From positions 1 to 64,000 of the forward strand of contig JAKQEA010000052.1 in NCBI GenBank assembly GCA_029558715.1: a DNA stretch of 64,000 bases, written 5' to 3'. The notes under the pieces are model-generated. The model had not been told where the DNA came from and made no database searches. It saw only the letters and a list, made by a program, of their open reading frames with translations. The DNA is from Bacteroidota bacterium. GTDB taxonomy: Bacteria > Bacteroidota > Bacteroidia > Chitinophagales > Chitinophagaceae. The position numbers and the translations under genes are program-made. Below, piece by piece: positions 1 through 64,000 of the stretch (the stretch's first letter is position 1; every line of letters begins with the position of its first letter).

Positions 1-247
1 CCCGGATTGGTTTATTGGCCTAAGCGGACTAAACCTTTACAGAAACAGCAGTTGGATAGCTGACACAACTATAAGCCTGTATGTGTATGATGCAGGCACG
101 GAGGATGGGGATGTATTTGGATATAATAACCCGGCTACTTCGCCGCAGGATAATATCCATCTGCTGCAGGCTGGCCAGGCAACAGTACTTGCCAATGGGA
201 ACCCGGCTCTTTCTGTCATTGCAACAGCCAGGTTTATCAAACAGTAG
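1..247 (+). CDS. Spondin-domain protein, C-terminal end (5' partial)
   Basis: Frame 2 is open from the window edge to the TAG at 245-247 and gives about 81 residues. The fragment begins PDWFIGLSGLNLY and continues with a tryptophan, then LYVYDAGTEDGD. This is the C-terminal half of the spondin_N fold (xPDWFxGxxxLxL ... YDAGTxxG), which in bacteria is found in secreted or surface proteins. The start, any signal peptide and the N-terminal half lie outside the window. Its operon context cannot be judged. Family assignment rests on the motif; the function in this organism is unknown. Confidence 0.75.
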   Translation, partial: PDWFIGLSGLNLYRNSSWIADTTISLYVYDAGTEDGDVFGYNNPATSPQDNIHLLQAGQATVLANGNPALSVIATARFIKQ

Positions 248-442
248 AAATAAGTATTTCGGGAAAAAAAATATTCATATAACCTTTACCTGTCGGTTGT
301 TTCACCTTGATATTATGGCTCAAATTGGTTCTTTATTATCTCGCCTTAAGAGAGAATTTGGAAGACCGGGTATCTTCTCTTATTCCAGATAAATGATCAC
401 TAAAATTCTGGAGTTAGTAAAAAATCAAAGTTACCTCTTGCA

Positions 443-627
443 TACAAAAGTTGCATTGCAGATGAAGCTATTTAGATCAATGTAAAGCCGTTTAACGATT
501 TTAATGTGTGATTGAAGAAGTGAATGATGAGAGAAAGAAACTGGAAGTGACTATTAAGATAATCGGCCGTTCTACTCCTCTTGAATTAAATTATATGGAG
601 GCCGAGAAAATAAGAGACAGCTTTTGA
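443..627 (+). pseudogene. nusG: Decayed C-terminal (KOW) fragment of nusG
   Basis: Reading frame 2 from 443 gives residues ending IADEAI, a TAG stop at 473-475, then INVKPFNDFN. One base is missing near 506-507, after which the frame from 508 reads VIEEVNDERKKLEVTIKIIG, continues RSTPLELNYMEAEKIRDSF and stops at 625-627. This matches the NusG KOW domain (GPFNxFxGxxEEVNxExxKLKVxVxIFGRxTPxEL). An in-frame stop, a frameshift and the missing N-terminal domain make it a remnant. It lies on the upstream side of rplK, where nusG normally sits, but 3 kb away. The 248-442 stretch before it shows no recognisable gene. A working nusG should exist elsewhere. Confidence 0.6.
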
Positions 628-725
628 TATCACAATCAGGCTATTTTGCCTGCTGCTTATTAAAGAGCAGGCTTTTCTTATTTAGTATTAATTCTTTCAA
701 TTAATTTTAATTTAAATACAGAAGT

Positions 726-1547
726 ATGCGTATAAAGGAGATATTCTGGCTGATGGGGTTCAAACCAAAAGTAAAAAAATATGGATACCTGGTTAAGAAA
801 GTTAATCTGGAGAGAGAAGGAGAGATCAGTATTGCTCAATGGCAGCATCCGCGAATGGGAGAGTACATACCAACCCAGGCCGAAATTGATGCTATACGGG
901 AATTTGTAAGACCTGGTGATACATGTGTTGATATCGGGGCACATATGGGTGATACAACCATACCAATGGGATTGGCCGCAGGAAAGGAAGGGGTTGTGTT
1001 TGCTCTTGAACCTAATTCATACGTTTACGAAACCCTGGAGGCTAATGCCAGGCTTAACATGGATAAAAGTAACATCATACCATTATCATTTGCTGCTACA
1101 CCAGAAGATATGGAAATGGAATTTCAATACTCTGATGCGGGATTTTGTAATGGGGGTTTTCATGAGAATATGAGTATATGGAGACATTGGCATATATTCA
1201 AACTGAAAGTAAAAGGAAAAAATCTCGTAAACTATCTAGATAGTCATTACCCCGATAGAATGTCAAAGTTGCGTTTTATAAAAATTGATGCGGAGGGTTA
1301 CGATCTGAGTATATTAAAATCACTAAATCCCATTATTGACAAATATTTGCCTTATCTGCGTGTAGAAATCTTTAAAAAATCAAACCTGGAATACCGTACT
1401 GATATGTTTAATTTTTTGAATGAAAAAGGGTATAAGCTGTATTTTTTCGGAGGTTCAGGGAATTATCGGGGTAAAGAATTGACAAACAATGACCTGATGA
1501 GTAAAATGCACTATGATATTTTTGCAGTTCCTCCAATGAACAATTAA
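726..1547 (+). CDS. FkbM family methyltransferase
   Basis: A 273-residue protein with the FkbM-type class I SAM methyltransferase fold. The SAM-binding segment around residues 61-95 reads GDTCVDIGAHMGDTTIP followed by an acidic FALEPN strand. The family hallmark KIDAEGYDLSILK lies near residue 190, followed by LRVEIFK. Members usually O-methylate sugars or other small acceptors, often in glycan or antibiotic loci. There is no signal peptide, so it is cytoplasmic. It stands alone on this strand, with a convergent TylF-like methyltransferase downstream, which suggests a small surface-glycan-modification insert. The substrate cannot be read from the sequence. Confidence 0.85.
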   Translation: MRIKEIFWLMGFKPKVKKYGYLVKKVNLEREGEISIAQWQHPRMGEYIPTQAEIDAIREFVRPGDTCVDIGAHMGDTTIPMGLAAGKEGVVFALEPNSYVYETLEANARLNMDKSNIIPLSFAATPEDMEMEFQYSDAGFCNGGFHENMSIWRHWHIFKLKVKGKNLVNYLDSHYPDRMSKLRFIKIDAEGYDLSILKSLNPIIDKYLPYLRVEIFKKSNLEYRTDMFNFLNEKGYKLYFFGGSGNYRGKELTNNDLMSKMHYDIFAVPPMNN

Positions 1548-1771
1548 AGGATTTTTATTTAATTATTTCAGTTTTTGCTTTACATGTGCAGTTCCGATTA
1601 GTTTTATGGAAGAGGTTGTCTCAAAAGTTTTTTGCCGGATAAGTCTGGTTAACGCACAGATTGCACAGCTAAGTGTACGATAACTGTGAGATCAGTCAAA
1701 AAAATCTGCGTAATCTGTGATCAGATATAGTAAAGGTTAATCGTTGAAACAACTGCTCTGCTCTTTGCAGC

Positions 1772-2488
1772 TTACCTGATTTTAAATGCTGTAAAATAAT
1801 AGTTGTTCGCTGCGGCTATCAACTCCATGTCGGTATAATACGATTGAATAAAATCCTGGTAGGCTTTGAATTCATGGGTGGGCACTGCGAATTCATCAAA
1901 GAATATAATATCGCCTTTCTTTAAAAAGGGAGCAATTGATGTAAGAACATAAAGGGTGGCAGAATAGATATCCGCATCCATCATAATAACATTCCTGTTT
2001 TTATTATCGAATTCTGCCAGGAAGCCAGGAAGTGTTTGTTGAAATAAACCCTGATAGAATTTCCCCCGTGTATCTTCGATTTTGGGTGCTTCGGTGTCAG
2101 AGTTAAAAGTGCCCTTTTTATATACACCAAAATCTTCAGGCAGCCCCGTAAAAGTATCAAAACCGGCGAAGCGGCTTTCCGGATGGGTATTTTTCCCCAG
2201 GAACCATTTAAATGATTGTCCTGCTGCTACACCAAACTCGAGATAATTAACCGGCGTGGTCAGTAGTGATTCTTTTTCCAGTACCCATTCATACATCGGG
2301 TATCTTTTTTCATAATTCCATTTGGATGGAAAATCATTATAACTGATCTTTCTGTTCTTTTGGGCCCAGGAAGATAACCTGGTAAGATATAAAAGGTTGG
2401 CATAAATGCTCTTGAACAAACCAAAAAATAAGTGTAATTTCAAATAAATAAATGCAATCTTGATATAGCGGATAAAGAAAAGTTTCAT
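1772..2488 (-). CDS. TylF/macrocin O-methyltransferase-like protein
   Basis: A 238-residue class I SAM methyltransferase. After about 70 leading residues, including a hydrophobic N-terminal stretch, comes the SAM motif YLEFGVAAGQSFKWFL. FAGFDTFTGLPEDFG and NVIMMDADIYSATLYVL follow, then GDIIFFDEF. The DAD and DEF acidic pairs match metal-dependent O-methyltransferases of the TylF/NovP family, which act on sugars. It is convergent with the FkbM gene, with about 220 bases between them that hold no gene. Substrate unknown. The hydrophobic N-terminus may attach it to the membrane, which is inferred only. Confidence 0.8.
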   Translation of the reverse strand: MKLFFIRYIKIAFIYLKLHLFFGLFKSIYANLLYLTRLSSWAQKNRKISYNDFPSKWNYEKRYPMYEWVLEKESLLTTPVNYLEFGVAAGQSFKWFLGKNTHPESRFAGFDTFTGLPEDFGVYKKGTFNSDTEAPKIEDTRGKFYQGLFQQTLPGFLAEFDNKNRNVIMMDADIYSATLYVLTSIAPFLKKGDIIFFDEFAVPTHEFKAYQDFIQSYYTDMELIAAANNYYFTAFKIR

Positions 2489-2562
2489 GCGATTGTTTGA
2501 TAATGTTCCCGAACTGTATTAAGGGTGTAAAAATATAGATATATTCAATTAATAACCACTTT

Positions 2563-3516
2563 ATGAGAATAGCGGGTTTTTTAGTTAATCTGGTTCTTCT
2601 TTTTTTTCCTTTATCAGTAATAATTTCATGCCAGAAGGAGACAGATGAAATCATTGAGACGCCGGAAAATGTGCCCCCCGTGGTAAATGCAGGCCCTGTT
2701 TTATCTACCACTTTACCGGCCGATTCTGTGACGCTTTCCGGGTCGGCTACAGACTCTGATGGAACTGTTGTTGCCTACCTGTGGAGCCAGGTATCGGGAC
2801 CAGCCGCTTCTGTAATTGTTAACCCCGGTTCTGCTACTGCAAAAGTTAAAGGGTTGGTTCAAGGGGCTTATATTTTTCAATTAATGGCTACGGACAATAA
2901 GGGAGCAACAGGAGTCGATACAACATCTGTACTTGTCAATCCATCTCCAATACAAACCCTTACTTTGCAGCCTGCTAATAACCCGACAGAATTTTTGATG
3001 GTGAATCATAACGGGGTTCCAATTAGCGGCTCCGGCTCAGTGGATATACCTATAGAAGCTTGGACAAGTGGCGGTACGCCTTACACAGTAAGAAGTCTGC
3101 TTAAATTTGACCTTAGCAGCGTCCCGACCAATGCAAACATTGTCAGCGCACACCTGTATTTGTATTCTTATCCCAGCCCAACACTCAACGGCAATTTTAC
3201 AGATGCCAATTTTGGAACGGCTAACAGCTTTACTGTACAACGAGTTACAGCCAACTGGAGTCCCGGTTCCACCAACTGGTTCAACCAGCCACCTGTTACC
3301 ACGGCCAATCAGGTGGTTGTTCCCCATACTTCTCAGTCTGTTCTGGACCTGGATTTGGATGTAAAAAACATGATAAGTCCGATGATCAATTCAGGTAATT
3401 ATGGTTTCCTGATGAAAATTGAAAATGAAACTTTTTACAACAGCCGGATATTTGTATCAAGTTATAACACCGCCTATCCGGCAAAACGGCCTAAGCTTGT
3501 TGTTGTGTATCAATAA
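2563..3516 (+). CDS. PKD- and DNRLRE-domain surface lipoprotein
   Basis: 317 residues. The N-terminus is a lipoprotein signal (hydrophobic to residue 22, lipobox IISC with Cys23). Residues about 37-127 form a PKD/REJ-like Ig domain (PPVVNAGP, SATDSDGTVVAYLWSQVSGP, FQLMATDNKGATG). Residues about 140-317 resemble the DNRLRE beta domain (SLLKFDLSSVPTNANIVSAHL, VTANWSPGSTNWFNQP). Both domains occur in secreted carbohydrate-active or adhesion proteins of Bacteroidota. No catalytic motif is seen, so a structural or binding role at the cell surface is the best inference. It ends about 200 bases before rplK and is probably transcribed separately. Confidence 0.8.
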   Translation: MRIAGFLVNLVLLFFPLSVIISCQKETDEIIETPENVPPVVNAGPVLSTTLPADSVTLSGSATDSDGTVVAYLWSQVSGPAASVIVNPGSATAKVKGLVQGAYIFQLMATDNKGATGVDTTSVLVNPSPIQTLTLQPANNPTEFLMVNHNGVPISGSGSVDIPIEAWTSGGTPYTVRSLLKFDLSSVPTNANIVSAHLYLYSYPSPTLNGNFTDANFGTANSFTVQRVTANWSPGSTNWFNQPPVTTANQVVVPHTSQSVLDLDLDVKNMISPMINSGNYGFLMKIENETFYNSRIFVSSYNTAYPAKRPKLVVVYQ

Positions 3517-3573
3517 GCAAAAGTGAAACCGGGTATAGCAATTATCCCGGGTAAAATAATCCTTAAAATCCTT

Positions 3574-3602
3574 CTGTAGTTCAGGATAAGCCATTATCTT
3601 TG
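3574..3602 (+). promoter_or_regulatory. Probable promoter of the rplKAJL operon
   Basis: A Bacteroidota-type -7 box TATCTTTG (consensus TAnnTTTG) lies at 3595-3602. A weak -33 element, CTG, sits 18 bases upstream at 3574-3576 where TTG is expected. It is the only good match between the lipoprotein gene and rplK and leaves a leader of about 110 bases. Confidence 0.5.
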
Positions 3603-3625
3603 CCGCCCCAATTAGTTCTTTTGAG

Positions 3626-3668
3626 TTCTGCCAAATGGCAGAAAGAGGAATCCGATAGCTATCGGATT
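3626..3668 (+). promoter_or_regulatory. Two adjacent perfect palindromes in the rplK leader
   Basis: TTCTGCCA-AA-TGGCAGAA (3626-3643) is followed five bases later by the 20-base perfect palindrome AATCCGATAGCTATCGGATT (3649-3668). Both lie between the -7 box and the rplK start, so both would be in the transcript. They may be leader structures for autogenous control by L1, L11 or L10, or the second may be a copy of a widespread genomic palindrome. The symmetry is seen; any function is inferred. Confidence 0.55.
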
Positions 3669-3720
3669 GGGAGACCAAGTAGTCAAAACGAAAGGTCGTT
3701 AACACCAAAAAAGATTAAAA

Positions 3721-4164
3721 ATGGCAAAAGAAATCAGTGGCTTTGTAAAGCTACAGTGTAAGGGTGGCCAGGCCAATCCTGCACCTCCGATCGGTCCTGC
3801 ATTGGGTTCCAAGGGTATCAATATCATGGAATTCTGCAAACAGTTCAATGCAAGAACCCAGGACAAACAAGGGAAAGTTCTCCCTGTATTAATTACTGTT
3901 TATACAGACAAGAGTTTTGATTTTATCATCAAAACCCCTCCTGCAGCCGTTCAGCTGATGGAAGCCGCAAAAATTCAAAAGGGTTCCAAGGAGAGTAACC
4001 GTGCAAAAGTGGGTAAAGTAAACTGGGACCAGGTAAAGGCAATTGCGGAAGACAAAATGCCTGACCTGAACTGTTTTACCATTGAAAGCGCCATGAAAAT
4101 GGTAGCCGGCACTGCCCGCAGCATGGGTCTCAATGTGGAAGGTAAAGCTCCGTGGGAAAATTAA
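3721..4164 (+). CDS. rplK: Large ribosomal subunit protein uL11
   Basis: 147 residues, the normal length. The N-terminal domain contains [20 protein letters not shown] and [13 protein letters not shown]; the C-terminal rRNA-binding domain contains [19 protein letters not shown]11 binds the GTPase-associated region of 23S rRNA and contributes to factor-dependent GTP hydrolysis and stringent-response sensing. It is the first gene of rplK-rplA-rplJ-rplL, with a 40-base gap to rplA. The ATG at 3721 gives the canonical MAKEISG start. Confidence 0.98.
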
Positions 4165-4204
4165 GCCCTAAAGGGGACTTGTAAAACTCTTAAACGAATT
4201 AATT

Positions 4205-4900
4205 ATGGCATTCATTAGTAAAAAAAGAAAAGTTGCTGATACAAAAGTTGACGCAAACAAAGCATACTCATTAAAAGAAGCATCTGCTTTGGTAAAAAGT
4301 ATTACCACTTGCAAATTTGATGCTTCCGTAGATCTGCATATCCGTTTGGGTGTGGATCCAAAAAAAGCAGACCAGGCTATCCGGGGTACGGTTACCCTGC
4401 CTCATGGCACCGGTAAAACAAAAAAAGTATTAGTTCTATGTACACCGGACAAAGAGGCTGAAGCAAAAGGAGCTGGTGCTGATTATGTAGGTCTTGATGA
4501 ATTTGTTACAAAGATCGAAGGTGGTTGGGTAGATGTGGATGTGATTATTGCTACGCCGAGTGTAATGCCTAAGATTGGTAAACTCGGGAAAGTATTAGGT
4601 CCCCGTAATCTTATGCCAAATCCTAAGACAGGTACTGTAACCAACGATGTAGCCAATGCTATCAATGATGTGAAAGGTGGTAAGATCGCTTTCAAAGTTG
4701 ATAAAGTAGGTATCATTCATGCTTCAATAGGCCGGGTAAGTTTTGCACCGGAAAAGATTGCTGAGAACAGCCAGGAACTGATCAATGCGATCCTAAAAGC
4801 TAAACCTTCTTCTGCCAAGGGTACCTATGTAAAAGGAATCAGCATGGCCAGTTCGATGAGTCCTGGTATTGCTATAGACGCAAAAGCATTCGTTCACTAA
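4205..4900 (+). CDS. rplA: Large ribosomal subunit protein uL1
   Basis: 231 residues, full length. The N-terminus is [10 protein letters not shown]. The rRNA-binding region carries [20 protein letters not shown] and the conserved [20 protein letters not shown] stretch, then [20 protein letters not shown]1 forms the mobile stalk at the E site and in many bacteria represses its own operon by binding a leader that mimics its rRNA site. Here the leader palindromes upstream of rplK are the obvious place to look for such a site. It lies 40 bases after rplK and 28 before rplJ. Confidence 0.98.
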
Positions 4901-4928
4901 TCTATAAAGTGATTAAAAACTAATTATC

Positions 4929-5447
4929 ATGACAAAAGATCAAAAAAACGAAGTGATTGAGTTGCTGAAAGGCAAATTCTCTCAATACAATAACTTCTAT
5001 GTTGCCGATACAGAATCACTTTCTGTAGAGCAGGTGGGCAAATTGCGCCGTGCATGTTTTAACAAGCAGGTGGAAATGAAAGTGGCAAAGAATACACTTA
5101 TCAAAAAAGCATTGGAATCATTAGATAGTGAAAAATATGCAGGTATGTATGATTCACTGCATAAAGTAACAGCGCTGATGTTTTCCGAAAACCCTAAAGA
5201 ACCGGCATTGATCATCAGTTCTTTCCGCAAGGAAAGTAATGGTGAAAAGCCAGTCCTGAAAGCAGCATTCATCAATGGTGATGTGTATACAGGTGATAAT
5301 AACCTTAAAGCTCTTACTCAGATTAAAACCAAGAATGAGCTTATCGGAGAGGTTATCGGCTTGTTGCAATCTCCGGCTAAGAGAGTGCTGGCCGCTTTAT
5401 TGCACCATCATGAGCAAAAAGCAGGTGCTGAAGCAACAGCAGAATAA
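4929..5447 (+). CDS. rplJ: Large ribosomal subunit protein uL10
   Basis: 172 residues, typical length. It starts [20 protein letters not shown] and contains the L10 core [20 protein letters not shown] and KNTLIKKAL. The C-terminal helix ([20 protein letters not shown]) binds L7/L12 dimers. L10 anchors the stalk to 23S rRNA next to L11. It precedes rplL by 128 bases, a wider gap than elsewhere in the operon. That gap holds short G/C-rich complementary stretches (ACCGCCGTC and GACGGT) but no convincing terminator. Confidence 0.97.
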
Positions 5448-5575
5448 TTACTTTTTCTATTGCGAAAGCGATAAAAATAACACCCAGGCCTGAGGGTAAA
5501 CAAAGGCAAATTTTTTTAAAACCGCCGTCGGAGCTAAATAAACCAAGCGGTGAAGACGGTAAAAATTTAATCAAA

Positions 5576-5953
5576 ATGGCAGACGTAAAAGCATTAGCAG
5601 AAGGCCTTGTAGCCTTAACAGTAAAGGAAGTACAGGAATTAGCTGATTTCCTGAAATCAGAGTATGGTATTGAGCCTGCAGCAGCTGCAGTTGTTATGGC
5701 TGGTGGTGGCGAAGGTGGTGGCGCAGCCGCTGCTGAAGAAAAAACTGCATTCAATGTTGTATTGAAAAGCGGTGGTGCTTCAAAACTGAACGTAGTTAAG
5801 ATCGTTAAAGATCTGACTGGTTTAGGATTGAAAGAAGCGAAGGACTTAGTAGATGGCGCTCCTAAGAACATCAAAGAAGGTGTTTCTAAGGCAGAAGCTG
5901 AAGACATCGCAGCTAAGCTGAAAGAAGCTGGTGCTGAAGTAGAGATTGCGTAA
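5576..5953 (+). CDS. rplL: Large ribosomal subunit protein bL12 (L7/L12)
   Basis: 125 residues. The N-terminal dimerisation helices ([20 protein letters not shown]) are followed by an alanine/glycine-rich hinge (about residues 36-55, [13 protein letters not shown]). The C-terminal domain has [20 protein letters not shown] and [20 protein letters not shown], the surface that recruits translation factors. It is the last gene before a strong terminator, so rpoB is not simply read through from this operon as in the classical arrangement. Confidence 0.98.
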
Positions 5954-5974
5954 TTTCTTTACTGAATAATTTTG

Positions 5975-6006
5975 AAAGCCCTTCCTCATGTGAAGGGCTT
6001 TTTTGT
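5975..6006. terminator. Rho-independent terminator after rplL
   Basis: Perfect 9-bp stem AAGCCCTTC (5976-5984) and GAAGGGCTT (5992-6000), a 7-base loop and a run of T to 6004. It lies between the converging rplL and comEA-like genes, so it can serve the rplL side; the reverse strand has a weaker T tract. Confidence 0.85.
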
Positions 6007-6008
6007 GT

Positions 6009-7001
6009 TTAGTGTATTGTGAGGTAAGGAATTATTTTATTGTAAACCTCGTCTGTCACTATCATTACTTTTTTTATGTCGTCTATTTTTAAAAATGGAC
6101 CATGCTCTTTTCTGTAAGCTACGATTGGATTGGCAATAGCCAATCTGATATACGGATGCGCCTTTAATTCATCAACGGTTGCAGTATTAATATTTATTTT
6201 CCTGATAGAGGAAGTTCCCAATTTCAGAAACTGTTTTACTTTTTGGAAGGTAGAGTCGGGCAAACCAAATGTTTCTGCTACTTGCGATACTGAATAAAAT
6301 CCCCCCAGCTTGTCTCTGAAATTGATGATCCGGGTTGCCAATTTACTTCCAATGCCCGGTAATGCAATTAGCGCTGTGGTGTCTGCGGAATTAATGTCAA
6401 TTACGGAGTAACGGGCACTATAGGTTTTTGTGGATGGGTTTTCGAGGGATGCTTTTTCTGTAAATTCTTTGTTGGTATTTACTTCACCTGGGGCTTCAAT
6501 TTTTATATAAGGTGCTATTCTTTTAAACTCATCAGGGAACAGGCCATAAATTTTTTGCAGGTCTTCCGGCTTTTTAAACTGTCCGCCTTTACTCAGATAG
6601 TTTTGAATCGTATTGACGGTCTTTTCCCTGAGGCCTAATCTCAACCAGCCTTCCCGTGAAAGAGTGTTTGGGTCAAAATAAAAGAGTTCTCCTTTTGAGT
6701 TTCCGGGGTAACTGCCGGTTCTGCGATCGTATTGATAGGTTGAACTATTGTCATCCTGGTATTGCCGGTATTCATCTGAACTTTCGGCTTCTTTTTGTTC
6801 TAACCTTTTCAAGGCAGTTATCCATGCCGTATCAGGGGTAGAATTGTTGGGTAATGAAGCATTTTTCGGGAAAGCCTCAGGAAGGAAAAATACGGCTAAA
6901 ACAATGCTCAGAATAACAATTATTGCAATCCTGTCTTTTCGGCTGAAATTGAGATAATCAGCAGCAAATTCCTTCCATTTCATGACCTTATTTTCAATCA
7001 A
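6009..7001 (-). CDS. ComEA-like helix-hairpin-helix membrane protein
   Basis: 330 residues. One membrane segment (about 24-43, IAIIVILSIVLAVFFLP) is followed by a polar linker and three helix-hairpin-helix repeats. These are near residues 113-155 (LGLREKTVNTIQNYLSKGG), 198-245 (DINSADTTALIALPGIGSKL, then ATRIINFRDKLGGF) and 267-320 (ININTATVDELKAHPYIRLA). The second repeat carries the clear LPGIG hairpin. ComEA proteins bind incoming DNA at the cell surface during natural transformation; three repeats and a long linker are usual in Bacteroidota. It is wedged convergently between rplL and rpoB, splitting the classical ribosomal/RNA polymerase gene string. A DNA-uptake role is inferred. Confidence 0.8.
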   Translation of the reverse strand: MIENKVMKWKEFAADYLNFSRKDRIAIIVILSIVLAVFFLPEAFPKNASLPNNSTPDTAWITALKRLEQKEAESSDEYRQYQDDNSSTYQYDRRTGSYPGNSKGELFYFDPNTLSREGWLRLGLREKTVNTIQNYLSKGGQFKKPEDLQKIYGLFPDEFKRIAPYIKIEAPGEVNTNKEFTEKASLENPSTKTYSARYSVIDINSADTTALIALPGIGSKLATRIINFRDKLGGFYSVSQVAETFGLPDSTFQKVKQFLKLGTSSIRKININTATVDELKAHPYIRLAIANPIVAYRKEHGPFLKIDDIKKVMIVTDEVYNKIIPYLTIH

Positions 7002-7076
7002 ATTACCGCAGCTTCTGATCAGAAAAAATGGCCACTTAGTGGTATTTCTGGCCGGGTTATTGTGAGCAAACTTTTC

Positions 7077-7106
7077 TTGGCTGAGAATTTTAAATCCCTA
7101 CCTTTG
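7077..7106 (+). promoter_or_regulatory. rpoBC promoter
   Basis: Exact match to the Bacteroidota promoter consensus: TTG at 7077-7079, 19 bases, then TACCTTTG at 7099-7106. It leaves a leader of about 140 bases before the rpoB ATG at 7250. Together with the terminator after rplL it shows that rpoBC has its own promoter. Confidence 0.75.
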
Positions 7107-7249
7107 CAATCCTTTATTTTGGCCAAATATATTTTGACATCCCAAATCATGTGTAAGTAGTTGAATTTCATTGACTTTCGTTTTTTCTAAAATGAGAGCC
7201 TATATGTGATTTGTGTGTCCTCAACGTTGTAAAAACCGGTTTTACGCAT

Positions 7250-10200
7250 ATGTCTTCAACAAAAATGAACTCAAGAGTGGATTTCGGTAAAATCAAGCAC
7301 CTGGCTGAAACACCCGATCTACTTGAAGTACAGATTCAATCGTTCAAAGAGTTTTTCCAGTTAGAAACTACTCCGGACAAGCGGAATATCGAAGGTTTGT
7401 TCCGTGTGTTTAAAGACAATTTTCCGATTACTGATACCCGGAACATTTTCGTACTGGAGTTTTTGGATTATTTCATCGATCCGCCCCGTTACACCATTGA
7501 AGAGTGTATGGAAAGAGGATTGACTTATGCTGTTCCCCTGAAGGCCAAACTTCGTTTGAGCTGTAATGATGAGGAACACGTCGATTTCCAAACAATTGTT
7601 CAGGACGTATTCCTGGGTAACATTCCCTATATGACCCCCCGTGGTACTTTTGTTATCAACGGAGCGGAGAGGGTAGTAGTTTCCCAATTGCATCGTTCAC
7701 CAGGTGTATTCTTCGGTCAGTCCGTTCACCCGAACGGAACCAAGATCTACTCTGCGAGGGTTATTCCTTTTAAAGGAGCCTGGATGGAGTTTGCGACTGA
7801 CATTAACAATGTGATGTACGCATATATCGACCGTAAGAAAAAATTCCCGGTAACAACATTGTTACGTTCTATCGGCTACGAAACAGATAAGGACATCCTT
7901 GAGCTGTTTGGTATGGCTGATGAAGTAAAGACAGATAAAAAGACTTTAAGCAAATATGTTGGCAAGCGTCTTGCGGCAAGGGTATTGAGAACATGGGTGG
8001 AAGATTTTGTGGATGAAGATACTGGCGAAGTAGTTTCTATTGAAAGAAACGAAATAGTGATGGAGAGGGATACTGTGCTTGATGAAGAAGCAATTGAGAC
8101 CATTTCAGAAATGGAAGTGGCCAGTGTGTTTATTCAACGTGAAGATGTGGGTGGGGATTATGCAATCATCTACAATACTTTAAACAAGGATACATCAAAT
8201 AGTGAACTGGAAGCGGTTCAGTTTATCTATCGTCAATTACGTGGTGCAGATGCTCCGGATAATGAAACGGCCCGTGGTATCATTGACAAATTATTCTTCA
8301 GTGATAAGCGTTATGATTTGGGAGAAGTTGGTCGTTACAAGATCAACCGTAAGCTGAACGTAGACTTGCCGCTGGAAAAGAAAACACTCACAAAAGAAGA
8401 TATTATTTTAATCATCAAATATCTTGTTCGCTTAACTAATGGTAAAGCAGAGATTGATGATATCGATCACCTGAGTAACCGTCGTGTACGTACAGTCGGA
8501 GAACAATTATATGCTCAATTCGGTGTAGGTCTTGCCCGTATGGCAAGAACAATCCGTGAGAGAATGAACGTTAGAGATAACGAGGTGTTTACCCCGGTTG
8601 ACTTGATTAACGCAAGAACATTATCAAGTGTTATCAATTCATTCTTCGGGACATCTCAATTGTCTCAATTCCTTGACCAAACAAATCCTCTTTCTGAAAT
8701 TACTCACAAACGTCGTATTTCAGCACTCGGGCCAGGTGGTTTGAGTCGTGAAAGAGCTGGTTTTGAGGTTCGTGACGTACACTATTCTCACTATGGACGT
8801 TTGTGTACGATTGAAACTCCGGAAGGTCCAAACATTGGTTTGATCTCCACACTTTGTGTGCATGCCAAGATCAATGATATGGGCTTTATTGAAACGCCTT
8901 ATCGTAAAGTACATGAAGGAAAAGTGAACATGAAGGAATTAAGTTTCCTGAGTGCCGAGGAAGAAGATCTGGCAAAAATTGCACAGGCAAATACACCTCT
9001 TGATGAGAAAGGTAATTTCAAAGATGAGAAAATCGTAAGCCGTGAGACAGGAGATTTCCCGATTCTTGATAAGAATGATGTGGAATTCATGGACGTTGCG
9101 CCCAACCAGATTGTTGGATTGAGTGCTTCCTTGATTCCATTCCTTGAGCATGACGATGCTAACCGTGCCCTGATGGGTTCAAACATGCAACGCCAGGCTG
9201 TTCCCTTATTGCGACCTGATGTGCCTATCGTAGGTACAGGATTAGAAGGTAAAGCAGCCAGAGATGCCAGGATTCAGATACATGCTGACGGAAACGGGGT
9301 GGTTGAGTTTGTGGATGCCAATGAGATTCATGTTCGTTATGACAGGGATGAAGCAGAAAAATTAGTAAGCTTTGAGGATGATCTGAGAGTATACAGACTG
9401 ACCAAATTCATCAAAACAAACCAGGAAACCTGTATTAACCTGAGGCCTGCTGTGAAGAAAGGTCAGAAAGTAAAGAGGGGGGATTTCCTGACCGAGGGAT
9501 ATGCCACACAAAATGGAGAATTAGCTCTTGGTAAAAACCTGAAAGTAGCTTTCATGCCATGGAAAGGTTACAATTTTGAGGATGCTATTGTAATCAGTGA
9601 AAGAGTAGTAAAAGAAGATCTCTTTACTTCTGTTCACATTTCTGAGTATGAATTGGAAGTCCGTGATACCAAACTGGGCGAAGAAGAATTGACTCCGGAT
9701 ATTCCTAACGTTTCTGAAGAAGCAACGAAGGACCTGGATGAAAACGGTATTATCAGGATTGGCGCACAAGTAAAAGAAGGTGATATATTAATTGGCAAGA
9801 TCACTCCGAAAGGTGAATCTGACCCGACTCCGGAGGAAAAACTGCTTCGTGCCATCTTTGGTGATAAAGCAGGTGATGCTAAAGATGCTTCATTAAAAGC
9901 TCCAAACGGAGTGGAAGGGGTAGTGATCGGTAAAAAATTATTCCAGAGAGCCAAGAAAGATAAGAATGCAAAAGTGAGAGAGAAGGCGGCCATCGAGAAG
10001 CTGGAGAGAATGCATGAGAAGAATGAAACAGACCTCATGGAAGTGTTGCTGGAGAAGCTCACTACTTTGCTGAAGGATCATGTTTCTGCCGGTGTTAGCA
10101 ACAACTTTGGTGAAGTACAGATAGGAAAAGGATCTAAGTTCACTGAAAAGAATCTTCGCGGACTGGATTATGCAAATATTAATCCGCTGGGTTGGACCGG

Positions 10201-11053
10201 AGACAGGAAAGTTGATGACCAGATCAATACTCTCTTACATAACTATAACATTAAGTTCAACGAAGAGTTAGGTCGTTATAAAAGAGAGAAATTCAATATC
10301 TCAATAGGGGATGAATTACCTGCAGGTGTATTGAAACTGGCAAAAGTTTATCTCGCTGTAAAGCGTAAGCTGAAAGTGGGAGATAAGATGGCTGGTCGTC
10401 ATGGTAACAAAGGTATCGTAGCCAAGATCGTTCGCCAGGAAGACATGCCATTCCTGGAAGACGGAACTCCTGTTGATGTGGTATTAAATCCTTTGGGTGT
10501 ACCAAGCCGTATGAACCTGGGGCAGATTTATGAAACCATTCTTGGTTGGACTGGCGAAAAATTAGGATTGAAATTTTCTACTCCAATATTTGACGGAGCT
10601 TCAGTTGATGAGATTGCTGAATACTGTAAGCAAGCTGATATACCAATGTATGGACACACTTACCTGTATGATGGTGAAACCGGGGAACGTTTCCATCAGA
10701 AAGCTACAGTAGGTATCATTTATGTAATCAAATTACACCACATGGTGGATGACAAGATGCATGCCCGTTCAATCGGACCATACAGCTTAATTACTCAGCA
10801 ACCGCTGGGTGGTAAGGCACAGTTCGGTGGTCAGCGTTTTGGAGAAATGGAGGTGTGGGCATTGGAAGCTTACGGTGCATCAAATATTCTCCAGGAATTA
10901 TTGACGATTAAGTCGGATGATATTATTGGCCGTGCCAAAACTTATGAGTCTATTGTGAAAGGGGAGAATGTGCCAAGAGCCGGCGTGCCCGAATCATTCA
11001 ATGTATTGGTACATGAATTAAGAGGGTTAGGTCTTGACCTGAAGTTCGAATAA
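7250..11053 (+). CDS. rpoB: DNA-directed RNA polymerase subunit beta
   Basis: About 1267 residues from the ATG at 7250 ([15 protein letters not shown]). The frame is open upstream to a TTG at 7211, but that extension ([10 protein letters not shown]) is not conserved in type and is unlikely to be used. The subunit forms half of the catalytic cleft. The rifampicin-binding segment reads [20 protein letters not shown] then [11 protein letters not shown]; the Asp, His and Ser that commonly mutate to resistance are all in their sensitive state. Near the C-terminus are [12 protein letters not shown] and [20 protein letters not shown]. It is followed by rpoC after a 105-base spacer without a visible terminator. 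Confidence 0.98.
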
Positions 11054-11158
11054 ACTGATTCGTCAGTAAGCATAGTGCAAACTGAACGATGAAGAGTGAG
11101 ATCCCGCCATGGGCGGTGACTGGTAACAAAAATTTAAACGACAAACGACAAACGTAAT

Positions 11159-14100
11159 ATGGCTATCAGAAAAGAAAATCGTCCCAAAGCGGCTTTTTCA
11201 CAGATTACAATTGGTTTGGCTTCTCCGGATACAATTCTGGAAAGAAGCTACGGTGAAATCTTAAAGCCCGAAACGATCAACTATCGTACTTACAAACCTG
11301 AAAGAGATGGTTTGTTCTGCGAAAGAATTTTTGGCCCGGTAAAAGACTATGAATGTGCTTGCGGAAAGTATAAACGTATCCGTTATAAAGGCATTGTGTG
11401 TGACCGTTGTGGTGTGGAAGTAACTGAGAAAAAAGTTCGTCGTGAAAGAATGGGACACATCAAACTGGTGGTGCCTGTTGTACATATCTGGTATTTTAAA
11501 TCATTACCGAATAAGATCGGTTACTTATTAGGCGTAAGTTCTAAGAAATTAGAAACTATCGTTTATTATGAAAGATTCGTTGTTATCCAAACAGGTATCC
11601 GTGCTGACAAAGGACAGAATGTTGGTGATCTGCTGACAGAGGAAGAATACCTGGACATCCTGGAAACTTTACCAAAAGACAACCAGTACCTCCCGGATGA
11701 TGATCCAAATAAGTTTATCGCTAAAATGGGTGCTGAGGCTGTACATGATATGTTGCAGCGCATCGACCTGGATCAATTATCATTTGACCTGAGAAATGCT
11801 GCGGCAACTGAAACATCTCAGCAACGTAAGGCTGATGCCCTAAAGCGTTTGAGTGTGGTGGAAGCTTTTCGTGATGCCAATACAAGAATAACAAACCGTC
11901 CTGAATGGATGGTAATGCAATATATTCCTGTTATTCCACCGGAATTGCGTCCGTTAGTTCCTCTGGATGGTGGTCGTTTTGCTTCTTCTGATCTGAATGA
12001 TCTTTATCGTCGTGTTATTATCCGTAATAACCGTCTGAAAAGATTATTAGAGATCAAAGCTCCTGAAGTAATCCTTCGTAACGAGAAAAGAATGCTGCAG
12101 GAAGCCGTGGATTCATTGTTTGATAACAGCCGTAAATCAAATGCTGTAAAAGCAGAAGGTGGCCGTGCATTGAAATCACTCAGTGATGTATTGAAAGGTA
12201 AGCAAGGTCGTTTCCGTCAGAACTTGTTAGGTAAAAGGGTTGACTACTCTGGCCGTTCTGTTATCGTGGTAGGCCCTGAACTGAAACTGCATGAATGTGG
12301 ATTGCCAAAAGATATGGCAGCCGAGTTATTCAAGCCATTTATCATTCGTAAGTTGATTGAAAGAGGTATTGTAAAAACAGTGAAGTCTGCAAGGAAACTG
12401 GTAGACAAGAAGGAAGCTGTAGTTTGGGATATCCTGGAAAATATTTTGAAAGGTCACCCGGTAATGTTGAACCGTGCCCCAACACTTCACCGTCTGTCAA
12501 TCCAGGCATTCCAGCCCAAGTTGATCGAGGGTAAAGCGATCCAGTTGCACCCGTTGGTAACAACTGCATTCAACGCCGACTTCGATGGTGACCAGATGGC
12601 GGTGCATGTGCCTTTGAGCCATGCTGCTATTTTAGAAGCACAACTGCTGATGCTGGCTTCACACAACATTCTGAACCCGCAGAATGGTACACCAATCACC
12701 CTTCCTTCACAGGACATGGTACTTGGTCTGTATTACATCACCAAGGGTAAGAAAACGACTGCGACAGAAACTGTTCGTGGTGAAGGAAAAGTTTTCTATT
12801 CCAGTGAAGAGGTTATCATTGCATACAATGAAGGGGTGGTAGATCTGCATGCATGGATAAAGGTGAAAGCAAACATCCGTAATGCGGATGGATTGCTGGA
12901 GCATAAATTGATAGAAACAACTGTTGGCCGTGTACTGTTTAACCAGCATGTGCCTGCTGAAGTAGGTTTCGTAAATGTATTATTGACAAAAAAGAATCTT
13001 CGTGAAATCATTGGTGACATCATTAAGATCACTAATGTTCCAAAAACTGCGAAGTTCCTTGATGATATTAAAACACTTGGTTTCCGTACAGCCTTCCAGG
13101 GTGGTTTGTCATTTAGTATTAATGACCTTATCATTCCGGATGTAAAAGAAGAATTGCTGGATAATGCAAAAGGCGAAGTTGATGAAGTGTGGGACAGTTA
13201 CAATATGGGTCTTATCACTAACAACGAACGCTATAACCAGATAGTAGATATCTGGAGCCGTGTGGATACCCGCATCACAGAAACATTGATCAGGGAATTG
13301 AGTAATGATAAACAAGGATTTAATTCTGTTTATATGATGCTTGATTCCGGTGCAAGGGGTTCTAAACAACAGATCAAACAGCTGGCAGGTATCAGGGGAT
13401 TGATGGCGAAGCCAAGAAAATCTGGTTCTACCGGTTCAGAGATCATTGAGAACCCGATTCTTTCCAACTTTAAAGGCGGATTGAATGTGTTGGATTACTT
13501 TATCTCTACCCACGGTGCAAGAAAAGGTCTTGCGGATACGGCCCTTAAAACGGCTGACGCAGGTTACCTTACCCGTCGTCTGGTGGATGTTGCCCAGGAT
13601 GTGGTCATCACCGAAGAGGATTGCGGAACACTGCGTGGTATTGCAACAACTGCCTTAAAGGATAATGAAGATGTTATTGAACCATTGAGTGACAGGATAG
13701 CTGGCCGTACATCATTGCACGACGTGTATGATCCGGTGAATGATCAACTGATCGTCTCTGGTGGTGAGGAAATCACTATTGATATTGCGAAGAAGATCGA
13801 AGATGCAGGTATTGAAACTGTAGAGATACGGTCAGTACTTACTTGCGAGAGTAAGAGAGGAGTTTGCGTGAAGTGTTACGGTAAGAACCTTGCGAGTGGT
13901 AATATCGCTCAGAAGGGTGATGCTGTTGGTATTATTGCAGCCCAGTCCATAGGTGAACCTGGTACCCAGCTTACACTCCGTACTTTCCACGTAGGTGGTG
14001 TGGCTGGTTCTGCATCTGTTGAATCAACTTTAGCTGCCAAGTTTGACGGTACTATTCAGTTTGATGGTCTTCGTACTGTTATTATTGAAAACAATGAAGG

Positions 14101-15451
14101 CACTAAAACACCTGTTGTTATCGGTCGTACCGGTGAGGTTCGTATCATTGATACCAAGAATGATCGTTTACTGATCACAAATAACATCCCTTATGGCGCT
14201 ACAGTGAATGTAAAAGACGGTCAGAAAGTAAATAAAGGGGATGTAATCTGCACATGGGATCCGTTTAATAACGTAATCATGGCAGAGATCAATGGTACAG
14301 TGAAGTTTGAGAATGTAATTGATGGTGTTACTTACCGTGAAGAAGCGGATGAACAAACAGGTCACCGTGAAAAAGTAGTTATTGAAACAAGAGACAAAAC
14401 CAAGATACCATCTATAGTTGTAGAGGGGAAAGACAAGAAATCATATAACCTGCCAACAGGAAGTCATATCATCATGGAGGAAGGTGATGAAGTTAAAGCC
14501 GGACAGGTAATTGTGAAGATCCCCCGTATTCTTGGTAAGCTGAGAGACATTACCGGTGGTCTTCCCCGTGTAACTGAATTGTTCGAAGCAAGAAACCCAA
14601 GTAATCCTGCTGTAGTTTCTGAAATTGATGGTGTGGTAATGATGGGAGCTATTAAAAGAGGTAACCGGGAGATCATCATCGAAGCAAAAGATGGGGTGCA
14701 AAAGAAATACCTGGTACCACTGACAAGACAGATTCTGGCACAGGATGGGGATTTTGTAAAAGCTGGTGCATCTTTAAGTGATGGTCAGATAGCGCCGTTC
14801 GATATTCTTTCCATCAAAGGGCCGTTTGCTGTTCAGGAATATGTGGTGAATGAAATACAGGAAGTTTATCGTTTACAGGGTGTGAAGATTAATGATAAGC
14901 ATATTGAGGTGATTGTTCGCCAGATGATGCGTAAGGTTAACATTGTTGATCCGGGTGATACAAGGTTCCTGGAAGATGACCTGACCGACAAATTTGAATT
15001 TGTAGAGGAGAATGATTACATCTTTGATAAAAAAGTAGTAACCGAGATAGGTGATAGTACTAAGCTCCGTGCAGGCCAGATCGTAAGTCTGCGTGAAGTG
15101 AGGGAAGAAAATTCCATCCTTCGTCGTAGTGATAAGAAACTGGTTGAGTACCGGGATGCAAAACCTGCTACATCTTCTCCAACACTGTTGGGTATAACCA
15201 AGGCTTCTCTGGGTGTACCAAGCTGGATATCTGCCGCTTCATTCCAGGAAACTACCAAAGTGCTTTCTTCTGCGGCCATTAACGGTAAGACAGATGATAT
15301 GCTCGGATTGAAGGAGAATGTGATCACAGGTCATCCAATACCTGCCGGTACAGGTCTCAGAGAGTTTGAAAGTATGATTGTGGGAAGTAAAGAGGAGTAT
15401 GAGCTTTTGCAAACTACCCGTGAGGCAATGGCTTTTGATGAGGAAGAATAA
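11159..15451 (+). CDS. rpoC: DNA-directed RNA polymerase subunit beta'
   Basis: 1430 residues, the size usual in Bacteroidota. The N-terminal zinc site has C66, C68, C81 and C84 (CACGK ... CDRCG). The catalytic Mg motif NADFDGDQM gives D474, D476 and D478. The second zinc site has C822, C896, C903 and C906 ([12 protein letters not shown]). The trigger-loop region contains [20 protein letters not shown]. All hallmark residues are intact. It is co-transcribed with rpoB and ends 40 bases before a strong terminator. Confidence 0.98.
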
Positions 15452-15492
15452 TAATATCACAAGCTTAAATCTGTGACATTAAATGAATATAG

Positions 15493-15520
15493 GGAGTAAG
15501 ATTTTCTTACTCCTTTTTTA
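15493..15520 (+). terminator. Rho-independent terminator of rpoBC
   Basis: Perfect 9-bp stem GGAGTAAGA (15493-15501) and TCTTACTCC (15505-15513) with a 3-base loop, followed by TTTTTTA. It lies 42 bases after the rpoC stop. Confidence 0.9.
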
Positions 15521-15565
15521 TTCGGATTGAGGCCTGTTAAGGCTTTCATAAAGTAACTGATTCCT

Positions 15566-15573
15566 TATATTTG
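15566..15573 (+). promoter_or_regulatory. -7 promoter box for the OmpH-like gene
   Basis: TATATTTG matches TAnnTTTG exactly and lies 37 bases before the ATG at 15611, just after the rpoC terminator. The -33 position has a T-rich stretch rather than TTG. Confidence 0.5.
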
Positions 15574-15610
15574 CCCGCCAATTCATAGTTATTTTGTAAA
15601 AAAGAATTTG

Positions 15611-16219
15611 ATGAAAAATGGTTTACTTATCTGGAATGTGCTGTTGACCCTTGTAGCAGGGTATCTGCTGTTTACACATTTCACAGGGAAGAAAAGTGAT
15701 AAGAATGGAAAGCCTAAGGAAAGAAGTAATGAAGCTATGACCAATAATGGTAGTTTTAAGATTGCTTATTTTGAGATGGATTCTTTAGCTGCCAACTTTG
15801 ATATGGTGAAGGATCTGAAAGCTGAAATGTTAAAAAGAGAGGATGCGATAAATAGTGAGATGGAGAGGCTTTCCAGGAATTTTCAGCAGAAGTATAAATA
15901 TTTTCAGGAGCAGGCTAATTCCGGAAACATGACGGACGAGCAATCCGAAAATGCCGGCCGGGAGATAAAAAACCTGGATGACCAGATGAAAAACCGGAAA
16001 CAAACTTTAGATTCAGAGTACAGTGATTTTGTAATGAGAAGGCAGAATGAGATAAAAACTAAAATCGAGAATTTTCTCAAGGAATATAATAAGACTAAGG
16101 ACTTCTCTTATATAGTGGCCTACGAGCAGGGATTGTTTTACTATAAGGACACAGCCTTCAATATTACTTCGGATGTGGTGAAGGGGCTGAATGAAATGTA
16201 TAAAAATAAAAAGAACTAG
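15611..16219 (+). CDS. OmpH/Skp-family periplasmic chaperone
   Basis: About 202 residues from the ATG at 15611; a TTG immediately before it extends the frame by one codon. The N-terminus (NGLLIWNVLLTLVAGYLLF) is an uncleaved membrane anchor or signal segment. Then come KIAYFEMDSLAANFDMVKDL, a long charged coiled coil (about 65-165) and a C-terminal beta strand region. The IAYVxxDxL start followed by coiled coil is the Skp/OmpH pattern; the family holds unfolded outer-membrane proteins in the periplasm. It is bracketed by its own promoter and terminator, so it is probably monocistronic. Confidence 0.8.
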   Translation: MKNGLLIWNVLLTLVAGYLLFTHFTGKKSDKNGKPKERSNEAMTNNGSFKIAYFEMDSLAANFDMVKDLKAEMLKREDAINSEMERLSRNFQQKYKYFQEQANSGNMTDEQSENAGREIKNLDDQMKNRKQTLDSEYSDFVMRRQNEIKTKIENFLKEYNKTKDFSYIVAYEQGLFYYKDTAFNITSDVVKGLNEMYKNKKN

Positions 16220-16237
16220 GTAGCAATATATTCTGAG

Positions 16238-16264
16238 AGCCCTGTAGCAACAGGGCTTTTTTTA
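16238..16264 (+). terminator. Rho-independent terminator after the OmpH-like gene
   Basis: Perfect 8-bp stem AGCCCTGT (16238-16245) and ACAGGGCT (16250-16257), 4-base loop AGCA, then TTTTTTT. It lies 18 bases after the stop codon. Confidence 0.9.
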
Positions 16265-16310
16265 TTTGCAGTCCTTTCTGTGCAAGCAAAATATTGCCTT
16301 ATTTTGGGGT

Positions 16311-17300
16311 ATGGAAGATTATAAAAAGCTTTTCGACTCATTTTCTGCTATTAAAATCGGGGTAATTGGCGATGTAATGCTCGATACTTATATGTGGGGT
16401 AAGGTGGAGCGTATTTCTCCGGAGGCACCTGTGCCGGTCGTTACAGTTCAGAACAAAGAATATAGGATTGGGGGGGCAGGAAATGTAGCACTTAATTGCC
16501 GGTCATTAAATGCCAGTGTGACTTTGTTATCGGTTACCGGTGAAGATGATGATGCTATTGTTTTAAAACAGCTTCTTCAGGCTAACAAAATAGACACTTC
16601 TTATATAATTTCCAGTAATGCAAGGATTACAACAAATAAGACCCGGATCATAAGCCGAAACCAGCAAATGATGCGATTAGATGCTGAAGTAACCCGTGAT
16701 CTGGATGTTGCAGAAGAAATGGCCTTATTAGAAAAAACAGCAGCATATATCAGGGCAGAGCAACCTGATGCTATCATTTTTGAAGATTATAATAAGGGAG
16801 TACTGACTGAAAATGTAATCAGTAAGATTATTCAATTGTGTAAGCAAAATGGAATTGTTACTGCAGTTGACCCGAAAAGAAAGAATTTTTTCTCTTTTAA
16901 AGGAGTTGATATTTTTAAGCCAAACCTCAAAGAAGTAAAAGAAGGATTAAATCTTATAGCCGACGAAGTAAATGAAACGGCACTCCAAAATATACACCGT
17001 GAACTTTCAAAAAAGTTATCGCACAAAATTTCCTTTATCACTCTTTCAGAAAAGGGAGTGTTCTGCCAGGAAGAGAGTAACGGGTTTATTATACCTTCTC
17101 ATATCCGGAGTATTGCCGATGTATCGGGGGCGGGTGATACCGTAATTGCCGTTGCCACATTGGTTTATACAATAACCAAAAATGTAAAATTGATGGCCGG
17201 TATAGCTAATATTGCCGGTGGACTGGTTTGTGAGGAAGTAGGCACTGTGCCTATTAACAAGGAAAAATTACTTAGAGAGTGTGAGCTACTTCTTGGATGA
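16311..17300 (+). CDS. D-glycero-beta-D-manno-heptose-7-phosphate kinase (RfaE domain I)
   Basis: About 329 residues from the ATG at 16311 (MEDYKKLF); an upstream GTG/TTG-type start at 16266 would run through the preceding terminator and is rejected. PfkB-fold motifs are intact: GVIGDVMLDTYMWGKVERIS, PEAPVPVV, GGAGNVALN, and the C-terminal DVSGAGDTVIA with catalytic Asp. It matches the kinase domain of HldE; the nucleotidyltransferase domain is absent, so this is the single-domain HldA form. It phosphorylates heptose-7-phosphate in ADP-heptose synthesis for LPS core. The gene overlaps the convergent membrane-protein gene by 15 bases. The sequence TATTTTG lies four bases before the ATG and may give a leaderless message. 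Confidence 0.85.
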   Translation: MEDYKKLFDSFSAIKIGVIGDVMLDTYMWGKVERISPEAPVPVVTVQNKEYRIGGAGNVALNCRSLNASVTLLSVTGEDDDAIVLKQLLQANKIDTSYIISSNARITTNKTRIISRNQQMMRLDAEVTRDLDVAEEMALLEKTAAYIRAEQPDAIIFEDYNKGVLTENVISKIIQLCKQNGIVTAVDPKRKNFFSFKGVDIFKPNLKEVKEGLNLIADEVNETALQNIHRELSKKLSHKISFITLSEKGVFCQEESNGFIIPSHIRSIADVSGAGDTVIAVATLVYTITKNVKLMAGIANIAGGLVCEEVGTVPINKEKLLRECELLLG

Positions 17301-17960
17301 TTTCTTTTTAATATCAGAAACGGCTTTATTCATCAACTTGTCATAATCAATAGATAGTTCAAAGAAAGTCTTTGCCAGCGCAAAGATCAATATAAAAGCT
17401 TTGTCTATACCAAGGCTGAGGAACATGCTGCCAAGAATAACGGTGAACTGCTGAATAAAAATACGTCCATAGGGCTGGAACATGATCACCATCATTGGCA
17501 TCGTCTTGTAGTCGTTATTAATGATAAACGGAATAAAGCTTTTGGCAATGTAGCTGACGATAAAAGCACAGAGCATATAACCTATTTCTTTATTGATATA
17601 AGTATACCACTTGAAAAAGAAATGCATGGCACCGCTATTTGCCGGAGTAATGTCGGCCGATTGTGAAAAAATAGTGGTTTGAACGGCCGCAAAAATTCCA
17701 AAATGAAGCACAAAGAAGAGAATAAAAAACAGGCCACTTTGCCTTGAACTGCCACCATTAGCATACCAGTCATCCTTTCCACGGGCAAAAGTGGCGATTA
17801 ACAATTTTACGACAGTAAGGATTCCGACGATCAGCGTTTCCATCGCATACACAATAAATGCTTCTGTGGCATTCCACCCCAGGAACCATACGCCAAAAAC
17901 AGGAAAAAGATTTGCTGCGATCAATAGTATATCGGGACCTGATAGCTTTTTTCTGAACAT
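17286..17960 (-). CDS. DUF6498-type integral membrane protein
   Basis: 224 residues with about five hydrophobic segments. The N-terminal part (LIAANLFPVFGVWFLGWNAT then EAFIVYAMETLIVG) resembles the DUF6498 family (LxxANxxPxxGVLFxGWs). No catalytic motif is visible and the function is unknown. The C-terminus ends in a lysine/serine-rich tail. It is convergent with the heptose kinase, sharing 15 bases at the 3' ends, and is divergent from the isoaspartyl peptidase gene 64 bases away. Confidence 0.65.
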   Translation of the reverse strand: MFRKKLSGPDILLIAANLFPVFGVWFLGWNATEAFIVYAMETLIVGILTVVKLLIATFARGKDDWYANGGSSRQSGLFFILFFVLHFGIFAAVQTTIFSQSADITPANSGAMHFFFKWYTYINKEIGYMLCAFIVSYIAKSFIPFIINNDYKTMPMMVIMFQPYGRIFIQQFTVILGSMFLSLGIDKAFILIFALAKTFFELSIDYDKLMNKAVSDIKKKSSKK

Positions 17961-18024
17961 CTGTCTTTAGATTTCGGGTACAAAATACCTAATTTCGTTT
18001 GTTATTAGATACCCTTTTACCCGT

Positions 18025-18957
18025 ATGTCTGATTTTACCATTGCAATACACGGCGGTGCAGGTACTATTCTGCGATCTGATATGACAACTGATCTTGAGA
18101 GGGCATATACAGATGCATTAGAGCAGGCATTAATGACCGGGTATTCTTTGCTGGAGAAAGGTATTTCATCGGTGGATGCCGTAAAAGCGGCAGTAATGTC
18201 GCTGGAAGATTGCATCCTGTTTAATGCAGGAAGAGGTTCAGTATTTGCAAAGGATGGCAGCCAGGAGATGGATGCTTCTATTATGGACGGTGAAACACTG
18301 ATGGCAGGTGCTGTATCTGCAGTGAGAAATATAAAGAACCCGGTAGAACTGGCATATACGGTAATGACAGAAGGCGAGCATGTAATGCTGAACGGGCAGG
18401 GAGCTTATGACTTTGCATTGTCACAGGGAATAAAAACAGAGAAAGATGATTATTTTTTCTCACAGTTCAGGTATGATCAGTGGAAGCAACTGCAGGGAAC
18501 TGATAAAGCTGTGTTGGATCATAATGTTGCTATAAGGGATAAGAAATTTGGTACAGTAGGAGCAGTAGCATTGGACAAGAAGGGAAATATTGCTGCGGCA
18601 ACCAGTACTGGTGGAATGACGAACAAAAAATGGGGTCGGGTTGGAGACAGTCCTATTATTGGTGCAGGCACTTATGCTAATAATAAAACCTGTGCTATCA
18701 GTTGTACCGGGCATGGAGAGCCTTTTATCCGGGCAGTAACAGCCTATGATGTGAGTTGCCTGATGGAATATAAAGGGCTTTCATTACAGGAGGCCATGCA
18801 TATAGTTGTACATGATAAACTATTGAGGATAGATGGGGAGGGAGGAATGATTGGTGCGGATGCAAAAGGAAATACTGCTATGGTTTTTAACAGTGAAGGA
18901 ATGTACAGGGGGATGAAATGCAGTGACGGAAGACATGAAGTCTCGATCTATAAATAA
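18025..18957 (+). CDS. Isoaspartyl peptidase / plant-type L-asparaginase
   Basis: 310 residues of the N-terminal nucleophile (Ntn) asparaginase-2 family. IAIHGGAGTI at the start, NAGRGSVFAKDGSQEMDASI near 67-86, and the autocleavage site GTVGAVALD with Thr177 as the new N-terminal nucleophile. TSTGGMTNKKWGRVGDSPII then GAGTYAN and CTGHGEPFIR complete the substrate pocket. The precursor cleaves itself before Thr177 and removes beta-aspartyl residues from damaged peptides or hydrolyses asparagine. No signal peptide is visible, so it is probably cytoplasmic. The next gene, ispD, lies 31 bases downstream. Confidence 0.9.
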   Translation: MSDFTIAIHGGAGTILRSDMTTDLERAYTDALEQALMTGYSLLEKGISSVDAVKAAVMSLEDCILFNAGRGSVFAKDGSQEMDASIMDGETLMAGAVSAVRNIKNPVELAYTVMTEGEHVMLNGQGAYDFALSQGIKTEKDDYFFSQFRYDQWKQLQGTDKAVLDHNVAIRDKKFGTVGAVALDKKGNIAAATSTGGMTNKKWGRVGDSPIIGAGTYANNKTCAISCTGHGEPFIRAVTAYDVSCLMEYKGLSLQEAMHIVVHDKLLRIDGEGGMIGADAKGNTAMVFNSEGMYRGMKCSDGRHEVSIYK

Positions 18958-18975
18958 TTCTTAGTTCATTACAGT

Positions 18976-18983
18976 TACATTTG
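18976..18983 (+). promoter_or_regulatory. -7 box immediately before ispD
   Basis: TACATTTG fits TAnnTTTG and ends five bases before the ispD ATG at 18989. Transcription would begin at or next to the start codon, giving a leaderless message. No good TTG is present 19 bases upstream, so the call is tentative. Confidence 0.35.
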
Positions 18984-18988
18984 TGCCT

Positions 18989-19660
18989 ATGAAAAAGTAT
19001 GCAATTATTGTAGCCGGAGGCGCTGGAGTAAGAATGGGAGGAAATACTCCAAAGCAATTCATGCTGCTGAAAGATAAACCGGTACTTTATTATACACTGA
19101 AAGTTTTTCTGGAAGCTTATACTGACTTACAAATTATCCTTGTATTACCGGTTGAATATACTGATATGGGCCAGGAAATAATCGATGCTTATTTTGATAA
19201 GGACAGGATAAAAATTACAGCTGGAGGTGATACAAGATTTCAATCGGTAAAAAACGGGCTGGGATTAGTGGAAGGGGAATCAATTGTTTTTGTGCATGAC
19301 GGAGTAAGATGCCTGCTCACAAAGGACCTGATCTATCGTTGTTATCAGCAGGCTGTAGAAACAGGAACTGCTATCCCAGCTGTAGTTTCAAAAGACAGTA
19401 TTCGTTTAATATCTGAGGAGGGTAACACCGCTTTTGACAGGAATAAGGTTATGCTGATTCAGACTCCACAAACTTTTCACAGTAAAATAATCGTGCCGGC
19501 ATTTCAGATTGATTATAAAGATAAATTCACCGACGAGGCAACCGTAGCCGAATCTTATGGTATGAAAGTTTCCCTGGTAGAAGGAGAGGAGAACAATATA
19601 AAAATTACACGACCTGTTGATCTGCTTATTGCAGAAAGAATAATTGAGGGAAGAGTTTAG
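18989..19660 (+). CDS. ispD: 2-C-methyl-D-erythritol 4-phosphate cytidylyltransferase
   Basis: About 223 residues from the ATG at 18989; a GTG two codons earlier is possible but lies inside the putative -7 box. The nucleotide-binding loop IIVAGGAGVRMGGNTPKQF is the IspD signature. VHDGVRCLLT and IQTPQTFHSKIIVPAF follow, and the C-terminus has FTDEATVAE, EGEENNIKITRPVDL and AERII. It adds CMP to MEP, the third step of the non-mevalonate isoprenoid pathway, which feeds quinones and undecaprenyl carriers. It is tail-to-tail with the FemAB-like gene. Confidence 0.93.
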   Translation: MKKYAIIVAGGAGVRMGGNTPKQFMLLKDKPVLYYTLKVFLEAYTDLQIILVLPVEYTDMGQEIIDAYFDKDRIKITAGGDTRFQSVKNGLGLVEGESIVFVHDGVRCLLTKDLIYRCYQQAVETGTAIPAVVSKDSIRLISEEGNTAFDRNKVMLIQTPQTFHSKIIVPAFQIDYKDKFTDEATVAESYGMKVSLVEGEENNIKITRPVDLLIAERIIEGRV

Positions 19661-19674
19661 GGTAAGAACGGCAT

Positions 19675-20595
19675 TTATCTCTTCATCCATCTCAGGTAAA
19701 ATGGCAACCGGTTTATTTTTAATGCCGGATATACTTCATGAATAGCCCCGAAACTACTATAAAAAAAGGCCAGATTACGGATGTCGGATCCTTCAAAATC
19801 AAGTAACATATTTTTCCCTGCATGGTCTTTAATAAAGGCATCAATCAAAGCATGTGAGGCGCCGATTGTTTTTCCGTTGGGATGATTGCCAACCAGTATG
19901 TAATATGCCCTGTTATGTGAGAAGAAGAATACACAGGATGCCAGCAATTCTTTATTCAGTAAAATGCCATAGGTAACAGCCATTTGTTTATCATGCAGGT
20001 AGTGATACAACTTACGAAACCTGTTTACATTAGTGGCTGCTCCTTTATCATAACCCTGCATTTGCTGTACTGCCAGTTCAATTACTTTCTCCACTTCAAA
20101 ATCTTTCTGAACTGCACATCCGGCCTGCGCTGCTTTCCGGATATTTCTTTTGACATTATCCCGGTAGTTTTGATAAATATCTTCGTAAGATTTATTTAAT
20201 CTGAGCACATAATTACTTCTATGAATGGAGAATCCCGTGGGGGCTCCGGAAATATTCCCACTGTTCAGTGATATATCAATGTATCTGAATGAAAAAGGAA
20301 TTGATTGAATAAAATTCCCCACCTTTTCTTCAGTTATTTTACTACCAAATACTCCCAGTTGTGCAGTTAAAAAGGGCTGATACAGGTAATTAATGCCGTA
20401 TTTTCTGTTCCAGGTAAGCGGCATCACAGCTTCATAATCATTTAAAACGAGGCCATCCCATTGTGTTGCCATAAAGTCCAGGTAAAAGGAATATGCATAG
20501 ATCAGTCCGTTGTCAGCTTTATCTATGCAGGCATCCCATTTCTGTTTGTCGATCTGTCGTTGAGTAAGGTATTGTATATGGAGTTTATCACCCAT
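19675..20595 (-). CDS. GNAT/FemAB-like acyltransferase
   Basis: 306 residues with a two-lobed GNAT-like arrangement as in FemAB and Acetyltransf_6 proteins. The N-lobe has KWDACIDKADNGLIYAYSFY and LDFMATQWDGLVL. The C-lobe has YRDNVKRNIRKAAQAGC, LLASCVFFFSHNRAYYILVG, then NHPNGKTIGASHALIDAFIK and LLDFEGSDIRNLAFFYSSFG. The FEGS and FYxSFGA elements are typical of peptidoglycan-like aminoacyl or acyl transferases. Its start codon overlaps the stop of the M1 peptidase gene by one base (TAATG), implying translational coupling. The substrate is unknown. Confidence 0.75.
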   Translation of the reverse strand: MGDKLHIQYLTQRQIDKQKWDACIDKADNGLIYAYSFYLDFMATQWDGLVLNDYEAVMPLTWNRKYGINYLYQPFLTAQLGVFGSKITEEKVGNFIQSIPFSFRYIDISLNSGNISGAPTGFSIHRSNYVLRLNKSYEDIYQNYRDNVKRNIRKAAQAGCAVQKDFEVEKVIELAVQQMQGYDKGAATNVNRFRKLYHYLHDKQMAVTYGILLNKELLASCVFFFSHNRAYYILVGNHPNGKTIGASHALIDAFIKDHAGKNMLLDFEGSDIRNLAFFYSSFGAIHEVYPALKINRLPFYLRWMKR

Positions 20596-23420
20596 TAAAA
20601 ATCAAGGTTGCGGTCAATTTTTCTGAAACTGAAATTAGAAATATCGATGGAGAAAGAAATTTTCTTCCAGAACCTTCCTTTCTTTTCAATTGTGGATTGG
20701 ATATAATCTCTGTAAACACTGCTATATATGAGTGGTATGTAAATATTTACTGTCTCTTTAAGTAAAGGGATGTGCAAGCCTGCATCAAATAAAAAGCGAT
20801 CGGCTTCCGCATTTTGTTTCCATGCTTCTGCATAGGTGCCGATGTCGAAGAATAGTTTCAGGGGTATTTTCACCGGTAACAGGGTTAATGGATTTACAGA
20901 TGAAGGAATAGTAGTACTGAAATTTGCTGCCACCAACCAGTCATCGGTTCTGCCCACTTTTTCTGCCAGCAGGTCTGTTCGTACTTTGAAAGCTCCATCC
21001 CGTTCCATTATTTGCTGGCTGGATATGCCTTCAAATTCATTTCGGCCTATAAAATAATCACTGTAAGTGTAATCTTCATATCCATTTGCTCCGGTCATAT
21101 TCAGGTGATAGCGGTCTGTAGCAAATTGTTTAGAGATTGTTTTAGAACCGCTGTAAAAGAATTTTCCTGCAAACAACCGGACATTTAATCCGCCTTCTTT
21201 GGCATAGTTAAAGAAATACCTGCCGGTAAAAGCAGTACGGATAAAATCCTTTCCCTGTTCCACTTTCAGTTCACCCCGGTAAGGATACAAAGCCCTGTTG
21301 TTTTCAATGACAAATTGTAATTGATTTAATGTTCTGCCCTCATGTATGGTTCTGTATTTGGTTGATATCGTTGTATCAATCCCCGTGATAACAGTGTCAC
21401 GATAAAACCGTAGCGCCTCTTCGTTGAACAGAAATGATTTGAACTGGATGAAACGGTTAAACTGACTCCTTGCCTTTTTTTCTTTTAGTGTCAACCTGAT
21501 CCCCGGTACTATCTTACTAAAACTCAGGAAGGTCTTATTGTTGTCGTTATCTTCAAATCGATCAATAGTAAAAGCAGAACCGCTAACACCAACATCAATT
21601 TTTCTGAAAGTTCTTTTTGGGTATCCGCTATAATTAATAAATCCAATACCTGTAAAATTTTTCGATCCAAAACCATACATAGGTAGTAATAAAAATTGTA
21701 TACGATTTGGAGGAAACCGGAGATTTGTGATCGTTAATCCTGCCATTAATTTGTCATAGCTATTAATTCCGACAGCAGGTAAAAGGGTAACGACGGTTTT
21801 TTTGTCAGAATTTACTCCCTTTATTCCTCCCAGCGGTCCCTGAATCACTATCCCTTTCTTTTCCCTTCCGGGTAAATTACCTTTTTGCTGCAAAAGAGCA
21901 AAAGCGGAATCAAGCTTTTGTCCGCTCACATCTTCCAACACTTTTTTCAGGTCTTCCGGCTGCGGATGTTTGAATTGCCATTGCCTGTAATACTCCTGCA
22001 TGGCTTTATTAAAGATATCAGTACCTAATTTCTTCTCCAGGTATGTCATCCATTGCGATGCTTTATAATATGCGATCAAACCATAATTAGTTGCAGTAAA
22101 ATCTTCAGAAACCGTAGCTATCGGCTGATCCTTCTTTTCTACTATAAAAGTTTCCAAAAAACTTTGTTCGGTCCGTTGTGTAAAACGTTGATCTTGTTTA
22201 TTTCGATATTTACTTTCATAATAGGAGTTCACTCCTTCATCCATCCAGGGATATTTTCTTTCATTATTGCCAACTATTCCATAAAACCAATTGTGCCCTA
22301 CTTCATGTGCAATAATATAATCAAGTGAAGGACTGTCTTCAACAGGTGATAATACAGTGATAGTGGGATATTCCATGCCACCGCCAAAACTTGCAGGCCC
22401 TTGCACCACACTTACCACATTATATGGATATTCCCCGACAAGGGATGAATAATGATGAATTGCTTCTTTTGCATTGACAACGCTGTTCTTCCAGATTTCT
22501 TTTTGTACCGGGGTATAAAAACTGAAAATATCAATTGTTTTGCCGGAGCTCAGTTTACAACTATCATAATTAACGATAAATCGTTTATCAGCAAACCAGG
22601 CAAAATCATGAACATTATTTTGCCTGTATGTAAGGATCTTTATTTCTTTTTCTGACTCCGGATATAACTGGTAAGTTGTTTTAACCTGGCCTCCGGTTGT
22701 TTTTATTTTTTGGTTTACAGGTTCCCATGTAAATGATGCTCTTGATTTCAGCCATTGTCTCTCTTCTGTATTTTGTAATTCGCCGGTTGCAGCTACTACA
22801 TAGTTTTTTGGAACAGTTATGTTTACTTCAAAGGTTCCGAATTCACTGTAAAATTCACCCTGATCAAGATAGGGCATCGGGTGCCATCCATTCTTGTCAT
22901 ACACCGCTGGTTTGGGATACCATTGTGTGGCCTGGTAACTCTGTCCTTCATGCCCGCCTCTTGAGTAATTAGAGGGAAGTTTTACATGAAAAGGAGTTGT
23001 AATGAGTATCTTCTGACCGGGCGGGAGGGGAGCAGGAAGAATTAATTTTACAATATCGATATGCTGCGGGTGATCTTCAGTTTGTGCAGTTGTATTGTTT
23101 ACCTTAAAGTCCAGTTTGTTGATATAGCCTTTATCATCTTTGCCGGAGAAATAAAATTTTGTATTACCGTTTTCCAGCAACTGATCGCTGAAAGCAGTCT
23201 TATCGTTTTTGTAGGCATTGGGCCAAAGATGAAACCAGATAAAGCGAAGTGTGTCCGGTGAGTTGTTGATGTATTCTATCTTTTCGAACCCGGTTAATGT
23301 ATGTTCTTTATCATTTAAGGAAACATCGATATTGTAATTGACCTGTTGCTGCCAGTATTGAGAAAATGCTGTGGTAAGCTGGCATTGTATTATGAGCAGG
23401 AGTAAAACGAATTTTCTCAA
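20595..23420 (-). CDS. M1-family metallopeptidase (secreted)
   Basis: 941 residues. A signal peptide (LLLLIIQCQLTTAFSQ) is followed by an M1 N-terminal beta domain (HTLTGFEKIEYINNSPDTLR). The zinc site is intact: HEVGHNWFYGIVGNNE with the downstream WMDEGVNSYYE glutamate, about residues 375-400. The substrate-recognition loop is GPASFGGGMEYPTITVLS. The last ~350 residues are beta-rich and carry no recognised domain. It is predicted to be an exported aminopeptidase-like enzyme. It is the first gene of a pair with the FemAB-like gene. Confidence 0.88.
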   Translation of the reverse strand: MRKFVLLLLIIQCQLTTAFSQYWQQQVNYNIDVSLNDKEHTLTGFEKIEYINNSPDTLRFIWFHLWPNAYKNDKTAFSDQLLENGNTKFYFSGKDDKGYINKLDFKVNNTTAQTEDHPQHIDIVKLILPAPLPPGQKILITTPFHVKLPSNYSRGGHEGQSYQATQWYPKPAVYDKNGWHPMPYLDQGEFYSEFGTFEVNITVPKNYVVAATGELQNTEERQWLKSRASFTWEPVNQKIKTTGGQVKTTYQLYPESEKEIKILTYRQNNVHDFAWFADKRFIVNYDSCKLSSGKTIDIFSFYTPVQKEIWKNSVVNAKEAIHHYSSLVGEYPYNVVSVVQGPASFGGGMEYPTITVLSPVEDSPSLDYIIAHEVGHNWFYGIVGNNERKYPWMDEGVNSYYESKYRNKQDQRFTQRTEQSFLETFIVEKKDQPIATVSEDFTATNYGLIAYYKASQWMTYLEKKLGTDIFNKAMQEYYRQWQFKHPQPEDLKKVLEDVSGQKLDSAFALLQQKGNLPGREKKGIVIQGPLGGIKGVNSDKKTVVTLLPAVGINSYDKLMAGLTITNLRFPPNRIQFLLLPMYGFGSKNFTGIGFINYSGYPKRTFRKIDVGVSGSAFTIDRFEDNDNNKTFLSFSKIVPGIRLTLKEKKARSQFNRFIQFKSFLFNEEALRFYRDTVITGIDTTISTKYRTIHEGRTLNQLQFVIENNRALYPYRGELKVEQGKDFIRTAFTGRYFFNYAKEGGLNVRLFAGKFFYSGSKTISKQFATDRYHLNMTGANGYEDYTYSDYFIGRNEFEGISSQQIMERDGAFKVRTDLLAEKVGRTDDWLVAANFSTTIPSSVNPLTLLPVKIPLKLFFDIGTYAEAWKQNAEADRFLFDAGLHIPLLKETVNIYIPLIYSSVYRDYIQSTIEKKGRFWKKISFSIDISNFSFRKIDRNLDF

Positions 23421-23469
23421 GAGATTGGTATTTTCTCAAAAATAAACCCTAATCCCGATACTTCATACC

Positions 23470-24885
23470 TTACTTTCCTTTTCCTTTAAAGATGATCCTG
23501 ATAGTATGGATCATGATCTTGAAGTCCAGTGCCAGGGAAATATTCTCAATATATAGGAGGTCGAACTTACTTCTTTCAATCATTTCTTCTACATTCTCAG
23601 CATAGCCAAACTGTACCATGCCCCAGCTTGTTAATCCTGGTTTTACTTTTAGCAAATATTTGTAAAAGGGATAACGGGGAATGATCTGGTCGATATAATA
23701 CCTGCGTTCAGGTCTGGGGCCTACGAGGCTCATTTCTCCCAGCAAAATATTCCATAGCTGGGGTAATTCATCCAACCGCCATTTTCGCATTACCTTCCCC
23801 CACTTTGTAATGCGGGGATCATTTTCAGAAGAAAGAGCAGGACCATCTTTTTCAGCATCGCTAACCATCGAACGGAATTTGTACATAGTAAATGACTTAC
23901 CCTTGTAACCAATTCTTTCCTGGGAATAAAATATAGCACCTTTGGAAGAGAGTTTTACCCGCAGCGCAATAAATAGCAAAAAAGGAAATAACAGGATAAG
24001 ACCAAATAGCGCTGCTCCAACATCAATCAACCTTTTAAAATTCTGTTCCCATTGAAGCATCAATCCTGTCTGCAGGTCAATGAGAGCGGCGCCCATTACA
24101 TTACTTGTTTTTACTGAACCCGAGAGAATATCCAGTGTATTGGGCTGAATTTTTACTTCAACATCTTTCTCACTCAGCCGGTTAATGATATTTTCTAATA
24201 GCGGTTGCTCTGTTTTTTCTAGTGCAAGTACTACCAGTTTGATATTATTGGTATCGATTATTTTTTCAATTTCATCCACGGTTCCCAGTTTGGGAATAAG
24301 TTTATGGATTCCATTCTTCCCGTTACTGTCAGGGGTTACAAAGCCGGTATAACGATAACCACCATCATGCAGGTTGTTTTCTGTTTCCCTGAAAATCCTT
24401 ACTGCATTATCCTGGCTGCCCACCATCAGCGTATTGAAAAATACTTTGCCTCCCAGAAGCTGTCTTTTTACTTTATTCAAAATGAGCCATCGGCCAAAAA
24501 ATGTAAGCAGGAAATGAAGGCAGAGTAAAACGGCAAAGGCATAATAAAAGTAGGAGTAGCCTTTTTGCGGATCAAAATCGTTAAATACAAAAACGATAAA
24601 TAAAGCAATTGTACCAATAAGACTGCAGACAAAAGTGAGAGTAAATTCTGCCAGTCTTGATTTTTTATAGAGGTAGTTGTATGTTCCCGCAATGGTATAC
24701 AGCATCAGCCAGGCTGCAGGAACTATCAGTAGTATGTAAATCCATGATGTATAGCTGATAGGATAAGCCCCTTTATCTTCCAGCATCCAGCTGCGCCAGA
24801 AATAAAAAAAAAGCCATGCTGTTGCAGCAGTCAGGTAATCAACTACCACATACCATCCTAATGATATTTGTTTTCCCGATTGCAT
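23470..24885 (-). CDS. Undecaprenyl-phosphate sugar phosphotransferase (polyprenyl glycosylphosphotransferase)
   Basis: 471 residues. Four or five N-terminal membrane helices (to about 125), a Rossmann-like CoA-binding domain (about 145-260), another helix near 285-310, and a C-terminal bacterial sugar transferase domain. The latter has the [20 protein letters not shown] and [16 protein letters not shown] motifs, then [20 protein letters not shown] and [11 protein letters not shown]. These match WcaJ/WbaP/ExoY enzymes that transfer sugar-1-phosphate to undecaprenyl phosphate, starting capsule, O-antigen or exopolysaccharide repeat synthesis. Its start overlaps the upstream oxidoreductase stop by one base (TAATG). 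Confidence 0.92.
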
Positions 24886-25859
24886 TAACGGGAGATAATA
24901 TTACTACCAATCCTTTCCAGTATCTGGTGGGCTACATCCATTGCCATCAGGCCATCCATTTCTGATACAACCGTTTTTGTATTATTAAGGATAGCATTTT
25001 TAAATTCTTCCAGTTCCATTTTAATGGCATTTACCTCTGGAACAATCGGGTTCGCCATGGCAATGGTTTTTTTACCGGTAGGGGTTTCAATATCAAAAGC
25101 AAATACGTTTGTATCGCCAGGTTCTTTGAGTTTGATGATCTCTGTTTTTTTATTCAGGAAATCGATACCGATATATGAATCTTTCTGAAACAACCTGATC
25201 TTTCTCATCTTTTTCATTGAGATGCGGCTGCTCGTAAGGTTAGCAACACAACCATTATGAAATTCTATCCGAACGTTGGCGATATCAGGGGTTTCTGTCA
25301 TTACACCTACACCGCTGGCAGAAATACTCTTCACATCGCTTTTCACAATGCTTAAAATAATGTCGATATCATGTATCATCAGGTCCAGTATCACACTTAC
25401 TTCCGTTCCCCTGGGATTGAATTGGGCTAAGCGGTGTACTTCAATGAACATGGGATTCAGTTCCATATCTTTTACCGCAAGAAAAGCCGGATTAAATCTT
25501 TCCACATGCCCTACCTGGAATTTAATACCGGACTCAGCAGCTAATTTTACTAACTGACGGGCTTCTTCCATTGTATTGGCCAGTGGTTTTTCTACAAATA
25601 CATGCTTCCCTTTTTTGATGGCTCTTTCGCACCACTCAAAATGATAGGTTGTAGGAGCTACGACATCAATTGCATCACAGGCATCCATCAATGCATCGGC
25701 ATCCAAAAAACGGGGAAGCTGGTACTTTTCAGCTACTTCTTTTGCTGTTTCATCATGCGGGTCAAAAAAGCCAACAATTTCTACTCCTGAAATTTCCTTC
25801 CAGTTATTCAGGTGGAATTTTCCTAAATGTCCGACACCAAAAACGCCAATCTTAAGCAT
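24885..25859 (-). CDS. Gfo/Idh/MocA-family NAD(P)-dependent oxidoreductase
   Basis: 324 residues. The Rossmann start is [20 protein letters not shown], followed by the family signature [18 protein letters not shown] (the EKP lysine is catalytic) and [28 protein letters not shown] provides the conserved His/Asp region. Members oxidise or reduce sugars, often nucleotide sugars in glycan pathways. Tight coupling with the sugar transferase suggests it helps make the sugar nucleotide used there. The exact substrate is inferred only. Confidence 0.9.
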
Positions 25860-25929
25860 AACAATTTATTAATCAGCAAAGATAAAGATTGGCTGACGGA
25901 CACTGCTGATAGTTATGAACAAAATAGAA

Positions 25930-26682
25930 TCAGTTCAATACTGAAGATCTCTCAATATATGAGGGGTGATAAATGAAAACGCAGGTACCATTTTTAATGG
26001 TATTAATGATTGGCTTTGTTACCTGTACAGGAACAGCAGGACAACCCTGGCTGCGGCCGATATAACCTTGCGCATTGGCCAGTTCGGCATTTACATACTC
26101 AGCACCATGGATGACGATACCTCTTTCATAGGCATTATCGTTAATACCTCTTTCCAATCCTTCCAGTTTCAACGAATAACCATTCTTACCGTCATAGGTT
26201 TCCCTGGTAACGTAAAACCCGGGACTACTTTTGTATGAAGAATTCTGATTGGAAAATGAGGTAGCTACCTCACGGCCGGTATTTCTGCCATGTGCCACTA
26301 AAGTGTTAAAAAGCACTTTATAGTTTTTCAGATCTATAATAAACAATCTTTTCTTGTAGCTGGGCTGAGTGAAGTCGACAATAGAAATGATAGAACTATT
26401 CAACAACTTTCCTTCTTGTACCAGTTTATCAAACCCTTTTTTTGCATAGTCAAAAGCTTCCTGGCTGAGCCCTTTCAGGTTCAAGTGCAAACTATCATAC
26501 ACGGATTTCAGATCAGGTGTAAAAGAAGATGAACTGGCTGAACTTGTTATGGCAGAATCTCCCGGGTGGAAAAACAGCCGAGCACTACCAGTGGCAGATT
26601 TTGCAAATGCAAAAGGTAAATGCAAAAGACCAATAACAATAGAAGAAATAAAGAGATAAAAGCCTCTGAACCTGTTTTTCAT
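25930..26682 (-). CDS. Murein L,D-transpeptidase catalytic-domain protein (YkuD_2 type)
   Basis: About 250 residues from the ATG at 26682; a GTG two codons upstream (26688) is also possible. A signal peptide or anchor spans residues 6-28 (GFYLFISSIVIGLLHLPFAF). The catalytic region has GIVIHGAEY and YIGRSQGCPAVP, giving the conserved His and the HG...SxGC nucleophile pattern. SIVDFTQPSYKKRLFIIDLK precedes it. Such proteins are exported and are thought to crosslink or modify peptidoglycan, though activity in this subfamily is poorly tested. It is the last chromosomal gene before the mobile element. Confidence 0.85.
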   Translation of the reverse strand: MKNRFRGFYLFISSIVIGLLHLPFAFAKSATGSARLFFHPGDSAITSSASSSSFTPDLKSVYDSLHLNLKGLSQEAFDYAKKGFDKLVQEGKLLNSSIISIVDFTQPSYKKRLFIIDLKNYKVLFNTLVAHGRNTGREVATSFSNQNSSYKSSPGFYVTRETYDGKNGYSLKLEGLERGINDNAYERGIVIHGAEYVNAELANAQGYIGRSQGCPAVPVQVTKPIINTIKNGTCVFIYHPSYIERSSVLN

Positions 26683-26769
26683 AGCCACTATTTAACCATT
26701 AACCATTGAATCACTATTAGACGCCAGATAAATGCTTTTATTGTCCTGGAGCCCTTAACCTTAATCAAT

Positions 26770-26800
26770 AAAAAATGCCCGGGATACTCTCACCGGGCAG
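26770..26800 (-). terminator. Terminator downstream of the former tRNA
   Basis: Stem TGCCCGG (26776-26782) and CCGGGCA (26793-26799); on the minus strand it is followed by TTTTTTATT. No minus-strand gene lies just to its right today. It therefore probably ended the transcript of the tRNA whose 3' end survives at 26847-26864. A shorter T tract on the plus strand may let it act both ways. Confidence 0.6.
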
Positions 26801-26846
26801 TTTTGTTTGGATTTTTTGAAATACAGTCTGGGACTGCTTTTCGTCT

Positions 26847-26864
26847 TGCGGACCGGACGGGACT
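26847..26864 (-). other. Putative attachment site: 3' end of a tRNA (tRNA-Asp-like)
   Basis: On the minus strand this reads AGTCCCGTCCGGTCCGCA, the T-stem, acceptor stem and discriminator base of a tRNA; the form matches Bacteroidota tRNA-Asp as I recall it. The sequence further 5' does not form a D-arm or anticodon arm, so only the 3' end is present. Its position next to a tyrosine recombinase gene, with a terminator on the chromosomal side, fits the left attachment site of an element inserted in a tRNA gene. No matching intact tRNA is seen in the window, so the right end lies beyond 64 kb. Confidence 0.55.
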
Positions 26865-26982
26865 TAAGACCATCAAATCCCTTCCGAATAACTTTACTTC
26901 TCTTTATCTAACTTAACAGAAAATGCTGGGTTTTAAATATTTATAAACACTCCGGCATTCTTCTCGGTTTTATCTTTATACA

Positions 26983-27020
26983 ACTTGGTTTCATTTTAAT
27001 AGACCTAAAATAGACCAAGT
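26983..27020. promoter_or_regulatory. Inverted repeat abutting the integrase start codon
   Basis: AACTTGGT (26983-26990) and ACCAAGTT (27013-27020) are perfect 8-base arms 22 bases apart; the second ends one base before the integrase ATG. A TATCTTTA promoter-like box lies at 26971-26978. The repeat could be an operator or could hide the start codon in RNA. Function is inferred. Confidence 0.4.
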
Positions 27021-27021
27021 T

Positions 27022-28317
27022 ATGCGTCATCCAATCAAACTCATTTCCCGCCGTGCAAAAGTAGGGAAAAGCGGGTTAGCACCCATCAGTTTACAATACT
27101 GTTTTTCCGCTGAAAAACGAGTGGTATTAAGTACCGGAGTCAGCATCCCGCCACAGTATTGGAACCGGAAGACAAACAGGATTTCAAAAGACCTGCCGCC
27201 CGAATATGGCAATTTGCAGGAGTTGGAAACTAACCTTACCAAGCAGCTTCGCAAGGCGGAGGATATGGTGAGTTATGCATTGAAAGAAAGAAATGCTTGC
27301 CCCTTAAAATTCCTGAAAGAAAACTTTCATCTTGATAGCAGCAGATGGGGTTTTGGGCAAATGAGTGATGTAGAAAACTCATTAGATGTATTTAGACATA
27401 TTGACGATTATGCCAAATCAAAAAAGAGCTCTGTAAAACCCTGCACCATCAATGTCATTAATGCTATGAAGGCTCATCTTAAACTTTTTGAAGAGCACCG
27501 TAAAGAACTTATATCGTTTGATTCTTTTGATGCCAGGTTTTACGAAGAATTTGTTTCTTTCCTCACTTATGAGATACCACAGGTTCGGAGAAAAGAATTG
27601 ATAAGGGGGTTGAAAGCAAATACCGTGGGTAAAACCATCAAACATCTGAAGTCATTTTTGCGTGACAGAATCCGTAAGAAAATTATCCCCTTCATGGATT
27701 TAAGTTTCTTTAAAGTGATGGATGAAGAAGTGGATGCTGTTTACCTCAGTTGGCGAGAACTCTCAGTAGTTTACCATCTTGACTTATCTAATCAACCACA
27801 GTTGGAAAAGTACCGTGATTTATTTGTGCTTGGATGCCTTACCGGGTTTCGCTTCAGTGATTACACAGACATAAAGCCAGAAGAAGTTAGGGATGGAATG
27901 TTGTATGTAACACAAACCAAAACTGTTTCCTCAGTTATCGTTCCGCTAAGAAAAGATGCTAAGCATATCCTTATTGATAAATATAATATGCAAATGCCGC
28001 AGGTGAGCAATGTAAACTTTAACGAATACATCAAACAAGTGGTAAAGCTTGCTGGCATTGACGAATTGGTGAAAATAACACATAAAAAAGGGAACCGGAT
28101 TGAAGAAGAAATAAAGCCGAAGTATGCATGGGTTACCAGCCATACCTGCCGGCGTAGCTTTTGCACTAATGAATTTTTAGACGGCACACCCACCAACCTG
28201 ATTATGGCTATCAGCGGGCATAAGACGGAAAAAGCATTTCGCAGATACATCAAGGCAGATCAGGTGCAGAAAGCCCACATGATTAAAAAAATCTGGGATA
28301 ATAGGCCAGGATTATAA
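27022..28317 (+). CDS. Tyrosine recombinase (integrase of the element)
   Basis: 431 residues. An arm-type N-terminal domain and SAM-like core-binding domain precede the catalytic domain. Catalytic residues are R277 (GCLTGFRFSDY), K300, H374 and R377 (SHTCRRSF), H400 (AISGHKTE) and nucleophile Y409 (FRRYIK). All are intact, so it looks active. Bacteroidota conjugative and mobilisable elements commonly carry this type and insert at tRNA 3' ends. It is the first gene after the attachment site and reads inwards. Confidence 0.93.
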   Translation: MRHPIKLISRRAKVGKSGLAPISLQYCFSAEKRVVLSTGVSIPPQYWNRKTNRISKDLPPEYGNLQELETNLTKQLRKAEDMVSYALKERNACPLKFLKENFHLDSSRWGFGQMSDVENSLDVFRHIDDYAKSKKSSVKPCTINVINAMKAHLKLFEEHRKELISFDSFDARFYEEFVSFLTYEIPQVRRKELIRGLKANTVGKTIKHLKSFLRDRIRKKIIPFMDLSFFKVMDEEVDAVYLSWRELSVVYHLDLSNQPQLEKYRDLFVLGCLTGFRFSDYTDIKPEEVRDGMLYVTQTKTVSSVIVPLRKDAKHILIDKYNMQMPQVSNVNFNEYIKQVVKLAGIDELVKITHKKGNRIEEEIKPKYAWVTSHTCRRSFCTNEFLDGTPTNLIMAISGHKTEKAFRRYIKADQVQKAHMIKKIWDNRPGL

Positions 28318-28335
28318 ACTATAAAAAGGAGCGGT

Positions 28336-29436
28336 ATGAAAACAATGAAGAGTTTGGAACATTTAGCCGCTGTAATTCAGGAAACCAATACTTATTTTGT
28401 CAAAAAAGCCCAACAACAGGTAAACACTGCCCTTACTATCCGAAATTGGCTCATTGGTTTTTATATTGTGGAATATGAGCAAAACGGCGGCGGCCGGGCA
28501 ATCTACGGCACCGCCTTACTCAAGGTATTAGCAAAAAGGCTTCTTGAAAAGGGCATCAAATCCTTACAAGAACGGAACCTTTACCTGTGCCGGGATTTCT
28601 ACCGGGCTTACCCCAAGATTTTGCAGTCGGGGTCTGCGAAATCATATATTACTGATTTTCAATTATTTGAAAAATTGCAGACGGCGTCTGCAAAATTACA
28701 GCAGACAAAGCCTGATGAACGAATCAGCCTACTAATAACCCATCTCAGTTTTTCCCACTTTATTGAGCTATTAAAAGCCGATGCGGGGGCGAAAAGGTGG
28801 TTTTATGAGGAACAGGCGGTTGAAAACAACTGGCCTGTAAAAGAGCTTAAACGGGCTATTGACAGCCTGTTATACGAAAGAACCGGATTGAGCCAAGACG
28901 GTGCCACCACACTTCAAGATTTTAAAAAGGACACTGAACACCTGCCGGAAGCCGTTTTTCGAAATACCTACCTGTTAGAGTTTTTGGGGCTGGAGGATAA
29001 AGCGCCTTTTACTGAAAGTGATTTAGAAGAACGCATCATCACCAACCTGCAGCATTTTCTGCTGGAACTTGGCCGGGGCTTTTGTTTTGAACACCGGCAG
29101 CACCGCATTACGTTTGGCAATAAGCACTATCGTATTGACCTGGTGTTTTACCACCGCATTTTGAAATGCCATGTGTTGCTTGATTTAAAGATTGGCGAAT
29201 TTGACCATGCTGATGCCGGGCAAATGAATATGTACCTGAACTATTACACAGAGAACGAAAGCCACAATGGCGATAACCCACCGGTTGGTATTATATTATG
29301 CAGCGGTAAAAATGAAGCGCTGGTAAAATATGCAACTATGGGTTTGCCGCAGCAGATTTTTGTGAGTAAGTATTTGGTGAATTTGCCGAGTGAAAAAGAG
29401 TTGAAGCAGATTCTTGATGAAGAAAATGGGAAATGA
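28336..29436 (+). CDS. DUF1016 (YhcG-type) PD-(D/E)xK nuclease-domain protein
   Basis: 366 residues. The N-terminal DUF1016 helical domain has ALTIRNWLIGFYIVEYEQNG, GRAIYGTALLKVLAKRL and ERNLYLCRDFYRAYP. The C-terminal nuclease-like domain is RITFGNKHYRIDLVFYHRIL and KCHVLLDLKIGEFD, with D268, D283 and K285 as the likely metal and catalytic residues (DLK here rather than the more common ELK). The family is frequent in mobile elements and near restriction systems; a DNA-processing or defence role is suspected but not established. It lies 18 bases after the integrase and is probably co-transcribed. Confidence 0.85.
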   Translation: MKTMKSLEHLAAVIQETNTYFVKKAQQQVNTALTIRNWLIGFYIVEYEQNGGGRAIYGTALLKVLAKRLLEKGIKSLQERNLYLCRDFYRAYPKILQSGSAKSYITDFQLFEKLQTASAKLQQTKPDERISLLITHLSFSHFIELLKADAGAKRWFYEEQAVENNWPVKELKRAIDSLLYERTGLSQDGATTLQDFKKDTEHLPEAVFRNTYLLEFLGLEDKAPFTESDLEERIITNLQHFLLELGRGFCFEHRQHRITFGNKHYRIDLVFYHRILKCHVLLDLKIGEFDHADAGQMNMYLNYYTENESHNGDNPPVGIILCSGKNEALVKYATMGLPQQIFVSKYLVNLPSEKELKQILDEENGK

Positions 29437-29448
29437 TATTTTGATACC

Positions 29449-29484
29449 AGCAACGGTATTTCATAGCATCATCGTTGCGTCGCA
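29449..29484. repeat. REP-like hairpin with TGCGACGCAACGA core
   Basis: CAACG (29451-29455) and CGTTG (29473-29477) can pair. The 13-base core TCGTTGCGTCGCA (29472-29484) is the exact reverse complement of 58454-58466. Both copies lie between genes, as expected of repetitive extragenic palindromes. Confidence 0.45.
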
Positions 29485-29520
29485 ATCACTTCATCGTTTG
29501 GTTAGAATATCATAGGGAGA

Positions 29521-32043
29521 TTAAATACGAACCTGCTGCTCGACTTCAATTTCATTTTCAACTCTAATAAGGTTGTAGATGTCAATTTCTGCATTTAAAA
29601 CCTCAAAGCTAACAACAACAGAATATGGAATTTCTTCAGTTATATCTTTTTCCCATCCTTTATGCCCTATAATAGCAATTGAAAATTCTTCCGGAAGATT
29701 ATACGATTTGGCAACTAACCAATCCTTTTGTAAGGAACTGTCTTGCCTTCTTAATCCTTTCACACTTCCCCATGAAACATTTTCCCGAATACACCAAGGA
29801 ATATTTTCCGCACTGTCATCTTCTTCCTCTATTTCATCGCCCTCTGAATATAGGCTTACCCTTGTTTTGAATTGATTGTAACTTTCTCCAAACTTAGAGC
29901 TTTGCCAATCTAACCAAGTAGATAAATATGACTTTGTTAACCGCCTAGTTCGCCTCGTTTTAGAGGTAAAAGCTAAGGTTACTTCAATTAAGATGTCATA
30001 CTCATCACCAACTCTATTTAATTCTTCAGGTATTTTAATTGTATAAATTTCGGCTTGCTTTGCTGAGATTTTACTTTCAGCAGTTAGCGTAATTCGTTCA
30101 GCAAAATTTTGGGTAGCTCTGATTTTTGAAGGGATACCATAACCATACATTCTTATATTGTCAATTGAAGGGTTACGAAATTTATCTTCTGGCAATCTTG
30201 CTGACTGAACTATTAAGGCCCTTAAAAGGTTAGAAGTCGCTGCAGGGATTTCATTTAGCACTGCTCCTGCAATATGAGAAACCTTAGGTGCCGCATAAGA
30301 TGTGCCCACATCATAACCAATAGCATTACTCCCATCAAAAGTTGTTTTTATTATTTCAGCACTCGTAACTGGTAATGTTGAAATTAATGGGTTTGCATTT
30401 TTTTCTCTTATATAGTCGCCTCCGTATTCAACAATATCTGGCTTTATCATTTTCCAAATGCCCGGACCAGTCCTTGTTAGTGCAGATGGTTCATTTGCTC
30501 CCGCAAAAGACTCTCTATCCTCATCATTATATTTTGCATTACCTACCGAACCAACTGTTAATGCAAAGCAGCTTTGTGCAGGATTAGCAATTCTGCTCGC
30601 AGCTTCCAAAAGGTATTGAGGATAATTTCTTCCGGCTTGCAAATGTTGTAAAATTCCGGGATTTGAAGGAACAGGATTAGTGGGATTAATATTCCCTGCT
30701 GATATAATAAATAACTTGTCTTTATTGTGTGAAATAATATCAATCGCACCAGCCCACTCACTCATGTGAACTGTTTTGCATGGTCGTTTCGAGTTAATAG
30801 AAAGATTGAAAATTTTAACATCGTGACAATCATCAACAATATTATACATTAATTCAGGTGGATATAGTTCTTCAGGCAGCCATCCGTTATTATCAAGAAC
30901 TTTCGCATTTTGTATCCATAAGTTATGTCTATGGTTGCCTGTTTTTGGAATTGTATTTCCAAATAATATTGAACCTGTTACTTTAGTTCCATGACCACCG
31001 CCTGGCACCATGTCTGCCACTGATGCCTCTCTTAATATATACGATTTAGAATTCGCAGAGTCAATAGCATCTGTTATCATTCTATGCTCTTCCTGAATAC
31101 CGCTATCAATCACACAAATTTTTGGAGCATTATTTTCTGGTGCAGCAAATGAAACTTCTATAATTTCTTCTTCACCCGTATCAGGATGTTCAAAAGTCAA
31201 ATCATCATACTCTGAAACATCAAATAAATACTGATAGCTAAGAACAAAGTCTTTTAAAGCCCTGCCTGAAAATAATACACGGCAGCTAAAGCTATCATCA
31301 TATCCAACGAAGTCACTTTTTCTCTCGCCTTCTAATTCAGTAATAAATGCATCAAGCTCATCCTGGCGCTGCATTTCTAAATCTCCTCTTTGTCTTTCAA
31401 GTATTTCTTTTTTCTCAAGCCATCTTTCATAACGACGTTGAAATTGCCTTTCAGATTCATTCCGCTTTTTTGCCGGCGTTGCAGATATTTTTACATAGCA
31501 AGCCACACTTATATCCACAAGCAAAGCTTCGTCATCAGTAATATCCTCCCACTTTTCTTTCAGCTCGTCAGACAATATATAATCCACCCGCCATTGATTG
31601 CCTTCAATAATATTCCATAGTTTGGCAGCAGTATTCTTAAACTTTCCATTCTTCTTTATGAAATCTGCAATTTTAGTTTTCAAGCTTGTGAAATTGTCTC
31701 CCGATGCACCAATAATAAAGCCACCATCTTCTTCGGCTATTACTTCTATGCCAAAAGAATAAAGTTGCTCTGTATCAAAATCCTTACTGTCAATTTGAAG
31801 GAAAAGGGGAATGATATTAGAATCAGGCAAGGCCGGAAGTTGCTCTGACTCTCTTGCAATTAAATGATTATTCCACTCGTCAGCAATTTGATTAACTGAA
31901 TTTCTTAGTCCACGCCCATGTTGCTTCCGGTTGAATAGATTATCCGAAGTTTGTTGTGAAACACTTTTTTCGAATCGTCTTTTTTGAGCTTTATGTTTTG
32001 CAGAAATTTTCTTAGGCAAAGGGAGATGTGGAAAATCAGGCAT
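29521..32043 (-). CDS. ietS: Subtilisin-like S8 serine protease, IetS-type
   Basis: 840 residues without a signal peptide, so intracellular. A charged N-terminal region (about 1-300) with a coiled coil near 200-240 precedes the S8 domain. The triad is intact: D313 (CVIDSGIQEEH), H351 (GGGHGTKV) and S582 (VGTSYAAP). About 200 beta-rich residues follow. Its start is two bases from the AAA+ gene stop. The AAA+ ATPase/subtilisin pair matches the ietAS arrangement, known from plasmid stability work and reported as a phage-defence system. In this model the ATPase senses or restrains and the protease is the effector; that part is inferred. Confidence 0.8.
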   Translation of the reverse strand: MPDFPHLPLPKKISAKHKAQKRRFEKSVSQQTSDNLFNRKQHGRGLRNSVNQIADEWNNHLIARESEQLPALPDSNIIPLFLQIDSKDFDTEQLYSFGIEVIAEEDGGFIIGASGDNFTSLKTKIADFIKKNGKFKNTAAKLWNIIEGNQWRVDYILSDELKEKWEDITDDEALLVDISVACYVKISATPAKKRNESERQFQRRYERWLEKKEILERQRGDLEMQRQDELDAFITELEGERKSDFVGYDDSFSCRVLFSGRALKDFVLSYQYLFDVSEYDDLTFEHPDTGEEEIIEVSFAAPENNAPKICVIDSGIQEEHRMITDAIDSANSKSYILREASVADMVPGGGHGTKVTGSILFGNTIPKTGNHRHNLWIQNAKVLDNNGWLPEELYPPELMYNIVDDCHDVKIFNLSINSKRPCKTVHMSEWAGAIDIISHNKDKLFIISAGNINPTNPVPSNPGILQHLQAGRNYPQYLLEAASRIANPAQSCFALTVGSVGNAKYNDEDRESFAGANEPSALTRTGPGIWKMIKPDIVEYGGDYIREKNANPLISTLPVTSAEIIKTTFDGSNAIGYDVGTSYAAPKVSHIAGAVLNEIPAATSNLLRALIVQSARLPEDKFRNPSIDNIRMYGYGIPSKIRATQNFAERITLTAESKISAKQAEIYTIKIPEELNRVGDEYDILIEVTLAFTSKTRRTRRLTKSYLSTWLDWQSSKFGESYNQFKTRVSLYSEGDEIEEEDDSAENIPWCIRENVSWGSVKGLRRQDSSLQKDWLVAKSYNLPEEFSIAIIGHKGWEKDITEEIPYSVVVSFEVLNAEIDIYNLIRVENEIEVEQQVRI

Positions 32044-32045
32044 GT

Positions 32046-33047
32046 TTACTTACGCTTATTAAAAATTGTGTTTTCGGTTATTGATTGCAAAATATGATTT
32101 TGCTCTAAGGATTTTTTACCTTGTACAACACTTATTTTAGCAGCATCTTCTGCAACTTTTACTACTAGTGCAGCGGAGAAGCCTTTCAACTTTAATCCCA
32201 GGCTATTCCAGTTTATATCTTTTTCTTTATTTATTGCAGACAATGATTGTTGAAGTAGTTTTATAATTTCAACTTTCGAAGGTTTAGGCATTTCAATTAT
32301 TTCATCAAAACGCCTGAACAACGCAAAGTCGATAATCCCTTCAAAATTAGTAGTAGCAACCAATATACCCGGTGCATCATAGTCTTCCAAAAGGTTAAGT
32401 AAGATATTAACGATTCGGTGCATTTCACCAACATCCTGACCCTTTGACCTTGCCTTTGCTATAAAATCAAATTCATCTAAAAGCAGAACACATGGAACTT
32501 GCCTCAACGCTTCAAACAATTTTTTAAGGTTAGATGCCGACTCGCCTAAATAGGACGATATAATAGCTTCAAACCGAACTTTCAAAAAAGGAAGTCCGAT
32601 ATTCCATGCAATCCTTTCAGCTGTCATACTTTTACCACAACCAGGCGTACCGTATAATAAAATCTTTTGCTTGGGTTTAAGCCCCAGTTTTTTTAATCTT
32701 TCCCTGGCTACATATTCTTTTTCTATTCTTTTAATTTTATCTTCTACTAAATCGGGTAGCACCATTTCATGACGTAATTTTTCCCGATCAATATGTACTG
32801 CCAACGGTATATTATAACGCTTGTCAGTGGGTATAGTTACTCCTTTAGGTAATATTGATTTTAAATTACCCTGGAATGCCGTGTAAGTGTGAATATTCTT
32901 ATGAAGTATGTCCTTAAGACGGGCAGCAATTTTAGTATGCCCATTTTTACTTTCCTCTTCAATAATTCTTTCAGCTATTTTAACGATATCATCACTCGGA
33001 CTTCCTTCAATGGATTTAAATAGCCTTATCATCAGTTCTTGATTCAT
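32046..33047 (-). CDS. ietA: AAA+ ATPase partner of the S8 protease, IetA-type
   Basis: 333 residues. A helical N-terminal region (about 1-95) precedes the AAA+ core. Walker A is GTPGCGKS (133-140), Walker B VLLLDEFD (187-194), with sensor 1 in ILVATTNFE and an arginine-finger-like FRRFDE. The pore-loop-like region and YLGESASNLKKLF resemble unfolding or remodelling AAA+ proteins. It forms an operon with the protease, separated by two bases. A promoter lies 35 bases upstream. Confidence 0.85.
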   Translation of the reverse strand: MNQELMIRLFKSIEGSPSDDIVKIAERIIEEESKNGHTKIAARLKDILHKNIHTYTAFQGNLKSILPKGVTIPTDKRYNIPLAVHIDREKLRHEMVLPDLVEDKIKRIEKEYVARERLKKLGLKPKQKILLYGTPGCGKSMTAERIAWNIGLPFLKVRFEAIISSYLGESASNLKKLFEALRQVPCVLLLDEFDFIAKARSKGQDVGEMHRIVNILLNLLEDYDAPGILVATTNFEGIIDFALFRRFDEIIEMPKPSKVEIIKLLQQSLSAINKEKDINWNSLGLKLKGFSAALVVKVAEDAAKISVVQGKKSLEQNHILQSITENTIFNKRK

Positions 33048-33082
33048 GAACTTCTTTCCTTATTGGTTTATTAATTTCCTCT

Positions 33083-33112
33083 CAAATATAAGATAGTTAC
33101 TCTTATTATCAG
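33083..33112 (-). promoter_or_regulatory. Promoter of the ietAS-type operon
   Basis: On the minus strand TATATTTG (33090-33083) is a perfect -7 box, with CTG 19 bases upstream at 33112-33110 in place of TTG. The leader before the ATG at 33047 is short, about 30 bases. Confidence 0.5.
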
Positions 33113-33152
33113 AACTCATTTAGAAGTCAGTATGGGCAAGGTTTACAACGAG

Positions 33153-35108
33153 TTATACCTTCATTCTTAACCTCTCCACTTCCTCTCCAATCAACCTTTT
33201 CACATCCATCTTAACCTGGTAATAATTGTCCAACACCTGCTGCGGACTTACATCCGTTACTTTGGGTATGTCGTGATAGGCAGCTACTTCAGCATTTAAC
33301 TTATCATGGTCGTTAATAATTTCCGAATGAAACATTTTGAGCTTAATTTTTTCATCGGGGTTATCAGCAACAAGACCGACAAACTCACCGGATGAAAGAG
33401 CGGCAATTTTGGATGCAGGAATGGCGGCGTCCAATTGTTTGGAATGGCTGATAGAAGTATCAGTCCGGTTAACAGAAACACTCTGCCTGTCCTGCATAAT
33501 TTTTCCAAAACGCTCTGATAAAAGTTTGCTGGTTTCACCCATCACCTGGCCGCTGATGATGTTGCCGGTGATGTTTACAATCACATCAGCCTGTTCCCGT
33601 CCGTAATCTTTTTTAAGCTGGCTAAAATCTTGCATCGCTAAAGTAGTAGCGACTTTGTTACTTCTTGCCGTTGCAATCAGGCTGTCAATATTGTTGAAGT
33701 AGATGGTTGGAAATTCATCAAACACCAAACTGCATTTCAACATATTCTTTCTGTTCACCTGCCGTATCAATCTTGAAATGTAAAGTGATAATACCGCTCC
33801 GTAAATCTGTTGCTTCTCCGGATTATTACCTACACAAACGATTTTGGGATGTTTGGGGTTATTAATGTCCAATGTAAAATCATTACCTGATAAAACCCAA
33901 TACAAAGCCGGTGCCGCTAACCTTGCCATACCAATCTTTGCTGAAGCAACCTGGCCTTCCAATTGTTCCATTGCATCGTTTTGATAAGCCGTGATGAATG
34001 GGTTTACCAATACTTCAATTTCAGGTTGTGTATTGAGTACGGGAAATAACTCATCATACTCCGCCTGCATCAGTTCAATTACATGCGGCAAGGTGCAATA
34101 TTTTCCATCTTCATATTTCCGCAGAAACCAAATAACGGCTGTAACAAAGTTGATAGGTGATTCCACAAAAAAATCTCCCTGCTTGTTTATCCATTCCCTG
34201 TTTAATCCTAATAAAATAGTTCTTGCACTTTCGGTGGCATCGGTGATGTCATTCATACTTGATGGGTCAAGAGGATTGCAGCGATGGCTTACAGAAAGGT
34301 TATCGAAATTGATGACAAAGAATGAAGGTTTTGTTGCGTATTGCTGTTTATTCCGCTGCAGCCAGTTGTAAGCAATGCGGCTTAAATCATCATACTTAAA
34401 ATCATACACGAACATGCAAAACCCTTTTTCAATATGCTGCTTAATGATATGTTGAATTACAAACCAGCTTTTACCAGCGCCGGGGCTGCCAATTACCAGC
34501 AGGCCACGAAAAGGATTGATGATGTTTATCCAGCTTTTCTTTATTCTTCCTTTCAGATTATATCTTGCCGGTAAATTGATGGAGTATTCATTGCTGATTA
34601 ATCTTTCTTCCTGCGGAAATGTTTCGTTCAATGAATTAAAAACATCATCGCCCAAATTGTATTTAATTAAACGGCTTAATAAATTTCCACCTGCAAGTAT
34701 GAGTAAAAAGCCAATACCTGTAACCGTCATGTAAATAATGGCTACAGTTTGAGCAGGATATTGCAATTTGAAAAACATATAACTTCCCAAATACAAAAGC
34801 AAGCCAATTAAAAGATAAGCGGCGATACTTCGCTTGTTTATTTTTTCATCCTTCTTTCCCTGTGCGCCGAATAAAGAAATAACCAGCAATCCTAATCCCA
34901 CAAATTTTGAAGTAAATGAGTTGGCAAACAATCCTGTTTTGGAAATATTGCTCATCAACCGGTCTGTGATGGTTGATTTTATTTCCCATTGCTCAAATGC
35001 TACATAACAGAAATAATAAAAGTGCAGCAGCAATATAAAAATGCTGGCAAACCTTGTAAGGTCTATTATCTTCCGCAGCCCCTGCTCATTCTCCCCCGTA
35101 ACAGACAT
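33153..35108 (-). CDS. TraG/VirD4-like conjugative coupling ATPase
   Basis: 651 residues. Four N-terminal membrane segments (about 20-40, 68-82, 97-115 and 122-142) anchor it. The cytoplasmic ATPase has Walker A GSPGAGKS (207-214) and Walker B CSLVFDEFPTIY. DFSQLKKDYGREQADVIVNI is typical of TraG/TraD-type proteins. It links the relaxase-DNA complex to a secretion channel. It lies 18 bases downstream of the relaxase gene in the same operon. No channel genes are seen in the window, so transfer would need a helper element. Confidence 0.88.
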   Translation of the reverse strand: MSVTGENEQGLRKIIDLTRFASIFILLLHFYYFCYVAFEQWEIKSTITDRLMSNISKTGLFANSFTSKFVGLGLLVISLFGAQGKKDEKINKRSIAAYLLIGLLLYLGSYMFFKLQYPAQTVAIIYMTVTGIGFLLILAGGNLLSRLIKYNLGDDVFNSLNETFPQEERLISNEYSINLPARYNLKGRIKKSWINIINPFRGLLVIGSPGAGKSWFVIQHIIKQHIEKGFCMFVYDFKYDDLSRIAYNWLQRNKQQYATKPSFFVINFDNLSVSHRCNPLDPSSMNDITDATESARTILLGLNREWINKQGDFFVESPINFVTAVIWFLRKYEDGKYCTLPHVIELMQAEYDELFPVLNTQPEIEVLVNPFITAYQNDAMEQLEGQVASAKIGMARLAAPALYWVLSGNDFTLDINNPKHPKIVCVGNNPEKQQIYGAVLSLYISRLIRQVNRKNMLKCSLVFDEFPTIYFNNIDSLIATARSNKVATTLAMQDFSQLKKDYGREQADVIVNITGNIISGQVMGETSKLLSERFGKIMQDRQSVSVNRTDTSISHSKQLDAAIPASKIAALSSGEFVGLVADNPDEKIKLKMFHSEIINDHDKLNAEVAAYHDIPKVTDVSPQQVLDNYYQVKMDVKRLIGEEVERLRMKV

Positions 35109-35126
35109 GATACACTATTTTTGAAA

Positions 35127-36410
35127 TTAGAAATTGTTGTTATTGCGTTTTCTCCTTTTCCTTTTCTTCTTCATCAGATTACCAGGCACATTGTCGTACT
35201 GTTCTTTAGTGGATAGTAATACATCAAGCGGCGTTTCTATTTTTGATGATGCTGAGATGGATTTTTCATGTTCCTTTTGTTGATTAAACACTTTTTGTAG
35301 TCCGCCTGCAGCACTACCTGTTTTATTATCTTCCTGCTCAAGCACTTTATTTGCTGCTGTTTCTGAAAGCCTGCTTTGAATTGCTGCGGCACTGTAACCC
35401 TTACCCAAATCACTTCCGTTGAAAACGCATTTGGTAATGTTGTCAACAAACGTAATTCCATACAATCTGCCCTCTGCATTTTGGCGAAGCAACACATAAA
35501 TATTTTGCTTACTTAAGTTGTCAACCAAATTCTTTATTGATTTATTTGATATTGGCAGTGCTTCATCTAATGCCGATTTGGTTCTATGCTTCAACGGTTC
35601 TCTTGCAATTTCATTGGCTTCAAATTTTTTCTCCAGGTTATCCAGTATTGGTTTGCAGCTGATACTACTTGCTTTGATAGGAACACCCACTTTATTTCCA
35701 TTGGAATCTAAAATTCGATACACCAATCCACGGCTCTTATAAATCCTGCCTTCTTCCTTGCCTCTGTCTGCAATTACATTGAACTGTTTTAAAGCTGCAT
35801 TAAACTCGGGCAGTGATGTGAATTTGTATTGATTGAAAACAGCACCAACTGTATTGCTAATAGCTCTTTTGGTTTCATGCTTTCCATAAATCACTTTCGC
35901 TGCATCTACAGGTTTTATTCCAGGGTTTCTTAATTCTGCCTGCCGTTCTGCTTTGATTAACCCAAACTGCTGCTCAATTTCTTTTCTGGCTTTTTCACTC
36001 TGGTTTCTGCCGATGTTGTGGGTATTTATTCGGCTGCCATCTACTTTGATTGTAGTGCTTACAATGTGAATGTGTGGATGACCAGCATCTTCATGTTTGT
36101 AAACAAGGAAGGGCTGCTCACCAAAACCAATCTTGCTCATATAGAGCTCTGCAATCTTCAAAAGTTTTTCATCCTGCAGTTTTTCAGATGAGCTGAAATT
36201 GAGTGAAACATGCAGGGTTTTTGTAGTCGCTCTTTCATTCAAAATATTCAAGCGCTCAAAGCCTGCCAGCTTTTGATAAAAATTCATCTGCTTTGCATCT
36301 TTTAGATAGTTGGCGGCATGTAAACAAACAGCTTTGCCCTTCTGTGTTTTTTGCTCGTTGTAGTTCAACACAGCTTCAATGCTTTTCGGTATCGTTATTT
36401 TAGCAACCAT
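35127..36410 (-). CDS. Relaxase/mobilisation nuclease (MobB type)
   Basis: 427 residues. The relaxase domain has a likely nucleophile Tyr17 (AVLNYNEQK) and the metal-binding triad H111, H113, H115 (GHPHIHIV). LHVSLNFSSSEKL is the usual strand before the active site. The C-terminal half is charged and ends in a Lys/Arg-rich tail. It nicks oriT and leads the strand into the recipient. The gene overlaps the small accessory gene by 16 bases. The oriT candidate lies upstream of that gene. Confidence 0.88.
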   Translation of the reverse strand: MVAKITIPKSIEAVLNYNEQKTQKGKAVCLHAANYLKDAKQMNFYQKLAGFERLNILNERATTKTLHVSLNFSSSEKLQDEKLLKIAELYMSKIGFGEQPFLVYKHEDAGHPHIHIVSTTIKVDGSRINTHNIGRNQSEKARKEIEQQFGLIKAERQAELRNPGIKPVDAAKVIYGKHETKRAISNTVGAVFNQYKFTSLPEFNAALKQFNVIADRGKEEGRIYKSRGLVYRILDSNGNKVGVPIKASSISCKPILDNLEKKFEANEIAREPLKHRTKSALDEALPISNKSIKNLVDNLSKQNIYVLLRQNAEGRLYGITFVDNITKCVFNGSDLGKGYSAAAIQSRLSETAANKVLEQEDNKTGSAAGGLQKVFNQQKEHEKSISASSKIETPLDVLLSTKEQYDNVPGNLMKKKRKRRKRNNNNF

Positions 36411-36790
36411 TGTTCATACAGTTCGTTTACTTTTAAATTGATTTGTTCTGTCTTACTGATAAAAGCCTGATGCAAGGCGTCGTATTGTTGTATCCATTGC
36501 CTGAACTCCGGTATCTTATCCAGCAGGTGCAATTTGTGTACTGCCTGGTTAAAATTGTTACCGATAGCATTGAGTTCTTTTTTCAACTCCAGCATCTGTG
36601 TTAGAAAATCATCAGCTGATTGATTTCTGTAGGTAATAGTAACAGGCCTTTGCAGTAATACTTTTCGTATGTAGTTACTCAGGTCTTTGTCGGTTGATTT
36701 TTCCTGCAACCTTGTAAGCCGGCTGAGTTCGGTATCATTCATTCTTGTTTTTACAAAATGCTTCCGCAATTCCTTCGTCACCTTTTCCAT
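36395..36790 (-). CDS. Relaxosome accessory protein (MobA/MobC type)
   Basis: 131 residues. The N-terminal part (KHFVKTRMNDTELSRLTRLQ, then DLSNYIRKVLLQRP) is a ribbon-helix-helix-like DNA-binding domain. The ELNAIGNNFNQAVHKLH motif is characteristic of bacterial mobilisation proteins. The rest is a coiled coil. It should bind beside oriT and assist the relaxase. It is the first gene of the minus-strand operon mobA-relaxase-coupling protein. Confidence 0.82.
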   Translation of the reverse strand: MEKVTKELRKHFVKTRMNDTELSRLTRLQEKSTDKDLSNYIRKVLLQRPVTITYRNQSADDFLTQMLELKKELNAIGNNFNQAVHKLHLLDKIPEFRQWIQQYDALHQAFISKTEQINLKVNELYEQWLLK

Positions 36791-36862
36791 TTCACATTAT
36801 TTTATCTGTTGCTGTTTTTTGAAGTGGCTTTCACAAACCCAAAACGAGTTCCGAGTGAAGGA

Positions 36863-36991
36863 CAAGATGACCGCAAATGTGCCACATTTGTACATCTTGC
36901 CATGTGCAAGACCGGGCACATTAAGCCTTTTATAAAATCTCCTGTGTTCTGCCCTTTCAAACTCATACCTTGTACAGTATAAAATTTATAC
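36863..36991. other. Candidate oriT: cluster of inverted repeats
   Basis: The 272-base gap upstream of the mobilisation genes has no gene. It holds nested repeats CAAGATG (36863-36869) / CATCTTG (36893-36899) around the perfect palindrome CAAATGTG-c-CACATTTG (36874-36890). Next is ATGTGC (36902-36907) / GCACAT (36916-36921), followed by TAAGCC, and GTATAAA-a-TTTATAC (36977-36991). Relaxase recognition sites are typically an inverted repeat just before nic, upstream of the mob genes. The exact nick site cannot be called. Confidence 0.5.
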
Positions 36992-37062
36992 CGTTTATGA
37001 GATTTGCATGGCTAATATTTAGTCAGGCAACTACTTTTAAATAACCTATTAATTGGAATTAT

Positions 37063-38766
37063 TCAGAGTTTATTCTTGCCAAAATACCGATGGAAATCGG
37101 GCATGGGTTCTTCCTGAAACCGAAGCCCTCCCTGATGATATATTTCATCAAAAAAGGCTTGCTCATAAACAGAAAACTGACAAAGGGTATCAGTCATTTT
37201 CGCATAGGGCTTGAACTTGTCCGGATACTTCAAAAAATATCCACAAACATCCAATTCATCAATTGCATAAATATGTCCGTGAAGTAACTTTCTGTTATTT
37301 AAAAAATTAAGAAATTTACCCTGTGAGTTCCGTGTATGGTGTTTTAATGTAAGCAGGAATATTTCAAGGTCATCTATGTAAACACTCCAGGGATAATTAT
37401 CAGCTTCATCTTTCCTCAACAATAACTTTAAATCAGTCTGTAAACTTCCGAATCTTTCTAAGGTAACAACAATAGAAAAAACAGAGTGATATTTTGAAGG
37501 ATTGATAGTGTATAGTGTATTGCCACTTTTATCTTTTACAGGAAAGCAATTTTTGCTATTAAAGAAATTTTCTACTCGTTTACACTGGTCGTATCCATGC
37601 TGAACCGAATCTTTAAAATCATCCTTGAGCCTTACAAGTGCTTTCTCTATATCACGGAAGGGTTCTCTTAATTTTGATGCCTTCGTTTCAACGATAATAG
37701 CAGTGCCTTTTGTTAGTATCAGTAGGTCCTGTTCAAAACCCTCTTTAACAAAGTAATTTTCATAAAAGAAGGACGAAGAATTTCGAAAGAAAGATTTAAA
37801 CATAGCAGCAACCTTTTGCTCCAGTTGCTTTTCACGGTGTCTGCGGATTTTATCTTTTATACTCTCATCACCGGAAAGAAATTCGTAAATGCGTCTATAG
37901 ACAGCAATCGGGATTTGTTTTTGACAAATATGAAGGTATTTATTCTCAGCTATTTCTAAAATAGGGGCTGTTTCAATCGGGTTTTTATCAGTGTAGTATC
38001 GAAAAGATTTTAGTGATGTTGGTTTGAAGGAAAACAGCTCCAGAAATTTATCAACTTTGCCATTATCAAGAGTATGATATAAATCTTCTTTTGAAAACAT
38101 CAGATAGGCATGAGTTTTAGCATGAAATGAAAGTAGAGCATTACTGATTTCTTCAGGAAGTTGATTGATAGCGTCAGAAAGAGATGCTTGGTTGGAGTGA
38201 ATCTTGTTATGAAATTCATTGAACTCTTGGGTATGCGTAAACTCCATTACCTGGTTAAACCTGATTTTTGTCACTAACTCTGTCACTTTATACACTTCAA
38301 TCAGGAAATCAACGTCAAGGCCAAAAGCATCAATTATTTTATCCTCAAATGGCTGAAACACCGTTCTGATTTTTTCTAAATCTTGCTCCACATAGCTTAA
38401 AACTCCGTTATCAAAATAGTTTCTGAAAGCCATTTCATGTATTGCTGCATCTTCAGTATAATCTTCGAATTTCTGAATGTGGTAATGACTTCTAATTTCA
38501 TTTACCTTATCGGCAAGTTCACCAAGATTTTTGGGATTAAATTCAAATGATTCTGTTCCTCTTTTTTCAGCAAAAGCATTAAGTGCAATCAGGTAAAGAA
38601 AATCTTTGAGCTTGGACTTGAATTTGTTCAATTCAATGTCATCTCCATCTTCCGGCCTGCGTTTAATGAAATAAGCAAAAAAGCCTGCAAAGCTTTCGGG
38701 GTCATACTTGCTTACTTCACTAATTAACTCATCAATTTTATTCTCCAGTTTTTCGTTCTTAATCAT
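37063..38766 (-). CDS. PD-(D/E)xK-like nuclease, fifth gene of the Wadjet operon
   Basis: 567 residues. The first ~300 residues are mainly helical and unrecognised. The C-terminal half has a restriction-endonuclease-like core: E316 (KQLEQKVAAMF), D347 (GFEQDLLIL), E360 and K362 (AIIVETKASK), the order and spacing of a PD-(D/E)xK site. It begins nine bases after the jetD stop on the same strand, so it is almost certainly co-transcribed with jetABCD. It is not one of the four canonical Wadjet components. It may be an added effector or a separate nuclease cargo gene; its function is unknown. Confidence 0.6.
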   Translation of the reverse strand: MIKNEKLENKIDELISEVSKYDPESFAGFFAYFIKRRPEDGDDIELNKFKSKLKDFLYLIALNAFAEKRGTESFEFNPKNLGELADKVNEIRSHYHIQKFEDYTEDAAIHEMAFRNYFDNGVLSYVEQDLEKIRTVFQPFEDKIIDAFGLDVDFLIEVYKVTELVTKIRFNQVMEFTHTQEFNEFHNKIHSNQASLSDAINQLPEEISNALLSFHAKTHAYLMFSKEDLYHTLDNGKVDKFLELFSFKPTSLKSFRYYTDKNPIETAPILEIAENKYLHICQKQIPIAVYRRIYEFLSGDESIKDKIRRHREKQLEQKVAAMFKSFFRNSSSFFYENYFVKEGFEQDLLILTKGTAIIVETKASKLREPFRDIEKALVRLKDDFKDSVQHGYDQCKRVENFFNSKNCFPVKDKSGNTLYTINPSKYHSVFSIVVTLERFGSLQTDLKLLLRKDEADNYPWSVYIDDLEIFLLTLKHHTRNSQGKFLNFLNNRKLLHGHIYAIDELDVCGYFLKYPDKFKPYAKMTDTLCQFSVYEQAFFDEIYHQGGLRFQEEPMPDFHRYFGKNKL

Positions 38767-38775
38767 TTCGCAGAC

Positions 38776-39918
38776 TCAGTTTAAGATTGAATTGAGTTGA
38801 TGTGAGATGTAAGAATTGGTAATACGTTCCTGCTCTAATCGCTTATTGTTGTTCTGTAAAAAGTTATACAGTGCCGATTCATCGGTATTGAGGTTTTCCA
38901 GGGATAATTTCCTGTAAGTTGAGAAAACGGAGAATTGACTAAATTGATTATAAGTTTCTTCATCCATTAAAAAACTCTTTGCATCAGGGTAATATTGCCT
39001 GATAATATTCAGCATTTCAAATCCGGCTGCATCGAGGTCAAACCAGCAATACAAATCAGTATTTTCAAGCCAGGTTATGTGTTTGCTTACTCTGCTCTTG
39101 AAACCCTCACCAAAAATTGCAATCGCATTTTTTACTTTTGGAAACGAAAGAAAACAAGCTTTGTTTTCAATAATGAATACTCTTTGAGGTTGCCATTTTA
39201 GTGATGCGGAATCTTCTATTGTCAGGGCCAATTCATCGAAGCCTACAACAGGTTTAAAGTCGTCATCCAATATTCGTATTTGAGTATAAATAGTTGGTCT
39301 TTTAATATAGTATCGGTCAAGAAAATCAGTTGCTTTTGGGTCAAGCCATTCTTGGGGTAAAATGATGTCGAGAAGCTTTTTCAAAGCCGCCGAATTGGTT
39401 TCAATAAATTTCGAATCTACTTTAATAGGCAGCTCTCTCAGGTATAGATTATGAGGTGGTTTATTGCTTTTAAAGTAACAGCATACTTTTATTAAACCAT
39501 GTATATTATCTGATTGTGATAAAAGGAAAGAGGCATTATCCTTAACCCATTCAGCTAATTCAGGAAACCCATTAATTAGTAGCTGAATAGATTGCTGAAT
39601 TTTAGAATAGTCTCTTTCTTTTTTAGTGAAATAAAAGAAGTCCTCAGATGTTTCAAAATAGATTTTAGCTGGCACTTTTTGTTTAGTTCCTTCTATGATT
39701 TTCTCCTTCCATTCAACAGTATAGCCTTTTCCTTTTACCTCTTTTGAATGCTGGTATAAAGGAACAATTGCAGCTTTCAGTTCATTAAAATTTGTGCCTG
39801 ACAGCTTTTTGTTTGATGGTAATGACAAAGGGAAAATATCCTGCTCATTCAAAATGGCTGTAATAACTTTATTAAACAGCTTTTCCGATTTTTCTAAAAG
39901 TTCTTTTGGTGTTATCAT
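38776..39918 (-). CDS. jetD: Wadjet component JetD (Toprim nuclease; DUF3322/DUF2220)
   Basis: 380 residues, the usual size. The N-terminal DUF3322-like part is followed by a topoisomerase-VI-like Toprim domain. Visible catalytic residues are E251 (VFIIENKACFLSFP), D294 and D296 (CWFDLDAAGFEML). The ENKxxFL and DLDxxG motifs are those of JetD/MksG, the subunit that cuts circular DNA after loop extrusion by the JetABC complex. Its ATG overlaps the jetC stop by four bases. All key acidic residues are present. Confidence 0.88.
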   Translation of the reverse strand: MITPKELLEKSEKLFNKVITAILNEQDIFPLSLPSNKKLSGTNFNELKAAIVPLYQHSKEVKGKGYTVEWKEKIIEGTKQKVPAKIYFETSEDFFYFTKKERDYSKIQQSIQLLINGFPELAEWVKDNASFLLSQSDNIHGLIKVCCYFKSNKPPHNLYLRELPIKVDSKFIETNSAALKKLLDIILPQEWLDPKATDFLDRYYIKRPTIYTQIRILDDDFKPVVGFDELALTIEDSASLKWQPQRVFIIENKACFLSFPKVKNAIAIFGEGFKSRVSKHITWLENTDLYCWFDLDAAGFEMLNIIRQYYPDAKSFLMDEETYNQFSQFSVFSTYRKLSLENLNTDESALYNFLQNNNKRLEQERITNSYISHQLNSILN

Positions 39919-42900
39919 TCTCTTGTTTCGGCTAACTGTTTAAAGCTTTCTTTTTTCTCATAATACTGCTCCATAGTAAGATTGTATAAAACAGAACTCT
40001 TTTTATTCTTTATTTCTACAAAATGAACAGCATTGATGTAAGGCTCTGCAATATTAATTTTATCAAGCGGTGTAACTACCAGAATCTGCAAATTAAGCTG
40101 TGCACAAAATTCCATGAGGAACTGACTTTTTTCAGGGTCTAACTTACTGAACGCTTCATCTACCGTTATAAACCGAAGGCTTTTGTGCTGCTTGCCAACC
40201 TGGAAAATGCCAAACTGATGGGCAATTGCAGCGCCTAAAATGGCGTAGGTAAATTGAGCCTTTTGACCGCCAGAATAGCTGGCTGTATTATCGTGGTATT
40301 GTCCGGCTTTATTGTCAACAACAGAATATTCTCTTGCACTGAATACAAGCCAGTTTCTTACATCAGTTACCTTTCTGCGCCAGACTTCTTCTTTTTGTAA
40401 TTCACTTATCAGTTCTTTGATTTTATTAAATATTTCTAACCTGTATGCCTCATCATTTTTTTGTTTTTCAAAATCAAGTGCATTGGGTATTGCTGTGTTC
40501 AATTGACCCCTGAATATATTTACTTCATTTTCGCCTCTCAACTGGCGACTCTCAAGTTGCAAATATGTATCTGGATGCCGGTTAAAAGTTATTTTTTTTA
40601 GCGGCACATTCAGTTCTTCAATCATATCCTCAATTTTGTTCAGTTCATTATTGAGCCATGCCCTGTAACTGGTAAGTGCATCGAGCATACTTTTATCCAT
40701 ATAATCCCTGAACCTTCGCTTATGTTCAACAAGCCGTTGTGTTTGTATTGTTTTGTATAAATCTTCCAAATCATCGAGGCCGGATAAGTCGGCCTTAATA
40801 TTCATCACATCACCGCTCCAGTTAGCAAACTCATTTGTAATTTTTTCACCCGGGTTTATAAAAGCCGCAATCAACCCGGTAGTTTCCAGTTCAAGTTTGC
40901 TGACAGCATTCCCCGCTGTTTTCTGTTTCCCTTTCAATTTTACAGCAGCCTGAATCCGCATATTGTCAAATTGTTCTAATGTACGGATGTCGAATAGTGT
41001 AATTTCAGCATCAGTCAGGAACTCAACAATAGCTTGTTCGCCGGATTCTTTTAGTTCTTCATAATTGATTTTTAGTTTGCGAAGGTTTTTGTCATTATAC
41101 TCTCCATCGAGCTTACTGATTTTTGTAATTAAAGCATCCCTCTTTTTGTTTTCATCCTGCAATTGTTTTTCAACTTCTTTTAGCTGATTACTGATGGTTT
41201 CATACGCATCCGATGATTTTTTTAGCTCCTGAACCTGTTTGTTTAAGGATGTTATTTTCTCAGCATGTTGAGCCCAGTTTATATCGTCGAAATTCTTTAG
41301 TTGTAAAAGATTGGATAATGTTTGGATTTTAGTTTGAAGAACAATGATAGTCGGGTTAAGCTCTTTAATTTTATTTGTAAGTGCTGTATGTGTTTTTTCG
41401 TGGTTATATTTTTCTTGCTGCAAATAGTTCACGGTTGCCTTATTATCCCAGCCCAACCTGTACTTTGATTTATTCCATCTTCCCGGCCTGTCATCTTTTT
41501 CATGGCGATTAACATTTCGCAAAAGGCCATTTGAAGTAATGGCTTTGGGAGAACCGTAAAATACTTCTAAATCATCAGTACAATAATAGTTGAAACGGTC
41601 CAGTAAAAATGTTTCAAGCCAATTTTTATAAACAGAATCTTTTAATTCAATCTTGTTAATCATATCGTCATCTCCTGTAGGCCAGCGATGCAAACTGTTA
41701 GACGGTTTCCGCTCAATTTTGTGATATACAATTTTTGTTTGCATATCATTGTTATAGATAAACTGGTTTACAGCTTTACTGAATTTTTCAGGAACTAATA
41801 GTTGCATTGAAAAATTATGTAACAATTTTTCAATTGAATCTTCCCATTTCTGTTCGGTTGATTTTACCTTAATGAGTTCTCCAACAAACGGTATTTCATC
41901 TTCGGTTGTTTCAAGAATACTTATCAATCTTGCCCTCGCATTAATTAAATCATCCGGAATACGGTTTTTTCTTGAAAGCAGCGAAGTGATTTGCTGTTGC
42001 AGGTTTTCAATTTTGCTTTCTACACTTTCCTGCTCAATTTTCAGTCTGAGCTTTTGCTCAGTAAGTTTTTCCGCTTCAGCAGGTACTGTTTTATTTAATT
42101 CCAGTACTTTATTGTAATTATTTCTGAAGATAGTGGCATCAATATCTGTATCAAGGTTTAATTCACTACAAAATTTTAAATAACGGGCATTTTCTGTACT
42201 CTTGTGATTTCTCTTGTCAGTTTCGCTATCTATGTCTTTATTCAGTAATGAAACCTGGCTGTCAATATTCAATGCAGCTTTTTGTGCAATAAGCTGCCCC
42301 TTTTCTTTATCAAGTTTTTCTAAAGATTCTGTAATTGCGGCTTTCTCCTTTTGAGCAATTTCAATATCAAGTTCAAGACGTTCTACTTCTTTTTCAAGTA
42401 ATCCATCCTCAATCTTACCTAAATAGAATGGCATTTGTTCTTCAACCAAATCAAGTCTTTCTTTTTTGTTTCTTAGCTCCGTTAGCGTTTGCTTATTTTT
42501 TATTACAGGTGTAAGTAATTCAAGCTGCTTTTCATCTTTCACAATCTTTTTATGACTATCCAATAAGTCATAATAATGAGTATATAAGTTTTTGAATTGT
42601 TCTTCGGCATCTGATTCTTCTAACATTTCCTGCCGTATAAAATTTGTCAGGTCGCCAAGAACTTTAATCCCAACTGTCTGGCCAAAAAGTGAAAGTGCTT
42701 TATCTCTCAGGCCGAATAATTCACTGAACCGGGCTGCATATTCTTTAAAGCTGTTATATATTTCGGTTTTGGCATACTGCTTAACCAGTTTCTTTTTCCA
42801 GTCGCCTTTGAAATCAAAATGGTCTTTACCGAAATGGTCATTTATATTTAATAGGTAAGGTGAAACGATAAATATTTTCTGTAAACCACCATTGCTAAAC

Positions 42901-43316
42901 CAACGAACCTGTACCAAAGTTATGGTATGCTGCGTTCCTGAGTTTTGAAAACAGGCAAGTAATACCGAATAAGGGTTATCTGATTTTGTACGCAGTTGCT
43001 CCGTCTTTGATTTTTCTTCAGCTTCAGAAAATATTTTACCGTGAAAGCCCCAGAAGTATGAATTTTCATCTCTTTCTTTTTTCGATTCAGCGCCTGATGA
43101 CTGGTTGTAAAACCTTTTATTAGTTGGTACAAGGATGGTGAGTAAAGCATCAATCAATGTTGTTTTGCCACTGCCATTAGCACCCGTAAGCAGTGAGGTA
43201 CGGCCATCTGGTTGCAATTTATACACTTTACCATTAAATGTACCCCAGTTAAACACTTCCAGGTATCTTAACCGGTAGCCATTATCTGCATTATTATTAC
43301 TAAACAGGGTTGACAT
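39915..43316 (-). CDS. jetC: Wadjet component JetC (SMC-like ATPase)
   Basis: 1133 residues. An N-terminal ATPase half has Walker A GANGSGKT (45-52) and R/D-loop-like sequence. Two long coiled-coil arms (about 260-480 and 640-800) flank a hinge-like globular part near 500-630. The C-terminal half has signature YSGGQKAQFTYAILGAA and Walker B LRFITVDEAFSKLDPEKS. It matches MksB/JetC-type SMC proteins that extrude DNA loops and sense plasmid-sized circles. All ATPase motifs are intact. It overlaps jetB by 17 bases. Confidence 0.9.
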   Translation of the reverse strand: MSTLFSNNNADNGYRLRYLEVFNWGTFNGKVYKLQPDGRTSLLTGANGSGKTTLIDALLTILVPTNKRFYNQSSGAESKKERDENSYFWGFHGKIFSEAEEKSKTEQLRTKSDNPYSVLLACFQNSGTQHTITLVQVRWFSNGGLQKIFIVSPYLLNINDHFGKDHFDFKGDWKKKLVKQYAKTEIYNSFKEYAARFSELFGLRDKALSLFGQTVGIKVLGDLTNFIRQEMLEESDAEEQFKNLYTHYYDLLDSHKKIVKDEKQLELLTPVIKNKQTLTELRNKKERLDLVEEQMPFYLGKIEDGLLEKEVERLELDIEIAQKEKAAITESLEKLDKEKGQLIAQKAALNIDSQVSLLNKDIDSETDKRNHKSTENARYLKFCSELNLDTDIDATIFRNNYNKVLELNKTVPAEAEKLTEQKLRLKIEQESVESKIENLQQQITSLLSRKNRIPDDLINARARLISILETTEDEIPFVGELIKVKSTEQKWEDSIEKLLHNFSMQLLVPEKFSKAVNQFIYNNDMQTKIVYHKIERKPSNSLHRWPTGDDDMINKIELKDSVYKNWLETFLLDRFNYYCTDDLEVFYGSPKAITSNGLLRNVNRHEKDDRPGRWNKSKYRLGWDNKATVNYLQQEKYNHEKTHTALTNKIKELNPTIIVLQTKIQTLSNLLQLKNFDDINWAQHAEKITSLNKQVQELKKSSDAYETISNQLKEVEKQLQDENKKRDALITKISKLDGEYNDKNLRKLKINYEELKESGEQAIVEFLTDAEITLFDIRTLEQFDNMRIQAAVKLKGKQKTAGNAVSKLELETTGLIAAFINPGEKITNEFANWSGDVMNIKADLSGLDDLEDLYKTIQTQRLVEHKRRFRDYMDKSMLDALTSYRAWLNNELNKIEDMIEELNVPLKKITFNRHPDTYLQLESRQLRGENEVNIFRGQLNTAIPNALDFEKQKNDEAYRLEIFNKIKELISELQKEEVWRRKVTDVRNWLVFSAREYSVVDNKAGQYHDNTASYSGGQKAQFTYAILGAAIAHQFGIFQVGKQHKSLRFITVDEAFSKLDPEKSQFLMEFCAQLNLQILVVTPLDKINIAEPYINAVHFVEIKNKKSSVLYNLTMEQYYEKKESFKQLAETRE

Positions 43317-43890
43317 AATTACTTAGCCTATTCTTGATTTCTTCTAATTTATCATTGCTGATAAATGCTTTAATAATTCTTTTTATCTCATATTGATTAT
43401 TGTCTTTGTTAGCAACATCTTCACGGTTTAATTTCAGTATGCCGATATTCAGCAAACTGTTTATTGGTTTTGATAAATCTTTCCATAGCTTACTTTTATT
43501 GTTATGCTCTTTATAAAACAATTCAATACGTTCTTTAATTTCCTTTTGCGTTAAATAGAACTTTCTCCCATCACTTTTCACATCATTTTCTTCCAGGCCT
43601 TCTCTTAAAATTACGGCAAGCAATGTTGCTTCGTAATTCAAAGATTGCTTTTTCATAAGGCGTGGCAAGGGATTATCATCATTCTCATCAGCTTCTGGTT
43701 GTAATACTCTTGCAAATCCATCCTGCTCAGAAATGATAAGTTCCATCCCTATTTTACCAAAATACTCTTGTATGGCCGACTGCCAGGCAGATAATTCCCG
43801 CCAGATGTTTTTATCATCCGCATATAGCGGCCCCTGAAGAAGTTTTATAATAACCGCAGCAAATGGGGCTCTTGAAATTTTAGTTTCCAT
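43300..43890 (-). CDS. jetB: Wadjet component JetB (DUF4194; MksE-like)
   Basis: 196 residues, typical length. VIIKLLQGPLYADDKNIWRE, LSAWQSAIQEYFGKIGMELI and the NYEATLLAVILREGLEEND segment are DUF4194 features, a winged-helix kleisin-associated (KITE) subunit. It bridges JetA and the JetC heads. The start lies one base from the jetA stop and the 3' end overlaps jetC. Confidence 0.88.
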   Translation of the reverse strand: METKISRAPFAAVIIKLLQGPLYADDKNIWRELSAWQSAIQEYFGKIGMELIISEQDGFARVLQPEADENDDNPLPRLMKKQSLNYEATLLAVILREGLEENDVKSDGRKFYLTQKEIKERIELFYKEHNNKSKLWKDLSKPINSLLNIGILKLNREDVANKDNNQYEIKRIIKAFISNDKLEEIKNRLSNYVNPV

Positions 43891-43891
43891 A

Positions 43892-45355
43892 TTATTGTGT
43901 TGACAGTTTAGTATAAATAACTATTGGTACATTCATTTGTATATCGCCTACCAAAATTGGTTCTTTAGCTTCTTCAAGTATGATATGGTGAGACTCGGAA
44001 GTGGCTATTGAGAAATAGCCGACAATTTCACTTAGTCCATTTTCAATTCCATATTCATCAACAATCTCTTTTAATGTTACCTGGCTTTTTCCCTCAAGCA
44101 TTGCATCAATTCGCTGTAACAATTTTTTTCTGTCAATGGTAAACTGGTCAAATAATATTTTTAAATCCGGGTTTGTATCATCTTCACTGCCGTCAGGAAA
44201 TAAAATTCCGGTAATTATATCTTTCTCCTCACCGGGTTCCCACCTGTCAAAAAGATTAATGTTAGGTTCATCTTCAATAGTAAGAAAATCGTCTTCTTTT
44301 ATTTTCGTATCAATCAATGAATAGGCCATTTGCCGTATTTCACCAATCAGTTCCATCGCCCTGCGTCGTTCCAGTAAATTTTTTTCTGATAAAACCCTGC
44401 TCAGTTTTTCGCTTAGCTTCCTATTTGAATCAATTACCCTTCGTCCTGATACATGCAAGTATCTCTTTAAGTGTTTTAAGAACCGGTCATTATTATAATC
44501 AATATTTTGTTCAGTTAAGAGTTGATACAATTTCTCAGTTAACTGAGAAAATTCCTGCTGCCTTCTTTCATCCATTAAAAACTCCCAAAAGGCTTTGAAA
44601 CTCTTTCCCTGTGGCTTCTGGTCAATTTCATCAAGCGCATCAAGAGCAAATACTAATAGAGTTCCTTTGGCAATATCTTTTTCAGTGTACTTCCGCTGAA
44701 TATCTTTTCTTATTTGTTCAAAATTCTGTTCTACTTCACTAAAATCTGCAAGCAGCTCTCTTGCCATTTTATTTAAATCATAGAATTGTTCTTTTATTTC
44801 AGTTTCATCAAATACAGAGGGTTTTTTGCCAGACTTCAGCAAGTTAATTTCATTTTCAATTTCCCATTTTTTGTTTTTAAGTTCTTCAATTCTTACTTCT
44901 GCATCTTCATTTGTCTGCTCAATCATTTTTTGAAGCTTAAAAAAAATATCCCGGAACCGGCTGTTGGTTCCAACATGGTCCCTGCGTTCTAAATCTGTAA
45001 GCCATCGTAATGCTTTAATTGTATCAGGAGTTAATTCATGAAGGTCTTCGCCTTCATCATTTGGATACTTAGAAAGAAAACCACTGTTACTCCATTTTTC
45101 AATATACTGAGCTGCCCTTACTGAAAAATCGTCGAATAAAGTACCTGCTTCAAGTTCTTCATCTTTTTCTTCATAAGAGAGTTCTTCCATATAGCCTTCC
45201 AGCTTGCTGCGTAACTCACTATTTGAAATGGTGGTGATATTAGCATTTGAGAAAACTTTCTGAAAAAAAGAAATGATAAAAGGGGCATTTTTTGCCCTTA
45301 AAAGCAGTAGCGGCTTTGCTGTTTTAAACTGTAAAAGTATTTCCTCAAAGGTCAT
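43892..45355 (-). CDS. jetA: Wadjet component JetA (DUF3375; MksF/kleisin-like)
   Basis: 487 residues. KALRWLTDLERRDHVGTNSR then FRDIFFKLQKMIEQT (about 115-150) is the DUF3375 hallmark, followed by coiled coil to about 240. RRAMELIGEIRQMAYSLIDT and a C-terminal winged-helix-like region with TLKEIVDEYGIENGLSEIVG complete it. JetA acts as the kleisin that closes the SMC ring. With jetB, jetC and jetD it makes a complete type I Wadjet set. It follows radC by 56 bases with no terminator between. Confidence 0.88.
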   Translation of the reverse strand: MTFEEILLQFKTAKPLLLLRAKNAPFIISFFQKVFSNANITTISNSELRSKLEGYMEELSYEEKDEELEAGTLFDDFSVRAAQYIEKWSNSGFLSKYPNDEGEDLHELTPDTIKALRWLTDLERRDHVGTNSRFRDIFFKLQKMIEQTNEDAEVRIEELKNKKWEIENEINLLKSGKKPSVFDETEIKEQFYDLNKMARELLADFSEVEQNFEQIRKDIQRKYTEKDIAKGTLLVFALDALDEIDQKPQGKSFKAFWEFLMDERRQQEFSQLTEKLYQLLTEQNIDYNNDRFLKHLKRYLHVSGRRVIDSNRKLSEKLSRVLSEKNLLERRRAMELIGEIRQMAYSLIDTKIKEDDFLTIEDEPNINLFDRWEPGEEKDIITGILFPDGSEDDTNPDLKILFDQFTIDRKKLLQRIDAMLEGKSQVTLKEIVDEYGIENGLSEIVGYFSIATSESHHIILEEAKEPILVGDIQMNVPIVIYTKLSTQ

Positions 45356-45411
45356 ACCTCTAAAATAAGATATTTACGCTAAAGAAATGAAAAAGAATGA
45401 TTTAGAAGGTG

Positions 45412-45885
45412 TTACAACAGTCCTTCATCAGCAAAGCTGTAATAAGCCTCGCTGGTTATAATGATATGGTCAATCACCCTTATATCATGATACTTTGCAG
45501 CTTCTTTTATTTTTAGCGTTAGTTCTTCATCAGCCCTGCTTGGTTTCAGGTTGCCGGATGGATGGTTGTGAGAAAGTATAATACTTACAGCAAGCGATTT
45601 TATTGATGCAGCCAATATCAATCTTGGGTCGGCAACAGTGCCGGTTATACCTCCTGATGATGCATCATAAACTCCGGTTACCCTATTAGCCCTGTTCAGG
45701 AATACTACTTTAAATTCTTCCAGCATTTCAATTTTATTTTCATCCCAAACTTGTTTGAGTACATTGTAAATATCTTTTGAGTCTTTTACTATTGGCCTTT
45801 CAGAAGCTTTTATTTTTGTTTTATAAACCAGTTCTACTTCTGCTACTCTTGTCCATTCCGGAAATTGCATTATCATCTGTTCCAT
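45412..45885 (-). CDS. radC: RadC-like JAB-domain protein
   Basis: 157 residues. It lacks the helix-hairpin-helix part of chromosomal RadC and keeps the JAB/MPN+ domain. Metal-binding residues appear in LSHNHPSGNLKPSRADEEL (HxHPSG...D). KVVFLNRANRVTGVYDASSG and HDIRVIDHIIITSEAYYSFA are standard. Short RadC proteins are regular passengers of Bacteroidota mobile elements; a DNA-processing or anti-restriction role is suspected. It is the likely first gene of the Wadjet operon here. Confidence 0.85.
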   Translation of the reverse strand: MEQMIMQFPEWTRVAEVELVYKTKIKASERPIVKDSKDIYNVLKQVWDENKIEMLEEFKVVFLNRANRVTGVYDASSGGITGTVADPRLILAASIKSLAVSIILSHNHPSGNLKPSRADEELTLKIKEAAKYHDIRVIDHIIITSEAYYSFADEGLL

Positions 45886-45932
45886 AACTTAACTTTTTAC
45901 TTGTTTAAAAATTAATTACAGAACATGCCTTG

Positions 45933-46040
45933 CCTTTTGGCAATAAAGGCCATGAAGCAACGGAATAAATAGTGTCTGTTGCTATGAGGGAATACTTTAG
46001 TTTATGCCGGAATTTCATGGCCGCTTCAGCAGCCAAAAGG
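45933..46040. repeat. Three nested perfect inverted repeats upstream of radC/Wadjet
   Basis: CCTTTTGGC (45933-45941) pairs with GCCAAAAGG (46032-46040). Inside it GGCCATGAA (45948-45956) pairs with TTCATGGCC (46014-46022). Inside that AGCAAC (45956-45961) pairs with GTTGCT (45978-45983). All arms are perfect and correctly nested. The rest of this 269-base gap (45886-46154) shows no gene. It could be a leader structure for the radC-jet operon, a recombination or origin site, or a small RNA. Confidence 0.55.
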
Positions 46041-46154
46041 GGAACTTTGTGGGAGGAATTAATGAGAAATATTTACATCCTGTAAACAGCTATCAACTTA
46101 AATCTCAATCAAATAAACAGTAATATTAAAATCACTGTAAGAAATAGTTTCTAT

Positions 46155-46682
46155 TTATTCATACCTCTTTACTTCAATTTCAAATAAACAGCAATTGGTT
46201 TCATTTTGATAATGCAAGGGAAGGTTTGCTGTATCAGTTAGCTTGACCATTCCCAAAAAATTAAAACCTGCTGATGTATAATGCTCAATTAGTTTAGTGT
46301 TATTACCTAATGTATCTAACCGGATAAATTTTTTCCCAATTTCTTTTGCGTACTTTTTTGCCCATTCAGCGATTTTGTCAACATACCTGTTTCCCCGAAA
46401 AGTTGGGTTTGTGCAAATGCGATGTATGTAAATAGCATCATTCTTATCTTTTTCAGCCCATATCTCTTTGTCGGTAAAAGTAATAGTCCAGTTACAAGCT
46501 ATAATATCATCGCTAACTATTTTCCATTGACGGTTTTCAGTTATTTCTTTTTCTATAAAAGACTTTCCAAAAATTGGCCAAACCACCATTTCCCTCTGAA
46601 TTTGTAAATTTCTTGCCGCTTCATATAAAAGCAGGATATCATCTGCATCAGCTAATTTACAATTTGTAATTTCAGTTCCCAT
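46155..46682 (-). CDS. GNAT-family N-acetyltransferase
   Basis: 175 residues. The acetyl-CoA loop lies in YIHRICTNPTFRGNRYVDKI (the TNPxFRGNxxxxK variant of R/QxxGxG/A), followed by IRLDTLGNNTKLIEHYTSAG, then FNFLGMVKLTD. These are GNAT motifs A and B. The substrate is unknown. It ends in a run of minus-strand cargo genes and starts five bases from the hydrolase stop, so it is probably co-transcribed with it. Confidence 0.82.
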   Translation of the reverse strand: MGTEITNCKLADADDILLLYEAARNLQIQREMVVWPIFGKSFIEKEITENRQWKIVSDDIIACNWTITFTDKEIWAEKDKNDAIYIHRICTNPTFRGNRYVDKIAEWAKKYAKEIGKKFIRLDTLGNNTKLIEHYTSAGFNFLGMVKLTDTANLPLHYQNETNCCLFEIEVKRYE

Positions 46683-46687
46683 ATTTA

Positions 46688-47593
46688 CTATTGTTTAAGA
46701 AACCTGGCAACCACCTCATTATATTTCTTCGGTTTATCAATAAATGGAAAATGCCCGGCATCTTTAATAATTACCAGCTTTGCATTTGTTATATGGCTCT
46801 GGATTTTTTGAGAAAGCTCCAGGGGCATACCATCATATCCGCCATGAATAACTAAAACAGGGCAGGTTATGTTTTTTAAATTACTATAAAAATCATACGC
46901 TGATAACTCTTTTGTCATAAAAAAAAGGTTTTTCCGTTTTGCCAAAAAATCGACTGGAAGTATTAATTGCATTTTTTCTAAGCTGCTGCTGTAATAGAAT
47001 GAAGGTTTAAAGGAAAGTTTGAAAAGTTTTGTATATGATTCCAGGTTGCCGGATTTAAACTCAGCAGATTTAAGTATCTCCGAACGCAACACACTATCCT
47101 CCGCAGGAATCCTGAGTTTTAGCCGTTGATTAGTTTCTTTTTCAAATTCGCCGAACTTTGGGCTTACTGAATTGCTCAGTATCAACGCACTAATGTTTTC
47201 AGAATATTTGCTTGCATAGTTCATGGCTACTAATCCGCCCCAGGAATGTGCTATGATTGTTACTTTACCCAAATTCAACTTCAGCCTGATTTGCTCTATA
47301 TCTTCTACAAATAACTTCAGGTTCATTTGTGCACTGTCCAGGCTTCCCGAAGAATTACCACAAGCCCTCTGGTCATAAAATATCAGCCTATGTTTTTTTG
47401 CTAAAGAGTTAAGATGGGGCATGAAATAACTGTGATTGAGGCCGGGGCCTCCATGCACAACAATAATGGGAGAACCTGCTCCAATTTCACGGATAAAAAG
47501 TGATGTACCGCTTACTGGTAATAATGTGTCTTTATACTGAGCTAAAGTAACTTTGAATAAGAATACTGTGAAAAGTAAGAATATGTATTTCAT
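46688..47593 (-). CDS. Exported alpha/beta-fold hydrolase (proline iminopeptidase-like)
   Basis: 301 residues. A signal peptide covers about residues 1-18 (YIFLLFTVFLFKVTLAQ). The oxyanion loop is IVVHGGPGLNHSYFMPHL, then FYDQRACGNSSG. The nucleophile elbow is IIAHSWGGLVAMNYA. The acid lies in VIHGGYDGMP and the His in DAGHFPFID. HGGPG and DQRxxGxS are the proline iminopeptidase/hydrolase pattern. A periplasmic location is predicted; the substrate is unknown. Its start overlaps the ankyrin gene stop by four bases (ATGA). Confidence 0.88.
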   Translation of the reverse strand: MKYIFLLFTVFLFKVTLAQYKDTLLPVSGTSLFIREIGAGSPIIVVHGGPGLNHSYFMPHLNSLAKKHRLIFYDQRACGNSSGSLDSAQMNLKLFVEDIEQIRLKLNLGKVTIIAHSWGGLVAMNYASKYSENISALILSNSVSPKFGEFEKETNQRLKLRIPAEDSVLRSEILKSAEFKSGNLESYTKLFKLSFKPSFYYSSSLEKMQLILPVDFLAKRKNLFFMTKELSAYDFYSNLKNITCPVLVIHGGYDGMPLELSQKIQSHITNAKLVIIKDAGHFPFIDKPKKYNEVVARFLKQ

Positions 47594-48102
47594 TTTGCAA
47601 TTCCTTTGGCATTTAAAAATTCAATAATCTTTTTTGCATCATCACCTCCTTTCTGGGCATGCATCAGGAGTGTAATACCATGTGGGCCTTTGCTGTTTAG
47701 AAGTTCAGGATGCTTTGTACACATTGAAACTACCAGGTCGGTATAGCCCATCATAGCAGCGGTAAAAATGTCCATCCTTGCTCCTTTACTAATCAGGAAG
47801 GTTGCAATATCCTTTCTGCCCATGTGTGATGCCCCACCTAAGGCTGTTTCAAAATCGCCGGCACCCCAATCTGTTGTTGCATTTAATAATGCTGGTATTT
47901 CAATTAGTTTGGCTTTTACACCCTCAAGGTCGTGGTGACCTGCCCTAACAAATTCCTGAACTATTTTAGGGTCCAGTGGGTCTGGTCGTTGCTGATTTTG
48001 CTGCGAAACAGGGTTTGCCATAATTTTATTATTGAGGATTAGTAAAGTAGTCGCACCTGTAAGTGAAGCTATAAACTTTGTTCTTGTAATTTTATTTTCC
48101 AT
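47590..48102 (-). CDS. Ankyrin-repeat protein
   Basis: About 170 residues from the ATG at 48102 (MENKITRTKF); the frame also has an ATG at 48153 that is less likely, because the shorter form begins with a clean signal-like segment (FIASLTGATTLLILNN). Ankyrin-like repeats follow: WGAGDFETALGGASHMGRKD then IATFLISKGARMDIFTAAMM, and ITLLMHAQKGGDDAKKIIEF. It may be a periplasmic binding partner of the overlapping hydrolase. No enzymatic motif is seen. Confidence 0.7.
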   Translation of the reverse strand: MENKITRTKFIASLTGATTLLILNNKIMANPVSQQNQQRPDPLDPKIVQEFVRAGHHDLEGVKAKLIEIPALLNATTDWGAGDFETALGGASHMGRKDIATFLISKGARMDIFTAAMMGYTDLVVSMCTKHPELLNSKGPHGITLLMHAQKGGDDAKKIIEFLNAKGIAK

Positions 48103-48181
48103 TTGATGATTGTTTAAATGTGATAAAGTTTTTGCAGTCACATACTTGTTCATTGAAAACAGAAGGCTATAAGTATTTTGT

Positions 48182-48973
48182 TCATTTCAGAATTTTTATA
48201 GGTACCCCGAGACTAAAACCGAAAGTATCTCCACCGGTGTAAATAACTTGGTTAGGCACATTTACCTGCCTGCTCGGGTCATTTAAATAGCCATATTGAT
48301 AGTGTATATTATACTTCGCCATATCAGCTATACCCTGCCTATAGAAAACATTAAAAGACAGAACTCTTTGATTTTTTTTGTTGATAAAATCAAAACCAGC
48401 ACCGCAATTGAGAAATAAGCCAAGCCCTTCCTTGGTAGTAGTGATGCTATATGTGAGATATGTCAATTGGTCTGCTCCACCCCCTGTATAAGGGGATTGA
48501 GATTTGTAATAATCTTCTGACCTGTTAAATCCAACGCCAATCCCTGCTGAATAATTAAGCCGGATTCTGGAATTAAATAAAAATTTTTTATCTCTTTTAC
48601 TCTCCTTTTGTAATGAATAATCCAAAGCAAACTGGTCTGTGTGACTTACATGCTTAGTACCTTTAAACCCTAAATTACCTAACCCGGATGAATAAGGCGG
48701 TTCCATAAATTTATTTTTTAACCGAATGCCCATTCCGAGAGGTATTACAGAAAATGAAAACTTGTGGCTTATTTTTGGCCTTTTGTATATCACATCAAAA
48801 CCCCAGCTAAAATTTATTTCTATATTGTCAGGCCGAAACTCCTCCTTATTATACTCTGTTGCATAAGACAAACCAGCAAAAGGTGCTGTGAGTTTTGGAA
48901 CTACATATAGCTTTTGGGCATTTGCAAAACCGCAGGTGCAAATTAATGCTATCAGGAAAAATAGTTTCTTCAT
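48182..48973 (-). CDS. Secreted hypothetical protein, probably outer-membrane beta-barrel
   Basis: About 263 residues from the ATG at 48973, where a signal peptide begins (KKLFFLIALICTCGFANAQ). The longer frame to 49060 overlaps the dioxygenase-like gene and has no signal. The mature part is rich in aromatic residues alternating in short strands (LTYLTYSITTTKEGLGLFLN, RVLSFNVFYRQGIADM), consistent with a small beta-barrel. No family was recognised with confidence. Confidence 0.55.
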   Translation of the reverse strand: MKKLFFLIALICTCGFANAQKLYVVPKLTAPFAGLSYATEYNKEEFRPDNIEINFSWGFDVIYKRPKISHKFSFSVIPLGMGIRLKNKFMEPPYSSGLGNLGFKGTKHVSHTDQFALDYSLQKESKRDKKFLFNSRIRLNYSAGIGVGFNRSEDYYKSQSPYTGGGADQLTYLTYSITTTKEGLGLFLNCGAGFDFINKKNQRVLSFNVFYRQGIADMAKYNIHYQYGYLNDPSRQVNVPNQVIYTGGDTFGFSLGVPIKILK

Positions 48974-49028
48974 TTCTTTAGAGTCGGTGTAGTTTTCAAT
49001 TGTAGCTAAAATTAACATGGGTGTTTTT

Positions 49029-50231
49029 TTAAAGTTTAAAATATTCATTAATTGTTTCATCCAATTTTTTCAAAAGCAAATTGAAATTTTCCCGGGTGGG
49101 TTTTAAATTGATGTATTTGCCAATTACATTACTCCTTTTGTATAGCAGGAAAGTGTTTGTGTTGCTCTCGTCAATTTTGGTCAAGTACATATCCGATTCA
49201 GTATCAGAAAATGAAGGAACATAGGTTAAAGCGGTTTTAACTATGTTAAGCTCCTGCCCAATTTTTTGTAATTCTGCTTGCCTTGATTGACTGTTATAAT
49301 TATTGCTATTACCATAAATGAAATACACTTTGAGATATTTATCCCGTTTAATGCTTTCCCTTTCAAGAAATACCAACCACTGTTTTATCTCATCCCAGTT
49401 TGGCTTGTTACCAACAAAAAAGAGTATGCCATGATATCTACCATATTTACATATAGGGCAAGCCCTTGAACCTTTATCGGGCCCCCATGCATGATAAGGA
49501 GCAAACGAAATAATATCTTCTCCCACCTTTTTACCGTTATCAATTTCAGAGCCGGCCTTCTGTGCGTAATTGGGAATATTCAGGCCGAGATAAATATTTC
49601 TTTCGCCAATTGAAAGCTGCTCTTTCTCAATCAGCCTTACCACACCGGTGCCTGCCCTGTTTTCCATCTTAATCCTTTTTTTGGTTGTCATTAGTTTATC
49701 ATCATCAAAAACAATGTCATCAATATAATATTCCGGAATTTCATTGGGCTCTTTAACTGTTAGATGAATATGAGCTAACTCAGTTCCATCAGGATAAGGT
49801 CCCGGTCTAACTGTATAAATTGAATATTTCCCATCTGTATTAGTTTTAACCCAACCCCTGATATAGCCATGGGTTTGCCCTAAATTATTAGGCGCCATGC
49901 TTCGTTTCTCTTCAGGCTTATGAATATAGCGGCCATCTGTATTTGTATGATAGTAATAAACAAGTACTCCGGGAGCAGGGGTTATTCCATCAGCCTGATA
50001 TACTGTGCCGGTTAATAGTAGTTTTTGCCCTTGTAATGGCCATCCTGTACTTGTATCAGTATTGCTAATAACTTTCTCAATTCCACTGTAAACAAATTCT
50101 CTATTTTCCAATGAGCCACCAACTGGCTTTTCAGCCGGGTTTGATTTTGTAGAATTCTTGCTTTGAGAGTTGCAGCTAACTGTGTTGAATATTATCAAAA
50201 CCAGGAAAACAGCTGAATATTTTTGGTGCAT
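49029..50231 (-). CDS. Lipoprotein with intradiol dioxygenase-like and thioredoxin-like domains
   Basis: 400 residues. The lipoprotein signal has lipobox TVSC (Cys20). Residues about 60-190 look like an intradiol ring-cleavage dioxygenase (LLTGTVYQADGITPAPGVLV, then YTVRPGPYPDGTELAHIHLT). The Tyr and HxH fit the Fe(III) ligand pattern of two Tyr and two His. The C-terminal part has ACPICKYGRYHGILFFVGNK and WLVFLERE, resembling a thioredoxin-like fold with a CPIC pair. The fusion is uncommon. A cell-surface dioxygenase or a non-enzymatic carbohydrate-binding-like protein are both possible. Confidence 0.65.
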   Translation of the reverse strand: MHQKYSAVFLVLIIFNTVSCNSQSKNSTKSNPAEKPVGGSLENREFVYSGIEKVISNTDTSTGWPLQGQKLLLTGTVYQADGITPAPGVLVYYYHTNTDGRYIHKPEEKRSMAPNNLGQTHGYIRGWVKTNTDGKYSIYTVRPGPYPDGTELAHIHLTVKEPNEIPEYYIDDIVFDDDKLMTTKKRIKMENRAGTGVVRLIEKEQLSIGERNIYLGLNIPNYAQKAGSEIDNGKKVGEDIISFAPYHAWGPDKGSRACPICKYGRYHGILFFVGNKPNWDEIKQWLVFLERESIKRDKYLKVYFIYGNSNNYNSQSRQAELQKIGQELNIVKTALTYVPSFSDTESDMYLTKIDESNTNTFLLYKRSNVIGKYINLKPTRENFNLLLKKLDETINEYFKL

Positions 50232-50365
50232 CGCATTTACAATTTAGAATACAAAAATTTACATTTTTGATACTAAAGATGATGTAAATGGTGCAATGAG
50301 AAAACGTATTTTGACAAGGTGCAGGTATTTCTTCCTGAAAGGCCTTTTTACAGAGACATCTTTTT

Positions 50366-51085
50366 TTAACTACGCTTAATAAGCCGCCGGTTTATTTTTG
50401 AATTTAGCTCTTCCTTATAATTACGACTGACTGGGAGTATCGTATCGGCTACTTTTAGTTCATTCTCGTCAATACTTTGTATTTTATCAATTGGCACAAG
50501 ATAGGATTTGTGAATTCGTACATAAGAATCTTTGGGTAAGTATTCTTCAATTCCCTTCAGAGTGAGATAGGTAATAAATTTCTTTGATTTAGTATGAATT
50601 GTTACATAGTTTCCCATTGCTTCCAGGTAATTGACATCAGCAAAATTTATTTTTTCAATCTTCTGGTTGCACTTGACAAAGAAATACTCTGACTGTGAAT
50701 ACATTTCCTGCTTACCATGCTTCTTTAATTCATAAAATTCTTTGGCTTTAACAACTGCTTTTGTAAATCGTTCAAATGTTACAGGTTTCAATAAATAGTC
50801 AAGAACGTCCAGTTCAAAACTTTTAAGTGCATATTCAGCATAGGCAGAACAGATAATTACGATTGGCGGAGTTTTCAGGGTTTCCAAAAAAGTAATGCCC
50901 GACATTTTAGGCATTTCAATATCAAGAAATACAATATCAATATTGCCGCTTGTCAACAGTTCAAGGGCTTCTATCGGGTCTTCAGCTTTTCCAGCAAGTT
51001 CTAAAAAACCTGTTTCATTTATGTGGTCTTCCAAACCTTTTTGAGCTAATGGCTCATCATCAATTATTATGGCTCTTAATTTCAT
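50366..51085 (-). CDS. LytTR-family response regulator
   Basis: 239 residues. The receiver domain has IIDDEPLAQKGLEDHI, phospho-acceptor Asp in IVFLDIEMPKMSG, and the Lys of YLLKPVTFERF. The C-terminal LytTR DNA-binding domain contains INFADVNYLEAMGNYVTIHT and DSYVRIHKSYLVPIDKI. It is partnered with the histidine kinase, whose stop overlaps its start by four bases. Targets are unknown; the cargo genes just downstream are candidates. Confidence 0.92.
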   Translation of the reverse strand: MKLRAIIIDDEPLAQKGLEDHINETGFLELAGKAEDPIEALELLTSGNIDIVFLDIEMPKMSGITFLETLKTPPIVIICSAYAEYALKSFELDVLDYLLKPVTFERFTKAVVKAKEFYELKKHGKQEMYSQSEYFFVKCNQKIEKINFADVNYLEAMGNYVTIHTKSKKFITYLTLKGIEEYLPKDSYVRIHKSYLVPIDKIQSIDENELKVADTILPVSRNYKEELNSKINRRLIKRS

Positions 51086-52158
51086 TCAATTTCTAATTGA
51101 AGGTTTACAACAAAATAGTCTTTGCCGGATTCTACCGTGAGTTCATGTTTATCTTTAAACTGTAATTCTAACCGCCTTTTTATATTGCTTAAACCAATGC
51201 CACCACTTTCTGAAAAGCTATTCAAAGCAGGGTTGCCAAGTACCGTATTTTCTACTTTGAAGAAGAGTTTGTTTTCATTCAGCCGCATTTCTATTAAAAC
51301 ATAGTTATCCCTGTTTTTATCATTACTTACAAACTTAAAGGCATTTTCTACTAAACCAATAAACAGTAATGGTGGCAGATAAATATTTTCTGTATTGAGG
51401 GGGTGAATAAATGAGACCCTATGCCGCTCACTTTTGCGAAGTTTTTGGATATCCACATAATTCTGTATGTAAGCTATTTCTTTATCAAGACTTACTTTGG
51501 CAACATTACATTCATAAAGCTGATAGCGGAGCATCTCAGAAAATTTTGTAATCGTTTCCCTTGCATCTACATTCTGCCGGTCTACCTGTACATATATTGT
51601 ATTTATTGCATTAAACAGGAAGTGAGGATTTATCTGGGCAACCAGGTACTTTATTTCTGTTTCCAATTTTGCAATAGAGGTTTCCTTCATCGTTAATTGG
51701 TTAGTAAAATACCTACGGGCAAATTGTAAAGCTGCTGTACTACCCAAATACCAAAAATTACTTATAAGTTGAGAAGAGTAAAAGTAAATGTGGTCACTCA
51801 TATCCCGAATCTCATCTCCGGGATTTAATGTGTACAAATAAAAATAATAATCAAACGCAAACCAGAGAGCGGTGAAAAACAGGTTGACTATAACTAAGAG
51901 TAATAAGTATGTTCCCGTTTTTCTCTCCCTGGCGATAAACCTTGGCATTAGGATGTACAGATTTGCGTACACCATTAAAATAATCACTAAAAATTTTATG
52001 GCTATAACAACTAAAAATAACGACCAGCCAAGTTTTTGGAGTAAATAAGGCTGAACAACAATATGGCCTGCAATTACAGAAATCCAAAATAAAACATGCA
52101 GCCTGATTCTTGACTGCATGAGTGATTCAAAAATTTTATTTAGCCAGTTTTTGCCCAT
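51082..52158 (-). CDS. LytS-type sensor histidine kinase
   Basis: 358 residues. Four hydrophobic segments in the first ~150 residues form the membrane sensor. The His_kinase motif QINPHFLFNAINTIYVQVD carries the phosphorylated His. The ATPase end has PPLLFIGLVENAFKFVSNDK and ESGGIGLSNIKRRLELQF. It pairs with the adjacent LytTR regulator. A -7 box lies just upstream at 52169-52176. Confidence 0.9.
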   Translation of the reverse strand: MGKNWLNKIFESLMQSRIRLHVLFWISVIAGHIVVQPYLLQKLGWSLFLVVIAIKFLVIILMVYANLYILMPRFIARERKTGTYLLLLVIVNLFFTALWFAFDYYFYLYTLNPGDEIRDMSDHIYFYSSQLISNFWYLGSTAALQFARRYFTNQLTMKETSIAKLETEIKYLVAQINPHFLFNAINTIYVQVDRQNVDARETITKFSEMLRYQLYECNVAKVSLDKEIAYIQNYVDIQKLRKSERHRVSFIHPLNTENIYLPPLLFIGLVENAFKFVSNDKNRDNYVLIEMRLNENKLFFKVENTVLGNPALNSFSESGGIGLSNIKRRLELQFKDKHELTVESGKDYFVVNLQLEIE

Positions 52159-52168
52159 TGCTGATTTG

Positions 52169-52176
52169 CAAAAGTA
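52169..52176 (-). promoter_or_regulatory. -7 box of the LytS/LytR operon
   Basis: Minus strand TACTTTTG fits TAnnTTTG and ends ten bases before the kinase ATG (52158), so the leader would be only a few bases. No clear TTG lies 19 bases upstream. Confidence 0.4.
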
Positions 52177-52379
52177 CTTTTTTATGATAATGATACTTTA
52201 TAACTTGATAAGATGCAGCTTATTCTTGATATGATTAGAGCTAATTAAAGGACTAAAGCCCGGTAGAGTATTTAGGCAGTATTGATATCTTGTTCTTGGG
52301 AGATGTTTTATCACAGTATTATTTAACTTTTTTATCATAAAGAGTATATATGGAAACAGAAAGCCTGAATTTTAACCCT

Positions 52380-52466
52380 AAGCTGCCCCGCCATCTCCCA
52401 AACTCTGCCAGAATATAGCGGGGCAGCTTTCCGAACAAATAAGGAGCATTTGCAATGCCCCTTATT
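52380..52466. repeat. Two strong hairpins after the DUF932 gene
   Basis: AAGCTGCCCCGC (52380-52391) and GCGGGGCAGCTT (52418-52429) are perfect 12-base arms. Next to them, AATAAGG-a-GCATT (52438-52450) pairs with AATGC-c-CCTTATT (52454-52466). They lie in a 315-base gap between the kinase start and the DUF932 stop. No U tract follows on the minus strand, so these are not classical terminators, though they could stop transcription or protect RNA. No gene is seen in the remainder, 52177-52379. Confidence 0.55.
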
Positions 52467-52473
52467 ACTGTCA

Positions 52474-53508
52474 TTAATTATAAACTCCCACCATCTCACC
52501 TTTTACAAAATCATCACAAAGCTGAAAAGCTTTTTGAGTTCTTAGCTGTGCTGTACCACCATACAACAGCGATTTCATTTTTGCCTCATCATCCTTATAG
52601 GTCCTTACATTTTGAAAGTAACCTGTGATTGCATTGTATGCGCCAAACACTGTTCCTTTGGTGGCTTCGGTTTGTTGTGTGGGACTGGCAAAATTGTATT
52701 CATATACAGCATCACACATATTCTTAAAACAGGTACTGAGTTCATCCTGTTCTCCATTTTGTATATTCTGCAATACTTCTTTATTAGGAACCATTGCCAT
52801 TTGTATCAGTTTCTGCACTTCCTTATCAGTAATGCGAACCTTAGCCCATTGGTTAAAAATGCCTTCTAATTGCTGACTAAGCTGGTTGGAGATACCTAAT
52901 ACTTTGTGGGCTTCTTCCAGCCGTTCTTTTACATTGGCAGTATGCCGGATTTTAATGGAGTTGGTATGGTTTCTTAAAGCTGCATTCAATGTATTGTTAC
53001 ATACAATTCTCACAGGAGTAAATGCGGCTACAATACTTCCAAACCCATCATGCGAAGTGGTAAGGAACAAATACTTTTCAATGCAATCGGTATTGGCTAC
53101 GTTGATATAGCCGGGCAATTTAGCTGTAATGAAAATCTTTTCTCCTTTACCCAATGCTCCTGCAGTTTCATATTGAATACCATCTCCACCAACTATCGCA
53201 TCAAAGAAACTAAACGCATCAACATTCTGTACTACTTCATAATCTTTGCCTAAACGGTCTCCTAAAATGGCGTTGGTATCAGGGCGGTAAGTATAGAAGG
53301 AAGATTTTGAAATTACCTCCGTTCCATCATCCAATTTGTGGGTGTTGGGTCTTTTCAATACTTGAAAATCAAGCCCTGCAAATTGCAATGCTTCTTTGCT
53401 GGTGGGATAATCCTGTACTATTTGCCCTAAGCCATGCCATGCTTTTTCTTTTACACTAAAGAAACTGTGCTGCTGCGTTTGTTCATTGAAATTAATATTG
53501 TGTGCCAT
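52474..53508 (-). CDS. DUF932 / phage-plasmid-like protein
   Basis: About 344 residues from the ATG at 53508 (MAHNINFNEQTQQ); the frame runs further upstream into ssb but that part is not conserved in type. FFSVKEKAWHGLGQIVQDYP then TSKEALQFAGLDF is the DUF932 (TIGR03299-like) start. FITAKLPGYI, FLTTSHDGFGSIVAAFTPVR and IVCNNTLNAAL follow. The family is common on plasmids, phages and integrative elements beside ssb; its role is unknown. It lies 67 bases downstream of ssb on the same strand. Confidence 0.82.
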   Translation of the reverse strand: MAHNINFNEQTQQHSFFSVKEKAWHGLGQIVQDYPTSKEALQFAGLDFQVLKRPNTHKLDDGTEVISKSSFYTYRPDTNAILGDRLGKDYEVVQNVDAFSFFDAIVGGDGIQYETAGALGKGEKIFITAKLPGYINVANTDCIEKYLFLTTSHDGFGSIVAAFTPVRIVCNNTLNAALRNHTNSIKIRHTANVKERLEEAHKVLGISNQLSQQLEGIFNQWAKVRITDKEVQKLIQMAMVPNKEVLQNIQNGEQDELSTCFKNMCDAVYEYNFASPTQQTEATKGTVFGAYNAITGYFQNVRTYKDDEAKMKSLLYGGTAQLRTQKAFQLCDDFVKGEMVGVYN

Positions 53509-53575
53509 AGTTGTAAATTTTAGTTTGATGAAATAAAAAGCAGCACCACACATTTGCATGATGCTGCCTGATTGT

Positions 53576-53968
53576 TTAAAACGGTAAATCTTCCAGTACT
53601 TCTTGCGCTGCTGTCGGTGCAGTGGTAACAAGTGCATTGGTTTCAGCATTTACTTTATTGCCGCCTCCATGCAGTTTAATACGGCTTGCATTGAAAGTAA
53701 GACTTGCTTTCACTTCGCCGTCTTTGTTTGTCCAGGCGTTTGCACCGATACGTCCGGCACATTCCACCAATGTTCCTTTGGTTAAATACGCTGCCACACC
53801 GGGGTTTAACCAGTAAGAACAATTAATGTAAGTAACCAGCTTTGTTACTTGATTGCTTCCTTTTGCTTTGTAAGTGTCGTTAATAGCAATAGAAAAGTTT
53901 ACCACTTTTTTCCCTGCTTTTGTTTCGTTAACGGTTGCATCTGCGGTAATTCTTCCGATAATTTCCAT
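53576..53968 (-). CDS. ssb: Single-stranded DNA-binding protein
   Basis: 130 residues. The OB-fold contains MEIIGRITADATVNETKAGK, KVVNFSIAINDTYKAKGSN and YINCSYWLNPGVAAYLTKGT, with LVECAGRIGANAWTNKDGEV. The C-terminus ends EVLEDLPF, the acidic tail that binds partner proteins. It is an element-borne SSB, expected to coat transferred single strands. It is the first gene of an ssb-DUF932 unit, next to the structured non-coding region. Confidence 0.93.
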   Translation of the reverse strand: MEIIGRITADATVNETKAGKKVVNFSIAINDTYKAKGSNQVTKLVTYINCSYWLNPGVAAYLTKGTLVECAGRIGANAWTNKDGEVKASLTFNASRIKLHGGGNKVNAETNALVTTAPTAAQEVLEDLPF

Positions 53969-54003
53969 AACTGAAATTTTAAATGTTTAAGAAATAATTA
54001 TTA

Positions 54004-54455
54004 AATGAAGTCAGCTTCGCTTCATTCATTTACCCTTAGCGACCAGCCATTAGGACTGCGGCGGAGAAACAAGGTTTTTCAAATAAAATACTACCCCGTG
54101 TTGGGGGCTATCGAAATATCTGGTGGAGATTTTTTTGAAAACCCGTGGCGATTGTAAACTCTAATTAGTGTGGGAATAAGACCTTGTTTCGCACAGAGCA
54201 GGACAATAATTTTGCGGCAGGGTTAGTTGAATGAGCAGTTTTACTTTGCTCATTGTAACATCTTCTTTGGAGCGTCTTTTTTGATGTATCTGGAATTGTG
54301 TTGGCTGAGGAACGAAGCCATCTCAATTCCCAATTTTTTATCCGGCGCAATGGTTCCGCCGTTTCGTTATGACGAAGGAGTAACGATTTATATAAACGGT
54401 GGAAGGATTGCGCCGGGTCTTAGCGCATTTAGGCAATTCTGCTTATATTAGACCC
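54004..54455. other. Gene-free, highly structured region (candidate ncRNA or single-strand origin)
   Basis: No coding frame is convincing between ssb and the DUF262 gene. Perfect inverted repeats fill it. AATGAAG / CTTCATT (54004-54026) and AATGAGCA / TGCTCATT (54230-54254) both have 9-base loops. GAAACAAGGT (54066-54075) pairs with ACCTTGTTTC (54181-54190), enclosing CCCC-gtgtt-GGGG at 54094-54106. GGAATTG-tgt-TGGCT pairs with AGCCA-tct-CAATTCC (54292-54330, 9-base loop). CCGGCGCAAT (54342-54351) pairs with ATTGCGCCGG (54407-54416), and inside it TTCCGCCGTTT (54354-54364) with AAACGGTGGAA (54394-54404, one G-T pair) and CGTTA with TAACG. Structure is seen; function is unknown. Confidence 0.65.
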
Positions 54456-54474
54456 TAACAAATTTTTTATTAGC

Positions 54475-56172
54475 ATGGCAATATGGAAATCATACAAGAT
54501 ATCGGATGTAATCAATGAAATTGAAGAGGAAAAATTTGTTCTTCCTGTTATACAGCGTCGCCTGGTGTGGGATGAAGACAAAATGGAATTGCTATTTGAC
54601 ACATTACTGAAAGGAGATTCTTTTGGCGGCATTATGGTGATTGAAGAAGAAAAAGGAAGCAACCCTTTATTCAGCTACAGACCTTTTACGAAGGATGGCG
54701 GAATAATTAATTCACGACAGGTAGATACATTAACACAACTTCAAAATTTTGTAATTGACGGCCAGCAAAGGCTTCAATCATTTTATATCGGGCTAAAGGG
54801 TAGTATAAATGGAAAGGTATTATACTTTGACCTGTTCAGTGATTATAATACAGAGTATGAATTTAAATTTGAAATTGAGGAAAGTAAACTCCCAAAACAC
54901 TCCAAAGGCAATGAAGACAGGACTATACCGGAGCACAACTGGTATCTTGTAAGCTCATTGTTGAAAAGACTGAAAGGTACAAATGATGAAGACCAGGTGG
55001 CAGATGAGATTATTAAGACGCAAAACATACAAGATGGTATTCAGAAAAAACATATAGAAAAAAACGTCAAGGCTTTTTATAAAAACACATTAACGGCCGA
55101 CTGTCTTGGAATTTCCAAAGTATCAGTGAATAAATCTTTTGACAAGGTTGCTAATAAGCAAAGAATAGTTGAATTGTTCAGAAGATTAAATGATGGAGGC
55201 ACTAAGCTCTCTGCCTTTGACCTGGTAGCCTCTGTACTCAAAGGGTTTGAATGGGAAATGGAAGGTTTTCTGGAAGAAACACTAAAGAGCTACGAGGAAA
55301 TCGGACTAACACAAGACAACCTTATCAAACTTATTTTTTTGCTGCAGGATAACCATAAAAAGGAAATGGCTGCTATTGAAGCCGCAGATGCCCAATTTGC
55401 GATTCAAAACAGGGAAAGAATTAAAATAACGTTGAAATGCCTGAAGGAATTTCTAATCAATGCTAACTTATATAATTACTACAAAGATGGCAACCGTTCA
55501 TTCATTCCATTGTTCTTTATTGCTTACCATCTTTTTCATAAGGAAATAAATAATGCAGAGCTGGAAAGTTTCTTTAACGATTTTGATGCTAAGAATGCTG
55601 AACATCCAAGAATGGAGAAATGGATGTATCACTCGTTGGTAAATGGTGTTTTTAAAAGTAAAGGGGCAGGTTGGATTCCCTATAAAACAGGCATCAGGAA
55701 AATCCTGGATAAAATCCAACAATTTAAAAATAAAGAGTTCCCGGTTGAAGAATTATTTCAGGTCTATGCGAATCACCCGATAACATTCACCAAAGCATAT
55801 ACTACAGCCAACCTTGATGAGTTGGAAAGCTCATTTCTTTATTACATGATTTATGATAGGGGGCAAACCATCAGGATAAATGATATAGACCACATTATGC
55901 CCAAATCAATTTTGGAAGATTTAAAGATTGATGCATCTAAGATTAATAGCATTAAGAATTTTCAACTAATTGATTTCAGTACCAACCGGGGATTGAAAAA
56001 TGCAAGCCCGTTTAAGGATTGGATAACTAACCATGTTGCCAACAAAGCTGCTTTTGTTAAGCGTCATCTTATTCCTTCGGACGAAACACTCTGGACTGAA
56101 GACAAGTTTGAAGGCTTTACTTCAGAAAGGGCACAATTGATATTGGATTGTATAGTGAAATATTTGAAGTAG
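54475..56172 (+). CDS. DUF262 / HNH-like protein (GmrSD-related restriction factor)
   Basis: 565 residues. The N-terminal DUF262 (ParB/sulfiredoxin-like) domain has VLPVIQRRLVWDEDKMELLF and the NTP-binding motif FVIDGQQRLQSF (D95-R99). ELFRRLNDGGTKLSAFDLVA is the usual second DUF262 segment. The C-terminal nuclease-like part has INDIDHIMPKSIL (D472, H473) and STNRGLKNASPFKDW, the DHI.PK...N pattern of DUF1524/HNH domains. This is the layout of GmrSD-type modification-dependent restriction enzymes and relatives. It overlaps the small downstream gene by 25 bases. A defence role is inferred from family and context. Confidence 0.75.
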   Translation: MAIWKSYKISDVINEIEEEKFVLPVIQRRLVWDEDKMELLFDTLLKGDSFGGIMVIEEEKGSNPLFSYRPFTKDGGIINSRQVDTLTQLQNFVIDGQQRLQSFYIGLKGSINGKVLYFDLFSDYNTEYEFKFEIEESKLPKHSKGNEDRTIPEHNWYLVSSLLKRLKGTNDEDQVADEIIKTQNIQDGIQKKHIEKNVKAFYKNTLTADCLGISKVSVNKSFDKVANKQRIVELFRRLNDGGTKLSAFDLVASVLKGFEWEMEGFLEETLKSYEEIGLTQDNLIKLIFLLQDNHKKEMAAIEAADAQFAIQNRERIKITLKCLKEFLINANLYNYYKDGNRSFIPLFFIAYHLFHKEINNAELESFFNDFDAKNAEHPRMEKWMYHSLVNGVFKSKGAGWIPYKTGIRKILDKIQQFKNKEFPVEELFQVYANHPITFTKAYTTANLDELESSFLYYMIYDRGQTIRINDIDHIMPKSILEDLKIDASKINSIKNFQLIDFSTNRGLKNASPFKDWITNHVANKAAFVKRHLIPSDETLWTEDKFEGFTSERAQLILDCIVKYLK

Positions 56173-56690
56173 CATTTATATACTCTATAAAAGATGATGT
56201 GGGTTTGGAAGGCATCATTTGTAAAGCACAAAACTCTTCAATAAAATCAATCTCATTAAGTATGAAAGATGGGGTATTTAAAAAACTTGTTCACTTCGCA
56301 GAAGGATATTCCATCGTAAATTCCGGCAAACAGCTTGCCAAAGGATATAAGCCTGATACAGTATTGCAAAATCAAAATGAATATATAATCATGGAGTGTG
56401 ATACCGGCACAAGCAGAAAAGGTTATTTAGGTGCAATGTTGAAGGCAAGTAAGTTTTTGACGATGGAGAAGCAGGGAATATTCATTCTTGTGATTAAGGA
56501 AAAGCCAAATACCACAGTAAAACAAATTGCAGAACATCTCAGGGAGTATTTGGTATGGATAAAAACCCTAACAAACCTACGATTGATTTACCTGATTGAA
56601 ACAACGAAATATTGCCCGGATAATGAGCCTGTCAAGATTTTAAGTACAGAATTTTTAAGAGATGCTATTGCAATTGCTGGAGGTGCTTAA
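56148..56690 (+). CDS. Unrecognised small partner of the DUF262 protein
   Basis: Up to 180 residues; the frame starts at a TTG inside the 3' end of the DUF262 gene, and the true start may be that TTG or the GTG about 50 bases later. The centre reads YKPDTVLQNQNEYIIMECDT and GTSRKGYLGAMLKASKFL. PD followed about ten residues later by ExD in a hydrophobic strand looks like a PD-(D/E)xK core with the lysine replaced or shifted. IFILVIKEKPNTT and RLIYLIETTKY give further strands. The 25-base overlap suggests translational coupling with the DUF262 protein. Function unknown. Confidence 0.6.
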   Translation: MYSEIFEVAFIYSIKDDVGLEGIICKAQNSSIKSISLSMKDGVFKKLVHFAEGYSIVNSGKQLAKGYKPDTVLQNQNEYIIMECDTGTSRKGYLGAMLKASKFLTMEKQGIFILVIKEKPNTTVKQIAEHLREYLVWIKTLTNLRLIYLIETTKYCPDNEPVKILSTEFLRDAIAIAGGA

Positions 56691-57913
56691 AAATATGTAC
56701 TCACCCCAAACTGAAACCCGGCAAGCTTTGCAGGAGGGTTGCCTAAAATATCTTTCTGCCAGTTGTAACGGTAGTTTAAACGGATTACAGTCTGCGCCGT
56801 TGGCCTCCAGCTTATTGCAGGAACAATTGAAAACACATCATCAGAAATATTACTGCCTGTTGATTTGAATATGCCTTTATTCCAATCAACATATTCCACT
56901 CTAAATGCTGCATTAACTACTGATTTATCAAATCCAAATAGTGGCTTTTTGAAAACGGGTTGAACAAAATCAATAAAACCACCCTGCTGCTTTCTTCCGA
57001 ATTGTTCTGTATAAGTTTCCGGTACATCTACCTTTATCCATGCCCATTCAGCATTAATGTAAGTATTGAGTGTAGGAACTGTTGTATTAAAGTCTACTGC
57101 GTACACATTTACCTTTCGCTTTTTATCCAGCACTAATCCATCGTCTTCATATTTGTTATATATGCCGCCCATATAAGACAATCCCAACTCACCGATGTGT
57201 CTGTTTCGCACCGCAACCTTACCGGTGAACAAAGGACTTCCGTTAAAGCTTTCCTCAAACCTGTCTTTGTTTTCTTTGCTTGCAGGGAGAAAAGTTTTGT
57301 TTTCGGCATTGTCAATAATTTTATCATCAAAGCCATTTGTTAAATAAGCTTCATAAGCGTACACCCAATCTTTTTTATATTTTTTTCCAAAGACACCGAA
57401 GCCAACATTACTCCAGGTGGCCAGCAGCATTTGCGTAGCAGAAATAGGTCTGTCAACAAATTCCCATTTCGGGCCGTCATGGTTTTGATTGAACGCCCCG
57501 ATTGGATTCATAACAATACCTCCCCGCAGGTTCAGCAATGGAGCAAACTCAAAGTCAACAGATGCAAATTCAATATTAATCTCCTTCGTGCCATCTTCAA
57601 ATTCTATTTCACTCAGAAATTTTATCCGCTTAGCAATGGAAGAAGATACAAAAAGGGTTAATCTGCGCATTTGAAACTGGTGACCTTCTGTTATGCCATC
57701 TTCCTGTAAGTATTGATAGTTTGCTTCTGCGTAACCACCTAAGGCCACAGGCAGTTTTCCCAACTGCATAAAAGGCCGGTTATACACAGCATCCATATTA
57801 AGTAGCATACCTGATGTATCTTTTGCCGTTTTACGCAGCAATACGGGGTCTATCTGCGAATAACTTGCAGAGGATGCAAGAGTAAAGAATAAGGCTATGA
57901 ATATTTTTCTCAT
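56687..57913 (-). CDS. Outer-membrane porin (OprO/OprP-like)
   Basis: 408 residues. Signal peptide at 1-19 (KIFIALFFTLASSASYSQ). The mature protein is a chain of amphipathic strands (LGGYAEANYQYLQEDG, FQMRRLTLFVSSSIAKRIKF) ending in an aromatic C-terminal residue (FQFGVSTYF), as expected for an outer-membrane barrel. Its start overlaps the Rieske gene stop by four bases. With the Rieske and di-heme genes it forms a DtxR-adjacent group, so uptake of a metal or small anion is likely. The 3' end overlaps the converging partner gene of DUF262 by four bases. Confidence 0.8.
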   Translation of the reverse strand: MRKIFIALFFTLASSASYSQIDPVLLRKTAKDTSGMLLNMDAVYNRPFMQLGKLPVALGGYAEANYQYLQEDGITEGHQFQMRRLTLFVSSSIAKRIKFLSEIEFEDGTKEINIEFASVDFEFAPLLNLRGGIVMNPIGAFNQNHDGPKWEFVDRPISATQMLLATWSNVGFGVFGKKYKKDWVYAYEAYLTNGFDDKIIDNAENKTFLPASKENKDRFEESFNGSPLFTGKVAVRNRHIGELGLSYMGGIYNKYEDDGLVLDKKRKVNVYAVDFNTTVPTLNTYINAEWAWIKVDVPETYTEQFGRKQQGGFIDFVQPVFKKPLFGFDKSVVNAAFRVEYVDWNKGIFKSTGSNISDDVFSIVPAISWRPTAQTVIRLNYRYNWQKDILGNPPAKLAGFQFGVSTYF

Positions 57914-58350
57914 ACTTTTCGCAGGTCAATAAATAGTTGATGATTGTTTACTATTACAGGAAAGGTTCTTAAATCCCTGTCAGCGGGTCCATTGGTAACA
58001 TGTCCTCTGTTGTTGTATTCGCTGCCATGTGCAGGGCATTGTAAGTAATCTCCTGCAACGTTTAGTTCCGCACCCTGGTGGGCACATTGCATCCATAATG
58101 CAGAATAATCGGTTTCACTGAATCTGTAAACACAAACCGGGAAAAGCAGTTCTTCGTTGCGTACAATGATATACAAGCGGTATTTTTCCTTTTCGTTCGT
58201 TTCAAATTCTTTTGCATCTATAAGCAAGCCATCCTTTGTAAGCCTGCCTGTTGTAAACCGTGTAGCACTACAGGAGCTGAGCAGCCCGGAGATAGCCGTA
58301 GCACCCAAACAAGCACCACAGGATTTTAGTATAAATTCTTTTCTGTTCAT
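57910..58350 (-). CDS. Rieske [2Fe-2S] lipoprotein
   Basis: 146 residues. The N-terminal signal has RKEFILKSCGACLGATAISG and a possible lipobox LSSC (Cys27). The Rieske cluster ligands are C89 and H91 (QCAHQGAEL) and C105 and H108 (LQCPAHGSEY), and all are present. GPADRDLRTFPV follows as in ferredoxin-like Rieske proteins. It should be a periplasmic or membrane-attached electron carrier. Coupled to the porin gene and next to a di-heme protein, it suggests a redox step in metal acquisition. Confidence 0.85.
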   Translation of the reverse strand: MNRKEFILKSCGACLGATAISGLLSSCSATRFTTGRLTKDGLLIDAKEFETNEKEKYRLYIIVRNEELLFPVCVYRFSETDYSALWMQCAHQGAELNVAGDYLQCPAHGSEYNNRGHVTNGPADRDLRTFPVIVNNHQLFIDLRKV

Positions 58351-58383
58351 TTTCTATTAGCATCAATAAGTATTATAACAAAT

Positions 58384-58493
58384 CCAGACATTAAACTCTT
58401 TTCAGTTCTGCTGTTTTAAAAAAAAGTACAGCAGACTTACTAAAGTACAAGAGTGCGACGCAACGAAAGCTTAATAGCAGTACAAATGTCTGG
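58384..58493. repeat. Nested inverted repeat with REP-like core
   Basis: CCAGACATT (58384-58392) pairs with AATGTCTGG (58485-58493), ACTCTT (58395-58400) with AAGAGT (58449-58454), and CTGCTG (58408-58413) with CAGCAG (58429-58434). The sequence TGCGACGCAACGA at 58454-58466 repeats, inverted, the 29472-29484 site. It occupies the 156-base gap between the di-heme and Rieske genes. Confidence 0.5.
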
Positions 58494-58506
58494 CCCATCA
58501 TCACTT

Positions 58507-59703
58507 TTATAACGAATCTAAAAACTTAATCAGTTTTTGTTTTTCTACGGATGAGAGTTGCTGAAAATTGTTTTTACTACGCTGCCCTTCTCCGCCATGC
58601 AGGTTAATCGCTTCTATAATGCTTTTTGCCCGTCCATCATGCATCAGAAAATATTGCCCTCCCTGTGAATTTGGAGAAAGGCCCAAACCCCATAGTGGTG
58701 GCGTTCTCCATTCAAATGTTTTGGCGCTTCCTTCGGTATATCCATCATCTAAACCCGGCCCCATATCATGCAGCAATAAATCGGTGTAAGGTTGAAATGT
58801 TTTATTGGACAAAGCGGTGATAGAAGAAAAACCCGTTTTCAATGTTTGCTTATGGCAGCTTTCGCAACCGGATTGGATAAATAAATTTTTACCCGCTATC
58901 ACATCCGCATCATTCTGGCGACGCTGAATCGGTGCCTTTAATGTTTGCAGATAGAATACCACATTATGCACTGTGAGGTCGGAAACTTCGGGGTCAATGT
59001 TCTGACCGGTATAAACATCCTTTGGTTCAAAAGTAGAAGTGATACCTATATCCTGGTTGTAGGCATTTACGGTTTGATGCAGCAAATTATAAGCCGCAGC
59101 TTTTTTACCGAAACGATGAATGTATTTACCATTTCGGGGAATGGCATTAGCATAAGGGTTGATGAACGATGGCAGGTATTCATAATTAGGTACACCTGAA
59201 ATACCATCACCATCTGCATCATTGGGGTCAGCCATTGCCAGCATATCAGCATCGCTTACCAATTCCAAAAAACCTAAACCGGTATTAGCAGGTGGGGTGA
59301 ACCTTGAGAAGGTCGCACCTGCTGGAATCGTTTCAGGCGTATAGCCTGGTATAGCCCTGTTCTGTAATTGCGGTCCTCCCAAATGGATGAACTGATTGCC
59401 GGTGCTGTCTGTTTGTCCAAACCTTGTAAGTGTGGTGAAGGGGTGGCCCTTGCCATCGCCAGCATGACAACTTCCGCAACTGGTAGCAACAAAGATGGAA
59501 CCTAAACCGGTTTGCGAAGTAAATATCTCGTCATTAAAGGCCACATCACCTGCAAGAAAACGCCTGTTCTGTTCGTAACTGAGGCCTTCCACCGGTCCAT
59601 CCAGCAGTTCCTCATCTGGCGGGGCTTGTGGCAGCATTTTTTCGCAGGCAATGAGCCCGGTAATTACCAAAACAATCAGGAATATAATCTTAAACTTTTG
59701 CAT
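58507..59703 (-). CDS. Di-heme cytochrome c oxidoreductase-like lipoprotein (DUF1111)
   Basis: 398 residues. The lipoprotein signal has lipobox LIAC (Cys20). Two haem c sites are present: CGSCH (76-80) and CESCH (about 280-284). RNGKYIHRFGKKAAAYNLLH then GPGLDDGYTEGSAKTFEWRT and PPLWGLGLSPNSQGGQYFLM match DUF1111 proteins, often labelled thiol oxidoreductases. In Bacteroidota these sit near imelysin and porin genes in iron-related clusters. It is divergent from dtxR, with a DtxR-like operator between them, so metal-regulated expression is expected. Confidence 0.85.
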   Translation of the reverse strand: MQKFKIIFLIVLVITGLIACEKMLPQAPPDEELLDGPVEGLSYEQNRRFLAGDVAFNDEIFTSQTGLGSIFVATSCGSCHAGDGKGHPFTTLTRFGQTDSTGNQFIHLGGPQLQNRAIPGYTPETIPAGATFSRFTPPANTGLGFLELVSDADMLAMADPNDADGDGISGVPNYEYLPSFINPYANAIPRNGKYIHRFGKKAAAYNLLHQTVNAYNQDIGITSTFEPKDVYTGQNIDPEVSDLTVHNVVFYLQTLKAPIQRRQNDADVIAGKNLFIQSGCESCHKQTLKTGFSSITALSNKTFQPYTDLLLHDMGPGLDDGYTEGSAKTFEWRTPPLWGLGLSPNSQGGQYFLMHDGRAKSIIEAINLHGGEGQRSKNNFQQLSSVEKQKLIKFLDSL

Positions 59704-59744
59704 AGAGGCGGGTAAAAGTAAATAATTAGAGCCATATAATAATA

Positions 59745-59764
59745 TAATTAGGCTAATCTAATTA
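59745..59764. promoter_or_regulatory. DtxR/MntR-type operator
   Basis: TAATTAG-gctaat-CTAATTA is a perfect 7-base inverted repeat; its core TTAGGCTAATCTAA closely resembles the TTAGG-TAGCCTAA type boxes bound by DtxR/IdeR/MntR proteins. It lies in the 107-base gap between the divergent dtxR and di-heme genes and could control both. Confidence 0.65.
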
Positions 59765-59810
59765 AATATTTCTGTGGCTTTAGCTATCTTACAGCAAAAT
59801 TGTTTGTACC

Positions 59811-60464
59811 GTGCATTCTTTTACTGAAGAAAACTATCTGAAAGCCATTTATAAATTACAGGAAACCAATGGTGAAGTAGTAGCCACCTCGGCGCTGGCC
59901 CAGGTTATGGGGGTGCATGCCCCATCTGTGACAGACATGCTTAAAAGGATGGCTCAAAAAAAGTTGGTAGGCTATCAAAAGTCGAAAGGCGTAAAACTGA
60001 CTGAAAAAGGAAAGCAGGTGGCGGTTGGTATTATTCGTAACCACAGGCTTTGGGAAGTATTTCTTGTAGATAAATTAGGCTACCGTTGGGATGAAGTGCA
60101 TGATATGGCGGAACAACTGGAGCACATACAAGGTGAAGATTTGGTAAACAGGCTGGATAAATTTTTAGGATTTCCCAAAGCAGATCCTCATGGCGACCCG
60201 ATACCGGATGCGAAAGGAGTGTTGCCAAAATCCAAATCGGTTTTGCTATCCACTTTGAAAGCCGGTGATACCGGAACTTTCACAGGTGTAACGGACCATA
60301 CTGCAGCATTTTTGAATTATCTTGATAAAACAGGAATAGCATTGGGTGACAGCATTAAGGTAAAAGCCATTGAAGAATATGACCAGACATATATCCTGCA
60401 ATTAAAAGGCAAAAAAGACGTAACTGTAAGTTTTAAAGTAGCTAATAGTATATTGATGAGCTGA
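59811..60464 (+). CDS. DtxR/MntR-family metal-dependent repressor
   Basis: 217 residues; the start is a GTG at 59811, giving MHSFTEENYLKAIYKLQ as usual for the family. The winged HTH is ATSALAQVMGVHAPSVTDML KRM, followed by KLVGYQKSKGVKLTEKG. The metal/dimer domain has RNHRLWEVFLVDKLGYRWDE and VHDMAEQLEHI, with the conserved His and Glu residues. A C-terminal FeoA/SH3-like domain (KAGDTGTFTGVTDH ... ALGDSIKVKAIEEYDQTY) is present. It should sense Fe(II) or Mn(II) and repress its own gene and the divergent redox/porin genes. Confidence 0.9.
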   Translation: MHSFTEENYLKAIYKLQETNGEVVATSALAQVMGVHAPSVTDMLKRMAQKKLVGYQKSKGVKLTEKGKQVAVGIIRNHRLWEVFLVDKLGYRWDEVHDMAEQLEHIQGEDLVNRLDKFLGFPKADPHGDPIPDAKGVLPKSKSVLLSTLKAGDTGTFTGVTDHTAAFLNYLDKTGIALGDSIKVKAIEEYDQTYILQLKGKKDVTVSFKVANSILMS

Positions 60465-60503
60465 ATATTAAATTGAAAATACCTTTCTTCAATTTAATGC
60501 CAC

Positions 60504-60725
60504 TCAGTTTTTCGAGCAGCAAGACATATTCATCTGAATTGGCGGGCACTTTGCTGTACCATAACTGCAAAATACACAACAATCTCCCTCTTTGGGCTTT
60601 AGTATGGATTCGCAATTTATACACTTATAGAAATATTGACAAGCATCTACAGGCATTGTTTCTTCTTTCTGAAAGCTGCAATGAGGGCAAGTGATAGTTG
60701 ATTGTAAAATGATTGTTTTCTCCAT
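60504..60725 (-). CDS. Small GDCCVxC-domain zinc-ribbon-like protein
   Basis: 73 residues with four cysteine pairs: CPHC near 13-16, CINC near 35-38, the family signature GDCCVFCSYGTAKCPPIQ (47-64), and a terminal CC. The GDCCVxC family sits in mercury and heavy-metal resistance operons and probably binds metal. It follows merTP by five bases and is the last gene of arsR-merTP-GDCCVxC. Confidence 0.85.
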   Translation of the reverse strand: MEKTIILQSTITCPHCSFQKEETMPVDACQYFYKCINCESILKPKEGDCCVFCSYGTAKCPPIQMNMSCCSKN

Positions 60726-60730
60726 AGCAT

Positions 60731-61423
60731 TTACTCTTTTTTACAACAAGACTTTGTTTCATTAGTACAGGTTGAATCTTCTGTAACACACATGTTGGTA
60801 GTATCACCAATAAAGTCATGGCTTTTTACTTTGTATCCTGTTTTTTTAATGGCCGATTCAATTGTTTTTATGTCAACTGTTGATTTGTCAAATGTTATTA
60901 AGCTGCTTCTGGTGGTGTACGAAGTTTTATAAGCCAAAACACCATTCACTTTGGAAAGTTGATTATTAACATGTTCTTCGCAACCCTCACAAGTCATGCC
61001 CTGAATGGTAAACTTTACCTGTTGCTTGTTATTTACTATTGCAATAGAGGCTGCCTGAACTTTTGGATTTCGATAAAACATCTTTGCGTATAAAGGAAAT
61101 GTCATCATCAGAACAGCAAATACTGTTACAATTGCCAAAAAGGTTCTGGATTGAAGAAAGGATGGCTTCTTTGCTGTCTCGCAATTGCAATCCGGATTAT
61201 TTGATTTTGCAGGTCGCAATTTAATATACCAGGCTAACGCCAATACAGCAACAGATAAGCCTACTAAATAAGGTCTTGCCGGTTCAATCCATGAGAAGTT
61301 TGCTGCTATGCTGCTGCTACCCGCAAGTAAAGCAACCACCGGTGTGATACAACAAAGCGAAGCTGCAATAGCGGCAAATAACCCTGCACCAGAATAAGTG
61401 CTTGATGATTTTAAGTTTATCAT
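60731..61423 (-). CDS. merTP: Mercuric transport fusion protein MerTP
   Basis: 230 residues. The MerT part has three membrane helices (about 13-40, 50-68, 94-116) and the vicinal cysteines C24-C25 (ASLCCITPVVALL), with a second pair C79 and C81. The MerP/HMA part (from about 132) has QVKFTIQGMTCEGCEEHV with C145 and C148. It passes Hg(II) or a similar soft metal inward across the membrane. No mercuric reductase gene is seen in the window. It overlaps arsR by four bases. Confidence 0.85.
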   Translation of the reverse strand: MINLKSSSTYSGAGLFAAIAASLCCITPVVALLAGSSSIAANFSWIEPARPYLVGLSVAVLALAWYIKLRPAKSNNPDCNCETAKKPSFLQSRTFLAIVTVFAVLMMTFPLYAKMFYRNPKVQAASIAIVNNKQQVKFTIQGMTCEGCEEHVNNQLSKVNGVLAYKTSYTTRSSLITFDKSTVDIKTIESAIKKTGYKVKSHDFIGDTTNMCVTEDSTCTNETKSCCKKE

Positions 61424-61797
61424 ACCGTTTCCAGTTTTTGAGTTTGCTGGTTGATATGTTTGAAGAAAGGTTTCAAAATTTTGAGGTTCTCTTGTGTAAG
61501 AGAGTAGTAAATGGTTTGGCCTTCTTTTCTTGTCTCTACAATATTGCCGTCCTTTAATTTCCTAAGATGCTGCGAAACTGCCGGAATTGTCATGCCTAAG
61601 ATATCTGCAAGGTCGCAGGGACATAGTTCACTTTCTTCTTCCAATAAATAAACAATTTTCAGCCTCACCTCATTACCTGCCAAAGCAAGTATATTGGAAA
61701 GGATTGCAAAAGATTTTTGAGATGTTTTTAATTTTGCCTTACAACTCTTTATCTGTTCCCTGTCAGCATATAATCGAATGCAGGTATTTTCAATCAT
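61420..61797 (-). CDS. arsR: ArsR/SmtB-family metal-sensing repressor
   Basis: 125 residues. The metal site ELCPCDLADILGMT has the CxC pair typical of ArsR/CadC sensors in helix alpha3. The recognition helix is IPAVSQHLRKLKDGNIVETR and the wing KEGQTIYYSL. An upstream Cys (IENTCIRLY) may also bind metal. It heads the merTP operon, with a perfect promoter and operator directly before the ATG. It should dissociate from DNA on binding Hg, Cd, Pb or As ions; which one is not decided. Confidence 0.9.
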   Translation of the reverse strand: MIENTCIRLYADREQIKSCKAKLKTSQKSFAILSNILALAGNEVRLKIVYLLEEESELCPCDLADILGMTIPAVSQHLRKLKDGNIVETRKEGQTIYYSLTQENLKILKPFFKHINQQTQKLETV

Positions 61798-61801
61798 CCA
61801 G

Positions 61802-61842
61802 CAAATATAGGCTAATTCAGTATTTAAGCAAATACTTAAATA
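61802..61842 (-). promoter_or_regulatory. arsR promoter with overlapping ArsR-type operator
   Basis: Minus strand TTG (61831-61829), exactly 19 bases, then TATATTTG (61809-61802): a perfect Bacteroidota promoter. The -7 box ends four bases before the ATG, so the message is probably leaderless. The -33 element lies inside the perfect inverted repeat TATTTAAG-caaata-CTTAAATA (61821-61842), a fitting ArsR operator that would block RNA polymerase. Confidence 0.75.
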
Positions 61843-61853
61843 TAGTCGGGCTC

Positions 61854-63821
61854 TTATATTTTAATTCTTTGTATTCTTACAGCATTAAGTATAGCCAATA
61901 ATGCTACTCCCACATCTGCTATCACCGCTTCCCATAAAGTGGCAACACCACCTGCTCCCAAAATCAATACAAATACCTTTACCGTCATAGCCAGTATGAT
62001 GTTCTGCCATACAATCCTGCGGGTTATCTTTCCAATTTTTATAGCAGAAACAATTTTATGAGGCTGGTCATTCTGAATAACAACATCTGCTGTTTCAATA
62101 GTAGCATCGCTTCCCAAACCGCCCATCGCTATACCAGCATCTGCTAACGCAACTACAGGTGCATCGTTAACCCCATCGCCCACAAAAGCTATATGTCTGC
62201 CTTCATTTTTCAGCCTTTGAACTTTTTCTACTTTACCTTCCGGCAACAAGTCTCCATAAGCATCGTCAATACCTACTTTCTTCGACACTTCATCTACCAC
62301 TGATTGCTTATCGCCGGAAAGCATAACTGTTTTGATATTGAGGCCATGCATATCCTTTACAGCTTGTACAGCATCGTCTTTTATTTCATCGGCAATTGTG
62401 ATGTAGCCAGCGTATTTGTTACTGATAGCCGTTACCACAATTGTGTCAACAATATTTTCAATTTCTGCCGGATAAGCAACATTGAATTTCTTCATCAGTT
62501 TTACATTGCCGGCAAGTATTTCTTTACCATCAATTATTCCTTTCAGACCATGCCCGGAAATTTCCTCCACCTGCTCTGCCTTTGCTCCATTGCTGATTTC
62601 ACCAGCGTATTCCGTAATAGCCTTTGCAATAGGATGAGTCGAATTTATTTCTAATGCTGCTGTTAGCTTAACCAATTCCTTTTCATCTGTGCCATTTGCC
62701 ACTACCTGCTGTACTTTAAATACACCTTTTGTGAGTGTTCCTGTTTTGTCCATGACTACGGTATTCACTTTCGTCATTACATCTAAAAAATTTCCTCCTT
62801 TAAAAAGGATTCCATTCCTGGAAGCAAGGCCAATGCCACCAAAATATCCCAAAGGAATTGATACAACCAATGCACAGGGGCAACTGATAACAAGGAAAAC
62901 TAATGCCCTGTAAAACCATGTTTGAAAATTGTAATCTGTAACAAAAAAGTACGGTACAAAGCAAAGAGCTACCGCAAGAAAGAATACAATCGGCGTATAT
63001 ACTTTTGCAAATCTTGAAATGAATAACTGCGTTTGAGACTTCCTGGCTGTTGCATCCTGCACCATTTCAAGAATTTTACTCAGCTTACTGTCTTTAAACA
63101 ACGATTTTACTTTTACTTCTGCTACAGTGTTCAGATTAATCATACCCGCCAAAATAACTTCGCCTTTATATTTTGTGTCCGGCTTACTTTCACCCGTCAG
63201 CGCTGCGGTGTTAAATGATGCTGTTTCAGATAGCAATTCGCCATCCAATGCCACTTTTTCGCCTGGTTTTATTTGAATGACTTCATCTAATTCCACAATG
63301 GAAGGATCTGCTACCAGTGGAGAGCCGTTGCGGATGACAGTCACTTCGTCTGGCCGTACATCCAGCAAAGCCTTGATGCTTCGTTTGGCATTATTCACTG
63401 CAACATCCTGGAACCATTCTCCAATCTGGTAAAACACCATGACTGCTACGCCTTCTTCATATTCGCCAATAATGAATGCACCAATGGTTGCCACACTCAT
63501 CAATACAAATTCATTAAAGAAATCGCCCCGTTTTGATTTCCGGAAAGCAAGGTCTAATACTTTGCGGCCTGCAAGTAAATAAGCAACGAGGTTGACCACA
63601 AGAGAAGGAATTTTCGGCAGCTCAATTTTGAAACCATATTCCAGCACCAGCAATACTATCAATATAAATAATGCCAGTAATAAGTCCCAATGGGTTTTCC
63701 ATCCGGCCTCGTCTTTTTCAACGCCTCCGTGGTCATGACCGTCATCGGCAGAATGAAGAGGTACAACCTTAGCTTCACTCTTTACCTCGTTTGGGGTATG
63801 TTCTTCGTGATTGTGTTCCAT
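61854..63821 (-). CDS. Heavy-metal P1B-type ATPase (Zn/Cd/Pb efflux type)
   Basis: 655 residues. The His-rich N-terminal tail (MEHNHEEHTP ... DDGHDHGG) replaces an HMA domain. About eight membrane helices surround the ion site C314-P315-C316 (VISCPCALVVSIP). The phosphorylated Asp is D358 (VVMDKTGTLTKG). HP motif is STHPIAKAI and the hinge FVGDGVNDAPVVALADAGIA. The last helices have the Zn/Cd-type pattern with an Asp near NAVRIQ. It exports Zn(II), Cd(II) or Pb(II). The next gene upstream lies six bases away. Confidence 0.9.
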   Translation of the reverse strand: MEHNHEEHTPNEVKSEAKVVPLHSADDGHDHGGVEKDEAGWKTHWDLLLALFILIVLLVLEYGFKIELPKIPSLVVNLVAYLLAGRKVLDLAFRKSKRGDFFNEFVLMSVATIGAFIIGEYEEGVAVMVFYQIGEWFQDVAVNNAKRSIKALLDVRPDEVTVIRNGSPLVADPSIVELDEVIQIKPGEKVALDGELLSETASFNTAALTGESKPDTKYKGEVILAGMINLNTVAEVKVKSLFKDSKLSKILEMVQDATARKSQTQLFISRFAKVYTPIVFFLAVALCFVPYFFVTDYNFQTWFYRALVFLVISCPCALVVSIPLGYFGGIGLASRNGILFKGGNFLDVMTKVNTVVMDKTGTLTKGVFKVQQVVANGTDEKELVKLTAALEINSTHPIAKAITEYAGEISNGAKAEQVEEISGHGLKGIIDGKEILAGNVKLMKKFNVAYPAEIENIVDTIVVTAISNKYAGYITIADEIKDDAVQAVKDMHGLNIKTVMLSGDKQSVVDEVSKKVGIDDAYGDLLPEGKVEKVQRLKNEGRHIAFVGDGVNDAPVVALADAGIAMGGLGSDATIETADVVIQNDQPHKIVSAIKIGKITRRIVWQNIILAMTVKVFVLILGAGGVATLWEAVIADVGVALLAILNAVRIQRIKI

Positions 63822-63827
63822 AATTTG

Positions 63828-64000
63828 TTAATTGATGAAAAAAGAAATAATTCCTGTACAGATTAAAACAAGACCGGTTATTATACCAGCATTATGTTCC
63901 CATTTGTGCCAGTTTAGTTTTATTAACCCTTTATATGCAATGCGTATCCAAATAAGCATACCGGCAATAGTGATGAGAGCATACAGCCCTGCAATAAGTG
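63828..64000 (-). CDS. Multi-pass membrane protein, C-terminal part (window edge)
   Basis: The minus strand is open from the window edge to the TAA at 63828-63830, giving about 56 residues. Two hydrophobic segments are visible: GLYALITIAGMLIWIRIAY, then a loop with LNWHKWEHNAG and IITGLVLICTGIISFFI. It lies six bases before the P-ATPase start, in the same operon. It may be a small metal-transport or UreH/RcnA-like membrane protein; the rest is outside the window. Confidence 0.6.
   Translation of the reverse strand, partial: LIAGLYALITIAGMLIWIRIAYKGLIKLNWHKWEHNAGIITGLVLICTGIISFFIN

Follow-up and report, generated by a model that had tools for sequence, protein, structure and literature searches.

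Type I Wadjet, with its relatives MksBEFG and Ept, is usually regarded as a self-contained system of four genes; in other members JetABC is a loop extruder and the nuclease JetD cuts small circular DNA. The DNA considered here (the window, a stretch of 64,000 nucleotides from a member of the Chitinophagaceae) carries the same four genes, in the same order and with the same overlaps and motifs. It differs from the described type I systems in having an additional co-directional nuclease-type gene (gene 5) nine bases past jetD, and in being part of the cargo that a mobilisable element carries in one of its slots. A first-pass annotation, made from the letters alone, had proposed a complete type I Wadjet followed at nine bases by a fifth, nuclease-like gene; its gene coordinates and tight spacing proved exact, with every gene on the minus strand (Table 1).

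Judged from their sequence, jetA, jetB, jetC and jetD, which lie in one operon, form a complete type I Wadjet. Pfam and PADLOC agree on this, the best PADLOC models being JetA1, JetB1, JetC1 and JetD1, all of type I. The intergenic spacing is 56 bases between radC and jetA, one base between jetA and jetB and nine between jetD and gene 5, while jetB/jetC and jetC/jetD overlap by 17 and 4 bases, respectively. Membership of type I is further indicated by intact ATPase motifs in JetC and Toprim motifs in JetD, as had been claimed. In an alignment of 14 related JetC proteins, GANGSGKT, SGGQ and VDEAFSKLD (which we take to be the Walker A, signature and Walker B motifs) are identical in all 14; the (I/V)EN and D(L/M)DAAG motifs of JetD, presumably of the Toprim type, are likewise kept in 14 of 14 related proteins.

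Table 1. Features of the locus, with positions in the window.
Feature	Position	Strand	Basis
ssb, backbone gene	53576..53968	-	Pfam SSB 5e-16
DUF932 backbone gene, upstream of radC	52474..53649	-	Pfam DUF932 6e-68
radC-like JAB gene, upstream border of cargo slot 1	45412..45885	-	Pfam RadC 3e-37
jetA, DUF3375	43892..45355	-	Pfam DUF3375 9.3e-95; PADLOC JetA1
jetB, MukE-like	43300..43890	-	Pfam DUF4194 9.2e-33; PADLOC JetB1
jetC, SMC-like ATPase, SbcC-type	39915..43316	-	PADLOC JetC1 1040 bits; motifs
jetD, Toprim-type nuclease, type I Wadjet	38776..39918	-	Pfam JetD_C 2.6e-36 and DUF3322; PADLOC JetD1 3.5e-127
gene 5, 567 aa, mostly helical N-terminal half and C-terminal NERD-type nuclease domain (predicted)	37063..38766	-	Pfam, alignment, models
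gene 5 codons E316 to K362, predicted active site E...D347...E360xK362	37681..37821	-	sequence, alignment
conserved non-coding box (part), between cargo slot and mobC, candidate oriT	36887..36919	-	alignment of 10 elements
mobC	36395..36790	-	Pfam MobC_2 3.3e-13
mobB, relaxase	35127..36410	-	Pfam Relaxase 5.8e-29
traG/YWFCY coupling protein	33153..35108	-	Pfam YWFCY 5.3e-54, T4SS-DNA_transf 1.3e-20
ietA, AAA ATPase, cargo slot 2 behind traG	32046..33047	-	PADLOC IetA 2.5e-76
ietS, subtilase, cargo slot 2	29521..32043	-	Pfam Peptidase_S8 1.8e-34; PADLOC IetS 5.7e-65

That the system sits on a mobilisable element is borne out by the presence of MobC, a relaxase and a YWFCY/TraG coupling protein. 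Wadjet and gene 5 would together form a unit in cargo slot 1 (radC to mobC) of this element, in its integrated form, with further defence genes in slot 2, where ietA and ietS make up an IetAS-type pair. The conserved non-coding box beside mobC may function as the oriT. The first-pass annotation had grouped radC with the Wadjet operon. It does run in the same direction as jetABCD, but it also borders the slot in related elements that have no jet genes; we therefore assign it to the element backbone and reject it as a Wadjet component. The element illustrates how defence modules are collected in fixed slots between backbone genes.

The C-terminal domain of gene 5 is predicted to be a NERD-type PD-(D/E)xK nuclease. 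Residues 314-405 match the Pfam NERD family (E=3.9e-5; 24.6 bits against a cut-off of 22.1), and all 10 homologues in the alignment share the four residues singled out beforehand as a nuclease pattern, E316, D347, E360 and K362. The NERD scores of two Bacillota homologues, 15.1 and 20.1 bits, lie under the same cut-off. In the structural models (mean pLDDT 56 and 63) the core runs helix, three strands, helix, strands. Foldseek searches with these models gave nothing at E<=0.001; the best entry was R.BspD6I2 (E=1.4e-3, probability 1.00, TM-score 0.34/0.50, rmsd 9.2), and the top entries are, as we understand them, PD-(D/E)xK nucleases. The order of the core and the leading entries agree with the nuclease fold that had been expected, but the fold match is weak and only partly confident, with low TM-scores and low mean pLDDT. 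PADLOC placed gene 5 in none of its families at E<=0.01. A match of the N-terminal half to Ku (E=0.029, below the Pfam cut-off) was dismissed as chance, and the single match in a sequence search of the PDB (E=0.4) is not credible. The gene is intact and under purifying selection, with dN/dS of 0.043-0.110 in four pairs.

Close orthologues of gene 5 come from five genomes of one family, the window included. Lacibacter cauensis is among the natural carriers. The block radC-jetABCD-[gene 5]-mobC-mobB-traG is found in the window and in the four others (77-93% identity), and gene 5 stands directly behind jetD in all five, the gaps being 9, 10, 4, 4 and -8 bases. Between the window and its nearest relative, synonymous divergence (dS) is 0.36-0.59 for jetA to jetD and 0.42 for gene 5, compared with 0.94 for radC, 1.45 for mobB and 1.26 for traG. 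A low dS shared by gene 5 and jetABCD, and smaller than the traG value, is seen in three close pairs, two of them with a member in common; on this ground the five genes can be considered a single cassette. For the close pairs, the dS values and identity profiles rule out that gene 5 has recently moved freely with respect to Wadjet.

The place behind jetD is nevertheless variable among similar Wadjets. Among 11 related elements with the same Wadjet, gene 5 occupies it in five and it is empty in three; two carry a gene for a 469-aa protein, and the remaining one carries a PLD-like gene together with a 690-aa gene. The PLD-like occupant is matched by Pfam PLDc_2 (E=0.0015, below the cut-off) and by PADLOC PDC-S05 (4.8e-11). 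The 469-aa protein has an RNxxxH motif that we assume to be HEPN-like; Pfam gives it no HEPN match. Approximately unbiased (AU) tests reject the gene 5 carriers as one clade (p=0.00515 for JetABCD, p=0.000143 for TraG), and in the single-gene trees the forks that place these carriers are unsettled. For the two carriers of the 469-aa gene, a single clade is rejected significantly with TraG and not with JetABCD (p=0.183). A jump in DNA identity at the jetD border is seen only for the 469-aa gene and is absent for gene 5.

Some features of the sample bear on these counts. In the sample of the order, JetD1 matches marked 53 jetD places in 51 genomes, several of them weak (e.g. E=5.8e-4) or partial, and five of these genomes have gene 5. 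Loci were examined for 30 jetD places, with gene 5 next to jetD in five, and 24 regions plus the window were compared in detail. Among the best 27 mobB matches, L112 and L116 have no radC in the stretch covered, and L117, with a piece of radC at its far edge and about 14 kb of other genes before mobC, was left out. L110 is a 3.9-kb contig with a partial jetD, and the mobC of L062 was detected by tblastn only. Since genes in the compared regions were taken as the longest open frames, their starts may be off.

The more distant homologues of gene 5 that were examined, some of them full-length, stand apart from Wadjet. No jet gene was found in the stretches around those on Exiguobacterium and Halalkaliarchaeum plasmids, at six loci of the Bacteroidota sample, or in Pseudalkalibacillus caeni and two genomes of its class. 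A GTDB-wide scan gave at least five gene 5 loci, a lower bound because only two short peptide patterns were used. In viral contigs the same number of patterns found no relative of gene 5, and six patterns no relative of JetC; phage records held no gene 5 match. The association of gene 5 homologues with jetD, which the first-pass annotation had treated as decisive, thus holds for the close ones but not for the distant ones examined.

On balance, it seems probable that gene 5 is an exchangeable second nuclease, likely to share its expression with Wadjet, and that it belongs to a modular defence region on a mobilisable element of the Chitinophagaceae. It would be translated from the Wadjet transcript, as the 9-base gap suggests, and its context points to a second DNA-cleaving defence protein that may act independently of JetABCD. 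In such a protein the C-terminal domain would cut DNA, and target recognition would perhaps fall to the N-terminal half. Because the occupant behind the operon changes among relatives, gene 5 looks like an add-on weapon rather than a fixed part of the machine. The first-pass annotation had offered two possibilities, an augmented Wadjet or another defence gene that is transcribed along with it. The latter fits better, given the variable fifth place and the distant homologues without jet genes, and the former less well.

It must be said that the tight spacing of jetD and gene 5 and their co-divergence fit a Wadjet partner equally well. A true accessory might degrade or cut again the linear products of JetD, or act on DNA held by JetABC, and so make plasmid clearance faster or irreversible. 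The position within about 10 bases of jetD in all five close orthologues, and the low dS common to the five genes, are what such an accessory would lead one to expect. A core subunit, however, should be present in nearly all close Wadjet relatives, be confined to one carrier lineage and have homologues exclusively with jet genes. Instead, 3 of 11 elements keep jetABCD with an empty place and another 3 carry other genes, the carriers are not monophyletic, and full-length distant homologues stand elsewhere; we regard an accessory role as rather unlikely.

An idea that overlaps with the last treats the position after jetD as a slot for swappable effectors, in which NERD, HEPN-like or PLD-like alternatives would serve one sensor and extruder and be exchanged by recombination near the jetD end. 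Three different kinds of occupant do stand right behind jetD, the gaps ranging from -8 to 50 bases, and in a Wadjet with only 52% JetD identity the gene 43 bases behind jetD encodes a 469-aa protein homologue (E=2e-23). Some homologues of that protein stand without annotated jet genes nearby, however, and the missing Pfam HEPN match and the three elements with no occupant also weigh against this scheme, which seems to us improbable. The related elements (with nothing, NERD, the 469-aa HEPN-like protein, or PLD-like plus 690-aa genes) provide a natural series for the question of a second Wadjet effector. We give similarly little credence to gene 5 being passive or element-maintenance cargo with no defence role (protecting or processing element DNA, or of an addiction type): it adjoins the candidate oriT and mob genes, and two distant homologues (L017 and L018, 22-27% identical) adjoin traG-type genes, but slot 1 of elements without Wadjet holds GmrSD and short-Argonaute systems, among other occupants, and one homologue has genes for an AAA_5 ATPase and a 432-aa protein before it and a Schlafen-type helicase gene after it.

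Among the literature matches listed, in which subscription journals are thinly covered, none describes a NERD gene behind jetD. NERD-domain (PF08378) proteins occur in Nhi-like systems and Mokosh type I (PMC10952713) and in a rare YprA-family system (PMC12458937). Gene 5 resembles these proteins in its NERD-type active site; it differs in having no PADLOC match at E<=0.01, some 300 N-terminal residues with no family assigned and a position beside Wadjet. For PADLOC subtypes defined by accessory genes, extra genes are reported to be generally commoner with the core than as orphans (PMC8565338). Like these, gene 5 is an addition linked to a core operon of known type, whereas its homologues found outside the one element family are orphans. 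Tn7-like transposons (PMC8649781) likewise carry variable defence genes between conserved element genes; here, by contrast, the backbone is ssb-DUF932-radC-mobC-mobB-traG and the host family is the Chitinophagaceae.

The Wadjet system in the window is a complete type I system, as the first-pass annotation had proposed. The positions given there for the six genes (radC, jetA, jetB, jetC, jetD and gene 5, the fifth gene behind jetD) agree with the gene coordinates, and both Pfam and PADLOC recognise the system, the best PADLOC models being JetA1, JetB1, JetC1 and JetD1. The ATPase and Toprim residues reported to be present are general in the relatives, with the JetC ATPase motifs identical in 14/14 related JetC proteins and with 14/14 JetD retaining both D(L/M)DAAG and the Toprim-type glutamate. 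The spacing of nine bases between jetD and gene 5 is likewise correct. Amongst 14 Wadjets, JetD diverges faster than JetA–C (between-group identity of 67–70% versus 84–90%). For other members of Wadjet, action on small circular DNA is established.

The relaxase of the mobilisable element that carries these genes has matches at E ≤ 1e-60 in 120/394 genomes of the family, and the best 27 of these matches were examined by gene maps. A backbone of ssb, DUF932, radC, mobC, mobB and traG recurs, not every piece being seen in every stretch. Wadjet lies between radC and mobC in 11/27 (one of these on a truncated contig that lacks radC), and other genes do so in 6/27: GmrSD; SLFN/AlbA; a SMEK-domain restriction protein with a short Argonaute; a split AlbA-like gene; a tyrosinase/VWA gene; and a 472-aa gene of a family that was not recognised. 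No clear gene separates radC and mobC in 7/27, one of which has a 167-aa opposite open frame; in 1/27 a piece of radC is ~14 kb from mobC, the intervening genes being outside the search, and 2/27 have no radC within the fetched stretch. Because the interval elsewhere holds other genes or none, it is a cargo slot with radC and mobC as its borders. The inclusion of radC in the Wadjet operon must therefore be rejected: it forms the slot border in related elements, whether or not they carry Wadjet.

A second cargo slot is found behind traG in this element family. A second type I Wadjet, only distantly related (JetC ~34%), stands at locus L075 (G516:C1) end to end with traG of an element whose own radC–mobC interval holds no Wadjet. 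A non-coding box before mobC is conserved across ten aligned elements, and we infer that it is a candidate oriT. Five loci (L059, L060, L061, L062 and L114) have a small opposite-strand open frame (87–128 aa) between cargo and mobC; these frames are alike by eye among their carriers, and none was seen in gene 5 elements.

Features of the window and of related loci (L numbers denote genomic loci fetched as homologues of gene 5, jetD or mobB)
Feature	Location	Strand	Remarks
radC, jetA, jetB, jetC, jetD, gene 5	window 37063-45885	minus	
Gene 5	window 37063-38766	minus	567 aa; begins 9 bases past jetD
Part of box before mobC	window 36887-36919		Box strongly conserved, with an inverted-repeat look, in the window and nine related elements
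IetA + IetS (AAA ATPase + subtilase)	window 29521-33047		Second slot, directly behind traG; second defence pair
GmrSD_N-domain gene	window 54475-56172		HEC-05-like (PADLOC 5.9e-52); past the ssb/DUF932 end of the element
Gabija	L059, L060		Second slot
Type IIG restriction-type gene	L013		Second slot
1019-aa gene	L012		Second slot; partial Ppl-like match
SMEK-domain restriction protein + short Argonaute	L113:10952-13956		Between radC and mobC, same element type
Proteins of ~770-790 aa	L017:9691-10449, L018:9074-11374, L021:8770-11115		Weak similarity to gene 5 (20-27%); no NERD match in two scanned
Gene 5 homologue	L131:6496-10700		No jet genes; a recombinase-like gene (by eye) stands two genes ahead of it

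Gene 5 stands behind jetD in 5/11 Wadjet elements; two have a 469-aa protein there at gap 0, one a PLD-like gene at gap 50 together with a 690-aa gene, and three a small opposite open frame alone. The PLD-like gene matches PLDc_2 below the Pfam cut-off (E = 0.0015) and PDC-S05 in PADLOC (4.8e-11). Pfam gives no match for the 469-aa protein, which may be HEPN-like, judging from an RNxxxH motif. One of its homologues (E = 2e-23; 22% over 374) carries a fused GGACT domain and is encoded 43 bases behind jetD of a Wadjet whose JetD is 52% identical; two other homologues are on plasmids, with no annotated jet genes nearby. The two carriers of the 469-aa gene differ by 25–35% in jetD DNA and by 6–8% in most of the cargo, with a dS of 0.23 for the cargo versus 2.69 for jetD. 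The change in identity falls in approximately the last 50 bases of jetD, and the JetD tails past RLEQERIT are alike, although the rest of JetD differs. In AU tests, JetABCD does not reject these two carriers as one clade (p = 0.183); TraG does.

For the gene 5 carriers, a single clade is rejected by both JetABCD (AU, p = 0.00515) and TraG (p = 0.000143). In the trees of JetABC, JetC and JetD the forks around them are open or weakly supported, so that the trees are compatible with different numbers of events and with gain as well as loss of gene 5. When the window is compared with its nearest relative, jetA–D give dS values of 0.44, 0.36, 0.59 and 0.53 and gene 5 one of 0.42, and the flanks 0.94 (radC), 1.45 (mobB) and 1.26 (traG); DNA identity goes up near the beginning of jetA and drops past gene 5. 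Loci L013 and L015 have a dS of 0.21–0.34 for jetA, C and D, 0.21 for gene 5 and 0.43 for traG, in a similar block that includes radC and with an identity drop past gene 5. For L014 and L015 the values are 0.09–0.21 (jet genes), 0.15 (gene 5) and 0.47 (traG), and the similar block extends into mobB. The shared low dS and the identity profiles of these close pairs oppose free mobility of gene 5 relative to Wadjet. Recent movement is therefore that of a single cassette, jetABCD together with gene 5; on a longer time scale, the occupant behind jetD changes.

On balance, gene 5 probably encodes an autonomous DNA-cleaving defence protein, which would be expressed from the Wadjet transcript. Pfam places a NERD domain (PF08378) at residues 314–405 (E = 3.9e-5), its 24.6 bits exceeding the cut-off of 22.1, and there is no match in PADLOC at E ≤ 0.01 or in NCBIfam at E ≤ 0.1. 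The nuclease pattern E316/D347/E360/K362, noted at first pass, is invariant in 10/10 aligned homologues, the most distant being ~26–32% identical; two Bacillota homologues that were scanned score 15.1 and 20.1 bits for NERD, both below the cut-off. The homologue at L016 consists of the nuclease half only (40% over residues 289–530), and this half of gene 5 therefore looks like a separable domain. AlphaFold models (six sequences) are partly confident, with a mean pLDDT of 56 for the whole protein and 63 for the domain; values are 82–90 at residues 311–360 and 391–430, and 49–68 at residues 361–390, directly past the active site. The core runs helix, three strands, helix, strands. Foldseek returned no match to the models at E ≤ 0.001; the best was R.BspD6I2 (E = 1.4e-3, probability 1.00, TM 0.34/0.50, rmsd 9.2), with R2 endonucleases, Nt.BspD6I and Can2 also leading, and FokI and McrC lower. 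We take the leading matches to be PD-(D/E)xK nucleases. Gene 5 is under purifying selection, dN/dS in four pairs being 0.080, 0.110, 0.089 and 0.043 (dS saturated in the last).

An augmented Wadjet was one of two possibilities raised at first pass; such cooperation of gene 5 with Wadjet seems to us the less likely reading. The proposed linkage to jetD holds for the close orthologues, 5/5 of which (window included) follow jetD, but does not extend to the distant homologues examined, near which no jet genes were found. The gene 5 protein has matches in 7/395 genomes of a phylum sample and 7/396 of an order sample, with the window's genome and two other matching genomes common to both. The four other close orthologues (93, 78, 77 and 77%) are from Chitinophagaceae, two being Lacibacter cauensis and a Flavihumibacter; all five have the block radC–jetABCD–gene 5–mobC–mobB–traG, with jetD/gene 5 gaps of 9, 10, 4, 4 and −8 bases. 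JetD1 matches at E ≤ 0.001, some weak or partial, occur in 51/396 genomes of the order, and gene 5 is carried by five of these 51 (order samples of equal size, apparently the same draw). Distant homologues are found on plasmids of Exiguobacterium (29%, over 96% of the length) and Halalkaliarchaeum (23% over 56%), in Pseudalkalibacillus caeni and two further genomes of its class, and at six loci in the Bacteroidota samples (L016–L021), of which L017 and L018 adjoin traG-type genes. Searching the stretches around these loci by tblastn with the window's Jet proteins gave no jet genes, and JetC had no match in the Pseudalkalibacillus genome in a search without a positive control. In P. caeni the homologue comes immediately after a pair of genes, one for an AAA_5 ATPase and one of 432 aa, that we read as McrBC-like.

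NERD domains are recorded in Mokosh type I and Nhi-like systems (PMC10952713), and in a rare YprA-family system (PMC12458937). A Clostridium Wadjet knock-out study deals with jetABCD (PMC12287153), and the available part of a review (PMC10586767) makes no mention of a fifth or additional Wadjet gene. Amongst the literature matches listed, none reports a NERD gene behind jetD by its title or the start of its abstract, the subscription literature being largely outside reach. The window holds an ordinary Wadjet in a modular mobile element, and the nuclease-type gene next to it is exchangeable and apparently unreported.
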